NCBI RefSeq assembly: GCF_000327485.1
Contig: NC_019943.1
Coordinates: 1,922,001-1,986,000, forward strand
Source: Methanoregula formicica SMSP
GTDB taxonomy: Archaea; Halobacteriota; Methanomicrobia; Methanomicrobiales; Methanospirillaceae
Length of the DNA: 64,000 nucleotides
Direction of reading: 5' to 3'
In this document: one piece after another, positions 1 to 64,000 of the stretch
Layout: each line of letters begins with the position of its first letter
How positions within the stretch are numbered: position 1 is the first letter of the stretch
The notes under the pieces: model-generated
The model's database searches: none
The model's input: only the letters and a program-made list of their open reading frames with translations
Told to the model about the DNA's origin: nothing
Translations under genes and position numbers: made by a program

Positions 1-2
1 CA

Positions 3-779
3 CCGGAGGAATCCCGGTCAGCCATCAACCAGTGGGTTCTGGAGAAGACCGAGAAGAAGATCCGCGACCTCCTGCCGCAGGGAAGCATTAATTCCCTGAC
101 CCGTCTCGTCATCACCAACGCGATCTACTTCAAGGGAACCTGGGCCCGGCAGTTCGATGCGAATCTCACGCGGGATGCGGGTTTTACAACATCCACCGGA
201 CAGATCACAAAAGTCAGGATGATGCAGGATAGTGGGGAAGACGCGAAATACTGGTATGCGGAGACCGCCGATCTCCAGTACATCGAACTCATGTATTCCC
301 AGAAGACAGAGAGATCACTGTCCATGGTCGTCCTGTTGCCGAAAGGAAATGACCTCCGCCTGGCAGAAGCAGCCCTTTCTGAAAGCAACCTCTCGGCACT
401 CAAAGAGAGCGCACAGCACCGGACGGTGGAGGTGTACTTCCCGAAGTTCCGGATGGAGACAGGATACGAGCTGGCAAAACCCCTGTCTGCCATGGGGATG
501 CCCACGGCGTTCATCCCGGGATCTGCGGATTTCTCCGGCATGGACGGGACGCACGAGCTTTTCATCAGCAATGTCTTCCACAAGGCGTACATTGACGTGA
601 ACGAAGAAGGCACCGAGGCTGCAGCGGCAACCGCGGTTGTCATGCAACTCCGGGGGGCGCCTTCCGGTGGCAAAACGCCGGTCTTCCGGGCCGACCACCC
701 GTTCATCTTCCTCATCCGGAACAACGGGAGCGGGGAAATCCTCTTCCTCGGCCGGGTGTCGGACCCGGCTGCCGGATAA
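3..779 (+). CDS. Serpin (serine protease inhibitor), 5'-truncated by window edge
   Basis: The reading frame is open from the first bases and ends with TAA at 777-779; the start lies upstream of the window. The translation shows the serpin core: INQWVLEKTEKKI, then LTRLVITNAIYFKGTWARQF, and near the C-terminus the strand and hinge VFHKAYIDVNEEGTEAAAAT followed by a reactive-centre loop and FRADHPFIFLIR. The small-residue hinge (EEGTEAAAAT) is typical of inhibitory serpins, which trap a serine or cysteine protease by loop insertion. About 258 residues are visible of the usual 380-420. The protein is probably exported or membrane-anchored, but the N-terminus cannot be seen. The target protease is unknown; a trypsin-like protease is encoded 20 kb away, with no evidence of a link. 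Confidence 0.93.
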   Translation, partial: PEESRSAINQWVLEKTEKKIRDLLPQGSINSLTRLVITNAIYFKGTWARQFDANLTRDAGFTTSTGQITKVRMMQDSGEDAKYWYAETADLQYIELMYSQKTERSLSMVVLLPKGNDLRLAEAALSESNLSALKESAQHRTVEVYFPKFRMETGYELAKPLSAMGMPTAFIPGSADFSGMDGTHELFISNVFHKAYIDVNEEGTEAAAATAVVMQLRGAPSGGKTPVFRADHPFIFLIRNNGSGEILFLGRVSDPAAG

Positions 780-1309
780 TTTTTTGCCATCGGATTGCAG
801 GAATGGGGATTACCGCATATCGGTCTGAGGATCAGGACAGGGTTTCCGACATCCTTCCACAATCTTCTGCGGGTATGAAAATCCCCGGGATTTTCATCAG
901 CGTTCTATGTTGCTTCGCATCATAGCGCGCTCTGGAGAAATCGTTCGTATCCCGCCCTCAGTGGGTGAAGGAAGGGGATCCCCTCTCTCGCTCGAAGAGT
1001 GCTGATGCACTCTTCTCGACCTCCTTTTGGTCGATTCCCAGAGGGGGGCGCCCAAGAGGACAAGCGCCCCTGACTCCCCTTTCGAACAAGACTCTTCCAT
1101 AGATTCCTGTACACATCATGCTCCACGGTCCGAACCGTCGTCAGACTGCGAGGATGAGAAGAATCCGAAGGATTCTTCACGGGGCGAGGGGCGACAGAGC
1201 CCGAACGCCCGTGGCTCCATCACTATCCGACACAATCCCTCGCAGGATTTCTAGAGAGCACATTTTTAAAAACACAGATCAACACTCTTAATACGGTCCA
1301 AAAAGATTC
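780..1309. repeat. Non-coding hairpin-rich intergenic region
   Basis: No convincing gene is present. The stretch holds several perfect short inverted repeats: 875-884/888-897 (loop CCG), 994-1002/1007-1015 (9-bp arms, loop TGAT), 1016-1021/1029-1034, and 1158-1166/1170-1178 (9-bp arms, loop GAA). The same GATGAGAAGAA-type hairpin recurs near 9146, 20664 and 32717. AT-rich sequence at about 1261-1310 could carry the promoter of the following STAS gene. Confidence 0.7.
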
Positions 1310-1339
1310 TTGAATCAGCACGCTGGAGGAACCGGTATC

Positions 1340-1684
1340 ATGGGTTTGTGTACGGTACGGGAACAGGGCAAAACACTCATCGTCTCCGTTCCTGAATCCG
1401 TGGACCATGTCGCGGCCCTGAACATGGAAAAAGAGTTCCGGGAGTTCGTGGCGCGCCAGCCGGATGCCCTTCTCTGTGACCTGTCCGCTACAAAGTACAT
1501 CTCCAGTTCCGCGCTGCGGATCTTTCTTGAGACAGCAAAGGCGGCAAAACGCGCCGGGATCCCGTTTGGCCTGTTCTCACCCACTACGTTTGTCAGCCAC
1601 ATCATCGACGTCTCCGGGTTCGCATCCATCTTTGGCATGTACGATACAGAAGAAACAGCGCTCCGTGCGGTATCCCGCAGGTAA
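1340..1684 (+). CDS. STAS-domain protein (anti-anti-sigma factor-like)
   Basis: A 114-aa single-domain STAS protein. The segment CDLSATKYISSSALRIFL matches the conserved STAS phospho-acceptor region (strand, loop with Ser, helix); the SSS at the loop is where a cognate kinase would phosphorylate SpoIIAA/RsbV proteins. The ATG at 1340 is chosen because GGAGGA (1325-1330) lies 9 nt upstream; an in-frame TTG at 1310 has no such site. Archaea lack sigma factors, so the role is likely protein-based partner switching. A SpoIIE-type phosphatase at 6227-8368 is a plausible phosphatase partner (inference), although the genes are not adjacent. No separate HPK-type anti-sigma kinase was seen in the window. 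Confidence 0.85.
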   Translation: MGLCTVREQGKTLIVSVPESVDHVAALNMEKEFREFVARQPDALLCDLSATKYISSSALRIFLETAKAAKRAGIPFGLFSPTTFVSHIIDVSGFASIFGMYDTEETALRAVSRR

Positions 1685-1787
1685 GTCCCCGCATTCCCGG
1701 GCAGGCCAGGGGACCATTACCCCATGCAGGACTGGATTCGGGCATACTCCAAAAAGACATAAATAGCACCGTTCTCTACTACTGCCC

Positions 1788-2348
1788 ATGCGGGAAGAAA
1801 AAAGCAGAATCCGGCAGATCCTGCGGGAACGCAAGAGTGCCATGACCCCGGAGGAACGGCTGATCAGGAGCAGGGCAATCTGCGACCACCTGATGCCCCA
1901 TATCCGGGACACCGAGACCGTGATGGCCTACACGTCCAAGGAGATGGAGGTCAATACCGTCCCCATCATCCAGGGCCTTCTCGACCGGAACGTACCGGTG
2001 GTTGTCCCGATCATTGTCAAAGAGGACGTGAGCCTCCGCCTCACCTACCTGCGGGACTTTGCTGCGCTCGTGCCAAGCACCTTCGGAGTCCCGGAACCTA
2101 TCGGGAGCGAGATCCCGGCCCGGGGCGAGGACGTTGACACGATCATCCTCCCCATGCTCGGGTTCGACCGCACCGGGGCACGCATCGGGTACGGTGCCGG
2201 CTATTACGACCGGTTCCTGGAAAAATTCCCGTCGCTGCGCAAGATCGGGATCGCGTTTGCCTGCCAGGAGATGGAACGGCTCCCGCTGGACCCGACTGAT
2301 GTCCGCATGGATTACATTATCACCGAGAACGGCATCGTATATCCTTAA
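1788..2348 (+). CDS. 5-formyltetrahydrofolate cyclo-ligase family protein
   Basis: 186 aa, the usual size for the MTHFS/5-FCL family. The C-terminal signature GFDRTGARIGYGAGYYDRFL is clear; it forms the ATP/phosphate and folate site in the family. The N-terminal basic helix (KSRIRQILRERKSAM) also fits. Bacterial members convert 5-formyl-THF to methenyl-THF using ATP. In methanogens, which use tetrahydromethanopterin, the substrate is uncertain and may be a pterin C1 derivative. The gene ends 13 bp before ftr on the same strand, so the two probably form an operon in C1 metabolism. Confidence 0.88.
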   Translation: MREEKSRIRQILRERKSAMTPEERLIRSRAICDHLMPHIRDTETVMAYTSKEMEVNTVPIIQGLLDRNVPVVVPIIVKEDVSLRLTYLRDFAALVPSTFGVPEPIGSEIPARGEDVDTIILPMLGFDRTGARIGYGAGYYDRFLEKFPSLRKIGIAFACQEMERLPLDPTDVRMDYIITENGIVYP

Positions 2349-2361
2349 GGGTTGACAACCG

Positions 2362-3252
2362 ATGAAGATCAACGGAACGGAGATCCTTGACACGTTTGCC
2401 GAAGCGTTCCCCGTCTGGCTATCGCGGGTCATCATTACGGCAGCGACACAAGAATGGGCATACACCACCGCCTCCGTTGCAACCGGTTTTGCCACATCGA
2501 AGATCGCCTGTCCCTGCGAGGCAGGGATCGAGCGGGAGTTCCTTTCCCGTGAAACACCGGACGGCAGGCCGGGAGTCTCGATCCTGATCTGTGCCGAGAA
2601 GAAGAACATGAAAGCCAATGTGGCTGCCCGGATCTCGCAGTGCGTTCTTCCGGCCCCGACTGCCCGTGCCTTCGATGGCCTGCCCGATGCCCCGTCCCGG
2701 TTTGCCATCCGGATGCACTATTTCGGCGACAGGTACGAAGACCGGTGTACCATTGGCGGCAGGAGCTGCTGGAAGATCCCGGTGATGGAAGGGGACTATA
2801 TCGGCGAGGAGCGGTACGGCACGGTAAAAGGTATTGCCGGCGGGAATTTCCTCGTGATGGGAAAGGACCAGCCCTCTGCCCTTGCCGCGGCAACCGCTGC
2901 AGCCGCATCCATCCGGGGGATGCCTGGGATCATCATGAGTTTTGCCGGGGGGATTGTGAAGAGCGGATCGAAAGTGGCAAGTAAAAACTACCGGTTCCCG
3001 ATGCCGGCCAGCACCAACCACCTGTTCTGTCCCACGCTGAAGGGAAAGATTTCCGATTCGCTGGTCCCTGACGGTGTCGGCTCAATATACGAGATCGTGA
3101 TGAACGGCACCGACGAGACTGCGATCAGGGATGCCATGAGAAGGGGAATAACCGCCGCAACACAGACCGGGATGGCAAGCCATATCGGCGCATCGAACTT
3201 TGACGGGAAGCTCGGCCAGCACCGGTTCTTCCTCCACCCGCTCTTTTCGTAA
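2362..3252 (+). CDS. ftr: Formylmethanofuran--tetrahydromethanopterin formyltransferase
   Basis: 296 aa, full length for Ftr. The N-terminus MKINGTEILDTFAEAFPVWLSRVIITAA and the segment TGFATSKIACPCEAGIE are hallmark Ftr sequences. The enzyme is cytosolic and transfers the formyl group from formylmethanofuran to H4MPT, the second step of CO2 reduction to methane. Several residues differ from the most conserved form of the family, so this may be a second (FhcD/Ftr-2-like) paralogue rather than the only copy; that cannot be settled within the window. It lies 13 bp after the cyclo-ligase-like gene and converges on the sensor kinase gene at 3274. Confidence 0.93.
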   Translation: MKINGTEILDTFAEAFPVWLSRVIITAATQEWAYTTASVATGFATSKIACPCEAGIEREFLSRETPDGRPGVSILICAEKKNMKANVAARISQCVLPAPTARAFDGLPDAPSRFAIRMHYFGDRYEDRCTIGGRSCWKIPVMEGDYIGEERYGTVKGIAGGNFLVMGKDQPSALAAATAAAASIRGMPGIIMSFAGGIVKSGSKVASKNYRFPMPASTNHLFCPTLKGKISDSLVPDGVGSIYEIVMNGTDETAIRDAMRRGITAATQTGMASHIGASNFDGKLGQHRFFLHPLFS

Positions 3253-3273
3253 GTGCAGGGTCAGAAGGCACTG

Positions 3274-5493
3274 TCACCTGCCGGGCGCAGGATCCCCGTC
3301 CCGGTCCGCAAACCGGTACGCTCCCTGCGGGACGAAAATCTCGAACCGGGCACCCACTCCCGGTTCCCCGCACTCGCGGATCGATAGCCCCGTGACCGAC
3401 AGGATCTCGCGGACCAGAAAGAGACTCATCCGTTCCTGGCCCGTGCCCTGCTTCTCGAAGATCGCGGTTTTTTTGGATCTCTCGATTCCGAGGCCGTTAT
3501 CTTCGAAGACCATCACAAGACCTCCCGTTGTCTCATACCAGTGGAGCCGGATCTCCGTTGCCGTTTTGGCATGCACAAGGACATTCTCGGTAAGCGAGAC
3601 GAAGACCTGCTCAAAGAGCGAGTCTGCATAAATCTCGAGTCCTTTGACCCGGAGGTCGCGGGAAAGACGGGTGAAATCATGGTGGGAGATCGCCATCAGG
3701 AATGCCTGCTGGACATTCTGCCACCGCGGCGGGGTAAGCCCGAGGTTCTGGTAAATCCGGATGAACTGGAGCGATTCGGTGATGCCCCGCACTACTTCAG
3801 CCTGCTTTGCGACGAAGTACTTCAGCCTCTCTCCGGTTGCCAGGGATTTTTCCAGTTCAAGGTACCCGGAGAGGGTGAAGACCGCGTTCTGGATATCCTG
3901 GAGGGCGACGGTATTTAAGAGGCTGAGTTTGGTCCGGGCCTGCTCCAGGGCATGCTGGCTCCGTGCAAGTTCGTCATAGTTGCGGCGGAGCTCCTCTTTT
4001 GCCCGCGACAGCTGGTCGTATGCGGCAATTAACTCGGTGTTCTTCCGGATCATCTCCTCCTCGGCGCACCTGCGCTGGGTGATGTCCCGGAAAATCCCCT
4101 CAATGCCGGCAATCTCTCCCTGTGCATCGAAATAGAAATGGCTGGTCGTGGAGACGTACTGTACAGACCCGTCCTTTCTCTTCAGGCAGACCTCGTAGTC
4201 CAGCACAAAACCATGGGCATTCATGGCATCGAGAAACGCTTCGCGGTCGGCAGGGTTGCAGTATATCTGCCGGGCGATATCAAGGCCTGTCATGTCTTTG
4301 GGAGTTTCATACCCGAGCAATTTTGCTCCCGAGGGGGAGATCATCACAAGCCTGCCATCCGCGTCGGAGCGGTAGAAGACATCCTTCATGTTCTCAATGA
4401 TTGCCCGGTATTTCTCCTCGCTGTCGCGCAGAAGGGCTTCGGCCTTCCCCCGCTCATCGAGTTCGCGGGATAATTCCTCTGTTTTTACCCCAACCGCATG
4501 CGCAAGCGACCGGTTCCAGAGCAGGATACCCAAAACAACCAGCAGGAGTGCGCAGAAACCCACGATGATCGCGGGCAACAGACGGCTGTCGATACCGGGC
4601 GGCTGGAGGGATCCCGTGATCCAGCGATCAACTATCACTTCCTTTTCCTGAGGGGTGATTGCTGCAAGGCCCTTGTTGAGGATTGCCAGCAGCTCGGGCT
4701 CATCGCTCCTGACACCGATGGCAAGGTTGAACGTTTCAGGATCTTCCGGAACGTACTCTCCCACGATATGGAGGTTCGTCAGCCCTTCCTTCTCCACGTA
4801 CCAGCTGGTCGTGGCAACCTCGCCGACATAGGCATCGACATTGCCGAGGGAGACTGTACGTAAGGCATCCCGGATGGTCGGGACGACCGTAAGGTTGATT
4901 CCGGGATAGTCGTGCCGGAGAAGCTTGTGAACCGTGTACCCATCCACCGCAACCACGGTTTTTCCTTCGAGGCTCCCGACTGTCACCGGCCCGGTGACGG
5001 ACGTCCGCGCGAGGATGACAAGCGCCGGCTGGTAATACGTGCGGGTGTAGTTGAGGTATCCCGTCCTGAGATGGGAGGTATAGACAGCGCCAAGGATGGT
5101 GCGGTTTGTGGCCCGCAGGTGCTCGACACAGGCATTGAAATTATCTTTTTTTATATCGGTTATCGCAAGGCCGGTCTTCTCGCTGATGAGCTGCAGGTAA
5201 TCTGCCGAGATCCCGGCGTACCGGCCGGACTCGTCGTAGAATTCAAACGGAGGATACTTCGGGTCCGGGCAGACCGTGATGACGGGATGATCGCGGATCC
5301 AGCGGCGTTCCCCGTCCGTGAGGGAGACGGGATAACCAGGGCCGGAGTCAGGGAGGGTGGCAGGAGACGGGGCCGTAACGAGATGGAACGCTATGCCGAT
5401 GATGATAAGAGCAAGGATAATGCCGGCTGCCGGCAGGGCGCACTTCCGAAGACCTGATAGTCCGGGGATCCCGACCATCTTGATCTTGGACAT
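3274..5493 (-). CDS. Membrane sensor kinase-like protein: SBP3 + PAS + degenerate HisKA + HATPase
   Basis: 739 aa from the ATG at 5493, chosen because the extra upstream N-terminus to 5559 looks non-coding. Order: TM helix (AGIILALIIIGIAFHLV), an extracytoplasmic periplasmic-binding-protein-like domain (TVCPDPKYPPFEFYDESGRY...), a second TM (AIIVGFCALLLVVLGILLW), a PAS domain (SEEKYRAIIENMKDVFYRSD...), a coiled coil, the dimerisation helix, and a HATPase with N-box SLTENVLVHA and G1 FEDNGLGI. The dimerisation helix reads TVALQDIQNAVFTLSGYLEL, whereas related methanogen kinases have TRHDILNQ here, so the phospho-accepting His appears replaced by Gln. It likely senses an amino-acid-like ligand; output by classical autophosphorylation is doubtful. 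Confidence 0.85.
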   Translation of the reverse strand: MSKIKMVGIPGLSGLRKCALPAAGIILALIIIGIAFHLVTAPSPATLPDSGPGYPVSLTDGERRWIRDHPVITVCPDPKYPPFEFYDESGRYAGISADYLQLISEKTGLAITDIKKDNFNACVEHLRATNRTILGAVYTSHLRTGYLNYTRTYYQPALVILARTSVTGPVTVGSLEGKTVVAVDGYTVHKLLRHDYPGINLTVVPTIRDALRTVSLGNVDAYVGEVATTSWYVEKEGLTNLHIVGEYVPEDPETFNLAIGVRSDEPELLAILNKGLAAITPQEKEVIVDRWITGSLQPPGIDSRLLPAIIVGFCALLLVVLGILLWNRSLAHAVGVKTEELSRELDERGKAEALLRDSEEKYRAIIENMKDVFYRSDADGRLVMISPSGAKLLGYETPKDMTGLDIARQIYCNPADREAFLDAMNAHGFVLDYEVCLKRKDGSVQYVSTTSHFYFDAQGEIAGIEGIFRDITQRRCAEEEMIRKNTELIAAYDQLSRAKEELRRNYDELARSQHALEQARTKLSLLNTVALQDIQNAVFTLSGYLELEKSLATGERLKYFVAKQAEVVRGITESLQFIRIYQNLGLTPPRWQNVQQAFLMAISHHDFTRLSRDLRVKGLEIYADSLFEQVFVSLTENVLVHAKTATEIRLHWYETTGGLVMVFEDNGLGIERSKKTAIFEKQGTGQERMSLFLVREILSVTGLSIRECGEPGVGARFEIFVPQGAYRFADRDGDPAPGR

Positions 5494-5577
5494 TATTTTT
5501 AAACTTAAGATACTTTTTGCCCGCGACGGTTTCCAGGACGAGATCCCCCGGTCATCCACACGGGAGACCGGCCCGGA

Positions 5578-6015
5578 TCAGAGGGGCCAGCGGCATTTCC
5601 CGCCGGTGCGTTTGAGCGAGGGGCAGCGGTTGAAATAGGTCTCCCCCCATACCCACGGCTGGTAGTTCCAGCACATCTCGGGCTTTACCGCGTGGATCCC
5701 GCAGAGGTACCGGGTCTTTGCCACCCGGCGCAGGAACGGGCAGACCGCCGGATACTCCCCGGTCTCCGTGTTGCGCATCTCAAACGAGACAACATCCCCC
5801 AGGTCCCCGGTCTTCAGGCACGTACAGGAAACGGGATCCCCGTGCTCCATGAAGGCAATGAACCATTTCAGGATATCGGTCCTCCCCTGCTCGATCCAGA
5901 CATACACATTGGGGGCAGAGGGGGCAATGCCGGGCCCGAAGATCCGGCAGCAGAGGCCGCACTGCTCGCACGGTTCGTCGTCTGAAGGGGCGCCGCCTGC
6001 AAGAGGTTCTGTCAT
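5578..6015 (-). CDS. YkgJ-type cysteine-cluster (putative metal-binding) protein
   Basis: 145 aa with the family signature CEQCGLCCRIF near the N-terminus and further conserved cysteines (CTC, VCPFL, YLCGIH, PEMCWNY, RCPSL). This is the CxxCxxCC family (UPF0153/YkgJ), predicted to chelate zinc or an Fe-S cluster. The biochemical role is not established. It is cytosolic with no signal peptide. The gene stands alone, upstream of the sensor kinase gene on the same strand and divergent from the SpoIIE phosphatase gene. Confidence 0.85.
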   Translation of the reverse strand: MTEPLAGGAPSDDEPCEQCGLCCRIFGPGIAPSAPNVYVWIEQGRTDILKWFIAFMEHGDPVSCTCLKTGDLGDVVSFEMRNTETGEYPAVCPFLRRVAKTRYLCGIHAVKPEMCWNYQPWVWGETYFNRCPSLKRTGGKCRWPL

Positions 6016-6226
6016 GATTCTCTGGTCTACTATTCACCCGGAAGCGCGATAAGGATTGTTGGTTCGGATGCCATTACCTGCCGTTACCTCCCGCCAGCCT
6101 GCAGGGGATAATGGAGGTTTCGGGGTTTATTGGAGAAACACCGGGTGGAGATCACAACCGGACAACGGCAGTCCATTGCAGTACGGATACGAATGTTTTT
6201 TTTAAACAGAACGCCGATTCCATACA

Positions 6227-8368
6227 ATGGCCAGTAGCGGGAAGAGTGCAGACAGGTTCAGTTTCTCCGTCAGGACAAAGATCCTTCTCGCGTTTCTTGC
6301 CCTTTCCCTTGGCGCCCTCCTTATCACGGCGTTCATCGCTTTTGTGCAGATGGAAGACACCGGGCAGTATGCCATAACCAGCAGCATCAGTCTCGGAAAC
6401 CGTGCCAGTGCGGACAGCACGGCAGCGCTGGAACGCGATGCACAGGCATCGCTCCTCAGGCTGGCAAAAGACCAGGCATATATCAGCAATATCATCATCG
6501 AACAGGTCGGCGACGACCTGAACATCATGGCGTATTACGCCGGTGAGATCCATAAAAATCCCGGGATGGTCCGGGACCTTCACCTCCCCACGCAGGATGA
6601 GCGGCCGGAGAATCCGCTCTCAACCTCCGTGGTGTTTTATTCGCCCGGTGCCGAAAAGACCATCTCTTCAGAAGAAGTCCAGGCAGCCGGCATGATGACC
6701 CAGATCTTCATACCGGTTTATGCAACCGATCCCCAGACCTCCGCGGTTTTTGTCGGGACCGAGAGCGGGGTTTCGGTCATCTACCCGTGGACCACCGGCC
6801 TGAACGCGTCGTTCGATCCCCGCCTGCGGAGCTGGTTCATCGATGCAAAGAAGAATGGTGGCATCACCTGGTCCGATCCCTATGTCGACCTGCTCGGCCA
6901 CGGCCTCATGATCACCTGCTCCCGGCCGGTCTATGACAACAGCACCGGCCGCCTCTGGGTTGTCGGTGCCGATGTCACCATCGAGACGATCAACCAGAAA
7001 ATCATCAGCACGCAGGTGGGTGACCGCGGGTACGCGATGCTGATCGATGAGAACGGCAACATCATCACCCGCCCGGGCTTAACTGCCGGGGACCAGCGGT
7101 GGGATGCGTCCTTCGTGACGGAGAACCTGCTCCAGAGCGACAACCCGGGGCTTGTCGCCGTTGCCCGGGAGATGGTGGCCGGCCAGACGGGTATTGCCCG
7201 GGTCACGTACGAGGACGGGGACCGCTTTATTGCCTATGCCCCGGTCACCAGCGTGAACTGGAGCGTCGGCGTGGTCATGCCCGTCGATGAGGTGACTGCC
7301 CCTGCCCGTGCAACGAGCACACGTATCGACACGGACACAGCAACGGTTGCAGCGCACATTGACCGGCAGCAGAATACGGTGCAGGCCATCTTCCTCATCC
7401 TCTCCATCATCCTTATCGTAATCGTCGGCATCCTCGCGTATTTCTTCGCGCAATACCTCACAAGGCCCCTTGCCGCACTCAGGAATGGTGCCGAAGCAAT
7501 TGGCCGGGGAGACCTCGAGTACCGCGTGCAGGTCGCTACGCAGGATGAATTCGGGACACTGGCCGACACCTTCAACCGGATGGCATCTGACCTGAGGGAG
7601 TACATCAGCACCCTGAAACGGACCACGGCCGAAAAGGAGCGGATGTTAAAAGAACTGGAGATTGCAAAGGGAATCCAGCAGAGTTTCCTCCCCGAATCCG
7701 CGCCCGATCTCCCCGGGTTCGATCTTGCCGGGTACAACCTTCCGGCGCTTGAGGTGGGCGGGGACTTCTATGATTTCATACCGCTCGATTCCGATCACTA
7801 CGGCCTCGTGATCGCAGACGTCTCAGGCAAAGGCGTCCCGGCAGCCCTGTTCATGGCCCTCTCCCGGACCCTGATCCGGGCAAGCGCAACCTCGGTGGAC
7901 GACCCGGTCCGATCCATCCGCGAGGCTAACCGGCACATCTTTGCGGACTCCAAAACGAGCATGTTTGTCACGCTCTTCTACGCCGTCCTTGACTGTAGGG
8001 AGAAGTCGCTGATGTTTGTCAATGCCGGCCACAACCCGCCCCTGTACCTTGGCGCCGGCACCAGTAATGTCAGGCTCCTGAATGCCGAGGGGATCGCTCT
8101 TGGCGTGCTGGACGAGATCGAGCTCAAGTCCGTCACCATCCCGCTCCATCCCGGGGATGTTGTCGTCCTGTACACGGACGGGGTGACCGAGGCAACGAAC
8201 GAGAAGGACGAGGAGTATGGCATCGAGCGGCTGATGCAATGCGTCGAGGATGCAAAAGCCCTCTCCTCGCAGGCGATCATCGATGCCATTGTCCACGAGG
8301 TGGTGGCATTTGCCGGCACCCACCCCCAGCATGACGATATCACGGTCATGGTACTGAAGGTGCTCTGA
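6227..8368 (+). CDS. Membrane SpoIIE/RsbU-type PP2C phosphatase with Cache sensor and HAMP
   Basis: 713 aa. Order: TM1 near the N-terminus (ILLAFLALSLGALLITAFIAF), a large extracytoplasmic dCache-type sensor (residues ~50-380, with SFDPRLRSWFIDAKK and GYAMLIDENGNIITRPG), TM2 (VQAIFLILSIILIVIVGILAYFF), HAMP (RPLAALRNGAEAIGRGDLEY), a short coiled coil and a C-terminal PP2C SpoIIE domain with LEVGGDFYDFI, LVIADVSGKGVPAALFMA, FVNAGHNPPLYL, LYTDGVTEATN and HDDITVMVLK. The metal-binding Asp residues (GGDFYD, DVSGKG, TDGVTE, HDD) are all present, so the phosphatase should be active. By analogy with RsbU it would dephosphorylate a STAS protein, for which the product at 1340-1684 is a candidate. Confidence 0.93.
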   Translation: MASSGKSADRFSFSVRTKILLAFLALSLGALLITAFIAFVQMEDTGQYAITSSISLGNRASADSTAALERDAQASLLRLAKDQAYISNIIIEQVGDDLNIMAYYAGEIHKNPGMVRDLHLPTQDERPENPLSTSVVFYSPGAEKTISSEEVQAAGMMTQIFIPVYATDPQTSAVFVGTESGVSVIYPWTTGLNASFDPRLRSWFIDAKKNGGITWSDPYVDLLGHGLMITCSRPVYDNSTGRLWVVGADVTIETINQKIISTQVGDRGYAMLIDENGNIITRPGLTAGDQRWDASFVTENLLQSDNPGLVAVAREMVAGQTGIARVTYEDGDRFIAYAPVTSVNWSVGVVMPVDEVTAPARATSTRIDTDTATVAAHIDRQQNTVQAIFLILSIILIVIVGILAYFFAQYLTRPLAALRNGAEAIGRGDLEYRVQVATQDEFGTLADTFNRMASDLREYISTLKRTTAEKERMLKELEIAKGIQQSFLPESAPDLPGFDLAGYNLPALEVGGDFYDFIPLDSDHYGLVIADVSGKGVPAALFMALSRTLIRASATSVDDPVRSIREANRHIFADSKTSMFVTLFYAVLDCREKSLMFVNAGHNPPLYLGAGTSNVRLLNAEGIALGVLDEIELKSVTIPLHPGDVVVLYTDGVTEATNEKDEEYGIERLMQCVEDAKALSSQAIIDAIVHEVVAFAGTHPQHDDITVMVLKVL

Positions 8369-8447
8369 CCCGGGCCGGATTTGCCCATGTCACTCACAGG
8401 CATAAAAAAGAATAGACCGGGATCCTGTTGCTAGGACCCCCTTTCCC

Positions 8448-9023
8448 TTATTCAGGGAGTGTCCCCAGGATGATCTCCCGGCCCTGGCTGATCACTTCAG
8501 ATGTATTGACTGATATTCCGGCAACCGAGATCTCCGGAAGAAGGTTTGTGAACTCCTCCAGATAGAACACCCGTTCCTGCGCAAACGGCAGTTCATAGGA
8601 CATCACCTTCAGGTCGATTGCCGCCGTCCCGTTCACCTTCACGGTGAGCGCTCCGTCTTTCACCAGCGTCCCGACCGCCTGTGCTGCCTGCATGGTCCCG
8701 ATCTTAACCGGAATAGTAAAAGAGGTGTTGCCACTTTCCTTCACGCGGATATGCGCGAGCTCGCCATGGCCGAGATACTGGTCGGATCCGCTGCTCACAT
8801 AATACAGGTCAAATGCGGTCCTGATGAGGTCCGCCCCGACAGGATGGGGATTGAAGATATTCACCGTTGTATTGACCGTCAGGGTCCGGAGCGAGACGTC
8901 AGATAACGTGACATCGGTCACGGTTACCACAGGAGGTTTCACAGGGGTCTCCGTGCTGCACCCGGCAAAGAGGATGCTGAGGAAAAAGAGCAGGAAGATA
9001 CCGAAAATGAGGTATGTGGACAT
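8448..9023 (-). CDS. LEA14/WHy-domain lipoprotein
   Basis: 191 aa from the ATG at 9023. The N-terminus is a lipoprotein signal (FLLFFLSILFAGC). The body resembles LEA14/WHy domains: VTDVTLSDVSLRTLTVNTTVNIFNPHPVGADL, the classic N-P-x-P strand, then TSFTIPVKIG. Such domains are widespread in archaea as surface proteins with a stress or structural role that is not biochemically defined. A longer in-frame extension to 9221 is arginine-rich and runs through the hairpin element at 9111-9180, so it is not accepted. The hairpin element lies directly upstream of the start. Confidence 0.78.
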   Translation of the reverse strand: MSTYLIFGIFLLFFLSILFAGCSTETPVKPPVVTVTDVTLSDVSLRTLTVNTTVNIFNPHPVGADLIRTAFDLYYVSSGSDQYLGHGELAHIRVKESGNTSFTIPVKIGTMQAAQAVGTLVKDGALTVKVNGTAAIDLKVMSYELPFAQERVFYLEEFTNLLPEISVAGISVNTSEVISQGREIILGTLPE

Positions 9024-9110
9024 ACCTGAGAACTCGGCCGGAAACGGTAAAAGATTGCGATCGGAAAAATCTGCTCTGCAGAAAAACCCCTTCTGGATAA
9101 TTCCCCCCTT

Positions 9111-9440
9111 GCGCCTCCGACGGGTTTGAAAAACCAGGAGGATGAGAAGAACGCGGCTGCGTTCTTCGACTCGGAGGCGCCGGCGATGCCTCGGCATTAC
9201 CTGAAAAGGATACTCTGACAAAGAGTTATTTCATAAAAAGAAACCAAAGCCGCCGCGGGGAGTCAATCGCCGCATCAGTGGGGATTGACGGGAGAAGGTC
9301 TCAGCCTTCGACTTCGCCCTTCGGGGATTGAGTGGTTCATCAGAACCAAGAAATCGAGAAGAACCATCCGGTTCATCGAGTCGGTGGCGGCCATTCATCA
9401 CAATCAGGGGTATGGGGGCATAAGCGCCCATCATCACTTC
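9111..9440. repeat. Structured intergenic repeat (ATCA/GAA-loop hairpin family)
   Basis: Contains a three-way-junction-like fold: outer 10-bp stem 9111-9120/9171-9180, enclosing hairpins 9123-9127/9131-9135 (loop GAA) and 9146-9154/9159-9167. Further on are a GCCGCC (9249-9254) / GGCGGC outer pair, hairpin 9262-9268/9283-9289 with ATCA at 9274-9277, and TGGTTC-ATCA-GAACCA at 9333-9348. The second half resembles 20575-20760 and 23403-23530. No gene was seen here. Confidence 0.7.
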
Positions 9441-9540
9441 AAACGATTTCAACAGAGCAGAAAAATCCGGACAATCGCATTTCGACAAACGCAAGGGCTG
9501 GAAACGAAACGGTTAACGTATTGCCGGGTGAACACCGGGT

Positions 9541-10050
9541 ATGCCGGATTCTCCCGAACCATCAGACGACAGCACGGAAAAGACCTCGCCTGCCGACACG
9601 CCAAAAGGGTATATGATCTCCCTTGCCGTGGTGCTCATGGGCATCCTCATCGTCATGGTCTTTTTCATGAATCTCTTCGGGCAGGAGGCAACAGCCTCAA
9701 CCGCCATCACCCAGCACCGGTGGTCGCTTGAGTCCTATGCCGGCCCCGGTGGCGCCACCGTACCGGTCCAGGACGGCACAACCGTCACCGCCCTGTTTTC
9801 GACCGATGGTAAAGTCACCGGCTCCGGGGGCTGTAACCAGTATTCTGCCCGCTACCTGGTGAGGGATACCCTGATGATTGTGTCGGAAATCACGACCACC
9901 AAGATGAACTGTCCTGAAAATGGCGTGATGATCCAGGAGTCCCGGTATTACTCACTCCTGGAAAACACCGCGGCGCTTCGCGTGCGTGACCGGGTCCTGA
10001 CGTTGTACGACACCGCCGGGGAACCGCTGCTCGTTTTTGCCGCTGCATAA
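9541..10050 (+). CDS. META-domain (HslJ-like) membrane-anchored protein
   Basis: 169 aa. A short acidic/serine-rich N-terminus is followed by one TM helix (ISLAVVLMGILIVMVFFMNLF), then an extracytoplasmic META domain: HRWSLESYAGPGG, VTALFSTDGKVTGSGGCNQY, TTTKMNCPENGVMIQESRYY and LTLYDTAGEPLLVF. The GSGGCNQY and TKMxC motifs are diagnostic of META/HslJ. The family is linked to stress or heat-shock phenotypes in bacteria, but its activity is unknown. The protein probably faces outside the cell. It is an isolated gene. Confidence 0.85.
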   Translation: MPDSPEPSDDSTEKTSPADTPKGYMISLAVVLMGILIVMVFFMNLFGQEATASTAITQHRWSLESYAGPGGATVPVQDGTTVTALFSTDGKVTGSGGCNQYSARYLVRDTLMIVSEITTTKMNCPENGVMIQESRYYSLLENTAALRVRDRVLTLYDTAGEPLLVFAAA

Positions 10051-10132
10051 CGAAGGAGAATAGAAAAAGACTGCGGGGGAGAACGATCACCTGTAAAAAT
10101 ACTTAATAAAGGTAAATTCAATAATTCCCCCC

Positions 10133-11491
10133 ATGTTACCGGAACGTGTCATCATCGCATTTCTTCTCATTCTTGCCGTACTCACTGTTTTTTCCGGCTG
10201 CGCCATGCAGGCACCCGCTCCGACTGAAAAGGAAACAATCCAAAAAACCGCCACAACCGGGTCCACAAAAGAGCAGATGGTCGCTTTCGTGAAAGAGGCC
10301 ATCACGTATGCGCACTCCCATGACAAGGAAACCGCTCTTACAGAATTCTCCAACCGGAACGGCTCGTTTGTCCGCGGCGATCTCTACCTCTATGCGTACG
10401 ATTTCAACGGCACCACGATCGCCCACCCGGTGAACCCCGAGAAGATCGGCGTCAACCGGCTGTACGAGCGGGATGCGCTGGACAACTTCTTCATATACGA
10501 CCTCCGGGCCGCAGCCATCAACGGCTCCGGGTTCGCTGAGTATGCCTACATCAACCCGGTCCACAACAAAACCGTAGAGAAGAAGCTAGGGTATGTCGAG
10601 AAGGTTGACGATACCTGGTGGCTGGGATCCGGCATCTACTACGGGCCTGCGACACCTGCAGAATCAACCGCATCGGCCACCGGCCCGGCAAGCTCCCGTG
10701 CCCTCAAAGAGTACGTGGACAACGCAGCCGCGTACGCAATGGCAAACGGGAAGAACGCCGCCATCGCTGCGTTCAACAACCGGTCCGGCCCGTTCGTGCA
10801 GGGGCCCGACACGTACGTGTACGCCCTCGACTACACGGGAACTGCACTCGCCCTGCCCTTCCAGCCGGAAAAAGTCGGTACGGACTTCCTGCCCGTCAAA
10901 GACCCGGCAGGAAAGCCTTACACGGCAATCGAGATCCAGCTCGCGCGGGCCGGTGGCGGCTATCTCCTGTACCAGTACCCGGACCCGGCCGCGAACCTGA
11001 CCCCTGCCCTCAAGATCAGTTACGTCCGCCCGGTAGACGATACCTACTGGATCGGGGCAGGCATCTACACAAGCGAGGATCGCCTCATCGATACGCAGCT
11101 GAAGCAGTTCGTTCTTGGCGCAAAGGACTTTTACTGGAAGTACGGGAAGGAGGCAGCCCTTGCCGAGTTCAATAAGCCGGATGGCATGTTCAAAAGCGGC
11201 GAACTCTACATCTTTGCCAATGACTACAACGGCACTGTGCTCGCGTGGCCGTACCGCCCCGACATGATCGGGAAGAACCACCGGAATGCAACCGACGCCG
11301 TGGGCGAGCACCACATTGCCGAACTCCTCGACAAGGCAAAAAACGGCGGCGGCATGACCGCGTATTACACGGGGGATCCATTGACCAACACCACCGCGCT
11401 CAAGATCAGTTATGTGACGGATGTCGACGGGACATGGATGCTCGGCGCCGGGAAGTATATCCGGCCTGACTCCCGGGTCCTGCTTCCCTGA
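10133..11491 (+). CDS. Lipoprotein with three tandem single-Cache-like domains
   Basis: 452 aa. The N-terminal lipobox signal is FLLILAVLTVFSGCAMQ. Three repeats of ~130 aa follow, each starting with a helix (AFVKEAITYAHSHDKETAL / EYVDNAAAYAMANGKNAAI / QFVLGAKDFYWKYGKEAAL), then LYLYAYDFNGT-type strands, and ending with VDDTWWLGSGIYYG, VDDTYWIGAGIYTS and VDGTWMLGAGKYI. These are features of sCache_2-type small-ligand-binding domains. With no transmembrane signalling domain, it is an extracellular binding lipoprotein. A TATA-like ACTTAATAAAG lies ~30 bp upstream, and the short leader lacks a clear Shine-Dalgarno. Confidence 0.85.
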   Translation: MLPERVIIAFLLILAVLTVFSGCAMQAPAPTEKETIQKTATTGSTKEQMVAFVKEAITYAHSHDKETALTEFSNRNGSFVRGDLYLYAYDFNGTTIAHPVNPEKIGVNRLYERDALDNFFIYDLRAAAINGSGFAEYAYINPVHNKTVEKKLGYVEKVDDTWWLGSGIYYGPATPAESTASATGPASSRALKEYVDNAAAYAMANGKNAAIAAFNNRSGPFVQGPDTYVYALDYTGTALALPFQPEKVGTDFLPVKDPAGKPYTAIEIQLARAGGGYLLYQYPDPAANLTPALKISYVRPVDDTYWIGAGIYTSEDRLIDTQLKQFVLGAKDFYWKYGKEAALAEFNKPDGMFKSGELYIFANDYNGTVLAWPYRPDMIGKNHRNATDAVGEHHIAELLDKAKNGGGMTAYYTGDPLTNTTALKISYVTDVDGTWMLGAGKYIRPDSRVLLP

Positions 11492-11744
11492 TCCTCACCC
11501 TTTTGTTACAATCTGTCCTCAAGGCGTAACGATCACGCACTGCATGCAGCGATATGCGGTTTTTACACCTGCCGGTATCACGAGAACCGTAAAAGAACCC
11601 TTGTCCACTATGACAACCGGGGCTCAACGAGGTTCCCCTCTAGCCAGCCAGGAATAACCACTCTAGCACAACAAACCCGGCCATGCACGCGGCATATACG
11701 CCCCAAGGAACCAGTTCACGGGCGCACCGGGAGTGAAAAAAGGG

Positions 11745-12158
11745 TTATGAGAAGATCGAGAAGTCGTTCTTGATCGCAATTGCCTCGATGATGGGCTTGA
11801 GGGCAGCCTCGGAGACGCCGAACTTGTCCATGTACATCTGGAGGACTGCCTTCTCTTCGCCGGCAAGGACGCCGTCTGCCATGGCAAGGTCGCAGAGGAT
11901 TGCAAGCGTTGCCAGTTTCTGCTTCTCGTCAAGAGTTGCGGCAACCATATCGATGACGCCGGGGAACTTGTTGGCCTTTAAGACATCCATCGCAGTCTGG
12001 ATGGACTTCTTGTCGCCGCGAACGATTTTCGCAAGGTCGTTGATCTCGGCTTCATCGATGACGCCGTCTGCGGCAATGACGGTGATTGCCGAGAGCACGA
12101 GGGCTGACTTGGGCGTGAGCGTTGCTGGTTTTCCGGTTAACTTGTCAAAAATACCCAT
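11745..12158 (-). CDS. TerB-family protein
   Basis: 137 aa, all-helical. The conserved TerB acidic loops are visible: VIAADGVIDEAEINDLAKIV and LAILCDLAMADGVLAGEEKAVLQMYM, the paired (A)DGxxxxxE segments that bind metal in TerB. Tellurite resistance is only the historical name; these stand-alone TerB proteins are thought to act in stress or phage-related membrane/metal complexes. No other ter genes are nearby. A 250-bp region downstream (11492-11744) contains no recognisable gene. Confidence 0.88.
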   Translation of the reverse strand: MGIFDKLTGKPATLTPKSALVLSAITVIAADGVIDEAEINDLAKIVRGDKKSIQTAMDVLKANKFPGVIDMVAATLDEKQKLATLAILCDLAMADGVLAGEEKAVLQMYMDKFGVSEAALKPIIEAIAIKNDFSIFS

Positions 12159-12340
12159 GATACTACCATTCCTATGGATTGCTCCAGTACTTGCCCGGCT
12201 GACCTATTGACCGTTTCGGTGTCCGCAACCATGCCGGCAGGCACTCCCCCGGGGCAATAACCAGAAAGATAGAGCATCCGCTCCTGACAGCAACCGTTGC
12301 AGAAGAATAGCGCTGGAGAAGAACACAAAAGAAAAAAAAT

Positions 12341-12520
12341 TTAGAACCGGGGTTTCCGGTGCTTGGGGAGGCAGTCGCGGCAGTAAACCGGCCTGCCCTC
12401 AGTCGGCTTGAACGGAACTTCGCATTCCTTTCCACAGTCCGAACAGGTTGTCTTTGTCATTTCGCGGGGACCGAAGTCTCTGGGGCCCCTGTTTCCACCA
12501 AAATTATTTGATCCGTACAT
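12341..12520 (-). CDS. Small CxxC zinc-ribbon protein (59 aa)
   Basis: A 59-aa gene read from the ATG at 12520 to the TAA at 12341-12343. The N-terminus is Gly/Asn/Arg-rich (MYGSNNFGGNRGPRDFG). The C-terminus is a zinc ribbon with TTCSDCGKECEVPFKPTEGR then PVYCRDCLPKHR, i.e. CxxC...CxxC. It matches the short CxxC-x17-CxxC archaeal family predicted to bind nucleic acid, similar to cold-inducible RNA-binding-like zinc-ribbon proteins; function is unproven. An AT-rich TATA-like element (12572-12583, minus strand) lies ~55 bp upstream. It is probably highly expressed and monocistronic. Confidence 0.8.
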   Translation of the reverse strand: MYGSNNFGGNRGPRDFGPREMTKTTCSDCGKECEVPFKPTEGRPVYCRDCLPKHRKPRF

Positions 12521-12614
12521 AATTCTTTCTCTAACAGTCTTGTGAAAACTGCTGAACAGTATTAGTTAGTGGAGTATAATAAATGCAGGTATCCTGCAGG
12601 AAAACAAAAAGGGG

Positions 12615-12956
12615 TCAGGAGAGGTAATTGTTCTTGCGCAGCCAGTCAGCCTGCGGCGGGAGGTAGCGGTACAGGATATCGCACTTCTCGTCCTGGAAAC
12701 TCCACGGGGCGATGATCAGGATGTCGCCTTCGCGGATCCATGCCCGCTTCTTGATCTTGCCCTTGATCCTGCCCATCCGCTCAACGCCGTCCTGGCACCG
12801 GACGCGGATGTGGTTTGCCCCCATCATCAGTTCCGCGCAGGCAAACTGCTCGTTTAAGCGCTTTTTTGGCAGCCTGACGCGGACGACCGGCGTCCCGTCG
12901 GGATTGAATTCAGGGGTTCCATCGGAATTTCCAGGTTTATTTGCATGAGGATTAAT
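12615..12956 (-). CDS. eif1A: Archaeal translation initiation factor aIF1A (possible ATT start)
   Basis: The S1-like OB-fold is unmistakable: VVRVRLPKKRLNEQFACAEL, MMGANHIRVRCQDGVERMGRIKG, KIKKRAWIREGDILIIAPW, and C-terminal DEKCDILYRYLPPQADWLRK. aIF1A helps place the initiator tRNA and start codon on the 30S subunit. No in-frame ATG or GTG precedes the conserved core. One candidate is ATT at 12954-12956, with GGAG (minus strand, 12965-12968) 8 nt upstream, giving 113 aa. The alternative is TTG at 12996-12998, giving 127 aa with an atypical N-terminus. I prefer ATT on spacing and usual family length, but the start is uncertain; the gene assignment is not. Confidence 0.9.
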   Translation of the reverse strand: MNPHANKPGNSDGTPEFNPDGTPVVRVRLPKKRLNEQFACAELMMGANHIRVRCQDGVERMGRIKGKIKKRAWIREGDILIIAPWSFQDEKCDILYRYLPPQADWLRKNNYLS

Positions 12957-13018
12957 GAAAACAGCTCCGTAATAGTGTACTATTGACGCCGCGAACAATG
13001 AAGGTATGGGTCAGGCGC

Positions 13019-13606
13019 TCAGGGAACGGGGACCCGGATCTCGTCCTCCATGAGCAGAAGGAACCGGAGAAGGATCGCATGCCGTTTCGCGGCAATCTGC
13101 CGGGCGGTCTTTGTGTACATCCGGTCCGGTAATTTCAGCAGTTTCTCGTGGAAATGGTTGATCCCGTCCTGCATCGTTGTCCTGTGTTCCCCGGCACGCA
13201 TGAACGTCCGTGCAATCCCGACCGCACCCAGCGCATCCAGCTTGTCGGCATCGGACAGGATCCGTGCTTCCAGGCTTTCGGGTTCTGCCGCGGTGGTGAA
13301 GCGATGGGTGCGGATTGCTGCTGCAATGATACGTACCGCACCGGCATCGTACCCGAGGGAATTAAGATACTCTTCTGCCATTCTTGCCCCCTCCTGCTCA
13401 TGGGGAAGGCCGCATTCCTTCTCCAGCGGGCGGGCGATATCGTGGAGCAGGGCTGCCGGGACCAGGATCGCCATGTCAGCGCCCTCCGCCCTCCCAATCC
13501 GTTCGCAGAGGGAGGTCACACGCTCGACATGGTCGAAGCCATGGGAGCCGCCATTGCCCATGACCGTGCGGGCATGATCATGTATCTTCTGCATCACCGG
13601 GTCCAT
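13019..13606 (-). CDS. HD-domain phosphohydrolase
   Basis: 195 aa from the ATG at 13606, which follows purine-rich GGAGGGAAGGAG. The HD signature is clear: SHGFDHVERV (first His), AALLHDIARP (HD), then IRTHRF and LSDADKLDALGAVGIARTF (second metal Asp). It belongs to the YedJ/COG1418-like group of metal-dependent phosphohydrolases, probably acting on nucleotides or phosphate esters; the substrate is unknown. It starts just 14 bp after the stop of the MATE transporter gene on the same strand, so it could be the third gene of a MarR-MATE-HD operon. Confidence 0.88.
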   Translation of the reverse strand: MDPVMQKIHDHARTVMGNGGSHGFDHVERVTSLCERIGRAEGADMAILVPAALLHDIARPLEKECGLPHEQEGARMAEEYLNSLGYDAGAVRIIAAAIRTHRFTTAAEPESLEARILSDADKLDALGAVGIARTFMRAGEHRTTMQDGINHFHEKLLKLPDRMYTKTARQIAAKRHAILLRFLLLMEDEIRVPVP

Positions 13607-13619
13607 ACTCCTTCCCTCC

Positions 13620-15029
13620 CTATCCCGTAGCAATCAGCCGTTCGATATAGTACCGCGCCCAGAGGAACGCGACCGTCCCGCCGATGATGTCCCCGGCAAC
13701 GATGCCCCACCAGACGCCGTGCTCCCCGAAACCGAGCACGATCCCGAAGAGGTACGTGAAGACCGCGATGAAGGCAAGGTTCCGCAGCAGGGTGATCATG
13801 AGCGAGGTGAGCCCCTTGCCGGTTGCCTGGAAGATCGACCCGGACATGATCCCGGGAGGTACAAACGGATAGAACAGGCACATGGTTGCAAGGAATGCCG
13901 CGATCTCCGGTGCAAGGTGTGCACTGTCGGCAGAGTACGAGAAGATGAGGGCGATCTGGTGCGCGAAGATGAAGGTCAGGGCGCTTGTCACAAGGGCGAT
14001 CGCCATGCCGAACAGGACCGAGAACCGGTGGGCAACCCGGATCTTCCCGAACATCCGGGCACCGTATGCCGCCCCGGCAACCGAGATTAAGGATGTGCTG
14101 ATACCGACCAGCGGGATGATGGCAAAGAAGACCACGCGCCACCCGGCGGTATAGACCGCAACCGCATCGGTACCGGCCGTGATGACAAGCAGCCCGTTGA
14201 TGAAGATCGCGATAACCGACATTAAGAAGAACTCTACACTTGCCGGCAGGCCCACGCCCAGGATGTCGCGGATTGTCCTGCCATGCCACGCAAATGACCG
14301 CAGCGAGATCGTGACATACGTATCCTTGCGGAAGACCAGCCAGTAGAGCATCACGCACGAGACCATCACAAGCGAGAGGAGCATCCCCCACGCGGCGCCG
14401 GCAATCCCCATGCCGGCAGTGTAGATGAGCAGGGGATCGAGGACCATGTTCAGGATCGAGGACGCGGCCATGACGTACATCGCGCGCTTCGTGTCTCCTT
14501 CAGCCCGCAGGATCGCGTACCCGATGTTCGTGAAGAAGATGAAGAACATGCCAAGGAAGACCACCTGCCCGTACTGGGTTGCAAGGGCCGTGGTCTCGCC
14601 GGCACCAAAGAGGATGACGATGGGTTCGGTGAGAAGGATGAGCGGGAGGGTCAGGACTGCCGAGAGGAGGAGCGTTATGATAATCGCGTGGGATGCCGCA
14701 CTGTCGGCACCGGGCTTGTCCTTTGCCCCGATCCTCCGGGAGATTACCGATGCCACGCCGGCGCCAAGGCCGCTTGCCGCGCCCATCAGGATCATGAAGA
14801 GCGGGGTCACAAAGCCGACCGCAGCAAGGGCATCGGAGCCAAGGCCGGCAACCCAGATGGCGTTGACGATGTTGTACGTTGACATCAGGAGCATTGCCAC
14901 GATCATCGGGCCGGAGAGTTTGAGGATCGCCTTCTTGGGATCGCCCATGAGGAGCGCAACTCCTTCCTTCAGTTTTGCATCCTCCGGAACCTCCGGAGAC
15001 GGGACGGGGTTACTCCCTGTCATTGGCAT
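13620..15029 (-). CDS. MATE-family multidrug/cation antiporter
   Basis: 469 aa with about 12 hydrophobic helices in two homologous halves. Family features include LSGPMIVAMLLMSTYNIVNAIWVAGLG at the start of half one, the loop GAGVASVISRRIGAKD, GYAILRAEGDTKRAMYVM and, in half two, GLPASVEFFLMSVIAIFIN. MATE proteins export drugs or organic cations in exchange for H+ or Na+ at the cytoplasmic membrane. The start overlaps the end of the upstream marR gene by 20 bp, indicating translational coupling; the MarR protein probably represses this transporter. Confidence 0.93.
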   Translation of the reverse strand: MPMTGSNPVPSPEVPEDAKLKEGVALLMGDPKKAILKLSGPMIVAMLLMSTYNIVNAIWVAGLGSDALAAVGFVTPLFMILMGAASGLGAGVASVISRRIGAKDKPGADSAASHAIIITLLLSAVLTLPLILLTEPIVILFGAGETTALATQYGQVVFLGMFFIFFTNIGYAILRAEGDTKRAMYVMAASSILNMVLDPLLIYTAGMGIAGAAWGMLLSLVMVSCVMLYWLVFRKDTYVTISLRSFAWHGRTIRDILGVGLPASVEFFLMSVIAIFINGLLVITAGTDAVAVYTAGWRVVFFAIIPLVGISTSLISVAGAAYGARMFGKIRVAHRFSVLFGMAIALVTSALTFIFAHQIALIFSYSADSAHLAPEIAAFLATMCLFYPFVPPGIMSGSIFQATGKGLTSLMITLLRNLAFIAVFTYLFGIVLGFGEHGVWWGIVAGDIIGGTVAFLWARYYIERLIATG

Positions 15030-15489
15030 GCCCTCCTTCGGTATCCATATACGAAAAAACGTTCAGGGTCACGGTGCGCATCAGGTGGCGGCAGGTCTTT
15101 TTGTCCTGCGCTGTCAGACCACAAAAAGCAAGGGACTCCCATGCACGGTTGATCGCGTGGAGCGCCGGAAGCGCCTGTTCTCCTTTTTCCGTAAGAAAGA
15201 GCCGGACCGCCCGCCGGTTGCCGGGATCGGTGATGCGCCGGATATATCCTGCGGTTTCGAGTTTTTTTACCGCACGGGCTATCGTTCCCTTGTCGAGATG
15301 GTAATGCCGGACAAGGGTCTCCTGCGTGATGTTCTGCTCCTTTGCCAGGAGCATGAGGACGGGGAACTGGCCGGCAGAGAGGCCCATCGGCCTGAGCCGG
15401 TCATTCAGGAACATGGTTCTCCCGCGGTTGGTTATCGAGACTATTGCACCAAACGGGATCTCCGTGGAATGACACGATGGAGAATGCAC
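15010..15489 (-). CDS. MarR-family transcriptional regulator
   Basis: A GTG start at 15489 gives 159 aa; a frame extension to 15579 reads through the presumed promoter and is not used. The winged helix is visible: GLSAGQFPVLMLLAKEQNITQETLVRHYHLDKGTIARAVKKL (helix-turn-helix) followed by the wing GYIRRITDPGNRRAVRLFLTEKG. Winged HTH dimers of this family are usually released by small phenolic or drug-like ligands. It overlaps the MATE gene by 20 bp, so it probably controls its own operon; a palindrome at 15519-15534 is a candidate operator. Confidence 0.9.
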   Translation of the reverse strand: MHSPSCHSTEIPFGAIVSITNRGRTMFLNDRLRPMGLSAGQFPVLMLLAKEQNITQETLVRHYHLDKGTIARAVKKLETAGYIRRITDPGNRRAVRLFLTEKGEQALPALHAINRAWESLAFCGLTAQDKKTCRHLMRTVTLNVFSYMDTEGGHANDRE

Positions 15490-15518
15490 CCGGTATAATG
15501 GACGGGGTCGCGAATAAA

Positions 15519-15534
15519 TGTTGTCAATGCAACA
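15519..15534. promoter_or_regulatory. Candidate MarR operator palindrome
   Basis: TGTTG-TCAATG-CAACA is a 5-bp-arm palindrome 30-45 bp upstream of the GTG start of marR. On the minus strand it abuts a TATA-like CATTTATT. A dimeric winged-helix protein binding here would block TBP/TFB access. Confidence 0.45.
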
Positions 15535-15693
15535 ATTAATCTTCGGGGTGTCAGGGCAATAGGACAAGGCGCCCGACAAATAAAGAGCAAAAGAGCAAGA
15601 AACTTACGTACGTATCCGGACTTCCATTCAGGCCCCGGCACAGAACGCAGGTACTTAATTTCCCGGACGTCTATACAATAATCAGGTGAATCC

Positions 15694-15876
15694 ATGTCAA
15701 AACGGGCAGTCGACATGACCTTCCAGGCAATCTACACGCTGACGGACCTCCGCATCCTCCTCCGCGAGACCGCGCCATTGCACGAGCTCGATGCGAAGCA
15801 GAAGGAGCAGGCATTACGCCTGCTTGAAAACCTCGAGCGGCAGGTTGGCTCGCTGAAGCAGGAGATGCTGAAATGA
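15694..15876 (+). CDS. Small helical protein translationally coupled to SepCysS
   Basis: 60 aa, predicted mostly alpha-helical: a Leu-rich segment (AIYTLTDLRILLRETAPLHE) then an amphipathic helix (DAKQKEQALRLLENLERQVG). No known domain is recognised. The last codons overlap the start of the SepCysS gene in an ATGA junction (15873-15876), so the products are probably made together. A role as an accessory or docking subunit of the tRNA-dependent cysteine system is inference from coupling only. Confidence 0.7.
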   Translation: MSKRAVDMTFQAIYTLTDLRILLRETAPLHELDAKQKEQALRLLENLERQVGSLKQEMLK

Positions 15877-17054
15877 GGTGCGGGCAGGGCATCGAGGCCC
15901 GGCAGGTGGACGAGCTCTTCATCAACATCGATCCGATCCAGGCCGGCGGCCGGCTCACGGCCGATGCGATGAAAGCGGTCGTGGCGTACGGCGACGGGTA
16001 CTCGGTCTGCGACAACTGCCGGAAGCCCAACCGGCTCGACTACATTGCAAAGCCGCCGATCGCGGAGTTCCACAAGGACGTTGCAAAGTGGCTGAACATG
16101 GACGCGGTCCGCACCGTGCCCGGCGCCCGGCGCGGGTTCCAGGCCGTTGCCCACACGTACGTGAACAAGGGCGACCCGGTGCTCCTCACCTCCCTCTCGC
16201 ATTACACGGAGTTCCTCGCGGTGGAAGAGTCGGGGGGAGTCGCCCGGGAGATCCCGGCAAACGACCAGAAGCTTGTCACGCCCGATGCAACTGCGGAGAA
16301 GATCGAGGCCGTGAAACGCGAGTTCGGCAGGGCGCCCGTCCTTGCCTTCATCGATCACGTGGACTACCAGTACGGCAACATGCACGACGTTGCCGGCATT
16401 GCGAAGGTCTGCCGCCAGTACGATGTCCCCATTGTCTACAACGGCGCCTACACGGTCGGCATCCTGCCGGTTGACGGGAAGGCGATGGGCGTTGATTTCG
16501 TGGTCGGCTCGGGCCACAAGAGCATGGCTGCCCCCGCCCCCTCGGGAGTCCTCGCGGCAACGGCAGAACGCGAGAAGGAGGTCTTCCGCACGACCGCCAT
16601 CATCGGCGATGTGACGAACCGGAAGTTCGGGATCAAGGAGCCGGAGATGATGGGCTGTACGCTGATGGGCGTGACGCTCGTGGGCATGATGGCATCGTTC
16701 CCGCACGTGAAGGAGCGGACGAAACATTTCGACAAGGAGCTCGCGAACCACAAGATTGTCATGGACGCCCTCCTCTCGATCGAAGGAACAAAGTGTCTCT
16801 CGGAATTCCCGCGGAAGCACACGATGACCCGCATCGATACGATCGCGTCGTTCGACAAAGTCGCAGAGTCGCACAAGAAACGCGGGTACTATCTCCAGAG
16901 TGCGCTGGAGGAGAAAGGGATCACGGGCGTTATTCCCGGCGCAACGAAAGTCTGGAAGTTCAACACGTACGGGACGACACGGAAGCAGGCGGAACACCTG
17001 GGCCGGGCGTTCGTGGAAATTGCGAGAGAGAACGGGCTCGCTGTGAAGGGATAA
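15873..17054 (+). CDS. pscS: O-phospho-L-seryl-tRNA:Cys-tRNA synthase (SepCysS)
   Basis: 393 aa, a PLP-dependent fold-type I enzyme. The sequences PIQAGGRLTADAMKAVVAYGDGY, GYSVCDNCRKPNRLDYIAKPP and TVPGARRGFQAVAHTY are characteristic of SepCysS, and the PLP lysine sits in VGSGHKSMAAPAPSGVLA. It converts Sep-tRNA(Cys), made by SepRS, into Cys-tRNA(Cys) using a sulfur donor, and is the route to cysteine in many methanogens. The conserved Cys in GYSVCDNC is one of the residues implicated in sulfur transfer. It is coupled by a 4-bp overlap to the upstream 60-aa gene; a T-rich terminator follows. Confidence 0.95.
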   Translation: MRCGQGIEARQVDELFINIDPIQAGGRLTADAMKAVVAYGDGYSVCDNCRKPNRLDYIAKPPIAEFHKDVAKWLNMDAVRTVPGARRGFQAVAHTYVNKGDPVLLTSLSHYTEFLAVEESGGVAREIPANDQKLVTPDATAEKIEAVKREFGRAPVLAFIDHVDYQYGNMHDVAGIAKVCRQYDVPIVYNGAYTVGILPVDGKAMGVDFVVGSGHKSMAAPAPSGVLAATAEREKEVFRTTAIIGDVTNRKFGIKEPEMMGCTLMGVTLVGMMASFPHVKERTKHFDKELANHKIVMDALLSIEGTKCLSEFPRKHTMTRIDTIASFDKVAESHKKRGYYLQSALEEKGITGVIPGATKVWKFNTYGTTRKQAEHLGRAFVEIARENGLAVKG

Positions 17055-17085
17055 TTTTTTTTTTTTTTGATTTTTTTTTCTTTTC
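17055..17085 (+). terminator. Poly-T transcription terminator after SepCysS
   Basis: Starting immediately after the SepCysS stop are runs of 14 and 9 or more T residues on the + strand, broken only by GA. Oligo-T tracts are the usual intrinsic terminators in euryarchaea. Confidence 0.8.
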
Positions 17086-17120
17086 CCGCCCCGTCCCGGA
17101 TCTCGTTCCCGGTTACCTTG

Positions 17121-17567
17121 TCATGGAACAGCCGGCCCCCTTCGGAGCATGATGAAATAATTGGCATTGGTGTCCCGGCCATTCACCCGGTACTGCTGGA
17201 ATGAGGGATCCAAGCGGCAGGCGGTCTCAAAACAGGCGTCGGCCTCGTCATATTGTCTCATGTTCCGGAGGGTGATACTTTTCCCGAGCCAGCAGATCGC
17301 GTTGTCCGGCTCCAGGGCAAGACCCCGGTTGTAACTCTCGATCGCAACATCGTACTGGCCGAGAACACTGTTGTAGGACATTCCCCGGATGCACCAGGCC
17401 GTTGCGTTCTGCGGGTGTTCATCCACCATCCGGTCCGCGTCCTTCAGGCTGGCGACGGCTTTTTCCGCAAAAACCCGGGCCTGACCGGATGGATCCTCCC
17501 CGGGAAAACTGCATCCGCACGCGATCAGGAAAATTCCCAGGATGAGCAGGATGGGAACGATTTTCAT
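17121..17567 (-). CDS. TPR-repeat lipoprotein
   Basis: 148 aa. The lipoprotein signal is MKIVPILLILGIFLIACGC. The mature part has tetratricopeptide-like repeats: DEHPQNATAWCIRGMSYNSV, YDVAIESYNRGLALEPDNAI and CWLGKSITLRNMRQYDEADA. TPRs mediate protein-protein contacts, so this is probably a surface scaffold protein. Partner unknown. Convergent with SepCysS. Confidence 0.82.
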   Translation of the reverse strand: MKIVPILLILGIFLIACGCSFPGEDPSGQARVFAEKAVASLKDADRMVDEHPQNATAWCIRGMSYNSVLGQYDVAIESYNRGLALEPDNAICWLGKSITLRNMRQYDEADACFETACRLDPSFQQYRVNGRDTNANYFIMLRRGPAVP

Positions 17568-17682
17568 TGCTGTTCCGTTGGTTTTATAAAAATAAAATTT
17601 TTGTTAGAAAGTGTGGCGTGGTGCTCAGCCTCGCGACCACCATACTATTCTCATCATAAAGCCGGATAAAGTATACCTGAGC

Positions 17683-17877
17683 ATGAAGACTCTTATCGAA
17701 GTCCATCAGAAAGGAAAATATTTCGTAGCTGTTGATCTTCTCACGAATGTTGCCGACCAGGGATTATCTGAAAATGATGCGATACGGAACCTCAGGAAAG
17801 GCCTTGAGGAACATTACGTCCTGAAAAATTTTTTTGACAACCGGCACAAGAGAGACATAAATCCTTCCGGGCATTAA
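17683..17877 (+). CDS. HicB-like protein, orphan (64 aa)
   Basis: Start ATG 17683. The sequence LIEVHQKGKYFVAVDLLTNVADQGLSENDAIRNLRKGLEEHY has the HicB-type partial RNase H-like fold pattern (strand-strand-helix). No adjacent hicA follows it directly; the next gene is a second HicB. It may be a solitary antitoxin or a duplicated, diverged one. The C-terminal tail has no recognised DNA-binding domain. Confidence 0.55.
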   Translation: MKTLIEVHQKGKYFVAVDLLTNVADQGLSENDAIRNLRKGLEEHYVLKNFFDNRHKRDINPSGH

Positions 17878-17923
17878 CAAAGGATTTAGGAATGGAAAAC
17901 CAAACCTGATTCCGGAGTATTCC

Positions 17924-18136
17924 ATGTCAACATTTACCGCTGTGCTTCACAAGGAGGATGACACCTATGTGGCCGAATGCCCGGAAGTAGGGACGGTCAG
18001 CCAGGGAAAAACCATAGAAGAAGCGGTCAGCAACCTGAAAGAAGCAACCGAGTTATACCTTGAGGAATTTCCCCTGACAAAAAAGAAACGGGCAATTCTT
18101 ACAACCTTTGAAGTGTCATCGGTTGCCACATCATAG
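17924..18136 (+). CDS. hicB: HicB-family antitoxin
   Basis: 70 aa: FTAVLHKEDDTYVAECPEVGTVSQGKTIEEAVSNLKEATELYLEE is the canonical short HicB domain. It neutralises the HicA mRNA interferase. It lies upstream of and overlaps hicA by 29 bp, the antitoxin-first order. It lacks a long C-terminal RHH/HTH domain, so autoregulation, if any, would rely on another protein. Confidence 0.88.
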   Translation: MSTFTAVLHKEDDTYVAECPEVGTVSQGKTIEEAVSNLKEATELYLEEFPLTKKKRAILTTFEVSSVATS

Positions 18137-18353
18137 ACCGGTAGCCGGTGAAGAAGCAATAAAGATCCTCTGCAATCATTTTAGCTTTTCTGTATCCGGC
18201 CAGTCTGGCAGCCATGTGCGTCTTTCCAAAATGACCGATGAAGGAAAGATCGGGACCGTTGTCCCCCTGCATGAAGAATTAAAGCCGGGGACATTGCGGG
18301 GAGTGCTCAGGTTGGCCAGGGTCGGAGTCGAAGATTTTTACCAGTACGTCTGA
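18108..18353 (+). CDS. hicA: HicA-family mRNA interferase toxin
   Basis: 81 aa. The double-stranded-RNA-binding-like fold is recognised from VAGEEAIKILCNHFSFSVSGQSGSHVRLSK and VVPLHEELKPGTLRGVLRLARVGVEDF. The catalytic His of HicA proteins is in GSHVRL and is present. It cleaves mRNA when not bound by HicB. It overlaps hicB by 29 bp in a different frame, which ties their expression. Confidence 0.88.
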   Translation: MKCHRLPHHRPVAGEEAIKILCNHFSFSVSGQSGSHVRLSKMTDEGKIGTVVPLHEELKPGTLRGVLRLARVGVEDFYQYV

Positions 18354-18431
18354 GGGAATATGTCCCTGCATAAGTTTGTCATTGTTATTGAAAAAACAGG
18401 AAAACTGGTTTAAATAATTTTTACGCATCCC

Positions 18432-18773
18432 TCACTTTTCAAGAAGGGCCTTCACTTCGCGAGTGAGCTGGGGAAGATTTGTTTCAACAACACCCCATAC
18501 GACATTATCAGAAATTGTCGAGTACCCGTGAATCAGCCGGTTGCGAAAAGAGATGATCCGCGAGGAATTGCTGATCAGTTCGGCCACGTTTGCGTCACGC
18601 CGAATTGCCTGGCATAGTGCTTCACCGGCAATTTCAAACTGGCGCTCGACTGCGGAGCGAAGTAAGGGATCATTCTGGTAATCGGCGAACGTTTTTCCGG
18701 CAGTAAACTGTGCAATCAGATCGCAGGCTTCTGCGATATCAAAAAAATATTTTTTCGTCTCATGCGGCAGCAT
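18432..18773 (-). CDS. HEPN (HepT/DUF86) toxin of MNT-HEPN pair
   Basis: 113 aa, all-helical. The HEPN RNase motif is present as FRNRLIHGYSTISDNVVW (R-x4-H-x-Y), the active-site signature of HepT. The start ATG at 18773 lies inside the end of the MNT gene (14-bp overlap), typical of MntA-HepT operons. HepT toxins cleave RNA and are silenced when the MNT partner AMPylates a conserved tyrosine next to the motif; that Tyr (HGY) is present. Predicted to be a functional pair with 18760-19071. Confidence 0.9.
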   Translation of the reverse strand: MLPHETKKYFFDIAEACDLIAQFTAGKTFADYQNDPLLRSAVERQFEIAGEALCQAIRRDANVAELISNSSRIISFRNRLIHGYSTISDNVVWGVVETNLPQLTREVKALLEK

Positions 18774-19071
18774 AGATCTCGACCTGCGTATCTTCGAGAG
18801 ATTTGCGGAAATACGGGTTATGGATCGGACCTGGCTCCACGAGATCAACCGGGCGGTTGAGCAGGTGTTCGAGATCCTCTGCCAAGCCAAAATATTGTTC
18901 CGCATGATCCCCGGGCTGCATCTTCTCGAATTCAACGAGCAGATCGAGATCGCTCCTTTCGGGATCGAACCGGTCATCTGTCGCGGAACCAAAAAGCGCC
19001 AAGCGCCGGACTCTGCGATGCGAGCAAATCCGGATAATTTCGTCAAGGTTCTGCTCGATAATGCGGTGCAT
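18760..19071 (-). CDS. MNT-type nucleotidyltransferase antitoxin (MntA-like)
   Basis: 103 aa from the ATG at 19071. The polymerase-beta-like motif is LALFGSATDDRFDPERSDLDLLVEF (GS followed by D-x-D), which carries the catalytic metal ligands. The downstream LLNRPVDLVEPGPIHNPYF matches the family. It transfers AMP to the HepT partner encoded immediately downstream with a 14-bp overlap. A longer in-frame extension to 19218 lacks family similarity. Confidence 0.9.
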   Translation of the reverse strand: MHRIIEQNLDEIIRICSHRRVRRLALFGSATDDRFDPERSDLDLLVEFEKMQPGDHAEQYFGLAEDLEHLLNRPVDLVEPGPIHNPYFRKSLEDTQVEIYAAA

Positions 19072-19272
19072 GAAGACTCTCCCGGTTTTTCCAATGGTTC
19101 TTAGTAATGTGGTGATCGTACTCCCTGATATCGCTTGTGATGATCCGAGCGGTACGCCGGTCATGAGATCCTTTGAAATATTTTTATCTGAGATACAATC
19201 CATTCGACCATCGTTCACACCGTGAGAGAAATAATTAATGGCTGGTACATCAGATAGGGAGGTGAGAGCCTT

Positions 19273-19566
19273 ATGACAAGCCGTGACGAAATTCTTGATC
19301 TGCTCAAATCAATAAAGAGCGATCTTACCTCACGGTATAAAGTCCGCAGCATTGGCCTTTTTGGTTCATTTGCCCGGATGGAAGGACGGACAGACAGCGA
19401 CGTAGATCTCCTTGTCGATTTTTGTGAGGGCGCAGATCTTTTTGATCTTATCGAACTGTCGGACTATCCTGAAGAAAAGATCGGAAGGCATGTGGATCTT
19501 GCTACCCCGCGGGCACACCGGCCGGAGATACGTGACGGCATTTACCGGGATGTTGTGTACGCATGA
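19273..19566 (+). CDS. Second MNT-type nucleotidyltransferase, partner truncated
   Basis: 97 aa. The motif IGLFGSFARMEGRTDSDVDLLVDF is a textbook GS-x10-D-x-D minimal nucleotidyltransferase. A very strong Shine-Dalgarno, GGGAGGTGA (19257-19265), lies 7 nt before the ATG. It is divergently transcribed from the first MNT gene. The stop codon overlaps an ATG (ATGA, 19563-19566) that opens a short frame resembling the start of a DUF86 HEPN toxin but ending after 18 residues, so the antitoxin is probably orphaned. Confidence 0.9.
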   Translation: MTSRDEILDLLKSIKSDLTSRYKVRSIGLFGSFARMEGRTDSDVDLLVDFCEGADLFDLIELSDYPEEKIGRHVDLATPRAHRPEIRDGIYRDVVYA

Positions 19567-19619
19567 GGGAATACCGGCTCCTGCTTTCCCAAACCGGCAA
19601 TTACAATTCAAAGACGTAG
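19563..19619 (+). pseudogene. Vestige of a HEPN (DUF86) toxin gene
   Basis: An ATG overlapping the MNT stop opens MREYRLLLSQTGNYNSKT then TAG. The first eight residues match the usual DUF86 N-terminus (MREYRLxL), exactly where a HEPN partner should start, but the frame closes at once and no further HEPN-like sequence follows. This fits a toxin lost by deletion at the edge of the repeat-rich region. Confidence 0.5.
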
Positions 19620-21397
19620 GTCTTCGAAGATGTCTACGACGGTGCGATTCTCCTCTCCGACGGAACACTCCGGATCAAACCCTCCCTCCCGGCTCATTTC
19701 GCGTGCCCATGTCCAGAAAAATCTGCGATCGTCCAACAGGGAGGTCCTATATTGACATTTTTTCAGGGCAATCCTGCGCCAGGATTGGGGAAATATTCGC
19801 GCTACGGGCGTATTTTCAAAACACTGTACTCTAATTCGCAAAAAAGTGCGACCTGCCGAAAACCGGTTTTTTAAAATGGGCTCCGATTCGAAAAATACGC
19901 GATTTACGGAGAGATCGGATTTAGGAGACGGAAAGTCCCCGGAAGCACCCCGTAGCAGAGGTGAGATGCCCCCCTCCGTCGTGAGAGTATCCCGGGATTT
20001 AGGGAACCCTCATATGGGTCAAATTACCTCGAAGAACCCTGCGGATTATTCGAAGTTCGGCATTCAGCCTCACTTCTCGCCGTGGAAATTCTGCTGAATC
20101 TCCCCGCTTCTCATCCACCAGGTCTGAAAACCTGTCGGATGTGACAGATTTTTTGAAGAGGAGGAATTTGCACTATTAATATAGGGCAAATTCCGAGTCG
20201 AGAAGGACAACGGAAGTCGTTCTTCGAAGAGGCTGGATCTGCACTATCTTAGTAGGGACTTTCAGGCCCATTTCCGTCGGGCACCGTCGGAGAGTGAGAG
20301 GGGGAGGGGTGATGTCTTCATATATCAGGCTGGCGAATCTGCCGGATTTTTTTTGCGTTGGCCAAGACTGCATGAAAAATATTTGTAGCGAATTTTTTGC
20401 AGCGGATGCGTGAAAAAATTTTACGTGTTACATGATTGCAGAAATTTTTTCAAAAGCGCAAAAGAAAAAATCTGCAAAGGCCCGGCAATTTTTTGTAAAA
20501 GATTTTGAAACTTTATTGCGGGGGCTGAGGGGCTGATGGATTTTTTCAGGCCCCAGTGATGACTGGTAATTGAGGCCGCCGCGGGGCGCCCTTCGGGGAG
20601 GTAATCGTCGCATCAGCGAGGATTACCTGGAGAATCTCGAAAGTCGCCAGACTTAAGAGATGAGAAGAACGAAGTTCTTCGAAGGCATCAGCCTTCGACT
20701 TTGGCGGCGGCAAGCATCCCTCAGGGGTATCGGGACATCAGCCCCCATCTTTGAGAAATAAGATTTTTACTGAACAGAAATTTTCTTGCAAGGTCCGGTT
20801 GATCAGCTCGCGGACATTGGGCAGGGGCTGAGGAGTTGCTTGAAAAATTTTAAGCAAAGTCCGGAAATATTTTTTCGAGCAGGGTCTGGTTGAATTCCCG
20901 GATATTTTTACGACGGCGAAGGATTTTCCGGTTTTGCGTTCAGGAAGATCCGGTTATCATTTTGCATGCAGGGTCTGCCTGAAATTTTTTGAGCAGGGTT
21001 TGATTAAAAATTTTTGAGCAAGGTCTGGTTGATCGGCTCGCGGGTTTCGAGCAGGGGGTAGGGGCGTGTTTGAAAATTTTTGGCCAGGGTCCGGTTTAAA
21101 TTTTCCTGGCAGGGTTGCCGGAAATGGTTCCCGGTTGGGGGCAGAGTATGATTGTTGCATGGGTGGGGGCGGGCCGGATGGATGAGGGAGTGCGTTTGCC
21201 GATGATTTCTGGAATGAGTGGATGTGATTCTTGAATAGGGAAAAGAATTTCGCTCTTGTCTGAATGTTTTTCATTGGGGATAGACCCACGGTCTTTAGGC
21301 CGCGTTTGTCGGTTCGGATCGGTCTGTGAATTGTGGGAATGGGGGATGGTGACAGGCAATTACTACCAGACGCCAGAAAAAAAGAGAGAATGATTCC
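19620..21397. other. Long non-coding, repeat-rich region
   Basis: No supportable gene in about 1.8 kb. Open frames are short, lack ribosome sites and have odd compositions. The region contains inverted repeats such as CAATCCTG-CGC-CAGGATTG (near 19770) and, from 20335 on, copy 1 of a long repeat whose second copy starts at 23152. From ~20790 to 21130 a degenerate ~25-bp motif (GCAGGGTCTGG...AATTTTT) recurs about eight times. Confidence 0.65.
20335..21002. repeat. Long imperfect direct repeat, copy 1
   Basis: Aligns in the same orientation with 23152-23855. The best block (20494-20635 against ~23320-23465) contains runs of more than 50 identical bases. It includes the hairpin 20600-20627 (arms GGTAATC/GATTACC, inner TCGC/GCGA, loop ATCA), GAAGAAC-GAA-GTTCTTC (20664-20680) and GAAGGC-ATCA-GCCTTC (20681-20696). 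Indels that are not multiples of three argue against coding. Confidence 0.85.
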
Positions 21398-22471
21398 TTA
21401 ACTCAAATCGTTTATAATATTTGAGATTGGCGAGAAGAACGAATACCCTGCTCCCCCACCCCATTGAACACCGAGAAGCTGAATGTGCTGGTTCGAATCC
21501 TTAATGTATACCGGAGCACCGCTGTCACCACTTGTTGAGGGGTAATCTGCCAACCACTGATTTTGGATGATCTTGTCAAAGAAACTGTTATATATCGAAG
21601 TTTCCCGTACCACTGTTCCGGTTGTTACCCCGCTTGAGATGCCGGACATGGTTACTCCGAGACCCACGTACGGGGTCATCGTCCCATACACCCATGGCTG
21701 GCTGCCGGAACTTTCAAAGATCTGGTTTGATGTGCTGCTGTACTGGATCCAAGCTGAGTCTGAAGTCGCGCCAAGCGATGAAACGGTCAGGGAACCGATT
21801 GAACTTGATAAATCGGGCTGGTAAACCGCATCTCCGACGTCCCCGATATGTCCTGCGGTAATAAAACCACTCTGTCCCCCGCGTGTAGCCGCAAAACCTG
21901 TTGTTGCCGCGCCGATATTGGTTGCTTCCTGAACCCCGCCGATAATTGGTCTCCAGGTATCGCTTCTCCCCAGATCAAGATGGGCTATGGGTTCCCTGCA
22001 GAATATGACCGGGACGTTATCGATTCCCTGCTTTTTTGCTTCCGTGGCAACAATGGAGTAAATAGCATCCATTGTTTTTTCATCCACGGTCGTGTTCTCA
22101 TAGATCCCTACGGTAACTGTCCCCAGGGCATCGTAACCATAGGACAGCACCGGACCCTCCGGGTAGGAATATTGTTTCGTAACGGAATCATCAGTTGCTT
22201 CATAGAGATTATGCAGTTTTTTATACAGGATATCCCGCTCCGTGATACCGGTGATATCTTTCATCGCACCTTTAGAGGCAACGTTGTGATCCTTATCATA
22301 CGATGGGACAGGCCCATACGATTTGATCAGGTTTTCCGTATACCATGGTGCCTGCGAGGCGTAGATTTTCTCATCAACGATTACTCCGGATATGCTCAGC
22401 TGCTCTGCCGATACGCTCCCGGTCAGGAGAAGAAGGCAGAGAAGCGCTGAAAAAATAATCCACTTTTTCAT
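21398..22471 (-). CDS. Secreted trypsin-like (S1) serine protease
   Basis: 357 aa from the ATG at 22471, followed by a signal peptide (WIIFSALLCLLLLTGSVSA). An N-terminal ~150-aa region, possibly a propeptide, precedes a chymotrypsin-fold domain. The catalytic triad is visible: His in GFITAGHIGDVG, Asp in LGATSDSAWIQYS and Ser in STSGDSGAPVY. The arrangement resembles alpha-lytic/streptogrisin-type proteases, which mature outside the cell. It is unusual in methanogens and could be a target of local serpins, though this is speculation. It lies between the two long direct repeats and diverges from an ArsR-type regulator. Confidence 0.9.
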   Translation of the reverse strand: MKKWIIFSALLCLLLLTGSVSAEQLSISGVIVDEKIYASQAPWYTENLIKSYGPVPSYDKDHNVASKGAMKDITGITERDILYKKLHNLYEATDDSVTKQYSYPEGPVLSYGYDALGTVTVGIYENTTVDEKTMDAIYSIVATEAKKQGIDNVPVIFCREPIAHLDLGRSDTWRPIIGGVQEATNIGAATTGFAATRGGQSGFITAGHIGDVGDAVYQPDLSSSIGSLTVSSLGATSDSAWIQYSSTSNQIFESSGSQPWVYGTMTPYVGLGVTMSGISSGVTTGTVVRETSIYNSFFDKIIQNQWLADYPSTSGDSGAPVYIKDSNQHIQLLGVQWGGGAGYSFFSPISNIINDLS

Positions 22472-22664
22472 GATTCTCACGTTTCCGTTTATGTTCGAAG
22501 ACACCAATCTTCATGGGACGTTTGGAGAAGCCGGGTTAATATGCATAAGAAAATGGAAGATTTTGATCTAACAATTTCCTAAAGGTGGTGCGTATGCTAT
22601 CTCTTGATATCTGATGTCACTACGAAGATTTGATATAATATTTTTCTCTAATTATACTCTTATC

Positions 22665-23132
22665 ATGGAGGACCCGGCTGAATATACCCTTGATAAATCC
22701 ACCATCGGAAGCCTCTCCTCTGAAACACGGGTCCAGATCCTTGCATCGCTCCGTGCCCGGCAGAAAACAAACGCGGAACTGTCCAAGGAGCTTGACTTAA
22801 AACCCCCGACCATCCATCACCATCTCGAACAACTGAAAGAGGCCGGCCTTATTGAATCCCGGGAAGATGGCCACAAATGGATATATTACCGTCTCACACC
22901 GTTCGGGCAGGCCCTGTTCGATCCTGACAAGAGGATGAAGGTGTCCATCGTACTGTCAACGGTTCTTACGTTTATCACCGGTCTGGTTGCGATTTGTACG
23001 TTTTTTGTCCAGCCCCGGTTGACTGTCCGGCTATTCCCGGGACTTGAAGATCCGTATCTCCCGATGTTCGTGGTTGCAGTCGCGGCGGTGATAGTGCAGG
23101 TGGGAATTCTCGGGTATGTGATGCGGAGGTAG
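22665..23132 (+). CDS. ArsR-like winged-helix regulator with two C-terminal TM helices
   Basis: 155 aa from the ATG at 22665. The winged helix is LSSETRVQILASLRARQKTNAELSKELDLKPPTIHHHLEQLKEAGLIESREDGHKWIYYRLT. Two hydrophobic helices follow (IVLSTVLTFITGLVAICTFFV and MFVVAVAAVIVQVGILGYVM), so it is a membrane-tethered DNA-binding protein. A TATA-like TTTGATATAATAT lies ~40 bp upstream with no clear Shine-Dalgarno. Divergent from the protease gene, which it may regulate (inference from position). Confidence 0.85.
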   Translation: MEDPAEYTLDKSTIGSLSSETRVQILASLRARQKTNAELSKELDLKPPTIHHHLEQLKEAGLIESREDGHKWIYYRLTPFGQALFDPDKRMKVSIVLSTVLTFITGLVAICTFFVQPRLTVRLFPGLEDPYLPMFVVAVAAVIVQVGILGYVMRR

Positions 23133-23151
23133 TGTTCTCTTCCGGGCGAAT

Positions 23152-23855
23152 GAATCTGCCGGGATATTTTCGCGTTGACTTAGACTTCATGAAAAATATT
23201 TGTAGCGAATTTTTTTGCAGCGGATGCGAATTTTTTTTGCGTGGTACTTTTTTGCGTGGTACATGATTGCAGAGATTTTTTCGAAAGAGCAAAGAAAAAA
23301 ATTGCAAAGGCCCGGCATTTTTTTGTAAAAGATTTTGAAACTTTATTGCGGGGGCTGAGGGGCTGATGGATTTTTTCAGGCTCCCGGGATGACTGGTAAT
23401 TGAGGCCGCTGCGGGGCGCCCTTCGGGGAGGTAATCGTCGCATCAGCGAGGATTACCTGGAGAAGGCATCAGCCTTCGACTTTGGCGGCGGCAAGCATCA
23501 TGATGGGGGTATGGGGACATCAGTCCCCATCTATACGAAAGATGATTTTTACAGGACAGAAATTTTTGAGCAAGGCAGAAATTTTTGAGCAAGGTCCGGA
23601 TGATCAGCTCGCAGACTTTGTGCAGGGGCTGAGGGCTTGCCTGAATAATTTCAAGCAAAGTCCGGAAATTTTTTTTTCACGCAGGATCTGCTCAAAAGTA
23701 CCTCGGGCAGGGTCTGCCTCAAAGCATGGTGAGCGGGATCTCGTAGAATTCCCGGATTGTTTTACGACGAAGAAGTTTTTTCTGGTCTTGCGTTCTGGAA
23801 GATCTGGTTACCATTTTACATGCAGGATCTGCCAGAAATTTTTTGGGCAGGGTCC
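23152..23855. repeat. Long imperfect direct repeat, copy 2
   Basis: Second copy of 20335-21002, beginning 20 bp after the ArsR-like gene and ending 30 bp before the stop of the next gene. It retains the ATCA-loop hairpins at 23430-23457, 23462-23477 and 23511-23530 (arms ATGGGGAC/GTCCCCAT). It lacks the GAAGAAC hairpin of copy 1. No coding capacity is supported. Confidence 0.85.
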
Positions 23856-23885
23856 GGTTGAAATTTTCCCGGCAAAAAGGGCAAA

Positions 23886-24647
23886 TCAATCCCCAGGGAT
23901 CATTGCGGGCAGGTACTTTTCAAGCACCGGTACGGCTTCCGGATTTAGTGAGTGCCGGATACATTTTCCATCGCGGATGGTAACGATAATCAGGTCGTCC
24001 ATGAGCTGGTTCATGTGCCATGTCACGGCCGGGCCAGATAAACCAAGGTGGTCTGCAATACCCTTCCGCGATGAATCCGGCATTTGCCAAAGGTACTGAA
24101 AAATTTTTACTTTTGTCTCATTCCTCATATGCGCGAGGAGTTTCCTCTCAAGGATTGACCGGCTCTCCGGGTTTTCAAAAAATGCGATAAAGCCCGGATT
24201 CGATATCGAGGTGATCTTCCGCGTGATCTGTAACATGGCAAGGTGATACCTGACTGTTCCCAGATTCATATCGAGATCCTTTGCAATTATTGGTGCGGTT
24301 GTCCCCGGGTGATCGCGTATTCTCGAATAGATCTCAAGGCGCATCCGGTTATCCAGCACGGTTTTATCCGTGATGTGCCGGTATCCGGAATACAGCAGCA
24401 TCTTTACGAGGATAAACAATTCGAGAGGATATGTCAGGGCGGGGGATACAGCAACCAGGGAGAAGATGATGATATCTCTCAGGGACAGTTCCCACCACGA
24501 GAGCTGTCTTACATCATCCGGGGGATTTTCGATCAGGTAAGGATACCCGCTTTCCACAACATAATTCACGGGAGCGGCCGTGGAAGTGGCTACCAGGAAA
24601 AAAAAGGAAATGATAGCAAGGATTGATCTGGATGGATATGAGAACAT
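23886..24647 (-). CDS. Membrane-associated protein with two winged-helix domains (COG3398-like)
   Basis: 253 aa. The N-terminus has a signal-anchor/TM segment (LAIISFFFLVATSTAA) and another hydrophobic stretch (IIIFSLVAVSPALTYPLELFILVKMLL). Two consecutive winged helices follow: LEIYSRIRDHPGTTAPIIAKDLDMNLGTVRYHLAML and VKIFQYLWQMPDSSRKGIADHLGLSGPAVTWHMNQL. The TM plus double-wHTH architecture is a known archaeal family of predicted one-component membrane regulators. The target is unknown. The stop codon lies 31 bp beyond the end of repeat copy 2. Confidence 0.85.
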   Translation of the reverse strand: MFSYPSRSILAIISFFFLVATSTAAPVNYVVESGYPYLIENPPDDVRQLSWWELSLRDIIIFSLVAVSPALTYPLELFILVKMLLYSGYRHITDKTVLDNRMRLEIYSRIRDHPGTTAPIIAKDLDMNLGTVRYHLAMLQITRKITSISNPGFIAFFENPESRSILERKLLAHMRNETKVKIFQYLWQMPDSSRKGIADHLGLSGPAVTWHMNQLMDDLIIVTIRDGKCIRHSLNPEAVPVLEKYLPAMIPGD

Positions 24648-24694
24648 GCCTTCATTGATATATCATTTCCAATACTATCAGTTTTATGCTTTTT

Positions 24695-25144
24695 CTAATA
24701 TGCAGTGAACGAATAATCTTCAACGCCGCTGACACTGGCACCGTAAACACCGAATTTCCATGTTCCCAGGGTAAGGTATCCACCGGGATTTGAGATCCGG
24801 AGGACTATCCGTCCATCGGTAATCCCATCCGAACTATCGTAGAATGTTCCGAGATTCTGGTCCGGGGCAAGTATGGTGAGTGCCAGTGAATCAGAGGCGT
24901 CTCCCCAGTTGAGATCAACGGTAAGCGATGATGTCAGGGGCAGGACATATTTGGAGAACGTGTCCGTCTCCCCTGTTGTAATCGTATCATAAGCCTTTGG
25001 AGATGCAAGGCCGACAAAGGGCAGCTCAACAGGTCTTACTTCATAGGCTGCCGTTTTTTGTTCAACATCCTGTGCATAAACGATCGGAACCAGCACGAGT
25101 GCTGCAACGATCAACGCGAGTAATGATCTGCCAAATACCCTCAT
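24695..25144 (-). CDS. Secreted beta-rich protein of unknown function
   Basis: 149 aa from the ATG at 25144. The signal peptide is RSLLALIVAALVLVPIVYAQ. The mature part is beta-rich: TITTGETDTFSKYVLPLTSSLTVDLNWGD and SDSLALTILAPDQNLGTFYD, ending GTWKFGVYGASVSGVEDYSF. This layout resembles pre-peptidase C-terminal/PPC-type carbohydrate- or protein-binding folds, but no family is claimed. Similar small secreted proteins are common in Methanoregula-like genomes. The next ~300 bp (25145-25448) have no supported gene. Confidence 0.7.
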   Translation of the reverse strand: MRVFGRSLLALIVAALVLVPIVYAQDVEQKTAAYEVRPVELPFVGLASPKAYDTITTGETDTFSKYVLPLTSSLTVDLNWGDASDSLALTILAPDQNLGTFYDSSDGITDGRIVLRISNPGGYLTLGTWKFGVYGASVSGVEDYSFTAY

Positions 25145-25448
25145 GGTATCAGGGAAGATGTTGAAACGAGCTGGTCTTACCTTTTCTCTCACATCCATTT
25201 ACACGTTCAAAAAAAACCCGGACGTGTAAAGACTTGTGAGAGAGATCGTATAAATCTCCGGACATATTTCCTGATAGGGGCGACCGTAGGTTGTCCCGGA
25301 AAAGAAGAGGACGGGTTCACCAAGCGACGAACCTGTGTAGAACCCGGTCCCGCCCGCAGGCATGAGGATTTCATCTTCCGATCTTATGAAGGTTGGCTTC
25401 GTGCCCCCGGGTGCAGCACTGTGAAGAAGAGAAGGAGATGAAAGAAAA

Positions 25449-26381
25449 ATGTCTCTACGGAAAATAATCACCGTCCTGCTGGCATTGTTGCTGGCGGGGA
25501 TGGTAGTAGTACCGATGGTGAGTGCTGGGGATAACCTGGTATCAACAGATAAAAAACCACAATCGTCTCCAGAACCCGTTGGTATTGATGTGACAGATGA
25601 GGAACTTCGGGAAATGATTGTCACCATTATCAAAGATATCCAGTCATGCAATCTTGACGAGAAAATCAAGGATCAGAATGTCATACTATTATCCACATTT
25701 GTAGATGATGACAGTACGATCAACCGAGGAGAACTTGAGAAGACCCTCATTTCCATGGGGCCGGATTGTCTAGAGAAAATCTATAAATCCCCTGCTCCGA
25801 AATGGGCAGGCTTCATTCATAATGATATGGCATTAATTGCCGGCCAGAAAATGTCATTGAGTACATCAGAGAGGAACATACTCGCAAATAATGCGGCGGT
25901 CCCGGATTCATGGGGTTCATGGAATCATTATAAATTGACCGGGGCAACCAGCGAGGCGGAAAAATATGCCAATATCGCTCGCGCTTATTATCAACAGGGC
26001 GATACGACAAAAGGAGCATACAACCTTTCTTACTCGCTCCATTTCATGACTGATATGTCAATGCCATTCCATTATACTCCTTCGGGATTACTGGCCCACG
26101 AAGATTATGAGATTTATGTAAGCGATCACTGGACCTCCGGAGATGACGATGAGAAATACCGGGATGTCGTCTCAGGAAATAACTATTATTATATTGTCAC
26201 GGATGTCAGCGACGCTGCAGATAATCTTATAGACGTCACACACTGGTATCAGACATACCTTGAAGATCAGATAAACAATAATCCCAACTGGCAGGATGAT
26301 TCACTCTTAAGGGATTATACTCATGACACAATACTCTATGGAGCAAAGTATAACATGGGTCTTATTGACTATGTTAAATGA
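25449..26381 (+). CDS. Secreted zinc-dependent phospholipase C / P1 nuclease-like protein
   Basis: 310 aa with a signal peptide (ITVLLALLLAGMVVVPMVSA). The mature domain has the all-helical Zn-PLC/P1-nuclease pattern: WGSWNHYKL (early His), YNLSYSLHFMTDMSMPFHYTPSG (two His plus Asp) and LAHEDYEIYV, then late THWYQTYLE and YTHDTILYG. The His/Asp set fits the family's three-zinc site. It probably hydrolyses a phosphodiester such as a phospholipid outside the cell. An N-terminal ~100-aa region is of unknown function. The next gene starts 21 bp downstream on the same strand. Confidence 0.75.
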   Translation: MSLRKIITVLLALLLAGMVVVPMVSAGDNLVSTDKKPQSSPEPVGIDVTDEELREMIVTIIKDIQSCNLDEKIKDQNVILLSTFVDDDSTINRGELEKTLISMGPDCLEKIYKSPAPKWAGFIHNDMALIAGQKMSLSTSERNILANNAAVPDSWGSWNHYKLTGATSEAEKYANIARAYYQQGDTTKGAYNLSYSLHFMTDMSMPFHYTPSGLLAHEDYEIYVSDHWTSGDDDEKYRDVVSGNNYYYIVTDVSDAADNLIDVTHWYQTYLEDQINNNPNWQDDSLLRDYTHDTILYGAKYNMGLIDYVK

Positions 26382-26402
26382 TAATAATCCGTGGAGGATT
26401 AT

Positions 26403-27122
26403 ATGAAAAAATTCTTTTTTTTTCTCACAAAAATTACAATATGCGTTGTAATTATTATCGTTGTCTTTATCGCAGGTTCTGATTGGTATATCCATGTCAA
26501 CCAACCAGGGTATTATCAATCTCAATATTCAATCAACATCAGGAATCTTTCCTACTATTCGACGGATGGATTTATCACAGATATCATCGTTCCAATCCCT
26601 CAACTAAACCATGAAGACGTGTTTTTCGATGAAAGTATGCAGGGTCAGACTTTTGGTAACTGGAAATCCGTCCTTGTTGCAACAGACGATGGTAAAATGC
26701 TGGCCCTGCAATCAACTGGAAATAATCTTTCAGATATTTCTGCTTCGTTTGTTACAGATTACCGTAGAATCGGGACTACCCGGTGGGAAATTAACGATCT
26801 TTCCCTGATCCCGGTAATAGAACAACCTGATAATAATGGCATGTCGCAATTCTCCCATTCAACAACCATTGTGTATATCCCGAGAAAGTTTTCATCCATA
26901 CATGAAGAAAATTCTCCACCGATTACTGTTGACATTGAATACATCGTCTTTGGCGATCGGACAGGTTCCGATTATATTGATGATTACCAGCTCCAAGGAA
27001 CAATCGTGATTCCTGAGGATTATAGTGGAAAAATTCCTCTGGCGGTTCACGCATATTCTCGGGCACCAATTCCAAGAGATGGAAATATAACGTGGTTGAG
27101 GATCAATCCTGAAAGTCCGTGA
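26403..27122 (+). CDS. Membrane-anchored protein of unknown family (paralogue A)
   Basis: 239 aa. The ATG at 26403 is preceded by GGAGG (26393-26397), which decides the start over an in-frame GTG at 26391. One N-terminal TM helix (ITICVVIIIVVFIAGSDWYI) precedes an extracytoplasmic domain with FITDIIVPIPQLNHEDVFFD, FGNWKSVLVATDDGKMLALQ and a beta-rich C-terminus. The middle segment closely parallels the next gene (TDIIVPLP..., FGQWKSMLVV, GKMIAFQS). No known domain is recognised. Probably co-transcribed with the phospholipase-like gene upstream and the paralogue downstream. Confidence 0.75.
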   Translation: MKKFFFFLTKITICVVIIIVVFIAGSDWYIHVNQPGYYQSQYSINIRNLSYYSTDGFITDIIVPIPQLNHEDVFFDESMQGQTFGNWKSVLVATDDGKMLALQSTGNNLSDISASFVTDYRRIGTTRWEINDLSLIPVIEQPDNNGMSQFSHSTTIVYIPRKFSSIHEENSPPITVDIEYIVFGDRTGSDYIDDYQLQGTIVIPEDYSGKIPLAVHAYSRAPIPRDGNITWLRINPESP

Positions 27123-27157
27123 ACATATATTTTCCTCATGAAATAATGGAGAGACTA

Positions 27158-28012
27158 ATGACTGATCCAGATAAGAAAAAAATTGTTTCATATGGTATTG
27201 GAATTGCGTTATTCCTGTCACTGACCACGTTCTTCCTGGATATCTGTATTTTTCGCATTTCTAGTATTACCGGAATTATCATTCTATCCGGATTTGCCGT
27301 TCTTCTGTGTCTGTTCATCTATATGGCCAAGATGAAATTTTCGTTCAGGGAACTGGTTTTACCGGTGGTTATTGCATTTGGTGCCGCAGTATTAGTACTG
27401 ATACTGGCAGCCTTTGCTGGGAATGCCCTGATCCATGATATGCCCGGAACGGTCACATATACCGTATCGGTAAACGGGCTCGACCGGTATAACGGGGGAC
27501 TGGCTACGGATATTATCGTCCCGCTTCCGATGATCAACGGGGAACAGGCATTCAGTGATGATGAACTGCAATACCGGCAGTTCGGGCAATGGAAATCGAT
27601 GCTTGTTGTAACACCCCAGGGAAAAATGATTGCGTTCCAGTCACTGGACCGGAACCTGACAAATATCCATGCACAGTGGTTCCGGGAATCACGGAAGAAT
27701 ACGATGAAAATCGATAGTTCAAAGGATCTTCTTTCTCCAAGAATTAACCTGACGCAGGTAAACTATACCCGGACCGTTTCACCTGATGTGACTGGCGGAG
27801 GATACGTTTCGAAAGTATACATTGAGAAAGAAATGCGGGCTTTTGATGAAAAAAACGGCACGATATCATTTAACATTTCATTCTTCGTATCCGAGGGGAC
27901 AACCTTGGGATTTTTAGGAAAAACCTACAATGCTCAGGTTTCGGAAGAGATTCCGGCGGGATTCCGGCAGTCGGTCCCGGTAGCGGTGTACATTGAAAAG
28001 ATTACCGGGTAA
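27158..28012 (+). CDS. Membrane protein of unknown family (paralogue B)
   Basis: 284 aa from the ATG at 27158, preceded by GGAGAG; a GTG at 27119 overlapping the previous stop is less likely. Three N-terminal TM segments (IVSYGIGIALFLSLTTFFLDI, ITGIIILSGFAVLLCLFIYM, LVLPVVIAFGAAVLVLILAAF) precede an extracytoplasmic domain homologous to paralogue A: GLATDIIVPLPMINGEQAFS, FGQWKSMLVVTPQGKMIAFQ. The family is unknown. A divergent duplication of the soluble domain with different membrane anchors is the simplest reading. Confidence 0.75.
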   Translation: MTDPDKKKIVSYGIGIALFLSLTTFFLDICIFRISSITGIIILSGFAVLLCLFIYMAKMKFSFRELVLPVVIAFGAAVLVLILAAFAGNALIHDMPGTVTYTVSVNGLDRYNGGLATDIIVPLPMINGEQAFSDDELQYRQFGQWKSMLVVTPQGKMIAFQSLDRNLTNIHAQWFRESRKNTMKIDSSKDLLSPRINLTQVNYTRTVSPDVTGGGYVSKVYIEKEMRAFDEKNGTISFNISFFVSEGTTLGFLGKTYNAQVSEEIPAGFRQSVPVAVYIEKITG

Positions 28013-28152
28013 TTATGATTTGCCTTCTTTGGATCCATGTGAGTGTATTGGGAATTCCAGAGGTTACTGTATCATCCATTAATGAGGACTGTCTCCAGCC
28101 CATTCAGAGTTGAGCATACAATGAAATCTCGTTGAAAAGAAGCGATCGATCT

Positions 28153-28734
28153 ATGAAATTTTCCGAGTTCAAACAACATAAAATCGCGATTTCTCTCGCG
28201 CTTGTATTCATCGGATTTGCCGGGAGTCTTATCATTTATATCGCATTCTTCCATCCTGAAGAATGGCAGAGTCCGCCACAAAAAAATCTCCAGCCCACTC
28301 CTGCTGAGCCTACAACCCAACAAAGTCCCGTGGCCTCACCGACAGAACGACCGCACTATGATTATTGTATGATTGATGAAGTGCATCCGGATTATCTTCG
28401 AGTGATTCCCGACTTCATCAGTCCCAACGCTACGATCGTCCACCTGACTTCCGATGATCTGGAACCGTTTCCCGAATATCAGAAAGTGATGATGGATGAA
28501 TCCCGGCTGACCCAAAAATGGCGGGGTGGCCACAGATCCATTGCAGCTTTCAAAGATTACCAGCGCCAGTATTCTGATTTCCGGAACCTGGCCTGTATAA
28601 AAAGTCCCGAGCCGGAATGCAATCCCCTGCAGGCAGCGTTATACGAGTACAATGGGCGATATTTCAGGGTCGGGTGCTATCCGGATTTCGGGAGAGAGCG
28701 CCCCACGCCACCACCTTCACCATTCACATGGTAA
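28153..28734 (+). CDS. Single-TM hypothetical protein
   Basis: 193 aa from the ATG at 28153. One TM helix near the N-terminus (ISLALVFIGFAGSLIIYIAFF) is followed by a Pro/Thr/Gln-rich linker (QPTPAEPTTQQSPVASPTE) and a ~110-aa domain containing four cysteines (YDYCMID, NLACIKSPEPECNPLQ, RVGCYPDF) that may form disulfides outside the cell. No family is recognised. Orientation and spacing suggest it belongs to the surface-protein cluster starting at 25449. The ~120 bp downstream is C/T-rich and holds no gene. Confidence 0.65.
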   Translation: MKFSEFKQHKIAISLALVFIGFAGSLIIYIAFFHPEEWQSPPQKNLQPTPAEPTTQQSPVASPTERPHYDYCMIDEVHPDYLRVIPDFISPNATIVHLTSDDLEPFPEYQKVMMDESRLTQKWRGGHRSIAAFKDYQRQYSDFRNLACIKSPEPECNPLQAALYEYNGRYFRVGCYPDFGRERPTPPPSPFTW

Positions 28735-28855
28735 AATCCCCCAACACAAACTACTACCTCCCCATCTCTCCCCACAAACCCTTATCTCCCCCAATGCCCA
28801 ACGGACACTAAAAACCGGCCGGCCCTGTGCACGCAGGGCGAATGGGTGACCACTC

Positions 28856-30343
28856 ATGCTGCTCGACAAACTCGATCTCACGAAAACAACGGACGAGGCA
28901 AAGTACGAGAAAACACTCGCGGAGTACACGGATAGACTCGCCGTCCTCCAGCGAACCCTCCGCGACCAGAAAGTCCCGACCGTGATTGTCATCGAAGGGT
29001 GGAACGCCTCGGGCATCACAAGGGTCGTCCACGAGATCGTCCACGCTCTCGATCCCCGCGGGTACACGCTCCATGCCATCGAAAAACCGACCGAGGAGGA
29101 GCGGGGCCGGCCGTTCCTCTGGCGGTTCTGGCTCAGGGCACCGTCCCGGGGGCGGATGGCAATCTTCGCCCGCTCCTGGTACAGCCGCACGATATCCGAG
29201 ATGCGGCAGAAACATGCGTGGGAGAAGTCCCTCAAGGGGCGGGTGAAACGGATCAATACGTTCGAGCGGATGCTTGCCGACGACGGGACGATCATCCTGA
29301 AATTCTTCTTGCACATTGCAAAGGACGTGCAGAAAGTGCGGCTTGAAGAGCGGGAGAGAAACCCGCGCACCGCATGGCTTGTCACCCCGTCCACCTGGAA
29401 CCTCCACCGGCACTACGAGGATTCGCTCCCCGTCTTCGATGAGTTCATTGCAAAGACCGACACGGAGTACGCACCCTGGACACTGGTCGAGGGGACTGAC
29501 ACACGGTATGCGATCCTGAAAGTCTTTGGCACGATCATAAAAACGCTGGAGAAACGTGCGGAGGCCGAGGCTGAAAACGGGGGAAAACAGAAGAAAGGGA
29601 AACAGAAAGAGCCGGCAAAAACCCGGAAGAATTCAACCCGGCGGCGCTCCGCACCGGAGAAAGGGATTGAGAAAGACGACCTCCAGGCAGAGTTCGCAAG
29701 TTTGCAGGCCGAGATGCTGGACGTGCACTCCGTCCTCTTCAAGCGGAAGATCCCGCTCATCATCGTGTACGAAGGCTGGGACGCTGCGGGAAAAGGGGGC
29801 AATATCACCCGGCTCACGCGGTTCATGAACCCGCTTGGCTATTACGTCGTTCCCGTCTCGGCGCCCACGGCCCACGAGAAGGAGTACCATTACCTGCGCC
29901 GGTTCATCAAGTATTTCCCTCCCGGCGGCGACATCGCGGTCTTCGACCGGAGCTGGTACGGGCGGGTACTCGTTGAGCGGGTGGAGAACTATTGCCCCGA
30001 GCACGCGTGGCAGCGGGCGTACCAGGAGATCAACGAGATGGAGGAGGACTTTGTCACTTCCTCAAACGGCGGGATTGTCAAGTTCTGGCTCGAGATCAGC
30101 AAGGACGAACAGCTCAAGCGGTTCAAAGAACGGGCATCCGATCCCAAAAAGGTGTACAAGATCACGGACGAGGACTGGCGGAACCGCGAGAAGTGGGACC
30201 AGTACGACGAGGCTGTTGACGAGATGCTGGCCCGGACCAGCACGGATATCGCGCCCTGGACGGTGGTCGAATCGGACGACAAGTGGTTTGCCCGGGTGAA
30301 AGCGATGAAGACCGTAATCGCAACAGCACGGAATCTGCTCTGA
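28856..30343 (+). CDS. pap: Polyphosphate:AMP phosphotransferase (two PPK2 domains)
   Basis: 495 aa with two PPK2 domains joined by a Lys-rich linker (residues ~225-270). The C-terminal domain has an intact Walker A, YEGWDAAGKGGNITRLTRFM, and lid FDRSWYGRVLVERVENY. In the N-terminal domain the equivalent is IEGWNASGITRVVHEI, lacking GKGG, and FARSWYSR, lacking Asp, so it is probably structural. This matches class II PPK2 enzymes (PAP), which phosphorylate AMP to ADP with polyphosphate. It is cytosolic. GGGTGA lies ~7 nt before the ATG. Convergent and directly abutting the radical SAM gene. Confidence 0.92.
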   Translation: MLLDKLDLTKTTDEAKYEKTLAEYTDRLAVLQRTLRDQKVPTVIVIEGWNASGITRVVHEIVHALDPRGYTLHAIEKPTEEERGRPFLWRFWLRAPSRGRMAIFARSWYSRTISEMRQKHAWEKSLKGRVKRINTFERMLADDGTIILKFFLHIAKDVQKVRLEERERNPRTAWLVTPSTWNLHRHYEDSLPVFDEFIAKTDTEYAPWTLVEGTDTRYAILKVFGTIIKTLEKRAEAEAENGGKQKKGKQKEPAKTRKNSTRRRSAPEKGIEKDDLQAEFASLQAEMLDVHSVLFKRKIPLIIVYEGWDAAGKGGNITRLTRFMNPLGYYVVPVSAPTAHEKEYHYLRRFIKYFPPGGDIAVFDRSWYGRVLVERVENYCPEHAWQRAYQEINEMEEDFVTSSNGGIVKFWLEISKDEQLKRFKERASDPKKVYKITDEDWRNREKWDQYDEAVDEMLARTSTDIAPWTVVESDDKWFARVKAMKTVIATARNLL

Positions 30344-31276
30344 TCACAGATCGGGGAATCGGTGCAGCCCCGCATCCCGGGCAATCCTGACGGCCCGGGC
30401 AAATTCATCTGCGGTGATCCCGCGACGCAGTGCAGGGTACTTCGCTTCGGTCCGGCCAGAAACCTGCCAGTCCGGATGATACTGGTCCATGATATTCACG
30501 TACGTTTCCCGCGAGATCTCATCCGCAATCCAGGGCAGCACGAGATCGCTTCTGGCAAGGTTCTCCGGCAAAACCAGGTGGCGGACAAGGAGCCCCCGGA
30601 CCGCGATGCCGTTTTCAATGACAAGATCGCCCACCTGCCGGTGCATCTCACGGATTGCCGCCATCATGACATCCGCGTAATCCGGGACACGGGAGAGATC
30701 CGCAGCTATGGCGTTGCTGCCGTACTTGGCATCCGGCATGTAGATGTCGATGATCCCGTCCAGGAGACGGAGCGTCTCAACGGAATCGTATCCCCCGGAA
30801 TTGTACACGATCGGGATGCTGAGGCCCTGTCCTGCAGCACTACTGATGCTCCGGATCAGCTGCGGGACGATGTGCGAGGGCGTCACGAGATTGATGTTGT
30901 GGCAGCCGGCGTCCTGGAGCCGGATCATGATTTCGGCCAGTTGTGAGGGAATGATCTCGCTCCCCCTCCCGCACTGGCTGATGTCAGAGTTCTGGCAGAA
31001 CCGGCAGGCAAGGTTGCAGTGCGTGGCAAAGATCGTGCCGGAACCGCCGGTACCGACCAGCGGGGGCTCCTCGCCGAAATGCGGGCCGTAACTGGAGATA
31101 ACCGGCAGGAGACCCGTGCGGCAGAAACCTTTCTCGTCATCCAGCCGGTTTACCCCGCACTTCCGCGAGCAGACCGTGCAGGAAGAGAGGAGGGAATCTG
31201 CCCGGTCCGCACGCTCCGGGAGTTCGCCGGACTCAAGAAGAAAACGATATGCCGGTTTTCGTTTGTCAGGCTTCAT
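30344..31276 (-). CDS. Radical SAM protein (PflA-like, COG1313)
   Basis: 310 aa. The radical SAM cluster motif is THCNLACRFCQNSDISQ (CxxxCxxC). An upstream cysteine set, SSCTVCSRKCGVNRLDDEKGFC, is typical of the PflA-related COG1313 subgroup. The rest shows the partial TIM barrel (CHNINLVTPSHIVPQLI, PIVYNSGGYDSVETL, DIYMPDAKYGS). Probable glycyl-radical-activase-like or other radical chemistry; the substrate is unknown. It starts 22 bp after the end of thiI on the same strand, so the two are likely co-transcribed. Confidence 0.9.
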   Translation of the reverse strand: MKPDKRKPAYRFLLESGELPERADRADSLLSSCTVCSRKCGVNRLDDEKGFCRTGLLPVISSYGPHFGEEPPLVGTGGSGTIFATHCNLACRFCQNSDISQCGRGSEIIPSQLAEIMIRLQDAGCHNINLVTPSHIVPQLIRSISSAAGQGLSIPIVYNSGGYDSVETLRLLDGIIDIYMPDAKYGSNAIAADLSRVPDYADVMMAAIREMHRQVGDLVIENGIAVRGLLVRHLVLPENLARSDLVLPWIADEISRETYVNIMDQYHPDWQVSGRTEAKYPALRRGITADEFARAVRIARDAGLHRFPDL

Positions 31277-31298
31277 ACCCGGCGGGATCGGCCCGCGA

Positions 31299-32525
31299 TC
31301 ACTCCCGCGGTGCGGCAGAGTCTTCCGTGATCGTTCCGTCCAGTGCTGTCACGAACCGGAGGCCGTCGCAGGCCGCAGCAGCAAGGTCTTCGATCTCCAT
31401 CCGCTGCTCGATCTCCTTCACTTCCTCAAGCACGGCGCTCGTTGCCGGCATCTTCGGCACGGCACGGCAGGCAAGGTCGCCCGGCTTTGCATCGAACGTA
31501 CCGATCCTCCGGGCAACAATGATGGTCTCCTCCTTGTCGTACGTGATGAGCGGCCGGAGTACGGGGACAGTTGCCGCCTCCGCGACAACACCAAGATTCG
31601 CAAGCGTCTGGGACGCGACCTGCCCGAGGTTCTCGCCCGTAACCACCGCGAGGGCGCCTTCATGGGCCATCAGCCGGGCAGCCGCCCGCAGCATGAACCG
31701 CTTGCAGATCACGCACCGGTACCGCGGCTGGACTTTTTGCCGGCTCATGGCATCGAAGAGCGGTTCGCTGTCTGCGATCACAAGGGGCACCGGGTTGCCG
31801 GAACACCAGAGCGAGAGCCTGCGGTGGTTCTCGATCGCTGCGGCCGTCACATCGGTTCCCGCCCAACGCCCGGCATCGAGATAGAGATGCGTGATCTCGC
31901 AGCCGCGTTTCATCGAGAGCCAGGATGCAACGGGGGAGTCGATCCCTGCAGAGAGGAGGACGAGCACCCGCCCCTGCGTACCCCACGGGAGGCCGCCCGG
32001 CCCGGCAATGCGCTTGTCATACACGAGCCCGCCGAAGTCCCGGACTTCAACAAAGACTTCGTAGTCCGGATCATCAAGGTCAACAGAGAGGCCGGGAATG
32101 TTGTCGTAGATGAACGACCCGATCTCCGTGCCAAGTTCCTGGCTCGTGAGGCCGGTCTTGTACTGGCGCTTTGCACGGACGGCAAAACTCATACCCGCTG
32201 AGAGATGCTTTTTTGCCCGCGAAAGTGCAGCCTCCTTCAGATCCTCAAGATCCGCTGATGTGCGGTGGCAGGTGCTCACATCGATGATCCCAAAGACCCG
32301 CGACACGATTCCCGCGACCTTCTCCGGCTCGCCACCATAGATCAGGATCCGTCCCCGGGGTGTCTCGTACCGGCACTCGATGCCGGCGGCGCCAACGGTT
32401 TTCCTGATATTGCGCAGCAGCATGCCGATGAAATGGCGTTTCACCGGTTCGCTCTTCAAGAAGAGTTCCCCGTACCGTGCCATGACGAGGGTCTCCTGTG
32501 CCGGGTGATCGCGGGCTTTTGGCAT
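31299..32525 (-). CDS. thiI: tRNA 4-thiouridine sulfurtransferase ThiI
   Basis: 408 aa. The order is NFLD/THUMP domain (ARYGELFLKSEPVKRHFIGM ... RAKRQYKTGLTSQELGTEIG) and the PP-loop adenylation domain with VLLSAGIDSPVASWLSMKRG. Cysteines in RYRCVICKRFMLRAAA are conserved in archaeal ThiI. It adenylates U8 of tRNA and transfers sulfur to form s4U. There is no C-terminal rhodanese domain, as usual in archaea, where the sulfur donor may be sulfide. The upstream gene-free gap carries the hairpin element at 32623-32767. Confidence 0.93.
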   Translation of the reverse strand: MPKARDHPAQETLVMARYGELFLKSEPVKRHFIGMLLRNIRKTVGAAGIECRYETPRGRILIYGGEPEKVAGIVSRVFGIIDVSTCHRTSADLEDLKEAALSRAKKHLSAGMSFAVRAKRQYKTGLTSQELGTEIGSFIYDNIPGLSVDLDDPDYEVFVEVRDFGGLVYDKRIAGPGGLPWGTQGRVLVLLSAGIDSPVASWLSMKRGCEITHLYLDAGRWAGTDVTAAAIENHRRLSLWCSGNPVPLVIADSEPLFDAMSRQKVQPRYRCVICKRFMLRAAARLMAHEGALAVVTGENLGQVASQTLANLGVVAEAATVPVLRPLITYDKEETIIVARRIGTFDAKPGDLACRAVPKMPATSAVLEEVKEIEQRMEIEDLAAAACDGLRFVTALDGTITEDSAAPRE

Positions 32526-32622
32526 AGTCCCGGAATAATTGCTGTTGAAGGGTGATAACCGTTCGGGAGAGGGGGGGCGGTATCCATTTGGTCGCGGGGC
32601 ATTATCCGACGAAAAATCTTAG

Positions 32623-32767
32623 TTCGAAGGGTGACAGGTCATCAGACCTGGTGGATGAGGATGGAGCTGGCGCCATGCTTCGAAATCCGAGTGGTTCATC
32701 AGAACCATGAGGATGAGAAGAATCCATCAGGGTTCTTCTCCGGCTTCAGGTCTTCGACCTTAAGCCG
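32623..32767. repeat. Structured intergenic repeat (ATCA-loop hairpins)
   Basis: A chain of perfect or near-perfect hairpins: CAGGTC-ATCA-GACCTG (32635-32650), TGGTTC-ATCA-GAACCA (32692-32707), 9-bp arms with loop ATCA at 32717-32738, and CGGCTT/AAGCCG enclosing AGGTC-TTC-GACCT (32741-32767). TTCGAAG near 32623 can pair with CTTCGAA near 32678. It lies 37 bp upstream of the DUF2150 gene. Confidence 0.75.
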
Positions 32768-32803
32768 AAATCATTTAATCACGGGAGTGAATAGTGTACT
32801 GAA

Positions 32804-33436
32804 ATGGCGAAGAAGGCGACAAAAAAAGTTGAAGAAGAGCCGCTCAAGTTGTTTTACATCTTTTACAACCAGGAGCGGTGGGACAACTGGCTGAAGACAT
32901 TGTCGGAGGCAAGTTTTGATGATGACGGTAAAAGCGACGAGATGCCCGAGGGTTTCCGGATCCTTGACGGGTTCTCGGTCGACATCACCATCGAGGTCTT
33001 GAAGATCATCAAGCTCTACCAGAACAAGCGGTTCACCCGTGACGAGGCCCTGGATAAGCTTGCGGCTGTTGAAGCGATCGTTATGTGCACTCCTCCCGAG
33101 GGCAATCTTGGCGAACTGGTCCAGATCCTCCAGCTTCCCAAGTTAGTGCTCTTTGCCGGCACCCGGAAATACCTCTCTGGCGAGTTCGACAAGGACATCA
33201 AGACGCTCGTGAAGAAGGGGAAGGACCAGATCGACAAGGACATGGAACTTGCCCTTGAGACCGCATCCAACATCGCGGCCGCAGTCATCGACGGCGCCGC
33301 CTGCTGCGGGAAGTACGTCAAGGACGATCTTGAGAACCCGACCCTCTTCGACGAGTGGCTTATCGAGTGCGAGCGGATCAACGAGTCAATGACATCGCTG
33401 AAGAACTTCGATGAGTCCACCGGGGAAGACGATTGA
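32804..33436 (+). CDS. DUF2150 family protein
   Basis: 210 aa. The sequence LFYIFYNQERWDNWLKTLSEASF, the central LDGFSVDITIEVLKIIKLYQN and C-terminal CGKYVKDDLENPTLFDEWL match the methanogen-conserved DUF2150 family. It has a charged Lys/Glu N-terminus and no membrane segment. Function unknown. The stop overlaps the start of the next gene (TTGA at 33433-33436), so the two form an operon, a pairing that may be functional. Confidence 0.85.
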   Translation: MAKKATKKVEEEPLKLFYIFYNQERWDNWLKTLSEASFDDDGKSDEMPEGFRILDGFSVDITIEVLKIIKLYQNKRFTRDEALDKLAAVEAIVMCTPPEGNLGELVQILQLPKLVLFAGTRKYLSGEFDKDIKTLVKKGKDQIDKDMELALETASNIAAAVIDGAACCGKYVKDDLENPTLFDEWLIECERINESMTSLKNFDESTGEDD

Positions 33437-33885
33437 TCGCTGACCGGGCACGGTTCCGCCACGCAAAGAAACTCGAACGGCTCGCGGGGTATCGCCTCCC
33501 CGAGCTTGCTTTTTCGGGAACCATGCTCGAGACCCTCTGCTCCCGGCTCAATTACGATGCCCTGGACTATGGCGTCCGGGAACAGATCCTCGCTTTCTTC
33601 AACGACTTCCTCCGCTGTACGTGCAAGGACTCGCCGCTCTGCGGCTGCCCGGAGAAGAAATTCGCGGAGAAAGTCATCGAGCTCCGCGAGAACGGGCTCG
33701 ACCACAAGCAGATTGCATCCTACCTGCAGGACGAGTACGGTATCGAGGTCTTCCCTACGGATATCCTTTCATTTTTGGAGGACTCGGTCCACGTACTCGA
33801 AGCAATCTCCGATGTCTCACGGTTGCAGGGACGGAATGCGCTCGCGGAGAAGACCGCGGAACACATCCGGCTGATTGAGCGATAA
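33433..33885 (+). CDS. Conserved methanogen protein with Cys cluster (DUF5814-like, tentative)
   Basis: 150 aa, starting at a TTG that overlaps the previous TGA. A central cysteine cluster FLRCTCKDSPLCGCPEKKFA (four Cys) could bind zinc. It is followed by a helix-turn-helix-like segment, VIELRENGLDHKQIASYLQDEYGIEVFPTDIL. The combination resembles a domain found at the C-terminus of some archaeal helicases (DUF5814, from memory). Possibly nucleic-acid binding. No catalytic motif was seen. Translationally coupled to the DUF2150 gene. Confidence 0.75.
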   Translation: MIADRARFRHAKKLERLAGYRLPELAFSGTMLETLCSRLNYDALDYGVREQILAFFNDFLRCTCKDSPLCGCPEKKFAEKVIELRENGLDHKQIASYLQDEYGIEVFPTDILSFLEDSVHVLEAISDVSRLQGRNALAEKTAEHIRLIER

Positions 33886-33935
33886 CCGCACCCGTGTCCC
33901 TTTTAGACAAGGACGTAACGATCCGTTATCCGTCA

Positions 33936-34103
33936 TCACCGGGCCTCTTTTATCTGCATCGCGACCTTGGCATGGCAGCGCGGGCAGCCCACTGTGACCG
34001 GTTTTTTCGAACGCTGGAGCGAGCGGAGCCGGATTCCCATGTAGGTCCAGGCATGGCTGCAGCGGTGGCAGGTAACATAACAACTGGTGTACTGGCATTC
34101 CAT
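33936..34103 (-). CDS. Small zinc-ribbon protein (55 aa)
   Basis: 55 aa from the ATG at 34103 to the TGA at 33936-33938. Two CxxC knuckles, YVTCHRCSHAWTYMG and TVGCPRCHAKVAM, are separated by a basic segment (IRLRSLQRSKKP). This is a classic rubredoxin/zinc-ribbon spacing, common in archaeal small DNA- or RNA-associated proteins. Conserved-looking codon use supports it as a real gene. Convergent with the preceding operon. The 250 bp between it and the next gene carry only promoter-like AT-rich sequence. Confidence 0.7.
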   Translation of the reverse strand: MECQYTSCYVTCHRCSHAWTYMGIRLRSLQRSKKPVTVGCPRCHAKVAMQIKEAR

Positions 34104-34351
34104 GATCTATAAGACCGCGACCGGATCGTATTAAGGAAAGGCTGGCGGGGGGTGAAAGTATAACCATCCGGGCTGTCATCTTGTTACGAGCAGTCCAACT
34201 ATGTTTTTCACCATTAACCGCATGAACGAGACAAAAGAGGCTCTTACACATTCTTTCTCATGAATCCAAAGGGTAACAGATGGCAAGAATTTAATAGGGC
34301 CATTTCGGAACACTTACAATCGGACGGCCAATATCCCGAACTGGTGAGATC

Positions 34352-36322
34352 GTGAGCTCCAATACGAAGGATTTGAGTAAGAAAAATAGAGTGAAGAAGG
34401 AAGAAGGCCCAGAAGGCGTCCCCCAAAGGGGAGGAACGGTGGGAATGAGGTTCTTCTCTGGTTTAAGTCAGGATACCATAATCTGTATTATCCTCTTCTT
34501 GACGGGATTATTCATCATCACGGCTCTCTCTTCTCCGGGTCTGTACCTGAACGATGAATGGATTCCGGTGAACCAGGTTCACCAGTTGGACATCGGACAC
34601 CAGATCACGTTCAATGAAGGAAAATATGGCGTCTATAAGAACGGCACTCCTGCACCGTATTTTGCGGAACTCAACAACCTCCTGAAATACTCGGTTGCAC
34701 TGCCACTTATTTCCCTGCCGTCAATGAAACTGATCCATTTTTGGGGAGATAATTTCCGCCTTGCCCTGGTTGCCGCCTGGGCCTGTATACCATTCTTGAT
34801 CGCTTTTTTAGTTTCCCATCGCTTTCCTGAATATGCATCACTAAGATCAATCCGGATCACTATCCTGGGAGCTGTTGCAGGCATCCTGTTATTCATGCTG
34901 AACCTGTTCGTTTATTCCCCCTTTGTCTATTCAACTCCCGATGCTCCGGTAGAAGTGGCCGCGGTTTGCTTCACCAACCATGTCTTATTTGCATTTCTCC
35001 TTACCATAACCTACCTTATCGGGCGCCGTATTTTCGATGGACGTCTTCAGGCACTCTTTGTAACGCTCACTGTGGCGGCATGTTCATCCTATTTTTTTTG
35101 GGGAACAACCGGTAAGGACCATATTGCATCTGCCGTTGTGTTTGCTATTGTTCTTTACTTTTTTATCCGTTATTTACAATCATACAGGTACCGGGATGCT
35201 GCCTGCGGCTTCCTGTTCATTGGCGTTCTTGTCTGGTTACGGCCCGAAGCAGGTTTTTCCGTCTTCTTGTGCACCGGCATTTTCTTTATCGCTGTGATCC
35301 TATTCCGGGTTCAGCAATCAAAGGTGTCAGTAAAACATGCATGCAGCCAAATAAGCGCAATCCTTTTTACGGGACTTGGTGCCATCCCGTTTTTTATTAA
35401 TAACCTGCTGATAACCGGAAATCCCCTTATGCCAGTTCTGCTGTATCATGACAAGACGATATCCGGAAGTACCATTATAAAAACGATGGAAGTTCCCTCT
35501 ACTATAATCAGCAGCCAAGTTGTAACGAGTAATACCATCGTAACCACAAATCCCTTGGTCGTAGTCGGAGATCTCATCACTACGGTTGGTCAGTACATCT
35601 TCACTATAAATCTAAATCCTGAAGACATCCTGGGAATCCTGTTCTTCCCCGCAACCGGAAGTAGCGGTGTTTTTCTGGTTTGTCCGGTGGCGCTTATCGC
35701 TCTGGTTATGGCCCCCGTTCTGTTTTTCTGGAAGAGAGAGGATGGAACTTCGATTTCCGGTAACAATACCAGGATCACTGTGTTCCTTCTTGTTGCAATA
35801 TTCGCAATCTTCCTTGCGTATTTCCGCATTTTCCATGATATGAATACAAACTGGGCAAGTGGATCACCGGATATACGATATTTTTCTCTTATGTACCTGC
35901 CCCTGGTTCTTGTAAGTATGATCCTGCTTAAAAAAACCGCTCTGCTTGCTCATCCAAAAAAACTGATAGTCAATACAGCGGGCCTCAGTATTATCCTCGT
36001 CCCTCTGATCATAGTTACATCAATCCTTGTCTTTTCAGTTTTCAGCACATTTACCTTCAACTATTATAAGTTATTTCACATTCTTGTATCAGGAGAGATC
36101 ATTCTCTCCATCGTTATCGTAACATACTATCATAGTCTGGGACGAAAAGCTGACTGGATATCTGATCTCCCGCTTCCTCTGCTGCTGATAACGGTTTTTG
36201 CATGGCAGGTACTGCTGGTGTTTCTTATGTCACCAGTGATTAAATTTAACGGGTATTCTTTCTGGATTCCGGGAACAGATGTCCTGTACCATTTCTTTAT
36301 CTCTTCATCCATCTCCGTGTGA
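34352..36322 (+). CDS. Multi-spanning membrane protein, GT-C glycosyltransferase-like
   Basis: 656 aa. GTG start at 34352 with GGTGA (34343-34347) upstream. About 12 TM helices; the first extracellular loop after TM1 contains PGLYLNDEWIPVNQVHQL, an acidic pair in the position of the D-D/E motif of GT-C (PMT/ArnT-like) glycosyltransferases. A Lys/Glu-rich cytoplasmic N-terminus precedes TM1. GT-C enzymes use polyprenyl-phosphate sugars for protein or lipid glycosylation outside the membrane. Assignment rests on topology and the NDE motif only. Confidence 0.6.
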   Translation: MSSNTKDLSKKNRVKKEEGPEGVPQRGGTVGMRFFSGLSQDTIICIILFLTGLFIITALSSPGLYLNDEWIPVNQVHQLDIGHQITFNEGKYGVYKNGTPAPYFAELNNLLKYSVALPLISLPSMKLIHFWGDNFRLALVAAWACIPFLIAFLVSHRFPEYASLRSIRITILGAVAGILLFMLNLFVYSPFVYSTPDAPVEVAAVCFTNHVLFAFLLTITYLIGRRIFDGRLQALFVTLTVAACSSYFFWGTTGKDHIASAVVFAIVLYFFIRYLQSYRYRDAACGFLFIGVLVWLRPEAGFSVFLCTGIFFIAVILFRVQQSKVSVKHACSQISAILFTGLGAIPFFINNLLITGNPLMPVLLYHDKTISGSTIIKTMEVPSTIISSQVVTSNTIVTTNPLVVVGDLITTVGQYIFTINLNPEDILGILFFPATGSSGVFLVCPVALIALVMAPVLFFWKREDGTSISGNNTRITVFLLVAIFAIFLAYFRIFHDMNTNWASGSPDIRYFSLMYLPLVLVSMILLKKTALLAHPKKLIVNTAGLSIILVPLIIVTSILVFSVFSTFTFNYYKLFHILVSGEIILSIVIVTYYHSLGRKADWISDLPLPLLLITVFAWQVLLVFLMSPVIKFNGYSFWIPGTDVLYHFFISSSISV

Positions 36323-36461
36323 GAATACGAGTTGTTCCTTGCAGGGGATATGGAATTCCCTGCAATATTCTGCTTGATTCCAAGTGACAGAATACCATCG
36401 GAACATTCGGGCATACAATATCATGATTTTAAATTATGATGATTACATCCTGCTTTTCATG

Positions 36462-36725
36462 TTAGCGCCGTTTTGACAGCCGCTGCTTCAGCAGGACACT
36501 CCCCTCGTCACGCTGCGACTCTGCCTTCCCGATCAGCTTGCGGAGCATGCACTCCGATACGAACTGCCCGGTCATGGCGTACATGCGTTCTGCACCGGAA
36601 TCCGGATCGGTTTCGAATGTGAGGATAAGGTCCTCCCTCTTGTCAAGGGCCCGGGCAAGCATCCCCGGCAGGACTTCTTCAACGGGTCTTCTCTTTTTGG
36701 CCCCCCCTCGTTCCTGCGATGCCAT
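36462..36725 (-). CDS. Small basic protein of unknown function
   Basis: 87 aa from the ATG at 36725; an upstream frame extension to 36785 is Arg-rich and not used. Sequence features: basic start (QERGGAKKRRP), a central VLPGMLARALDKREDLILTFETDPDSGAERMYAM, and a basic tail. No domain is recognised. Mixed alpha/beta is predicted; it may be a nucleic-acid-associated protein from its charge. Confidence 0.55.
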   Translation of the reverse strand: MASQERGGAKKRRPVEEVLPGMLARALDKREDLILTFETDPDSGAERMYAMTGQFVSECMLRKLIGKAESQRDEGSVLLKQRLSKRR

Positions 36726-36879
36726 ACGGGTGAATGGTGATTTTCTCCTGATAAGGATTGTGCGGCGCGCCCACCTTGACACCACCCCAGTCTCCCGTGG
36801 TGTAACAATCCCCCCAAATGCCGGGTGCTGCCCCCGGAGAAGCGACCATTTTTTATGGGTATACGTTTAACTGCGTTCC

Positions 36880-38148
36880 ATGCAGGATCCGGCTCCCCCA
36901 GGAAAGGACCAGTTCGCCTGTCCCGCGTGCAGTAGTCCTGTGAAACCCGGCGATAAATTCTGCGAGGCCTGCGGTGCGAAAATACCGGCGCTCTTCACCT
37001 GCACGAAATGCGGTACCCAGTTCGTTCACTTCAAGGAACAGTGCGAACTCTGCGGGGGGCCGCTGGTGCTGGGGGACGGATCAGGGTCGGGCACACCGGC
37101 ACAACTGGCGCAGGAAGTGAAGACCGTTACGGTGAAACGGGCGGTAGCGGAACCTTCCCCGGATGATGCAGCGGAGGAGTCTGTGTATGATTCCCCGGAA
37201 GAGGCCGGGGACGCAGAGGTCATCCCAATAAAAAAGAAGGTTTCTCACCGGTACGCAGAACCGGAAGAAGAACCAGAACAGGCTGAGGAGCCGGAATCGG
37301 AAGAAGTGCCGGACCTGGATGAAGAAGAGGAACCGGAAGAAGAGTATGACGACACTCCCGCGGAGGTGACACGCCCGGCACGGAAGAAGGCACGGAAACG
37401 GTCTTCGCAGGAGATCATAGAGCCGGACACCGATGAACTGCTGGAGCTGTACGGGAAGGAATACGATCCGGACGCGACGCTGGAATCGCATCGCAGGTCC
37501 CCGGGCGTGTCACGGAAACAGCGGGAGACAAAGAGATCGACCACGGCTCCAACGTCTCCTGCGGAGCGATCCGGTGCAAAGGTCGACGATGCCCTGCTCC
37601 TCTCCCCGGACCGGCCGCAGGAGAAAAAGGCACAAAAGCCGCGGGCAGGTAGATCCGGGCTGCTGGTGGCCGGGCTGGCGGCAGCAGTCATCGTTGCAGC
37701 GGTCATCTTCATTGCGCTCCCCTCCCTCACCTCCGGGGATAATGCGGGTTCCCAGAGCAGCGTGACCATCATCGAAGATACTCCGTCCCTTACCCGTACG
37801 CCCACGGCAACGCCTACTCCCTACCGGGCCGGCGCACTCGTGCCCCAGCCGACACAGACTATCCCCTCCGGCCAGAAACTCTACTTCCAGGTCCAGAAGA
37901 GCCCGATCACCGCAAAGATCCTGGTGACCTTTGCCGGCAGCGCCGGGCACGGGAGCATCAAAAGCGCGGACGTGAAGGTCACCCATCCTGACGGATCGGT
38001 GGCAACAGGCATGATTTTGCCGCTCAAGGGCATCACCGAGATCATTCTTGATGGATCGAAAGGCACAGACCGCGTGGAGATCATCGCGCTGATGTCAGAC
38101 GGCACGATGTACCGGGTTTATGACGATCTGGCTTCAATGATGGACTGA
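36880..38148 (+). CDS. Zinc-ribbon protein with acidic linker, TM helix and extracellular domain
   Basis: 422 aa. The N-terminus has two zinc ribbons: FACPACSSPVKPGDKFCEACG and FTCTKCGTQFVHFKEQCELCGG. A long acidic linker (EPEEEPEQAEEPESEEVPDL and following) and a basic patch are followed by one TM helix (LLVAGLAAAVIVAAVIFIALP). The C-terminal ~120 aa beta-rich domain (YFQVQKSPITAKILVTFAGS) is probably outside. This zinc-ribbon + TM architecture is common in archaea with unknown function. The N-terminus is predicted cytoplasmic. Confidence 0.8.
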   Translation: MQDPAPPGKDQFACPACSSPVKPGDKFCEACGAKIPALFTCTKCGTQFVHFKEQCELCGGPLVLGDGSGSGTPAQLAQEVKTVTVKRAVAEPSPDDAAEESVYDSPEEAGDAEVIPIKKKVSHRYAEPEEEPEQAEEPESEEVPDLDEEEEPEEEYDDTPAEVTRPARKKARKRSSQEIIEPDTDELLELYGKEYDPDATLESHRRSPGVSRKQRETKRSTTAPTSPAERSGAKVDDALLLSPDRPQEKKAQKPRAGRSGLLVAGLAAAVIVAAVIFIALPSLTSGDNAGSQSSVTIIEDTPSLTRTPTATPTPYRAGALVPQPTQTIPSGQKLYFQVQKSPITAKILVTFAGSAGHGSIKSADVKVTHPDGSVATGMILPLKGITEIILDGSKGTDRVEIIALMSDGTMYRVYDDLASMMD

Positions 38149-38264
38149 GCGGATGTGAGAATCACATCGGGATAGCCAAGGCTTCTTAAAAAACGCTGCA
38201 GAACAAGTGCGGGGGATGGGTGCTCTTTTTTGGAGGTCAAATCTCTGTTTTCCTTGCCTTTCAT
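38118..38264 (-). CDS. Possible small protein (48 aa), low confidence
   Basis: ATG at 38264 preceded by a good GGAGG seven bases upstream (minus strand); stop at 38118-38120. The product is basic and helical (SPALVLQRFLRSLGYPDVIL). Its last ~30 bp lie antisense to the end of the convergent gene. No family is recognised. The ribosome site is the only support. Confidence 0.3.
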   Translation of the reverse strand: MKGKENRDLTSKKEHPSPALVLQRFLRSLGYPDVILTSAQSIIEARSS

Positions 38265-38814
38265 GACAAAACCTCCATTTTACGCAGCTATTTCTGCACT
38301 TGGAGTAAATAAAGTTTTCAGTCGATAGCTACTCGCACGCTGGTTTTGATCGGAAACAGCGCGAGAGAGGATATTAACAAAAAGTGAAGATAGTCAAGGA
38401 TTAACTAAAATGATAGTTTTGGAGTACTGTTTGAAAGAGAACAAAACGTCTGTAATTCTCCGTATTTATCAGGTGAATTCAGCTGACAAAAATGTACTAA
38501 TTATCATTTAGAAACTGGTGAAATAGGATGATACCTATTTCAGGGAACAATGGAAGATTAAAAATTGTATCAACAGGAACCAAAGTAGTATTATCATCAA
38601 ATATCATTTTGCATCTTTCAAAAACGCATCTACTCTCTGTTCGGGGGTGCAGGGGGATTTCTCGCCGTTCTCATTGGTATAAATGCATGATCCATCTGGT
38701 TGAAGGTATGCACCAACTTCAGAAGAAGGTGATTGACTTGTCTTTGAAAAGATCTGACTTGTGCAACGATAGCGGTGAGAAAAGATAGGGGGTTAAAAGA
38801 TTTCGTCTCTGGCC
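38265..38814. other. Intergenic region without supported gene
   Basis: 550 bp, AT-richer than the flanks. One 86-codon frame (38528-38788) has a GGTGA upstream but an atypical, unconserved-looking translation. No RNA or repeat was recognised. Confidence 0.5.
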
Positions 38815-39042
38815 TTAGTTGAGCTCGTCCACGCTGGCAATATACCTTTCGCGGCCCGTACAAGGTCTCGGTATCTGGTCCTCGTTTACCACTACGCAAT
38901 GCCCCTTTTCATCTATCATCGGCCCTGTTTGCACTGGCTGCACTGGGGCGATGCTGACACTCGTGCATCCTGCGATAAGGACTGACGATAAGAGCAATAC
39001 AATAACAACAAGTGTGCGAGTGATTTTATTATTTACAGCCAT
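38815..39042 (-). CDS. Small lipoprotein
   Basis: 75 aa from the ATG at 39042. The signal and lipobox are RTLVVIVLLLSSVLIAGCTS. The short mature part has two cysteines (KGHCVVVNE, RPCTGRER). Function unknown. Its start overlaps by 14 bp the end of the larger frame at 39029-39574 on the same strand. Confidence 0.65.
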   Translation of the reverse strand: MAVNNKITRTLVVIVLLLSSVLIAGCTSVSIAPVQPVQTGPMIDEKGHCVVVNEDQIPRPCTGRERYIASVDELN

Positions 39043-39574
39043 ACTCGGACATTGAATGAAAGAAACTTCCAATTTTTTTCATTCGGGTAACGGCTTTTCC
39101 TGTTCCTGGCTCGCGTTTATTGGTTGTCTCCGCAACACAATTTTGAGAGAACAATCCTCTTTTTTCCATCTTTGTTACATGTGTTAACGCCCCGTTTTTT
39201 ATATCATAAGTTTCTGTGGTTCGTTTGTGTGAGAAGATTCCTTCAGATCCATCTTTGGTTTTTGCTAATTCTACTCGACTAACAGCATCCTTTGAAATTG
39301 CAACCCGGTTTACTGTAAAAATTCCCTCATTACTCATACTCACTTCAGCAACGGGTTTCCCAGTTCTTCGGTTTTTGACAAACGCAACATAATCATTTGT
39401 AAACGCTCCTCTTCGTTCAATAGTTGTTTCAAGAGGGAAAGGAAACTTGTCACGAAGAGCCCCGATAGTGCTTTCTCCGCAGGTGAAACCACATTTGATC
39501 CGGTTGATTTCCTCACGCGCGAAGATCTCCTTTCCGGATAAATTCCGGTTTAATGGAGTGAAAGAAAATGACAA
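39029..39574 (-). CDS. Hypothetical protein, start uncertain
   Basis: Up to 181 aa; the first codon is TTG at 39574, which lies over the start of a divergent gene, and no in-frame ATG is found until residue ~81. The protein is Lys/Arg/Thr-rich with repeated strand-like units (AFTNDYVAFVKNRRTGKPVA, IFSHKRTTETYDIKNGALTH, LFSQNCVAETTNKREPGTGK), suggesting a repetitive beta fold. No family is recognised. It may be 5'-truncated by later insertion of the divergent gene. Confidence 0.45.
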   Translation of the reverse strand: MSFSFTPLNRNLSGKEIFAREEINRIKCGFTCGESTIGALRDKFPFPLETTIERRGAFTNDYVAFVKNRRTGKPVAEVSMSNEGIFTVNRVAISKDAVSRVELAKTKDGSEGIFSHKRTTETYDIKNGALTHVTKMEKRGLFSQNCVAETTNKREPGTGKAVTRMKKIGSFFHSMSEYGCK

Positions 39575-39783
39575 AGATCGAAATTGATATTCCGGACGAC
39601 TATGTGAAATTCATCGAGAAATGGCAACGCTGGAATGACAAGCCGGTTAACGTTGCAGGCTACATTCAGGATAGCATCAAGTGTCTGCTTGAAGCGGATT
39701 ATGGCTGGATCTATGGCAAGGATCTGGAGAAAGCTGACGAACTCTACACACTCCTGAAATCTGGAGAGGTTGCGGAGGCCTGA
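39568..39783 (+). CDS. Small RHH-like protein (71 aa)
   Basis: ATG at 39568 with GGAGTGA upstream. The start KIEIDIPDDYVKFIEKWQRW resembles a ribbon-helix-helix N-terminus (strand then helix), followed by an acidic helical tail. It shares that start with the next gene (ELNVKLPARWVNFLDEFYSV), so the two may be related. A possible DNA-binding or antitoxin-like pair. Not identified further. Confidence 0.6.
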   Translation: MTKIEIDIPDDYVKFIEKWQRWNDKPVNVAGYIQDSIKCLLEADYGWIYGKDLEKADELYTLLKSGEVAEA

Positions 39784-39785
39784 TC

Positions 39786-40238
39786 ATGGCAAGGGAAAAA
39801 ATGGCTGAGTTAAACGTCAAACTGCCCGCTCGCTGGGTGAATTTCCTTGATGAATTCTACTCGGTTTCAGGGATGAATCGCGATAAGAACCTGCGCGAAT
39901 GGATGATGGCCGTGATAGGAGCAAATGTCGAAGAGCTTGATGCAAAGGATCGGATTCTCCTCATAGAAAAATATCAACTCACGGATATCTGCGAGATCCC
40001 GCAATGGATCCGTGATGAAGCCGCAGGAATCAGCCGGAATGCAGATCCAATACCCAAGATAACCACGGCAAAAGAACTTCCGATAAATGACACCACACTC
40101 GATATCCTGGCCATTGGTGCAGCAAAAGTTGCATGGCACCTTGTCAATGAAATGTCACCTGAGGAGCTTGAACACTTCAAGTCACTTACCAAGGAAGAAC
40201 TGGATGAGAGATTGAAGGCCCCCCTAACGCCCATCTAG
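39786..40238 (+). CDS. Hypothetical protein with RHH-like N-terminus (150 aa)
   Basis: ATG at 39786, two bp after the previous stop, with GGAGG near 39774. The N-terminus (LNVKLPARWVNFLDEFYSVS) parallels that of the preceding gene; the remainder is acidic and helical (MSPEELEHFKSLTKEELDER). Likely co-transcribed with its neighbour and perhaps derived by duplication plus extension. No enzymatic motif was seen. Confidence 0.6.
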   Translation: MAREKMAELNVKLPARWVNFLDEFYSVSGMNRDKNLREWMMAVIGANVEELDAKDRILLIEKYQLTDICEIPQWIRDEAAGISRNADPIPKITTAKELPINDTTLDILAIGAAKVAWHLVNEMSPEELEHFKSLTKEELDERLKAPLTPI

Positions 40239-40288
40239 CGATATGTACCACGATTGCGCGATATGAAGGTAAGATTCCCCCTTTAGTA

Positions 40289-40320
40289 CACCAAAATTAA
40301 CATAAATGTTAAGGTTGGTG
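40289..40320. promoter_or_regulatory. Large interrupted palindrome upstream of AlbA_2/helicase-related gene
   Basis: Arms CACCAA (40289-40294) + TTAACAT (40297-40303) pair with ATGTTAA (40306-40312) + TTGGTG (40315-40320) around a central AA, with only the two spacer pairs mismatched. It lies ~90 bp upstream of the 40411 start. It could be an operator for a dimeric regulator or a transcript hairpin. Confidence 0.6.
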
Positions 40321-40410
40321 CATCTGATGAGGAAATTCCAGCATAACGTAGATACTACCTTTTTATGGGGCGGCATCAAACAATCGGATCAGAATACCTC
40401 GTGAAATTCC

Positions 40411-41820
40411 ATGAGTCCAGAACTGCCCGCGATGAGATATCAGGAATCAGAGACTATAGAACTGAAGGCCTCCCTTGCTGAACTGGATGCTGCCCTGATC
40501 GATGTTTGTGCATTTCTGAACCACCGTGGCGGCAGTCTTTATTTTGGTATTAGACCCGATGGTCGCGTAGTTGGTCTCACTGTCACCGATTCCACACTTC
40601 TAAAAATCTCCCAAAAAATTCGACAGAGACTCAAACCCGACATTATACCTGAAATCCGCGAACGAGTTGAAGGGGGGCGGTCTATCATCGAAGTGACCAT
40701 CGGTGAAGGGACGCATAAGCCCTATATGGTTGATAGCATTCCGTACATCCGAAGCGGTAGTGAGAGCGTGAAGATGCCCCCGGATGTACTCACCCGCCTT
40801 ATTCTGGAGCGTCAGGGGTACGCATGGGACCGCGATATCTGTACCGGTGCAACCCTGGGTGATATCGATCCGGCCCTAGTGAAGGCCTATCTGACCCGGG
40901 CTCGGCAGGTCCGGCTGATCGATTTGGATCCAGATACTCCGGTTGAAACTGCGCTCGACTCCCTCGAACTTCTTAAAGATGGCACTCCGACGAATGCGGC
41001 CATCCTCTTTTTTGGTAAAAGTCCACAGAGGTTCATAACTTCTGCAGAGATACGCTGTGCGAAATTCCGTGGTGATGATGTAACCCAGCCATATACAAAT
41101 ATGAAGGTCATCGGAGGTGCGATTGTTGCACAGATTGATCAGACTGAGTTATTCATCCGGGACAATATCGCTAAAGCCGCATGGATGCCGCAGGAGAAGT
41201 TCGAACGGGAGGAGTCTTGGGAGTATCCTCCTGATGCATTCCGGGAGGCCGTGATCAATGCGATCTGTCATCGGGACTATCAATCGGCAGGGAACGTTCA
41301 GGTCAGCATCTTTGCGAACTCGCTGGAGATTCTGAATCCCGGGCTGCTCCCTCCAACACTCACGATCGAGTCACTGAAGCGCCGGCACAGCTCAAAGCCA
41401 AGAAACCGGCTCATCGCGGATCTGCTGTTCCGGATCAAGTATATTGAGCGATGGGGATCTGGCACGACGAAGATGATCCGGGTCTGTCGGGATCTCGGTG
41501 CACCGGAACCGGAGTTCCACGAACAGGATGATGATTTCATGGTGACATTCCGGCGCTCATCGGTAAACGCGATTCTTGAGCGGCCTGAGCTGCTGAACGA
41601 CCGTCAGAAAAAGGCAATGGAGTATTTGAAAACGCACGAGTCAATCACGACATTGCAATATGTCCATGTGGCTAATTGCCATGAACGGACGGCACGTAAG
41701 GACCTAGCGGAGCTCGTGGGGCTCAATGTGGTTGTCAAGCAAGGACTGGGAAAACTCACACGGTACGTTATTCATCCAGGCTTCCGCCACTTCCCGATAG
41801 ACACCGGATCAAGCCATTGA
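40411..41820 (+). CDS. AlbA_2 (Schlafen AAA_4)-type putative regulator / RecG-related (COG2865)
   Basis: 469 aa. The N-terminal AlbA_2 domain has ESETIELKASLAELDAALIDV, FLNHRGGSLYFGIRPDGRVVG and PYIRSGSESVKMP. The middle region (PPDAFREAVINAICHRDYQS ... IERWGSGTTKMIRVCRDLG) matches the ATPase-like HATPase_c_4 region of COG2865, and a C-terminal winged helix (RTARKDLAELVGLNVVVKQG) follows. Such proteins are annotated as transcriptional regulators or ATP-dependent helicase-related and are frequent near mobile elements. An alternative start is the ATG at 40432. Confidence 0.85.
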   Translation: MSPELPAMRYQESETIELKASLAELDAALIDVCAFLNHRGGSLYFGIRPDGRVVGLTVTDSTLLKISQKIRQRLKPDIIPEIRERVEGGRSIIEVTIGEGTHKPYMVDSIPYIRSGSESVKMPPDVLTRLILERQGYAWDRDICTGATLGDIDPALVKAYLTRARQVRLIDLDPDTPVETALDSLELLKDGTPTNAAILFFGKSPQRFITSAEIRCAKFRGDDVTQPYTNMKVIGGAIVAQIDQTELFIRDNIAKAAWMPQEKFEREESWEYPPDAFREAVINAICHRDYQSAGNVQVSIFANSLEILNPGLLPPTLTIESLKRRHSSKPRNRLIADLLFRIKYIERWGSGTTKMIRVCRDLGAPEPEFHEQDDDFMVTFRRSSVNAILERPELLNDRQKKAMEYLKTHESITTLQYVHVANCHERTARKDLAELVGLNVVVKQGLGKLTRYVIHPGFRHFPIDTGSSH

Positions 41821-41902
41821 AAACACGATTTCAAATACAAATCTTCTCTGATATTTTTTCAAAATGAGGATTATTTCCACTCCTTTCAGAGGCACCCCAA
41901 AT

Positions 41903-42043
41903 ATTCCGGCATGATTCCGGCACGTTCCGGCATAGCCGGCCTAGGCAGGTACTCGCTTCTACGCCAGCAAAGGACGATTTTCCGGAAAATATGGCTAATT
42001 TTTCAAAATTATTCCGGCATGATTCCGGCATGATTCCGGTATA
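41903..42043. repeat. Two clusters of 11-bp tandem repeat ATTCCGGCATG
   Basis: Units at 41903-41913, 41914-41924 (one change) and a third degenerate unit to 41935; then again at 42011-42021, 42022-42032 and a degenerate unit to 42043. The clusters are about 75 bp apart, in the non-coding stretch between the AlbA_2 gene and the casposon's left end. Confidence 0.75.
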
Positions 42044-42104
42044 CCGGAGGGGCGAGTGATAATACGCATCGACCGATGGTATTATACTTGAAGGGGCGAT
42101 TCAG

Positions 42105-42118
42105 AAGAAACGTATGCG
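42105..42118. repeat. Casposon target-site duplication, left copy
   Basis: AAGAAACGTATGCG, identical to 56983-56996. The flanking bases differ on both sides, so the duplication is exactly 14 bp, the size reported for casposon insertions. Confidence 0.95.
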
Positions 42119-42199
42119 GGGTAATAGTTATCCCGAAAAAATGCCACTCTTGTAAAACTGGTTCACTCAACAGCGAAGGCTCCGCAAGTGCGGCGCGCT
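42119..42199 (+). repeat. Casposon terminal inverted repeat, left
   Basis: 81 bp identical to the reverse complement of 56902-56982. It starts GGGTAATAGTTATCCCG and ends ...GCGGCGCGCT. The similarity stops just after position 42199. Confidence 0.96.
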
Positions 42200-42234
42200 T
42201 TTTCAAAAAATGTCTGGATAAGTCTAGAAAAATT

Positions 42235-44256
42235 TTACGGATGCAGTAAGCTGAAAAGGTCAACACTGTTTCCACTGTTTAATTTCGCTCGAATCTGATC
42301 GAGTTGAGATTTTTTATCGAAAATTATATCAAATGAATTTTTACCATTCTCTGCAATCATTCCATTTAACATCAAACCAAGTAAAATTGTGGCTATTCTT
42401 TCAGTCTTTTTTGTGAAAAACGGTAGAATTAGACTATCTGAATGTGCATTGTGAACAATAAAATTTCGGTATCGATAAATTCTATCTATTTCATTAAGAA
42501 GTTGAGATTCCATCCTCTCAATTTGTTTTTTCGCAAAAATTTTGTCATTAAAAAGACGGTTAGAATATTCAATTTTATGTTCATATGAATAAGCGGATAC
42601 CTCAGATTTCAACCTCGGTAATGAAGTAATGAATTTTTTTGGGTTGATTGGTTCTCCAGGTTTCAAATCCAGTTGGCATAATTTTAGGGTCTCAGGAGTA
42701 ATTTTTGAGAACGGATTTGATGGAAATACTCGATAAAAATTGTAATCACTCCATAATGTAGAAAGTAAATTAATTGGGTTTTGTTCCAGGTCATGATAAA
42801 TGATTAGTGAAGGTGCTAGTTCTTTGATAATTGTAATCTTTTTTTGTTTCTCCCCTTTATTTGAGACCACCATTTCAGACGAGAAATTAAATAAATTTTC
42901 GATTGATATCCAATAATACAATAGTTTATCTTCAAAATTTGTTGATTCTGATCCCCTTCTAAACCAGAAAAGGGATAGATTCATATTTTTTATATCGGCG
43001 TTATTTTTTAATGGGTCTTCAAAAAACAATTTGTTCAAACTATTTACAAAATAGGGATTGTTACGAATACCGGGATAATCCTTCAAATTTGCAGAATGTA
43101 TCTTTTTATAAGTATGGTGGTCTTTAGATAGCCCAAAACTTTGGTTGTAGAGACGGCCATTCTTTACAACTAAAAATGAATTAAATAATATTCTAAACGG
43201 CGTATCTGAATGAACGTATAATCTTAAAATATTCAATGCTTTATCGATCTGGTTTATTGCTTGAGTTTTTCCAAACGGAATGTCGCGGCATGATATCGAT
43301 ATTGCCGCATTAATAAATCGATCATCGGGTTTTTTATTAAATAGTTCTGGACTGCCATTTTTTTCAGTTATTTCCTTTTCCTTAAAACTAAATTGTTTAA
43401 GATGCGGTGAATAAAAATTTACATTTCCTATGGTTAAATCAATATTATCTATCAAACCTTCAATCTCAAAAATAAATGTTCCCTCTTCTTTCTCCTTATT
43501 AAAAAAGGGCTTAAGTGCATCAATCCTAGATTCTATTGTGAGTTGATCCATCTCCTGTTTTACTGCCGAAAAGTAGCCAGAATCATCAAATTTTCCCTCA
43601 GTTTCGTAATTTTCTGCTTTTATGGTTACAGGAAAATCTGTATGAACAATTGATTTTTGAGGATCATTTTCCGGAGGTGCAGACCCTTGTTTGCCAGAAT
43701 TGAGTTGAATTATTTCGTACTTGGAGAAAATTTTTAATGGCATTTTTGCTATTGTCTCTAGATCATAACCATTAAGGAATAATTCCAAAATTAAATTTTG
43801 TGAAAGAATCAAAATTTCTTTTTTGTTCTGCTCTGAAAATGTTGGGTTTAATAGAATGACCTTAAGCATTTCGTGATTTTTCTGAAAGTAAACCCCATTT
43901 TCAAACTTCTTCAAAATATCTTTGCATAACGTTAAGATGTAATCGGGAAATTTTGGATTTTGCAATTGTTTTGATAGTAAAATGAACTCGGGTTTAAAGA
44001 ATTTCTCTATAACCGGATCCGATTCAATAATATAATTGCATTGAGTTTTAAAGGAGTTCCAAGTATTTTGAAATTGCAATTTGTTATAATTTATTTCCTC
44101 GACCATATCGAGAAGTAAAATGTGAGGGGATGTAAAAAATAATTCATAGGGATTATAGGACAAATTCAATGCAATTTCCTCCCATAGAATTACCCAGTTA
44201 TTTATGGCCTCGGTAATTTCGCCAGGAGTGTATTCATTAAATAAATCAAATCTCAT
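42235..44256 (-). CDS. Large HEPN-domain protein (ApeA-like HEPN), probable defence RNase
   Basis: 673 aa, strongly AT-rich. The C-terminal third resembles ApeA-like HEPN domains: SLFWFRRGSESTNFEDKLL, YWISIENLFNFSSE and, at residues ~595-604, RYRNFIVHNA, the R-x4-H motif of HEPN ribonucleases. The N-terminal ~400 residues are helical/mixed with no recognised motif and may sense a trigger. HEPN proteins of this type are abortive-infection RNases. It is the distal gene of the minus-strand casposon arm; no MNT antitoxin accompanies it. Defence function is inferred from the motif and context. Confidence 0.75.
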   Translation of the reverse strand: MRFDLFNEYTPGEITEAINNWVILWEEIALNLSYNPYELFFTSPHILLLDMVEEINYNKLQFQNTWNSFKTQCNYIIESDPVIEKFFKPEFILLSKQLQNPKFPDYILTLCKDILKKFENGVYFQKNHEMLKVILLNPTFSEQNKKEILILSQNLILELFLNGYDLETIAKMPLKIFSKYEIIQLNSGKQGSAPPENDPQKSIVHTDFPVTIKAENYETEGKFDDSGYFSAVKQEMDQLTIESRIDALKPFFNKEKEEGTFIFEIEGLIDNIDLTIGNVNFYSPHLKQFSFKEKEITEKNGSPELFNKKPDDRFINAAISISCRDIPFGKTQAINQIDKALNILRLYVHSDTPFRILFNSFLVVKNGRLYNQSFGLSKDHHTYKKIHSANLKDYPGIRNNPYFVNSLNKLFFEDPLKNNADIKNMNLSLFWFRRGSESTNFEDKLLYYWISIENLFNFSSEMVVSNKGEKQKKITIIKELAPSLIIYHDLEQNPINLLSTLWSDYNFYRVFPSNPFSKITPETLKLCQLDLKPGEPINPKKFITSLPRLKSEVSAYSYEHKIEYSNRLFNDKIFAKKQIERMESQLLNEIDRIYRYRNFIVHNAHSDSLILPFFTKKTERIATILLGLMLNGMIAENGKNSFDIIFDKKSQLDQIRAKLNSGNSVDLFSLLHP

Positions 44257-44529
44257 TTACTGCCAACAAAAAGAGAAAAGGTGCTATAATAAGATAATAT
44301 TATGGAAATTATTTTTCTTTTCACTCACATTCTAATGAACCGGGCGATTCGTAATAGTTATGGCGGTTAACAATCTCCTAACTGCCATGGTCTTGATGTT
44401 GATTGTTTTCTTCATCTGAATCCGTCTTTTGATCCGTTGAAATGATCTCCAATCAACACCTGCGATCTCTGCGTCATATTACCGGATAGATATTCAAAAA
44501 CATATTGAAAAAAGCATAAAAAGATTAAT
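44257..44529. other. Intergenic spacer between two cargo genes in casposon
   Basis: AT-rich, no gene. It contains an imperfect inverted repeat (ATGGCGGTTA ... TAACTGCCAT, near 44356-44386) that could terminate the upstream gene or regulate the HEPN gene. Confidence 0.5.
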
Positions 44530-46371
44530 TTATTTTACTAGCTGCAACTCGAATATTTTTTCGGCTAATAATTTTGCCCGCTTATTCCACAATTCTTTTG
44601 GATCTGTATCAGATTGTAATAACTGATTAAAAATCTCTTCTGGAATGTATGCTTTCAGAAATAGATCTTTATTTTCGGTGGTAGAAAGACCAAATTCTTT
44701 AATCGCAGTTGCGGGGCTTTTTGCTTTCCATTTTTTATTTGAATCAGCGGTCATCGGAATTAAATTCGCAAAACAATTGTATACCTTTTCTTTTGTTAAA
44801 ATATCATAACTACCACGATTATTTTTACACCAATCCTGGGGATAAAAATGATGTAACTCGACTTTTTGTGTTTTTTCTTGAGTAAATCTATCAAGATATG
44901 TTTTATTTATTATGTCATTTTTAATTGTATTGTAGATAAAAATGGAGAGGGCTTGTCTAATAGCGCCATAAATCTCGTGATTTAGTAGAATCTCCTCAAT
45001 ATTCTCTTTTGTTAAAATTTGAGAATTGTTTTTCATGAAGTGAGTGTGTAGTTCGGAATTACACTGTTCAATCCAATTCGGGCTGCCTTTATTGGTAATG
45101 AGAATTTCTTTTAATTTTTTAATATCCGCAGAAAGTTGAGTTAAAAATCCTTGATCATATCTTTGTGTAAGAATATTTCGCCAATAAAATGCTTTAAAGA
45201 GCCGATTTAAATCAGTAATTGAATATTTTTGTTCTGGCGATAAGTGATGCTCTTGCTGCCACCGTAATGAAAGATAGATAATTAAACTAGTTGGATATGG
45301 GACATCTTTGAGATAATATTCTGATCCGATAATGTCTGAAAAGAATTGAGCGCAATAGCCATCAATTTTTGAGATATTTTGATCGATAGTAACATAGAAA
45401 CTCTCAGGTGTTTCTAATAAATCACCACCTTTAATCGAGGTAACTTTGTCAGTAATTTTTGATTTGCATACCGGGGAAGGTGTACTCAAGTAGCATCCAG
45501 TTACCATTTGACAAAAGAAATCTCTACGATCATCATCGATAAAAAACTTTAATGAATAATAATCATCGGAATACGCCTGAACCTTTTCTCGTAAATTAAA
45601 TGTCCCATCTGTATTCTTGTAAACTAAAGTATGAATCAAATCAAACGTTGAAATTCGGGTGCCAGTTGTATTTAAATAATTAAAAATTTCGCAAACAGTT
45701 TTCATATCAATAGATTCAGATAAATCCACAGTTGGGATTTGGAACGTTGTAAAAATTATAAAATATTTACTGAATCTCTTTGCTCGCTTTTCTAACTCAG
45801 TTTTCTCAGGCAAAGTGCCATTGGGATAAAAATCAGCAACGTATATTTTTTGATTAATTTCTGGAAAGTCTTCATATCTATGTAAAGGAATTAAACCATC
45901 TCGAACACAATTTGCTAAAGAATCCCATCCCTTTGCATCGATTTCCGTTCCTTTCTTATAAACGATAATCTCATCAGAGTCTTCACTCTCATTGAGATCT
46001 AAAAACCAATCACCATGAAAATTATACCTTCTGTCAGGGGGTCGTAATTTTCCAAAGGCAATAGCTAATGCAGTAATTCTTTGTTTGCCATCTAATATCA
46101 GACTAATTTTTGCAGGATTTTTATCTGTATTTTTAAAAAAGGAGTCCTTTTCAATTTTTATTGGTTCAAAATCTGTATGGGCTTTACTTTGTGGTTGTTC
46201 CCATAACGTAATCAATCCAATAGGCCTGTTATTGAAAATTGAAGTTAATAGATCCTTAACTTGACTTTGAGTCCAAACAAAATCTCTTTGAAATTTTGGA
46301 ACTTGCCAATTAAGACTTTCTGAATATTCTAATATTTTCTCAATTGTCGGTTGCCCTAAATTAAGTGTCAT
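44530..46371 (-). CDS. GmrSD-type (DUF262 + HNH/DUF1524) modification-dependent nuclease
   Basis: 613 aa. The N-terminal DUF262 (GmrS-like) domain has VPKFQRDFVWTQSQVKDLLT (residues 24-43) and ISLILDGKQRITALAIAFG with the DGKQR nucleotide-handling motif (94-98). The C-terminal GmrD-like HNH domain has VELHHFYPQDW (His ~507-508) and FANLIPMTADSNKKWKAKSP. This fused single-chain layout is that of type IV restriction systems such as GmrSD and BrxU, which cut DNA carrying modified (e.g. glucosylated) cytosines using NTP. It lies downstream of cas1 on the same strand. An anti-phage cargo role is likely. Confidence 0.88.
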   Translation of the reverse strand: MTLNLGQPTIEKILEYSESLNWQVPKFQRDFVWTQSQVKDLLTSIFNNRPIGLITLWEQPQSKAHTDFEPIKIEKDSFFKNTDKNPAKISLILDGKQRITALAIAFGKLRPPDRRYNFHGDWFLDLNESEDSDEIIVYKKGTEIDAKGWDSLANCVRDGLIPLHRYEDFPEINQKIYVADFYPNGTLPEKTELEKRAKRFSKYFIIFTTFQIPTVDLSESIDMKTVCEIFNYLNTTGTRISTFDLIHTLVYKNTDGTFNLREKVQAYSDDYYSLKFFIDDDRRDFFCQMVTGCYLSTPSPVCKSKITDKVTSIKGGDLLETPESFYVTIDQNISKIDGYCAQFFSDIIGSEYYLKDVPYPTSLIIYLSLRWQQEHHLSPEQKYSITDLNRLFKAFYWRNILTQRYDQGFLTQLSADIKKLKEILITNKGSPNWIEQCNSELHTHFMKNNSQILTKENIEEILLNHEIYGAIRQALSIFIYNTIKNDIINKTYLDRFTQEKTQKVELHHFYPQDWCKNNRGSYDILTKEKVYNCFANLIPMTADSNKKWKAKSPATAIKEFGLSTTENKDLFLKAYIPEEIFNQLLQSDTDPKELWNKRAKLLAEKIFELQLVK

Positions 46372-46429
46372 ATCAGTTAGTTAGGAAATATTCGAGATAA
46401 AGATGCTCGTTTTAGATTATATGATGTGG

Positions 46430-47671
46430 TCAATCCATCCCATCAACCGTTGATCCACATTTATCAGCGGGTTGATCCCACCGATCAAGCCGTGTCATTA
46501 CATGCTTATTGAGGGTAAATGGTTGATCGCCCTCGGCGTTTTTCTTCATGTAATGCAGAGTCCCTTTAGAGAATCCGCGTTTCTTCCATTCAGTATAGGG
46601 GATGCTCAATATCTTTTTCCGGATCTCATCAGCATCCATCCGGTTGATCTCATAATCAGGACTAACTAGATCAAGGTGTTTTTGTTTATCAACAAGGAAA
46701 TGTGCCAACTCCCGCGCCTTGAGGAAGATCACATAATCCCATGCTGATTCCTTACCCTGATAAACAACGGATTTGTTGAGCCATCCGTTGATCTCATCGG
46801 TGATTTTCCTTGCACCTGTTGATCTCAATCTCAACGTGTAGTTATCAGTACGGATGAAGTCCTTCTTCTCCATCCGATCAGCCTCGATCAAATTGATCAC
46901 GGCCAGATCAACAATGAATCGGAATAACTCTTGGAAGTCATACGCAAGACTGTTTTTCCCAATTGCCATTTCATGAAGGTATCCAACGTGAGCATCGAGA
47001 CCAACACTATTGATCGCTCGCAGACATTCGGCTTCAAGCAGGGAATACCCATAATTCAGCATACAGTTGACAGTATCAGCAGCACCGTGAGGGCGATTAG
47101 TCCTGCCAACACACCGACTCGTAAACTCCAATCTATCCGGGATTACCTTCTGGATCTGATCCCAATAATGGACGGCAACGACACCTTCAACCCCCATCAA
47201 TTCCTTGATGGTTGTTACCTTAGTTAACTTTGCTGACTCGCTAGAGAAATCGGTTTCAACGTCGGGGTATCGCTGGTGTAAGTAGTCTAATACCAGGTGC
47301 GTCCTCTCAAATTTTGCGTCGATGAACTGTCGGGCTATCTGCAAACGGAGTTTTTTATCTTCGAAAGCGCGATACTGAGCGAACTTGGTTTTTACCTGTA
47401 CGCTTTCCGGGGGGAGCATTGTTGTAAGCAATTTCCCGTCCCAGTTCATGATCGTGATCTGGATGCCGTGTTTGATGAGCCACCGGATCGCCTCTATCGA
47501 GATGTTCCCGCTCCGGCCATAAATCACGATACTACTAATGTCAATCCGCTGCGGGGTGAAACAATATTGCTTAGGCTCTTCCTTTGTCGTAAATCGCCCG
47601 TCTCTTATGAACAATTTGGCGCCGTCAACGTGCATATCGATGCCGTGACCGTTCAGGAGAAGGAATCTCAT
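46430..47671 (-). CDS. cas1: Cas1 endonuclease/integrase (casposase)
   Basis: 413 aa. N-terminal beta domain (MRFLLLNGHGIDMHVDGAKL ... IVIYGRSGNISIEAIRWLIK) and helical catalytic domain with the family residues in place: Glu162 (GVEGVVAVHYW), His233 (LDAHVGYLHE) and Glu248 (LAYDFQELFRFIVD). A C-terminal extension after ~350 contains a helix-turn-helix-like segment (TEWKKRGFSKGTLHYMKKNA), typical of casposases and absent from most CRISPR Cas1. It excises/integrates the element at the tRNA-Leu 3' end. The start overlaps the upstream wHTH gene stop (ATGA). Confidence 0.95.
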   Translation of the reverse strand: MRFLLLNGHGIDMHVDGAKLFIRDGRFTTKEEPKQYCFTPQRIDISSIVIYGRSGNISIEAIRWLIKHGIQITIMNWDGKLLTTMLPPESVQVKTKFAQYRAFEDKKLRLQIARQFIDAKFERTHLVLDYLHQRYPDVETDFSSESAKLTKVTTIKELMGVEGVVAVHYWDQIQKVIPDRLEFTSRCVGRTNRPHGAADTVNCMLNYGYSLLEAECLRAINSVGLDAHVGYLHEMAIGKNSLAYDFQELFRFIVDLAVINLIEADRMEKKDFIRTDNYTLRLRSTGARKITDEINGWLNKSVVYQGKESAWDYVIFLKARELAHFLVDKQKHLDLVSPDYEINRMDADEIRKKILSIPYTEWKKRGFSKGTLHYMKKNAEGDQPFTLNKHVMTRLDRWDQPADKCGSTVDGMD

Positions 47672-48588
47672 CGTCTCCCTCCTAATCTGGGCATCTTAAT
47701 CTTCAGATTTTTTGGTAATGGCGAGGAATTGAGGGCTGCGAAATTATCATCTCGTACTTTGGGATTACTTGATTTTTTGACGGCCGACTTAATGAGTTCC
47801 AAAAGAGCCTGCCTTTGTTCCGGCTTGGCTTTCCGTCGTAATTCCCGATAACATTCAAACAGTTCTTCACTATATTGATCAATGATGCTGGCAGCTTCGA
47901 GGTATTGCTCTTTGTATTGTGTAAGAAGCCCGTGTTTCAGGTCGAATTTTATTTGTTCGATAATGATAGGATCTTGATAGTGACTTAACAGGAAAATGAG
48001 ATTACGTCTGAAATTTGGGTCTATCGATAATCCTGTTGGGTATTTTTTCAATAAATCGTGGAGTATGTCCAAAAAATCGCATGTGTTGCTTGGCTCAATC
48101 TTATTGAATCTCTGATGGTTGTAAAAGATGTTCAACAGCTTGGACGTTAATTCCTCGTCAGCATCGGTAAAAAATTGAGTAAGGGCATCGAGACGATCCG
48201 GGGTCAAGAGGAATGACGAGGCATAGACGTTGAATTCGTCGAGGGTATCTTTCTTTTCATCACTGTCCTGCTCATCGAATGTATTGAATAAATGATCGAG
48301 GTGTACTTTTCTTTTATCTGTCGTGGTAAGAACCAGATATACCGCATTGGGGTTGGTCTCATTTATGCCGTATGCCTTTACCTCTTCGACAGTAATTTTT
48401 GATACTATCCCGGATTTATTCAACCAATCCAACTGACGGTAAATTTGAGCCGTGGAGTATCCGTTATACTTGCCGGGAGTTGTTGGATGTTCTACCTGCA
48501 TTTTTTTAATTAACACACCTGTTCGGACGGGTGCATTTTCCGATATGAATCGGGTAATTTCTTGAGCTACCGGATCTTCCAACCTCAT
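47668..48588 (-). CDS. Winged-helix protein coupled to casposase
   Basis: 306 aa. The N-terminal wHTH (EITRFISENAPVRTGVLIKKM ... YSTAQIYRQLDWLNKSGIVSKI) is followed by a helical body and a basic C-terminus (KNLKIKMPRLGGRR). Its stop overlaps the cas1 ATG by 4 bp, so it is translated with the casposase. It probably binds the terminal repeats or the divergent promoter. No enzymatic motif was seen. Two 8-bp palindromes TGATATCA (48588-48595, overlapping its start, and 48648-48655) are candidate operator sites. Confidence 0.8.
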   Translation of the reverse strand: MRLEDPVAQEITRFISENAPVRTGVLIKKMQVEHPTTPGKYNGYSTAQIYRQLDWLNKSGIVSKITVEEVKAYGINETNPNAVYLVLTTTDKRKVHLDHLFNTFDEQDSDEKKDTLDEFNVYASSFLLTPDRLDALTQFFTDADEELTSKLLNIFYNHQRFNKIEPSNTCDFLDILHDLLKKYPTGLSIDPNFRRNLIFLLSHYQDPIIIEQIKFDLKHGLLTQYKEQYLEAASIIDQYSEELFECYRELRRKAKPEQRQALLELIKSAVKKSSNPKVRDDNFAALNSSPLPKNLKIKMPRLGGRR

Positions 48589-48705
48589 GATATCACATAC
48601 ACACTCTCAAATTCCAGCGTTTATACTATCAAATATACTCTCAATTATGATATCAATCTAACTATCGTTTTTGCATGTCAGAAAATGTTTCGGTGACTTA
48701 TCACC
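48589..48705. promoter_or_regulatory. Divergent promoter region of casposon with palindromes
   Basis: Drives the two arms. Contains TGATATCA at 48648-48655 (a second copy at 48588-48595), TATA-like stretches around 48618-48640 in both directions, and GGTGA-CTTA-TCACC (48692-48705) immediately before the ATG of the RHH gene. That hairpin would include the Shine-Dalgarno, so it may act as operator or translational control. Confidence 0.55.
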
Positions 48706-48846
48706 ATGACCGAAAAAACCCGAACAATCGTTACCATGTCTCCTCACATGAAGGAGAAACTGGCACAGACCGCAGAAAAACAGGGCTGCTCTCAAGCCGA
48801 AGTCCTCAGGAATGCTTTTATCCGGGCTGTGGAGGCAGATTCATGA
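48706..48846 (+). CDS. Ribbon-helix-helix (CopG-like) regulator, 46 aa
   Basis: ATG at 48706, TGA at 48844-48846. The product is RTIVTMSPHMKEKLAQTAEK then GCSQAEVLRNAFIRAVEA: one strand and two helices, the RHH fold. Such proteins act as dimeric repressors, probably of the casposon's right arm. The stop overlaps the next ATG (ATGA, 48843). A longer frame over the same bases in another phase is rejected because it would destroy this gene. Confidence 0.8.
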   Translation: MTEKTRTIVTMSPHMKEKLAQTAEKQGCSQAEVLRNAFIRAVEADS

Positions 48847-49493
48847 ACGGCAAGCGGTTCTCTCGGAAATACCGCACATTCTGGGAGTGGATCAGTGTCC
48901 AGAAATATGAATCGAGGTATGTTCAGAGGATCAATTCCCTGCATGAACAGTTTCCCGAACTGACCTTGGACGAACTCAAGGCACGAACACCCCCGGAGGT
49001 ATACCTATCCGCTCTTCGCTGGGACGATTTAACCGTCGATGAAAAATATTTCCGCATCCGTGCACTCGAAGCCCTCTATTACCTGCAAGCGGGCATACCC
49101 TTTACCAAGGCCGTGAAAAAGGCTGGGATCTCAAAATCATGCGCGATCCGCCACCTTGGATCAGCCATCCGGTATAATGGGCACATCTGGATCTCGACCG
49201 GAACCGACACAATCCAAGTAATGACCACCCTTTTTGTCAAAGGTAAGGGGATCGTATCCGCCCTTGTGAATTCCGCTGAGGCACGATGGAAAATCGCATA
49301 CTACATGAAAGCCGTGGTTCTTGCGCTAGCTCATAATAAACCAGAATGGATTCGGGGGTATGAGTCCGAAAAAATCTCCTTGGAGGGGTATCCCGAGCTG
49401 GAATTTGAAACCGACATTAAAAGGCTCTATTCCCTGCGGTATTCACTAGATTGCAGTAGACTAGTCAATGTCGCCTTATCGGTGCGGGTATGA
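48843..49493 (+). CDS. Casposon protein with HTH-like segment (tandem paralogue 1)
   Basis: 216 aa. The ATG at 48843 overlaps the RHH stop and has GGAGG seven bases upstream. The sequence FSRKYRTFWEWISVQKYESR, YVQRINSLHEQFPELTLDEL and KAVKKAGISKSCAIRHLGSA (HTH-like) is repeated in the next gene (FSKDFRTFNQWLKGQAPGSR, YAQRITRLHERFPSMNLREL, ANTGMKKETALQHLGKYVAK). Both are alpha-rich and basic. Probably DNA-binding proteins for replication or transposition; the family is not recognised. No nuclease residues are evident. Confidence 0.7.
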   Translation: MNGKRFSRKYRTFWEWISVQKYESRYVQRINSLHEQFPELTLDELKARTPPEVYLSALRWDDLTVDEKYFRIRALEALYYLQAGIPFTKAVKKAGISKSCAIRHLGSAIRYNGHIWISTGTDTIQVMTTLFVKGKGIVSALVNSAEARWKIAYYMKAVVLALAHNKPEWIRGYESEKISLEGYPELEFETDIKRLYSLRYSLDCSRLVNVALSVRV

Positions 49494-49500
49494 GGTGACA

Positions 49501-50142
49501 ATGACCCAAAAAATCTTTTCAAAAGACTTCCGCACCTTCAACCAGTGGCTAAAAGGACAGGCACCTGGTTCACGGTATGCACAGCGGATAACCCGACTGC
49601 ACGAACGCTTCCCATCAATGAATTTGCGGGAGCTGAAGAAGGTCCGGGTCAGCGATTACGATATAAGTGGCACAAAATGGGATTCACTGACACCCGAGCA
49701 GAAAAGTGATCGTATCCTTGCTTTAGAGGTGCTGAGGGTCATGCGGAAGGGGGAAAAACTGAAAAACGCTCTTGCCAACACCGGCATGAAGAAGGAGACT
49801 GCACTTCAGCACCTCGGGAAATATGTCGCAAAAGTGCGGGGATACTGGCGGGTCAAACCCTCGGACACCATCGAAGCCGAGATGCACCTCTTTGTCCGGG
49901 GTGAAGGGTATACCACCATCGTCACAACCAACTCACAAGACCGGACCCGGATAGGAAAATATCTGGCAGCGGTCGGACTTGCCCTCAAATCAGGCGATCC
50001 GGCAGTACTCGCACCATTTGAAAAAGTCGTGATAACCGGTGCTAATGGAGACCAGTACGAACCGGAAACGGATCTCGAAGCCCTCTACGAAGCGCAAGAG
50101 AGTCAGGAAGAGCCCGAATTTATGGAGATCTACCAGTCATAG
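49501..50142 (+). CDS. Casposon protein with HTH-like segment (tandem paralogue 2)
   Basis: 213 aa from the ATG at 49501, chosen because GAGGTGA overlaps the stop of paralogue 1 and sits just upstream; a frame extension to 49468 is not needed. It shares the N-terminal ~110 residues and the HTH-like segment with the preceding gene. The C-terminus is acidic (EPETDLEALYEAQESQEEPE). A tandem duplication followed by divergence is the simplest history. Confidence 0.7.
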   Translation: MTQKIFSKDFRTFNQWLKGQAPGSRYAQRITRLHERFPSMNLRELKKVRVSDYDISGTKWDSLTPEQKSDRILALEVLRVMRKGEKLKNALANTGMKKETALQHLGKYVAKVRGYWRVKPSDTIEAEMHLFVRGEGYTTIVTTNSQDRTRIGKYLAAVGLALKSGDPAVLAPFEKVVITGANGDQYEPETDLEALYEAQESQEEPEFMEIYQS

Positions 50143-50153
50143 GGGGCAGAGGG

Positions 50154-50492
50154 ATGGACAAAGCAACGCATGAAAGAGTCCTCAAAACTCCGCAGAGCAT
50201 CCGATCTAACCGCCCTGCCTGTTTCCTGTGTGGCGAGGATGATCCCCTAGTCATTGAAGAGCATCACACCCTAGGCAAAGCATATTCCGATGACGTTATC
50301 CCCCTCTGTAAAAATTGCCACGCCAAGATCACTGCCGGACAAAACCTGTTCCCCCCACGGGCACGCAGTCACAAGGCACCCATTAAAGATCGGTTGGCCT
50401 ATGCCCTTTACACCCTGATTTACTTTATCGAACTGGTACTAAAATACCTCAAAGATCTTTGTCTGGAAATTGTCGGAGTCGTGGCCACATGA
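50154..50492 (+). CDS. HNH endonuclease
   Basis: 112 aa. The HNH core is ACFLCGEDDPLVIEEHHTLG followed by DDVIPLCKNCHAKITAGQN, giving C-x2-C ... HH ... C-x2-C-H, zinc-stabilised ββα-metal nuclease geometry. A hydrophobic C-terminal helix follows. HNH nucleases are recurrent casposon components and may nick DNA during excision or replication. The stop overlaps the polB ATG (50489-50492). Confidence 0.88.
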   Translation: MDKATHERVLKTPQSIRSNRPACFLCGEDDPLVIEEHHTLGKAYSDDVIPLCKNCHAKITAGQNLFPPRARSHKAPIKDRLAYALYTLIYFIELVLKYLKDLCLEIVGVVAT

Positions 50493-53140
50493 TCGCCCTG
50501 CGGGGGTATACCCGTCGGATCAATGGTGGTGATAAGCCAAAGACCGGCTCTCGCCTTTACACTCCCATCACCCATGATAGGGTGCTCGTGTTCGATACCG
50601 AGACCACGGCAGACCACTACCAGAACCTAAAGATTGGTTACTTTAAACTGTATCAGGATGGGTATCTACAGCGCCACGGCCTTTTCTACCATCCCTATAC
50701 GCTCGACAATACAGAGATGCAGACCCTTGAAACCTTCGCAGCCAAAGAACGCATCCAACTCTTCGAGGTGGACGAGTTTATTGACGGCGTATTTTACAAA
50801 GAGGTATACGAGAACCGGGCGTTGTGCATCGGGTTCAACCTGCCATTCGATATCAGCCGGTTAGCTTTCGAGGTGGGGCAGTCGCGGAAAAACAATAAGG
50901 GCGGGTTTACTCTCGGCCTGTCTTGGCGACAATGGAACCCTCCGGTTATCATCAAAAAGATCGGCAGCGCCCATACCATGAAATTCTCAACACTGGTTGG
51001 CAGCAGGCTACGAGGTTATTTCCCCGGGTACTTTTTGGATGTGCAGACCCTTGCCGAGGTTTTACTGAAGGAAGAACACCTATCCCTCGCCCGCCTTGGC
51101 GAGATCCTGAACCTCAAAAATAAGAAAATCGATGGCGGGGAGCATGGGTATGTCACGGAGAAATACATCGAGTACAACATCCGCGATGTAGCCTGCACCT
51201 ATGAGGCATATACCCGACTTATAGCAGAACTGGAACGATACGGGATCGATATTCCGCCGACTAAGATCTTCAGCTCGGCATCCCTCGGCAAGTATGTCTT
51301 AAGGCAGTTAGGTATCCGGTCGTTCTGCGAGTGCCAGCCTGATTTCCCCCCGGAAACCCTCGGCCACATCATGACAGCTTACTATGGCGGGAGGACGGAA
51401 TGTAAGATCCGAAAGACCCCAACTCGCGTTACCGGTCTAGATTTTACCAGTATGTACCCCTCCGTAACGATGCTGATGGGGTTATGGTCGTTCATTATCG
51501 CCCGCTCCCTTGAGACGAATGACGTAACAGAAGAGATCCGCGCTCTGGTGTCAGAGATCAGTTTATCGTCGTTGCTTGACCGCGAACTTTGGAAAGATAT
51601 GGTTGTGCTGGTGCAAGTCCAGCCGGACGGCGATATTTTCCCGGTACGTGCAGATTACAAAGGCGATGGCCGGATGTTCAACGTCGGAATCAATTGTATT
51701 ACATCCGAGACCCCGCTATGGTATGCCCTCCCGGACGTAATCGCATCAAAGATCCTGACCGGCAAGGCATCGAAGATCCTTCAGGCAATCCGGTTCGTCC
51801 CAAAGGGTGTGCAGGATGATTTGATCCCGTCTAATATCTTAGGCGTCAACCTCGATCCCGCGAAAGATAATCTCATCCAGGTGTTCGTTGAGGAACGGCA
51901 GAAAATCAAACAGCAGCTCAAGGGCACATCAAAGGACGACCCCGCCTTCCCTCAGTTATCCAGCCGGGAACATTCGATGAAGATCCTCGTTAATGCGATG
52001 AGCTACGGGATATTTATTGAACTCAACAAGGAGTCCGACAAAAGCACCTTCGAGGTTTACGGTCTCGATCACTATTCCACTGATGAGAGTTATTACGAGG
52101 AGCCCGGGCAGTACTTTCACCCGATCTTGGGTGTGGTCATCACTGCCGGGTCGCGGTTGTTCTTAGCAATGGCGGAGGCTAGGACTCTCGGACTCGGAGC
52201 GCACCACGCCTATATGGACACGGACAGTATTTTTGCCCCGCCCGAGCATGCAAAAGAGATTGCGGACTTCTTCCAACCCCTTAATCCGTACCGTGTTGAT
52301 ATTCCCCTGCTTAAACAGGACAAAATTGATCTTTGGTTCTATGGTGTCTCATCCAAACGTTATGTTCTGTATCAACATCAGGATGAAAAGATCACGATTA
52401 CTGATTTCAAGTTACACGGCCTCGGACATCTCACCAACCCATTCCCCCGCCGAAAAGGTCACTGGCAGGAAGAGATCTGGCAAGATCTTCTGATGTTGCA
52501 CTATGATCAGATATCCCCGATGGATATAGAACAGAAATACGGCAGTCTCTACGCCCTCACGAAGTTGACGATCAGCACCTACCATGTCTATCATCGCTTC
52601 CGGTCCCTGAATGCGGAAAAAGACTGGCGTGATCAGATAAAGCCCTTCAATTTCTACAATCTGGGATTTCAGACACGGGAGGAGAACGGGAAACGGATTA
52701 AGCCCCTTGCACCATACTCCAAGGAACCGCAAAAAATTGTTCATGCCCCGTTTATTGACTATGAGACCGGCACGATCATGCAGGGATCACGATTCTTTAA
52801 ACCATTATCGAGGACGATCCTCCAATACGTTGATCATCCCGAGCACAAATATCAAGGCGATGTAGGTTTGCTGATCAGGAAGTCGATCAACGTGGATGAC
52901 GTGTTGATCATCGGTAAGGAAGCCAACAAGATCGAGGATCAACCCCTCTTTGTGACCGATGCCCAGATATTCCGGAATAAGAAGAGCATATGCCAGAAGA
53001 TCCTTACCATCCGGCAATGTGATGCAGAGAACGCCGGTGTTGATCGTAAGACCTTTCAGCGGATCAAAAGCCGGATTCAGAATAAAAAGACGATCAACAT
53101 CAAGACCGGGGCAGTTAAGCGGCTCTTGGCGATGTGCTAA
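50489..53140 (+). CDS. polB: Family B DNA polymerase (casposon PolB)
   Basis: 883 aa from the ATG at 50489, four-base overlap with the HNH gene and GGAG 8 bases upstream. Proofreading motifs are intact: ExoI VFDTETTAD (Asp36, Glu38), ExoII GFNLPFDISR, ExoIII YNIRDVACTYE. Polymerase motifs: A GLDFTSMYPSVTML (~317), B KILVNAMSYGIF (~497), C AYMDTDSIF (~574) and KxY SSKRYVLY. It should replicate the element or fill gaps after integration; protein priming is known in some related elements but cannot be judged here. Confidence 0.93.
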   Translation: MIALRGYTRRINGGDKPKTGSRLYTPITHDRVLVFDTETTADHYQNLKIGYFKLYQDGYLQRHGLFYHPYTLDNTEMQTLETFAAKERIQLFEVDEFIDGVFYKEVYENRALCIGFNLPFDISRLAFEVGQSRKNNKGGFTLGLSWRQWNPPVIIKKIGSAHTMKFSTLVGSRLRGYFPGYFLDVQTLAEVLLKEEHLSLARLGEILNLKNKKIDGGEHGYVTEKYIEYNIRDVACTYEAYTRLIAELERYGIDIPPTKIFSSASLGKYVLRQLGIRSFCECQPDFPPETLGHIMTAYYGGRTECKIRKTPTRVTGLDFTSMYPSVTMLMGLWSFIIARSLETNDVTEEIRALVSEISLSSLLDRELWKDMVVLVQVQPDGDIFPVRADYKGDGRMFNVGINCITSETPLWYALPDVIASKILTGKASKILQAIRFVPKGVQDDLIPSNILGVNLDPAKDNLIQVFVEERQKIKQQLKGTSKDDPAFPQLSSREHSMKILVNAMSYGIFIELNKESDKSTFEVYGLDHYSTDESYYEEPGQYFHPILGVVITAGSRLFLAMAEARTLGLGAHHAYMDTDSIFAPPEHAKEIADFFQPLNPYRVDIPLLKQDKIDLWFYGVSSKRYVLYQHQDEKITITDFKLHGLGHLTNPFPRRKGHWQEEIWQDLLMLHYDQISPMDIEQKYGSLYALTKLTISTYHVYHRFRSLNAEKDWRDQIKPFNFYNLGFQTREENGKRIKPLAPYSKEPQKIVHAPFIDYETGTIMQGSRFFKPLSRTILQYVDHPEHKYQGDVGLLIRKSINVDDVLIIGKEANKIEDQPLFVTDAQIFRNKKSICQKILTIRQCDAENAGVDRKTFQRIKSRIQNKKTINIKTGAVKRLLAMC

Positions 53141-53301
53141 TAATGGAAGGAAGTGGAAAAAAGAATTATGTCAATTAGGTACCAAGTTAGTTATTATATT
53201 TTTAAAAATATATTAAACTATTTGGTGTGACGAAAAAAGTAATGATGTGTTAATGATAAAAGAAATCATTTATTTAGATTAATACCAAGTTTCACATATT
53301 G

Positions 53302-56190
53302 ATGCTAACAACAATTGACCAAGATGAATTTCATGCGCAATTATTTAGTCCGAAAAAAGAAAGCAAAGAAGCCGCAATAGGCCAGTTGACCGCGTGTTTT
53401 TTTATTTTTCCAGATAAGGTCGCAGCATGGAATGATCTCCTCCTTTTAACGAATGATGAGGATTCTGCGATAGGACGCAGAGCAGCACAAGCCCTCGGAT
53501 TTGCCTATGCGTATATGCCTAACAAAAAAAAGGCATGGGAGGATATTCACCGCATTTGCAAACATAAAGAGTACCCTGTTCGACAAGGCATCGTGAAAGC
53601 TATAAGACTTGCTTTTGTACATATTCCCGACAAGAAAGTAGCGTGGAAAACCCTCTTAAAATTGGTTCATGATAAAAATCGATTTGTTAGAGAGGATGCA
53701 GTAAGGGCACTCAAATTAACATATTCCTATTTTCCCGATATCAATGTGGTATGGGATGAATTCGTTCGACTTAGCAAAAATAAGGATTTTAATATACAAT
53801 GGATTTCCGTTGGTGCTCTTGGAGATGTCTATGCTCATGTTCCTGACAAGGAAGCAGCATGGAATACATATTTGAAAATAATCTACTATCCGGGCAGTGT
53901 TATTGGAAGCGTAGCCCTTCATACTCTTGGAAAATTTTTTGCATATATCCCTGATAAAGAGTCTGCATGGAGTACAATTTTAACCTTATCGAGTCATCAT
54001 GAATCAGCTATACGAGCACTTATTGCATACAATATCGGTTGCGTCTATCGTCATGTTCCTGATAAGGCAATTGCGTGGAATGTTCTCTTGAACTTGTCTA
54101 ATGATCCAGATTCAGATGTACGAGATAAATTAGTAGAGTCACTTGGAAAGATCTATCCGGATATCCCTGACAAGGAAGCAGCATGGAATATTCTTTTAAC
54201 CTTAGCTAATGATCCGGATTATTTTGTTAAAATGCGTACCGCAGATGCTCTTGGAAAGATCTTTTCGCATATCCCTGACAAGGAAGCAGCATGGGATACT
54301 CTTCTAACCTTATCCAGTGTTCCGGATTATTTTGTTAAAACGAGTACCGCAGATGCTCTTGGAAAGATCTTTTCGCATATCCCTGACAAGGAAGCAGCAT
54401 GGGATACTCTTCTAACCTTATCCTGTGATTCGGATTCGAGAGTTCGAGAGAGGGCAGTACTAGCTCTTGGGAATGTCTATTCTGATATCCCCAACAAGAA
54501 AAGAGCATGGGATACTATCCTGAAATCGACTAATGATCCAGACTCACGTATTCAAATGCGAGCATTACATTCTCTTGGAATGATTTTTGCTGATATCCCT
54601 GACAAGGAAATAGCGTGGAATACTCTTCTAACCTTATCCCATGATCCGGATTTAAACGTTCGAATAGGTGTGGTACAAACACTTGGGAAAATCTATGCCC
54701 ATGCTCCAGAAACAGGAGTAGCTTGGAATACTCTTAAAAAATTTTCCAAGGATAAAAACGGACATGTTCGAATAGAAGCATTACACGCGATAAGATCTGC
54801 ATATCCCTTCCTAGTGAATAAGGAACTAGCAAAAGAAACAATTCTACAGTTAACACAAGATATTGATCCCACCGTCAGAATTTTCGCATTCCACACCGCA
54901 GGTACAATTTCTATTCAGATAGCGTGCGATCTTGATAATGATAATTTATTTCGATCAGAACTTGAAAATGCAATGCGTTTTTTTGAGCAATCGTATCAGG
55001 AATCTGAATTACTCTCTGAACAAGAAAAAATGGATAAAAATCCCGCTCAAATTTGTTATCCTTTATACAAAGCATTTTACGCGGTTACTTTTCAGAAAAA
55101 AACATTAAATGAAACTGTAGAAAAATTCATTTTAGAGGCGCAAAATGCCATTATCCGTTCAGATGCCCGTGAGCAACTTATCATAATCATCGAAAAACTT
55201 GCGAATGCTCTCACGGAAGTGGAAGGTCTACATATCCATGATCCCACACTTAATACCCGTTTATCTGCATGCAGTCAATATTGTTCCGAGGCAGAGGCAC
55301 TGATCGAATCTGTTGAAAACGAAAGACCGTATGCTGCAGGGATAATGAGAAAAGGGGCGCAGATTGTCCGACGTGACATCGATGAAATTAATGCAGAAAT
55401 TTATGCACAAGCAGAGGAGATTTGTCAACTTACAAGAAAAAAATCTCCCCCGATAAAAGAACTGGGTGTTGATATTCACCGTCTAGTGAAACAAATTAAA
55501 GAAAATAATGATGTTAAGAATGTGACACGAGAGACAATTCAAGGAATAAATGATAAGATCTCTCTTATACCCCCAAGCGTCCTCCAACCAGAACTCGGGA
55601 AAGCGATTAAAGCACTTCTTTCAATTATTCAAGACTCCATTGTTAAGGAAGATCATCAACAAATTCGCAATTCGTTAGATGAACTCAAACAACTTATTCT
55701 GAAGGTCGATTCGCATATCGATGAACTCGAACATACAATACTCGCACGATTTGATAAAACTGAACAAAAGATTATCGGAGGAATAATCTCTGAACTCAGT
55801 AAGACCGATAAGCAAATTACCAATGATATTTTTGTTGCCCTTGAAGAGCAGAAATTAAGTCAAAAGGATCTGACTGAATTAAAACAAATCGTGAAAAAAA
55901 CTAATGAGATTCTTATCGAAATCAAGAATGATGTTCATGAGAATCAGCAAGGATTTTCAGATAGAATTGAACAATTTATTGAACTACAGAATAACCCTGC
56001 TGATTATGCGGTAAAACATCAAATACTCGTTAGCATCCCAATTCTACCCTTTGTATCTTACAATGTAACTGTAGGTTCACCAGCAGTTAAATTAAGAACA
56101 TTATGGGAAGGTGTGAAAGGGATTTGGAAAAAATTGCCTAAATCACATCCAGAAAATTTCATGTATAACGATTATGCAAATTCCCCCTAG
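53302..56190 (+). CDS. HEAT-repeat / coiled-coil protein, casposon cargo
   Basis: 962 aa from the ATG at 53302 (preceded by in-frame TTG). Residues ~20-540 are about 13 HEAT-type units of ~39 aa with consensus IPDKEAAWNTLLxLSxDPDS then xVRxxAxxALGKIY. The middle units are almost identical at DNA level (54240-54420), showing recent repeat amplification. The C-terminal ~400 residues form long helices and coiled coil (DELKQLILKVDSHIDELEHT ... EQKLSQKDLTELKQIVKKTN). No enzymatic motif was seen. Such HEAT proteins are abundant in Methanomicrobiales; here it could be a binding or defence scaffold. Confidence 0.85.
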   Translation: MLTTIDQDEFHAQLFSPKKESKEAAIGQLTACFFIFPDKVAAWNDLLLLTNDEDSAIGRRAAQALGFAYAYMPNKKKAWEDIHRICKHKEYPVRQGIVKAIRLAFVHIPDKKVAWKTLLKLVHDKNRFVREDAVRALKLTYSYFPDINVVWDEFVRLSKNKDFNIQWISVGALGDVYAHVPDKEAAWNTYLKIIYYPGSVIGSVALHTLGKFFAYIPDKESAWSTILTLSSHHESAIRALIAYNIGCVYRHVPDKAIAWNVLLNLSNDPDSDVRDKLVESLGKIYPDIPDKEAAWNILLTLANDPDYFVKMRTADALGKIFSHIPDKEAAWDTLLTLSSVPDYFVKTSTADALGKIFSHIPDKEAAWDTLLTLSCDSDSRVRERAVLALGNVYSDIPNKKRAWDTILKSTNDPDSRIQMRALHSLGMIFADIPDKEIAWNTLLTLSHDPDLNVRIGVVQTLGKIYAHAPETGVAWNTLKKFSKDKNGHVRIEALHAIRSAYPFLVNKELAKETILQLTQDIDPTVRIFAFHTAGTISIQIACDLDNDNLFRSELENAMRFFEQSYQESELLSEQEKMDKNPAQICYPLYKAFYAVTFQKKTLNETVEKFILEAQNAIIRSDAREQLIIIIEKLANALTEVEGLHIHDPTLNTRLSACSQYCSEAEALIESVENERPYAAGIMRKGAQIVRRDIDEINAEIYAQAEEICQLTRKKSPPIKELGVDIHRLVKQIKENNDVKNVTRETIQGINDKISLIPPSVLQPELGKAIKALLSIIQDSIVKEDHQQIRNSLDELKQLILKVDSHIDELEHTILARFDKTEQKIIGGIISELSKTDKQITNDIFVALEEQKLSQKDLTELKQIVKKTNEILIEIKNDVHENQQGFSDRIEQFIELQNNPADYAVKHQILVSIPILPFVSYNVTVGSPAVKLRTLWEGVKGIWKKLPKSHPENFMYNDYANSP

Positions 56191-56663
56191 TCGTACTCAA
56201 ACTCAAGAATAGTTTATAATATAATTCTCTCTTCTTTTGTGGAATAATTTTGTTAAAAAATTAAGACCGGTTTGAATGAGATTAATGACGAATTTTCAAG
56301 AAATTGGTATCAGTTATGCGGGCAGTATAATAGGATGATAAAAGCGATTTTACAAGAGTGGCATTTTTTTTGGGATACCTATATTCAAACATTATTACAA
56401 AAATTGAGAGAGGAAAAATTCTGTGTTATAATCAAAATCTTTGAATCTGTAAATCTTACTTATTTTCAGAAATGGCATAATTATACAGTGTAAAATTAAC
56501 AATAAACGATAATCATCGCGCGTTTAGTAGTTTAAGAGATGTACATGCATTAAAAAGATGAAAAAAGCTCAAAATGGTGAGTGGGGGGCGAAAAGTTGAT
56601 ATTGTGGAGTGGGTTGACCTAAGATTAGGCGATTAATATTTAATCGCTTAGAAGAGGATCAAC
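56191..56663. other. Casposon right-end non-coding stretch with partial TIR
   Basis: AT-rich. A 73-codon frame from TTG (56272) covers the partial terminal repeat at 56348-56383 and is not accepted as a gene. No other structure was recognised. Confidence 0.6.
56348..56383 (-). repeat. Internal degenerate copy of the casposon terminal repeat
   Basis: Matches the outer ~37 bp of the right terminal repeat (TTTTACAAGAGTGGCA then a T-run, GGGATA and CTATT) with one extra T and two substitutions, in the same orientation, 0.6 kb inside the right end. It lacks the final TACCC and has no target-site sequence next to it. Confidence 0.75.
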
Positions 56664-56858
56664 GTGAAGAAGAAAATCAAACAGAACACACCGGAATATA
56701 CCTGTTTTGAATGTGGAAGTTCGAATCTTATTATCGATGAATACAATGCCGAGGACTGGGAAGGCGCCGGGGAAGCAGAATTAGCAGAAAGAGAATTAGG
56801 TAATCATGGGACTCTAACTTGTCTTGATTGTGGATCAACGCAAGAATTTGATAATTAA
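56664..56858 (+). CDS. Small zinc-ribbon protein (64 aa) near casposon right end
   Basis: GTG start at 56664 with GAGG six bases upstream. Two knuckles, YTCFECGSSNLIIDEYN and TLTCLDCGSTQEFDN, flank an acidic/Ala-rich helix (EGAGEAELAERELG). A zinc-ribbon that could bind nucleic acid or a protein partner. It lies between the internal TIR-like copy and the true right end, so it may have been gained separately from the rest of the element. Confidence 0.75.
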   Translation: MKKKIKQNTPEYTCFECGSSNLIIDEYNAEDWEGAGEAELAERELGNHGTLTCLDCGSTQEFDN

Positions 56859-56901
56859 AAACCGATAATACCAATTTGTAATTATCAACAATTTTAAAAA
56901 G

Positions 56902-56982
56902 AGCGCGCCGCACTTGCGGAGCCTTCGCTGTTGAGTGAACCAGTTTTACAAGAGTGGCATTTTTTCGGGATAACTATTACCC
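56902..56982 (-). repeat. Casposon terminal inverted repeat, right
   Basis: 81 bp, the exact reverse complement of 42119-42199, ending at 56982 (...AACTATTACCC). The target duplication follows immediately. Confidence 0.96.
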
Positions 56983-56996
56983 AAGAAACGTATGCG
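56983..56996. repeat. Casposon target-site duplication, right copy (tRNA-Leu 3' end)
   Basis: AAGAAACGTATGCG. On the tRNA strand this reads CGCATACGTTTCTT: the last three acceptor-stem bases CGC, discriminator A, and ten downstream bases. The tRNA is therefore left complete after insertion. Confidence 0.95.
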
Positions 56997-57077
56997 AGGG
57001 ATGGGATTCGAACCCAAGAACTCCTACGAGATTAGGCCCTCAACCTAACGCCTTTGACCTGGCTTGGCTACCCTCGC
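56993..57077 (-). tRNA. tRNA-Leu (anticodon GAG), casposon target
   Basis: Read on the minus strand: acceptor GCGAGGG (57077-57071) pairs with CCCTCGC, anticodon arm TTAGG-TTGAGGG-CCTAA gives anticodon GAG, a long variable arm marks a class II tRNA, and GGGTTCGAATCCC is the T-arm. The discriminator base is A at 56993; CCA is not encoded. The immediate upstream sequence lacks a clear TATA box. The casposon inserted with its right end abutting the 3' end. Confidence 0.95.
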
Positions 57078-57137
57078 ATGGGGGTAAAATCTCTGAGGGA
57101 TCTTGCTGGCAGCGATGCAGCGAACAACCCTTGTCCA

Positions 57138-57181
57138 AGGCCCTCAACCTAACGCCTTTGACCTGGCTTGGCTACCCTCGC
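57138..57181 (-). pseudogene. Truncated tRNA-Leu 5' half (44 nt)
   Basis: Identical to the first 44 bases of the intact tRNA-Leu (acceptor 5' strand, D-arm, anticodon GAG and first bases of the 3' anticodon stem), then diverges. It is on the same strand, ~60 bp upstream of the intact gene. It cannot form a full tRNA. Confidence 0.9.
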
Positions 57182-57206
57182 TCGTGCCATAACAAAGAGG
57201 TTGTCT

Positions 57207-57218
57207 ATCTAATAAAAA
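57207..57218 (-). promoter_or_regulatory. TATA-like promoter upstream of the tRNA-Leu fragment
   Basis: Minus-strand TTTTTATTAGAT ends 26 bp before the tRNA fragment, correct for an archaeal box A. The intact tRNA has no equivalent, so it may be transcribed from here after the fragment. Confidence 0.5.
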
Positions 57219-57400
57219 CTTGTGCAAGTTCGGTTCTTTCCGGCCAATGATGCAGGGAAGCGCAGGAACAGCACGCAGGCGCCACGGGCCGGATCCGGTG
57301 CGATGATGCCCTGCAGAAAAACCGGTAACCGGCGCTATTCACCAGTGCCGCAGAAAAAGCATCGCTGTATATTTATACGCGCCGTTCCCAGTCCTAACGT

Positions 57401-57901
57401 ATGTGGTCTGATATCATCCACGAGTTTTCAGACTCACCCTCGCAGAGCCGCGTAGTGCGGTTCCTGCTCGAGAACGGGTTCGGGGTACGGGAGGACGGCA
57501 GGATCAGCTGCAACGGGATCGAGGTGCCGGCAACCGCCGTGGCTAAAGCTATTGGCTCGGACCGCCGGGTCGTTGATTCGACGGCACGCCATATTCTCGA
57601 CCGGCCGATGCTTCGCGAGATCTTCCTGAACATGCGGGCAACACCGGACCTCTCCCGGGTTGCCGAGAAACTTGGGTTTACCGTCATCACGGTGCTCCCC
57701 CGGGACGCAAACGAGAAGGGCATTATCGGTGCAGCAGTCCGTGTACTCACCGAACACAACCTCTCGATCCGGCAGATCTTTGTCACCGATCCCCGGTTCT
57801 CAGAGGAACCCAAACTGGTCATCATCATCGAGGATGTTCTTCCCGTAGGGACGATAGAGGCGATCCGTGCGCTCCCGCAGGTGAAGCAGGTCATCATCTG
57901 A
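57401..57901 (+). CDS. ACT-domain amino-acid-binding regulator (COG2061-like)
   Basis: 166 aa. An N-terminal HTH-like region (SQSRVVRFLLENGFGVREDG, VPATAVAKAIGSDRRVVDST) precedes an ACT domain: TVLPRDANEKGIIGAAVRVL, TEHNLSIRQIFVTDP and PKLVIIIEDVLPVGTIEAI. Archaeal proteins of this kind are predicted to regulate amino acid metabolism by sensing an amino acid. A TATA-like TATATTTATAC lies upstream (57368-57378). It is convergent with the HD/TFE operon. Confidence 0.85.
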   Translation: MWSDIIHEFSDSPSQSRVVRFLLENGFGVREDGRISCNGIEVPATAVAKAIGSDRRVVDSTARHILDRPMLREIFLNMRATPDLSRVAEKLGFTVITVLPRDANEKGIIGAAVRVLTEHNLSIRQIFVTDPRFSEEPKLVIIIEDVLPVGTIEAIRALPQVKQVII

Positions 57902-57931
57902 AAAAAGAGAAGAATCCGGCACCTTGCCGGT

Positions 57932-58447
57932 TCATGGTTGTTTTTGCGTATTACACAACCGCTCTACTTCCTGCGAAAGCCGGTACATCCGCTGGCGGAT
58001 TTCCTCAGGAAGGTGGATGGCTGATGCGAGGCTCTCTTCAATGGTCACGCGGGTGGTGCCAGCGATAAGGTTGTCGGCATGCGTCACGATCTTCTCCTCA
58101 ATTGTCCGGGGCATGCAGTCGCGGGCGTCGAGGCCGAGAGCAACGCACTCTTCGGCCGTGAGGCCGGCGCCCAGGTGGCACTCAACGATCCGGACAACGG
58201 GTTCGGGAAATCCCCATGAGCGGAGCAGGTCGGCGCCTGCCTGGGCATGCCGGACCGAGTGATCGATGCTCCTTCCGATGTCATGGAGCCATGCACCGGT
58301 CTCGACAAGAGAATAGTCTGCATCCGGGCAGCGGGCAGCGTATTCGCACGCGCAATCGCGGACCGCCCGGCAGTGGTCAATGACTTTTCTGCTGCAGCCT
58401 GCCTCCCGCAGCAGTTCTTCCGGCGGTATGTTTGTCCGGTCAGGCAT
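57932..58447 (-). CDS. HD-domain protein (TIGR00295 family)
   Basis: 171 aa. Metal-ligand motifs: VIDHCRAVRDCACEYAARC (His), ETGAWLHDIGRSIDHSVRH (HD), IVECHLGAGLTAEEC, and IVTHADNLIAGTTRV (Asp). It matches the archaeal TIGR00295 HD hydrolase family; substrate unknown. It overlaps the end of tfe by 8 bp as the last gene of the operon 60841-57932. Confidence 0.9.
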   Translation of the reverse strand: MPDRTNIPPEELLREAGCSRKVIDHCRAVRDCACEYAARCPDADYSLVETGAWLHDIGRSIDHSVRHAQAGADLLRSWGFPEPVVRIVECHLGAGLTAEECVALGLDARDCMPRTIEEKIVTHADNLIAGTTRVTIEESLASAIHLPEEIRQRMYRLSQEVERLCNTQKQP

Positions 58448-58961
58448 GACCCAGCGATTTTTTTATCGCATCAATGCGTTCCTTTAACGACTTGAGGAGG
58501 ACTTCGTTGTCGAAATGCCCCAGCGGCTGATCGCAGTCCGGGCACGTGAAATCGGTGTTCATTGCCTGCGGGAACGTCATGATCTGGTGAGAGTCCTTGC
58601 AGATGTAAAAGTCGTTCTCCTCCTCGTACCTCTCACGGCGCGAGAGCTTGTCCAGCACGACTTCCATGTCTTCCCGGATTGCATCATAAATATGATCGGT
58701 CCGGAGCTGCCAGAGATAGGTGAGCCAGCCGGTTTCATTGTTCTTGATCCGGTGGTACTCGGCGAGCCTACGCTCGTACAGGGTATAGAGGGTGTGGCGG
58801 ACCGAGTTTAAGTTGATCCCCGTGCTTGCAGCAAGGTCCTCGTCGCTGTGCTCGCCTTCAGAGGGGAATCGTTCGAGAAGATCGAGGCCCTCGTCGCCGA
58901 CAAGACGGTGGAGGTAAGCGCGGACAGCCGGGTCGTTCAGCGTTTCTTCGGTTGGATCCAT
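58440..58961 (-). CDS. tfe: Transcription factor E (TFE/TFIIE-alpha)
   Basis: 173 aa. N-terminal winged helix: DPAVRAYLHRLVGDEGLDLLERF, SDEDLAASTGINLNSVRHTLYTLYERRLAEYHRIK. C-terminal zinc ribbon: NDFYICKDSHQIMTF ... FTCPDCDQPLGHFDN (the first knuckle has only one Cys). TFE stabilises the open promoter complex with TBP, TFB and RNA polymerase. It overlaps the ATP-grasp gene by one base and the HD gene by eight. Confidence 0.95.
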   Translation of the reverse strand: MDPTEETLNDPAVRAYLHRLVGDEGLDLLERFPSEGEHSDEDLAASTGINLNSVRHTLYTLYERRLAEYHRIKNNETGWLTYLWQLRTDHIYDAIREDMEVVLDKLSRRERYEEENDFYICKDSHQIMTFPQAMNTDFTCPDCDQPLGHFDNEVLLKSLKERIDAIKKSLGHA

Positions 58962-60040
58962 CAGCGCATATATTGTCGGACGGTGGTAATATGTTTATCC
59001 AGCAGGGAAAGCGCCGCTTCCCGATCCGGGCCCCAGCCATGTACGCTGACAACTGCCTGCTCTTCTTCGAAAAAGGTACCGGGCCAGGGTATGTCGGAGA
59101 CAAATTCCTTCAGGAGGGAAAGGTCCGCACGGACAGTCATATTCCGGTCTGCAAACAGGATCTTCCGGACGGCCACCCGCCGTGCCTGTGACCGGACTCG
59201 AGGGAGGATGCCCCGGCAGGCGTCCATGTGGAGGTTGAAGAGGCTGCATCCACAGGCCATCTCCACGGTGTCGACGGTTCCCTGGAACCGGGGATTCACT
59301 TCAATCGCCACCGGCCCGTTATCACCGATAACGAAATCAACCCCAATCGTCCCGACACCGCCGCTTGCCGCTGCAATGCGCTCCGCAAGTGCGGCCATCT
59401 CTCCCGCACGCGGGTGGTTGCAGGGTGTGACAGACCCGGAGAACCCGAACATGGACTCTCCGTCTCCGCCCCGGAGGATCTGTTCGTTGGTGGTCACGGC
59501 CATTGCGGCGGAACCGGTGGCAACGCAGCAGACGCTTGCAGCATCCCCCTTCACGATCTCCTGCCGGATGTGCGGGACATCTTCGTACAGCTCCCGCCAC
59601 GCGGCCATCTCTGTGTCATTGCGGATGACAGCATTCCTCCAGCCGCCGGCACCGGACCGGGGCTTGACCATGGCCGGGTATTCACCATCGGGCAGGATCC
59701 GGGGTACCGGAACGTTAAGCGACTCGAAAAAGTGCTGTATATCGAGCTTGTCCATCAGGCGCCGGATAACCGTATGCGGCGTCCCCATCAGCGGTACGGG
59801 AACAGGCAGGGTCTCCGCACCGGACGTGGGAACAAAAAAGTCAAAGGAATTCCGCTGGCAGATCCGGTCGATCGCATCCGGGAGATCGGCAAGGTCCTCG
59901 AACTTCTCCCGGTCTTTCGTGTACAAGGTGAGGTCCTGGTCGCAGAAATGGTCGACAGTACAGACCTCATACCCTGCACGGGACGCGGACTGGGCGACGT
60001 GGCGCGTTGCGAACCCGGCAATAAGCACCCGCCCTTTCAC
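58961..60040 (-). CDS. ATP-grasp ligase (COG2232-like)
   Basis: 359 aa. N-terminal Rossmann-like part ([28 protein letters not shown]), then the ATP-grasp fold: [21 protein letters not shown] (ATP-binding lysine and Gly loop), [16 protein letters not shown] and the metal site [20 protein letters not shown] followed by NPRFQGT. Such enzymes join a carboxylate to an amine through an acylphosphate. Substrate unknown; cofactor biosynthesis in methanogens is one possibility. It overlaps trm56 by 4 bp and tfe by 1 bp. Confidence 0.88.
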
Positions 60041-60567
60041 AACTCCTCCGTTTGCTTGCCGGCTTTTGAGGGGATGATACGTATCTGTGCCCCAGGGAAC
60101 TCGTTTCGCAGTTCCGTTCCGGCAAAGAGATGATCGAGGAAGAGGGCAAGGCTCGATATCTCCGAATGGGGCTGGCCGGTCACTGCCACATTGTAATCGG
60201 CAAGGCCGTAGATCTCACCCGGCACCTTCTCGGCCCCGACGATCACGAGGATCTTCCTTTTCGGCCGGATCTCTCCGATGACATCCGGCAGGTTCAGGCC
60301 GTACATCGTGAGGTGGACGACAATCCCCCCTTCAGCCTTCCACTCCCTGATGCACGAGCGCCACTTCACGTTGTCCTCGCAGAAGTACTCCCCGCCCCAG
60401 CGTTCGGTCACGTCCGCGATGCTTTGCACAACGCCCTTGTCGGATGCTGCAAGATACATGCCCCGGGCCCCCAGCGCCCGGCCGGTGAGGCCGACATGGG
60501 TGGTGACCCTCTGGTCGCGTTCGGGACGGTGGCCGATCCTGAGGATGACGACATCTTTTTCCGGCAT
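60037..60567 (-). CDS. trm56: tRNA (cytidine-56 2'-O)-methyltransferase
   Basis: 176 aa. [27 protein letters not shown] is the archaeal Trm56 signature; the SPOUT knot is in [32 protein letters not shown]. It methylates the ribose of C56 in the T-loop of archaeal tRNAs. It lies one base after the wHTH gene and overlaps the ATP-grasp gene. Confidence 0.94.
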
Positions 60568-60568
60568 G

Positions 60569-60841
60569 TTACATTCTCCTTTCCTTTATAATGCCATTCT
60601 CGATGACAAACGGGAGATCTTCTTCATACTTGAACTGGTTCTTGACAAGGGCTTCGCCAAACGTGAGCATCCTGACCTCCGGCCCGGCCCGTTCAATCAG
60701 GCAGTAGCGCTCGAGACGGACAAGGCAGTCCTCCGTTACCGAAAGTTCAAGCCCGCACCGGGCGGTCAGATCAGCGACGGTGATCGGTTCCGATGGCGGA
60801 ATCTGGTGGTAGACCAGCCAATCGGCGTCCTCTTGTTTCAC
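60569..60841 (-). CDS. Small winged-helix protein
   Basis: 90 aa. [33 protein letters not shown] is a helix-turn-helix, with a short wing and an acidic C-terminus ([14 protein letters not shown]). It probably regulates DNA or is a small adaptor. It is the first gene of the trm56-ATP-grasp-tfe-HD operon (one-base gap to trm56). Confidence 0.8.
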
Positions 60842-60937
60842 CTGTATTCATCACCCCATATCGGAATAAGGATTACGGCCAGGTGACGGGTTTTCTGCGC
60901 CGGCGTTTTTTTCAATTCCTCACACCAATAGAGCTGC

Positions 60938-61354
60938 ATGGAACCCGCAGGTACCTGCCGCCCGTATGAGGAGCTTGTCGATATTGTCGATGCAATCCTT
61001 GACGAGTGTGACGATGACGTGCCCTGCATTGCAGAAAAACTGGACGCGGTTGATGAAGCGAGCCGCAATGAGCTGCTCGTCTCCGATCTGCTCAATGCAT
61101 ACCAGGCTTTTTACTGGTTTTTCCACACCGAACCGGATATCCTTACAAAGGAACGGATGGACCTGGAACCAGCCTCATCGCTGAAAACCGGCCTGTTGAT
61201 CGAGGAGACCGACCTGCTGGAGATGTACTTTGTCGTTCATGAATCCGTGCCGGTGATTATTATCCATGACGGAGATAAGGCGGTTGCCACGTTCACCGGG
61301 AAGACGGCGTACGAACAGGGGCGGGACGTGATGCTGCGGCCAGAGTATCAATAA
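60938..61354 (+). CDS. Hypothetical methanogen protein (138 aa)
   Basis: Acidic, mixed alpha/beta: PYEELVDIVDAILDECDDDVPCIAEKLDAVDE, a helical middle (LLNAYQAFYWFFHTEPDILT) and a beta C-terminus (LEMYFVVHESVPVIIIHDGD, KAVATFTGKTAYEQGR). No family is recognised. Divergent from the trm56 operon and convergent with the homocysteine operon. Confidence 0.7.
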   Translation: MEPAGTCRPYEELVDIVDAILDECDDDVPCIAEKLDAVDEASRNELLVSDLLNAYQAFYWFFHTEPDILTKERMDLEPASSLKTGLLIEETDLLEMYFVVHESVPVIIIHDGDKAVATFTGKTAYEQGRDVMLRPEYQ

Positions 61355-61376
61355 GGGTTTCCTGTCCGCTTCTTTC

Positions 61377-62087
61377 CTACCGGTCCCCCGCACTGATCAG
61401 CTGTTCGTCCACCACGGCCCGCACAACGGGGGGCACCTTCCCCCACGTTACGGTTTTCTCCCCCATGATGGCAAAGACCCCGCTGACCTCTGCCGGCTCA
61501 ACACGGTTGAGCACGGATGTGTCATCCGGCCGGATCTGGTTGCAGACCGATGTTGCCCATGCATCCGCCAGTGCAACATCATGCGAGAAAATTGTCACTG
61601 CATCAGCCATCCCAAACGAGATCGACGGGCCCACCGTTGCAGAAGATGTACAAATCCCGAGGATCGTTTCCTGAGGGGGGACAACAAATGCAATCCGGTT
61701 CGACAGCGCAGCTCCACCCGCATGGACGCCAACGCGGACCGGCCGGTCGGCCAGCAAAGCAATATCACCGCCATTGTCGATCACGCCAAAGGAGGCTCCG
61801 GCTTCCTGCATTGCCTCAACTCCGGCCCACGCAATCGCGCCGGCGACCGCTGCCATCGGGCCGACACCGGCTTTTCGGGCGGCCTCTGCCATCCGCACGA
61901 TAATCAGGTCTTCGCAGTCAGGAGTATAAGGATCGAATGTTGCTGTAAAAAAAGGATCGCGGGCAATGTATGCCTCAAGATCCTGCCTGGCCGCAAGGAT
62001 CCCGGCCTTCGCCGCTTCTGCATGAGCCGGATCATCCGCGAGGATTGTTGCGAACGTCTGCCGGAACCGGAACGGGACCCGGATCAT
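61377..62087 (-). CDS. UPF0280 (COG2122) protein of homocysteine synthesis cluster
   Basis: 236 aa. APbE-like fold: PMAAVAGAIAWAGVEAMQEAG, FGVIDNGGDIALLADRPVRV, ILGICTSSATVGPSISFGMA DAVTIFSHDV. This matches the UPF0280 family. In Methanosarcina the homologue is grouped with COG1900 and NIL-ferredoxin genes needed for homocysteine formation from aspartate semialdehyde and sulfide. The start overlaps the ferredoxin stop by 4 bp (ATGA). Confidence 0.9.
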   Translation of the reverse strand: MIRVPFRFRQTFATILADDPAHAEAAKAGILAARQDLEAYIARDPFFTATFDPYTPDCEDLIIVRMAEAARKAGVGPMAAVAGAIAWAGVEAMQEAGASFGVIDNGGDIALLADRPVRVGVHAGGAALSNRIAFVVPPQETILGICTSSATVGPSISFGMADAVTIFSHDVALADAWATSVCNQIRPDDTSVLNRVEPAEVSGVFAIMGEKTVTWGKVPPVVRAVVDEQLISAGDR

Positions 62088-62479
62088 AGCGGAAGGGTCA
62101 GCGCCCGGTGCGGGCAGGCGTCAATGCATTTGCCGCAGAGAATGCATTTCTCGTCAGCGTACTGCAGCTTCCATTCCGCATCGAAACTGAAGACCTCGCG
62201 GGGGCAGATGCTGATGCACGCTCCGCAGTCCACGCACTCGCTCTCGTTATAGATGATACCGTGCTCGAGGATATGCACCTTCGCCCCGAGCCCCGACATC
62301 GAATCACGGACAAGCTGGCACTGGTCATCCGGAACGTCGATGAGCGCTTCGCCTTCGGACGAGTCGATGTTCGCCCGCTCCACGTTGATTAAGACACCGG
62401 TGTCCCTGACCACCTGGGCGATGATGGGCTTCCTGCCCTTTCCGCGGGAAAATGTTACCAGCAGCTTCATTTCAGCCAC
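62084..62479 (-). CDS. NIL-domain / 2x[4Fe-4S] ferredoxin protein
   Basis: 131 aa. An N-terminal NIL domain (KLLVTFSRGKGRKPIIAQVV, INVERANIDSSEGEALIDVP) precedes two 4Fe-4S motifs: SECVDCGACISICPREVF and EKCILCGKCIDACPHRALTL. It supplies electrons to the COG1900 partner in homocysteine synthesis (established for Methanosarcina homologues). It overlaps the upstream DUF39 gene by 13 bp. Confidence 0.92.
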   Translation of the reverse strand: MAEMKLLVTFSRGKGRKPIIAQVVRDTGVLINVERANIDSSEGEALIDVPDDQCQLVRDSMSGLGAKVHILEHGIIYNESECVDCGACISICPREVFSFDAEWKLQYADEKCILCGKCIDACPHRALTLPL

Positions 62480-63975
62480 CTCCCGCCCAGCAGCTTCCCA
62501 AGGTTCATGGCAGTGAGGAGCGCGATGACGCGGCGATCCCGGTCAATGACCGGCAGGGCGCTGATATTGTTCTGCTCCAGTTTCTGGATGGCGATGTCTA
62601 CCGACTCTTCCGGGGCGGTCGTAATCACTTTTGTCTTCATGATGTCCCGGACAAGATGCGCTTTGCCGGGGTTTGCCACTGCCTTGGAGACATCGAAGGT
62701 TGTGATGATCCCGACAAGGATCCCCTGACCGTTGACTACCGGCAGGTGGTTGGTCTCTCCCTTGAGAAGTTTCTTTGCCGCGGTCTGGATCGCCTCATCC
62801 TCGCCAATCGTGATGACAGAGCGATCCATGATGTCAAGCACGCGAGGGCCTTTCTTCGACTGGTGCATGGGCTTGTTCTGCTTTTTCGGATCAATGGCAC
62901 GGGTCGGCAGGGTCAGTTGCATCGTTCCGGACTCGACCCACTTTTTCAGTTCAAGTGCCACCCCCCGTGCCCTGCGGAAACTCGAAAGAGAGGAAGTGCG
63001 GATCTCCTCACCGTTGATCTCCACCGAGCCGGAGCGGAGCTCTGCGTATGTTGCCTTGCGGACAGTCGGGCGAGACCGGCTCGGGACTCCATAATCTTGG
63101 ATATCGACCGAGATGTCCTCGTCGCGGACGGCAGTTGCCCGGACAACATCGAGATCGAGCACCGGGAGCGGGATGCCAAGACCCACGTAGAGGGTCACGC
63201 CGTACCCGGTCATCGTCGCTGCCCGGAGATATTCCTGCGACATCTGCTTCATATCTCCGGTCACCATCAGAGTCCCGAACCCCCCCGTTGGGGAGTGCTG
63301 GGTACCTTCCCCGATAACCATGCCCGGCGCACCGCAGAGGAAGATCGGAACGCCGCTGCCGATCAGCCGGAGATTCGGGTCGTTTGAGAGCGGGTTTAAA
63401 ACACCGGCACCCGAGTACGTGACATTGCCGGAGCCCGGGAGGAGCGTTCCCATGTAGGTATGGAGGACGCGGTCAGTGGTGTTGGTAGCCGCGTTGTAGC
63501 GCTGGTACGCGTTCCGCGGATTGCACATGATGGCCTGGTTCAGGTTCTCGAGCAGCAGCTCGGTCGTGATCGTCCGCCGCGGGTAACAGTCCGTGCCGTG
63601 CGAGCTTGCACGAAGCTCCACGGTTTTTCCGGCAACCAGATCCTCTATGACATGCGCCCCGCCGTACTCGGCCTGGAGGGTGTCGGACTGCTGCGTTGCG
63701 CCAATGTAGGTGTCCACGGCCGCAAGCCCGCCGTACGCTTCGACATTGTTCAGCCAGATCCGCTCCATCCGGATGGGCGGTTCGGCATGGCCGAAGTTGA
63801 GGAACGCGCCGGATGAGCACATGGCCCCAAAGGTCCCCGTTGTGACAACGTCAACCTCTCTCAGTGCCCCTTCCTCCCCGAGTTCGGCGACAATGCCGGG
63901 CATCTCCTCAGCGGTGACGACCCGGGCACTGCCCTCGCGGATGCGTTCATTGATCTGGCCGATAGTCTTGTACAT
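62467..63975 (-). CDS. Homocysteine synthesis protein (COG1900/DUF39 + two CBS domains)
   Basis: 502 aa. DUF39 domain (residues 1-~360): REVDVVTTGTFGAMCSSGAF, NNVEAYGGLAAVDTYIGATQ, GTDCYPRRTITTELLLENLNQ, PGMVIGEGTQHSPTGGFGTL. CBS pair at the C-terminus: VLDIMDRSVITIGEDEAIQT and RDIMKTKVITTAPEESVDIA. The conserved Cys in GAMCSSG and GTDCYP are likely sulfur-carrying residues. With the NIL-ferredoxin and UPF0280 genes it converts aspartate semialdehyde and sulfide to homocysteine. The CBS domains may sense nucleotides or SAM. First gene of the operon; ATG at 63975, near the window end. Confidence 0.93.
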   Translation of the reverse strand: MYKTIGQINERIREGSARVVTAEEMPGIVAELGEEGALREVDVVTTGTFGAMCSSGAFLNFGHAEPPIRMERIWLNNVEAYGGLAAVDTYIGATQQSDTLQAEYGGAHVIEDLVAGKTVELRASSHGTDCYPRRTITTELLLENLNQAIMCNPRNAYQRYNAATNTTDRVLHTYMGTLLPGSGNVTYSGAGVLNPLSNDPNLRLIGSGVPIFLCGAPGMVIGEGTQHSPTGGFGTLMVTGDMKQMSQEYLRAATMTGYGVTLYVGLGIPLPVLDLDVVRATAVRDEDISVDIQDYGVPSRSRPTVRKATYAELRSGSVEINGEEIRTSSLSSFRRARGVALELKKWVESGTMQLTLPTRAIDPKKQNKPMHQSKKGPRVLDIMDRSVITIGEDEAIQTAAKKLLKGETNHLPVVNGQGILVGIITTFDVSKAVANPGKAHLVRDIMKTKVITTAPEESVDIAIQKLEQNNISALPVIDRDRRVIALLTAMNLGKLLGGRWLK

Positions 63976-64000
63976 GCTTCAAAATATGTTTTAATGCATA

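Follow-up and report, generated by a model that had tools for sequence, protein, structure and literature searches.

Background

Casposons attract study because the adaptation machinery of CRISPR probably descends from them, and the usual scenario supposes that a casposon landed beside an innate immunity locus (PMC6452270). Their movement has been demonstrated in vivo in Methanosarcina (PMC10359463). The C-terminal tail of the casposase is a helix-turn-helix (HTH) region (PMC4046053). Restriction-type and HEPN nucleases in casposons are known from earlier papers (PMC4046053, PMC6563490), and the authors describing the element NitEve-C1 already proposed a defence link for its HEPN nuclease (PMC6563490).

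The window analysed here is a 64,000-nucleotide stretch of the Methanoregula formicica SMSP chromosome, and it contains a complete family 2 casposon (positions 42119-56982) that adjoins the 3' terminus of a tRNA-Leu gene. A literature search did not find a paper naming this casposon, and Methanoregula formicica is absent from the casposon papers found. Two of its genes, which encode a GmrSD-type nuclease and an ApeA-like HEPN protein, probably constitute antiviral defence cargo, as judged from their sequences and surroundings.

Results and discussion

Boundaries and core genes of the element

The element is bounded by a 14-bp target-site duplication, AAGAAACGTATGCG, whose left (42105-42118) and right (56983-56996) copies are identical at 14/14 positions. 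The right copy, AAGAAACGTATGCG, overlaps the 3' end of the integration target, a tRNA-Leu (GAG) gene detected by ARAGORN (56992-57078, minus strand). The left terminal inverted repeat (TIR; 42119-42213, plus strand) starts with GGGTAATAGTTATCCC and agrees with the right TIR (56888-56982, minus strand) at 91/95 positions, including all of the first 42 nucleotides. Inside the element, the right TIR recurs in degenerate form at 56346-56389 (plus strand), with 22 nucleotides exact (TTTTACAAGAGTGGCATTTTTT).

The casposase gene (46430-47671, minus strand; PF01867 Cas_Cas1, E=3.7e-67) encodes a stand-alone Cas1 with a C-terminal HTH-type tail, and this tail (codons 340-400) is conserved in other casposases. 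A conserved casposon HTH/HEAT-type protein is encoded at 47668-48588 (minus strand), and its orthologue is in the same place in 23/23 delimited casposons. The plus strand carries conserved casposon HTH protein 1 (48675-49493), an ORF conserved across delimited casposons; HTH protein 2 (49468-50142), a paralogue of HTH protein 1; the core HNH nuclease (50154-50492; PHROG HNH, E=9e-5), which is conserved in all elements; and a family B DNA polymerase with a C-terminal HTH tail (50459-53140; PF00136, E=3.4e-4; PHROG DNA polymerase, E=3e-12). The casposase with its tail, the set of PolB, HNH and two HTH proteins, and the TIRs with a target-site duplication over a tRNA 3' end together place the element in family 2. 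The polB arm holds a cargo gene for a 963-aa HEAT-repeat protein (53299-56190, plus strand; HEAT_2, E=1.8e-33), of which four homologues occur in casposon L192, and a 64-aa ORF with a GTG start and two CxxC motifs (56664-56858, plus strand), read from the sequence as zinc-ribbon-like.

Cargo across casposons

The comparison set comprised the window element and 22 further delimited casposons, 23 in total. Core genes and gene order are common to 23/23: each keeps the six-gene core, with its genes for replication and transposition. The arms, by contrast, hold genes that are almost all peculiar to one element, and just 7 small clusters recur among 90 arm ORFs. Recognised or candidate defence genes are present in 9/23 casposons, counting the window element, and the kinds found in casposon arms are Avs2, type II restriction-modification, Shedu-type, PifA/KAP, SIR2, defence-type reverse transcriptase and BglII-like genes. 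Defence matches were obtained for 14/43 scanned cargo ORFs, which were partly chosen by eye, versus at most 4/50 flanking ORFs (p=0.004). If all unscanned arm ORFs are counted as negative, the figures are 14/79 versus 4/50 (p=0.19). An enrichment of defence genes in casposon cargo is thus suggestive only, and not proven.

The GmrSD-type cargo gene

The cargo gene at 44530-46371 (minus strand) is an intact 613-aa ORF inside the element, 3' of the casposase gene. A preliminary description, made from the letters of the sequence, had recognised a fused DUF262/HNH protein here, and this is borne out above threshold for the DUF262 part. The DUF262 part (GmrSD_N, PF03235; E=7.5e-28) scores 98.4 bits versus a cut-off of 33.2, which identifies the protein as GmrSD-type, and it contains the motif LDGKQR. 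The HNH/DUF1524-like half (GmrSD_C, PF07510; E=0.0023) scores 18.3 bits, under the 23-bit cut-off, and its HNH residues are visible in the pattern HHFYP...NCFANLIPM...N. The protein also matches a solved DUF262 protein (PDB 7p9k, E=8.7e-7). No GmrSD gene was found in the casposons of 19 other casposon-bearing genomes searched. The predicted product would cleave invading DNA, probably modified DNA.

The HEPN cargo gene

The second cargo gene (42235-44256, minus strand) is likewise an intact ORF inside the element and 3' of the casposase gene, and encodes a 673-aa divergent ApeA-like HEPN protein. Its known relatives are L038/L210 and L037, and all three family members adjoin restriction genes (GmrSD, type IIG and type I). 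The archaeal relative has the gene of a type IIG-like restriction-modification protein (1123 aa) on one side and a HARE-HTH gene on the other, and the relative on a cyanobacterial plasmid sits between hsdS and hsdR. A search of 231 further genomes of the class did not find the gene, and relatives were found neither in viral contigs nor in phage records.

Alternatively, the two genes might work for the element that carries them. The HEPN protein would then be a toxin that penalises cells losing the casposon, the GmrSD-type protein would exclude competing plasmids or casposons, and any antiviral effect would be incidental. HEPN proteins are indeed also found in toxin-antitoxin systems (PMC3710099), and casposons, which can insert in tandem, compete with one another for the same tRNA-Leu sites (PMC10359463). 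However, there is no antitoxin-like small gene adjacent in the window, the restriction genes accompany the HEPN family even in the two members that lie outside casposons, and classical antiviral systems occupy the same place in other casposons. We consider this alternative unlikely.

The assignment of the 673-aa protein to HEPN comes from profiles. Single-sequence scans of Pfam, NCBIfam, PHROG and PADLOC matched no model at E<=1 to 10. A profile of the HEPN half (A4), built from three sequences, namely the protein and its two relatives, has as its best seven PDB matches only E. coli ApeA proteins (Ec1, Ec2, Ec3 and Ec4; E=2.8e-8 to 0.0054), and a whole-protein profile also matches ApeA in the PDB (E=1.5e-6). 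The R-x4-6-H motif that characterises the HEPN superfamily occurs as R-x4-H (YRYRNFIVH) and is conserved in both relatives (RNFIVH, RNKIVH and RNKIVH in the three sequences). A check of the four-helix fold with single-sequence AlphaFold returned a pLDDT of 32. The intact motif and the HEPN similarity claimed in the preliminary description thus both survive.

The term "ApeA-like" from the same description stands in part. It fits the resemblance to the solved E. coli proteins, to which the HEPN half appears related by profile, but it does not extend to the Pfam family HEPN_Apea (PF18739). That profile matches neither the 673-aa protein nor its relatives, and hhalign of the family with 12 archaeal HEPN_Apea members was not significant (E=0.11), so the Pfam label was rejected. 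The N-terminal profile has no match to ApeA or any other protein, and the N-terminal half aligns collinearly with ApeA only below threshold. Because this half shows no detectable relation to ApeA, the protein is filed as ApeA-like rather than as ApeA. The failure of the model collections and of hhalign would also be expected if the protein were not a HEPN RNase and its R-x4-H were a chance or structural match. That is improbable, because the profile matches four distinct ApeA proteins of E. coli, with no better match outside ApeA, and because the R-N-x-I-V-H block is invariant in three distant relatives.

Both cargo genes were described as AT-rich relative to the core and as lying on the casposase-proximal arm, and this agrees with the present data. 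GC content is 31.8% in the GmrSD gene and 31.1% in the HEPN gene, versus 46-50% in cas1, the HTH genes, HNH and polB and 41% in the HTH/HEAT gene; the flanks are at about 56-59%. A role in integration and excision has been suggested for the nucleases of casposons (PMC4046053), but it is very improbable that these two genes are accessory parts of integration or replication, given a GC content strongly unlike that of the core and the absence of both from the 22 other complete casposons with the same six genes, which also indicates that the cargo is not fixed.

A polB-tail relic within a composite arm

Between the GmrSD and HEPN genes lies a decayed 3' tail of casposon polB (44365-44508, minus strand). 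It corresponds to residues ~843-891, contains internal stop codons and was detected in a whole-genome search (E=1.3e-10, 69% identity). The region forms an inverted repeat with 53009-53117 (82%). Such relics are found on the cas1 strand in the window, L177 and L204, in each case 1-21 bp past the first cargo gene, and the order of cas1, defence gene, polB-tail relic, second cargo gene and TIR is common to the window element and two other casposons. The same composite layout in three casposons therefore points to an exchange of arms between elements. A polB-tail relic between cargo genes appears to be new, and an earlier description in Krupovic 2016 / 2017 is possible.

Other accounts of the relics were considered. 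Read-through extension of the preceding cargo gene was rejected: in L177 and L204, unlike in the window, the relic is out of frame, and the stop codons are TAA (window), TAA (L177) and TGA (L204). A general habit of dispersed cas1 tails being appended to gene 3' ends is unsupported, since most of 93 relics are not close behind an ORF end. Tail relics in the form of intact mini-elements with two TIRs and target-site duplications were also sought, and none with intact ends was found.

Proposed function and significance

In the reading favoured here, the GmrSD and HEPN genes are defence cargo, the casposase inserts the element beside tRNA-Leu genes, the fixed core (cas1, HTH proteins, HNH and polB) performs movement and copying, and the arms outside cas1 and polB hold exchangeable genes. 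The HEPN protein may act as an RNase that brings the cell to a halt, forming a second line behind the GmrSD-type nuclease, as has been suggested in general where HEPN genes adjoin restriction systems. More speculatively, it might be activated by DNA-breakdown products; by its title, a recent preprint reports that such products activate ApeA. Protection from phages, as implied in the preliminary description, is likewise a prediction. The cargo could have arrived through the joining of whole end-pieces (gene tail, cargo and TIR) from different casposons. A larger proposal is that casposons are defence vehicles that renew their cargo by trading whole end-pieces, each made up of a cas1 or polB HTH tail, cargo and a TIR; the joining of pieces from different casposons would leave tail relics, and the GmrSD-HEPN pair would also be coupled through DNA-breakdown products. 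We offer this combination tentatively, and rather doubt that all of it holds.

The casposon can be interpreted as a link among mobile elements, restriction and the origins of CRISPR. If casposons routinely carry, and often swap, immunity genes beside cas1, a chance landing is unneeded in the CRISPR-origin scenario, which could then be put to the test through comparative genomics and in Methanosarcina. One HEPN family associated with three restriction types would add a concrete case of restriction joined to a second-line RNase.

Comparison with known systems

The 613-aa protein resembles GmrSD and BrxU-type proteins (PF03235, 7p9k) in combining an N-terminal DUF262 domain bearing DGKQR with a C-terminal candidate HNH domain in a single chain, and differs in the divergence of this HNH domain, which lies below the Pfam cut-off. 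The 673-aa protein shares with E. coli ApeA (PDB 9hxb-9hxn) the E-helix and RNxxVH blocks of the HEPN half, and is of similar total length (673 aa versus 593-619 aa). However, its N-terminal half is not detectably related. Thaumarchaeal NitEve-C1 resembles the window element in carrying a HEPN nuclease as cargo; in contrast to the latter, it is a family 1 casposon of Thaumarchaeota (PMC6563490).

The closest known relatives of the whole element are the family 2 casposons (PMC4046053), with which it shares Cas1 and archaeal-type PolB that both have HTH tails, HNH, two kinds of HTH protein, one with a HEAT-like region, TIRs, and a target-site duplication over a tRNA 3' end. It differs from them in its GmrSD and HEPN cargo and in the composite nature of its cas1-side arm, which contains a polB-tail relic.

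Predicted defence genes in the casposon

The window contains one complete casposon of 14,864 bp. Two identical copies of a 14-bp target duplication, AAGAAACGTATGCG (42105-42118 and 56983-56996), together with terminal inverted repeats (TIRs) that start GGGTAATAGTTATCCC and are alike at 91 of 95 positions, define both ends. A tRNA-Leu gene (56992-57078) extends with its 3' end into the right duplication, and 44 nt of this gene are repeated exactly just past it, at 57138-57181 (repeat region 57034-57181). The casposase gene, cas1, is the only one in the host genome (whole genome, single contig of 2,820,858 bases), which also encodes three distant Cas1 homologues (28% identity), presumably of the CRISPR type. 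The region at 38-42 kb, just outside the casposon, is low in GC and may be a further inserted element; it includes a gene resembling Schlafen/AlbA_2 + HATPase_c_4 regulators (40411-41820).

The 613-aa GmrSD-type protein encoded in the casposase-proximal arm (44530-46371, minus strand) matches the Pfam domain GmrSD_N well over the cut-off (E=7.5e-28). The match to GmrSD_C (HNH) is under the cut-off (E=0.0023), and HNH residues are readable in the sequence. Its best PDB match (E=8.7e-7) is 7p9k (BrxU), a solved DUF262 protein.

The 673-aa protein (42235-44256, minus strand) has no match in family library scans of Pfam, NCBIfam, PHROGs and PADLOC. Two relatives were found: an archaeal protein of 655 aa (34-36% identity) and a gene with a frameshift, located on a plasmid of Geminocystis. 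When a profile is built from the C-terminal halves of the protein and these relatives, the first seven PDB sequences are all ApeA (E 2.8e-8 to 0.0054), antiviral proteins of four kinds, all from E. coli. An RNxIVH block and an upstream E-N helix are invariant in the alignment. This profile result bears out the HEPN part of the preliminary description of this arm. Membership in the Pfam family HEPN_Apea was rejected; that family is a different group in archaea. The relation to E. coli ApeA is seen in the C-terminal HEPN half; for the N-terminal half none was detected.

All three members of this HEPN family, the window protein included, are encoded beside restriction genes, each of a different kind. 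The window gene adjoins the GmrSD-type gene, and the Geminocystis relative has hsdS on one side and hsdR on the other, both of a type I system. The archaeal relative is flanked by a HARE-HTH gene and a gene for a 1123-aa protein, which is read as a type IIG restriction-modification enzyme based on an NPPY methyltransferase motif (by eye) and a TaqI specificity domain (Pfam). In the proposal of Anantharaman et al. (PMC3710099), HEPN proteins from restriction operons form a further defence layer; the same authors noted DUF262-HNH proteins with a fused HEPN domain. Together with these proposals, the gene contexts suggest that DNA cut by the GmrSD-type nuclease could switch on the predicted HEPN RNase.

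Cargo across casposons

The surroundings of ~40 full-length casposases were retrieved, and 22 further casposons were delimited. Exact or one-mismatch 14-bp duplications bound 21 of these; the remaining one, L009 in Methanogenium cariaci, is bounded by TIRs and belongs to a tandem insertion in which the duplication is imperfect, with a second TIR in tandem beyond its right end. At least 12 delimited casposons have tRNA-Leu directly at one end. The cargo is not fixed: the core and its gene order are shared by 23/23 casposons, every one varies outside cas1 and polB, and the GmrSD and HEPN pair occurs in none of the 22 others. Only seven clusters recur among 90 arm ORFs, several confined to one element. 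In the 18.4-kb casposon L192, each arm encodes two paralogues of the 963-aa HEAT-repeat protein that the window casposon carries as cargo, four in all.

Recognised or candidate defence matches occur in nine of the 23 casposons, including that of the window. L009 encodes Avs2 (11595-15823, split by a frame change), a CARF-HTH protein and a methyl-directed restriction enzyme, and L170 a type II methyltransferase, a restriction enzyme and Vsr. A KAP/PifA/QatA-like protein and an RT-associated type of PDDEXK are found in L177, SIR2 and PifA in L185, and a Shedu-type DUF4263 protein in L195. Cargo of the complete casposon L203 includes a defence-type, DRT/retron-like reverse transcriptase (13278-14786; RT_III-A, E=5e-98). 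L204, the same element as L136, encodes a BglII-like enzyme and a TPR-GreABC-PIN protein, and L207 the candidate family PDC-S31. Defence matches number 14 among 43 scanned cargo ORFs versus at most ~4 among 50 flanking ORFs (13 families, one member each; PADLOC, E<=1e-10), which favours cargo (p=0.004). Because this advantage vanishes when unscanned arm ORFs are counted as negative (14/79 versus 4/50, p=0.19), we claim recurrence of defence cargo, not proven enrichment. The observation of a GmrSD-type gene and an ApeA-like HEPN gene in the window casposon is confirmed, and reading them as anti-phage cargo is supported as far as sequence reaches.

Composite arms and dispersed tails

The two cargo genes are separated by a relic of a casposon polB (44365-44508, minus strand), which corresponds to its final ~49 codons at 69% identity and has internal stop codons. 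The relic is oriented away from cas1 and towards the TIR, and a true polB tail likewise faces its own TIR. The order cas1, defence gene, polB-tail relic, further cargo and TIR on the cas1 strand recurs in the complete casposons L177 and L204, whose relics start 1-7 bp past the stop of the defence gene. A control with reversed sequences gave no matches. The L177 relic is 83% identical to its own polB. Because the L204 relic matches the polB of another casposon (82%) better than its own (52%), its sequence indicates that this end-piece derives from a different casposon. On its polB side, the window element contains a degenerate internal copy of a TIR (56346-56389), which suggests that this arm, too, grew outward when another end was captured. 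We conclude that, in some cases at least, casposon arms are built from end-pieces that come from different casposons. At another locus (L201:7737-7943), the conserved HTH/HEAT core gene beside cas1 appears to carry a polB-tail-like HTH at its C-terminus (44%), so the tail may be the ending of a third gene too.

Tails are also dispersed more widely. Whole-genome searches covered 19 further genomes with casposons (G542-G560); with matches of <=36% identity left out as CRISPR-type Cas1, 88 of 126 partial casposase matches include the 3' tail and only three include the 5' end; most begin at codons 340-370. The same bias holds for polB (tails 16/36, head 1/36). Dozens of orphan casposase tails (codons ~340-400) and polB tails occur in Methanosarcinia and Methanomicrobia genomes (loci L005, L013-L033 and L101-L135), often near each other on the same strand. 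Several are followed ~0.8-1.5 kb downstream by short sequences common to the loci, which are probably TIRs. The dispersed tails may be larger relatives of the solo TIRs that Krupovic reportedly described in Methanosarcina mazei in 2016.

Comparison with known casposons

Restriction- or HEPN-type nucleases in casposons have been mentioned earlier (PMC4046053, PMC6563490), and the window case alone is therefore a variant on a known theme. Beyond this single case, the analysis adds a predicted ApeA-like, restriction-linked HEPN family, composite arms with polB-tail relics, and a systematic picture of casposon arms, in which cargo changes fast and often includes defence genes.
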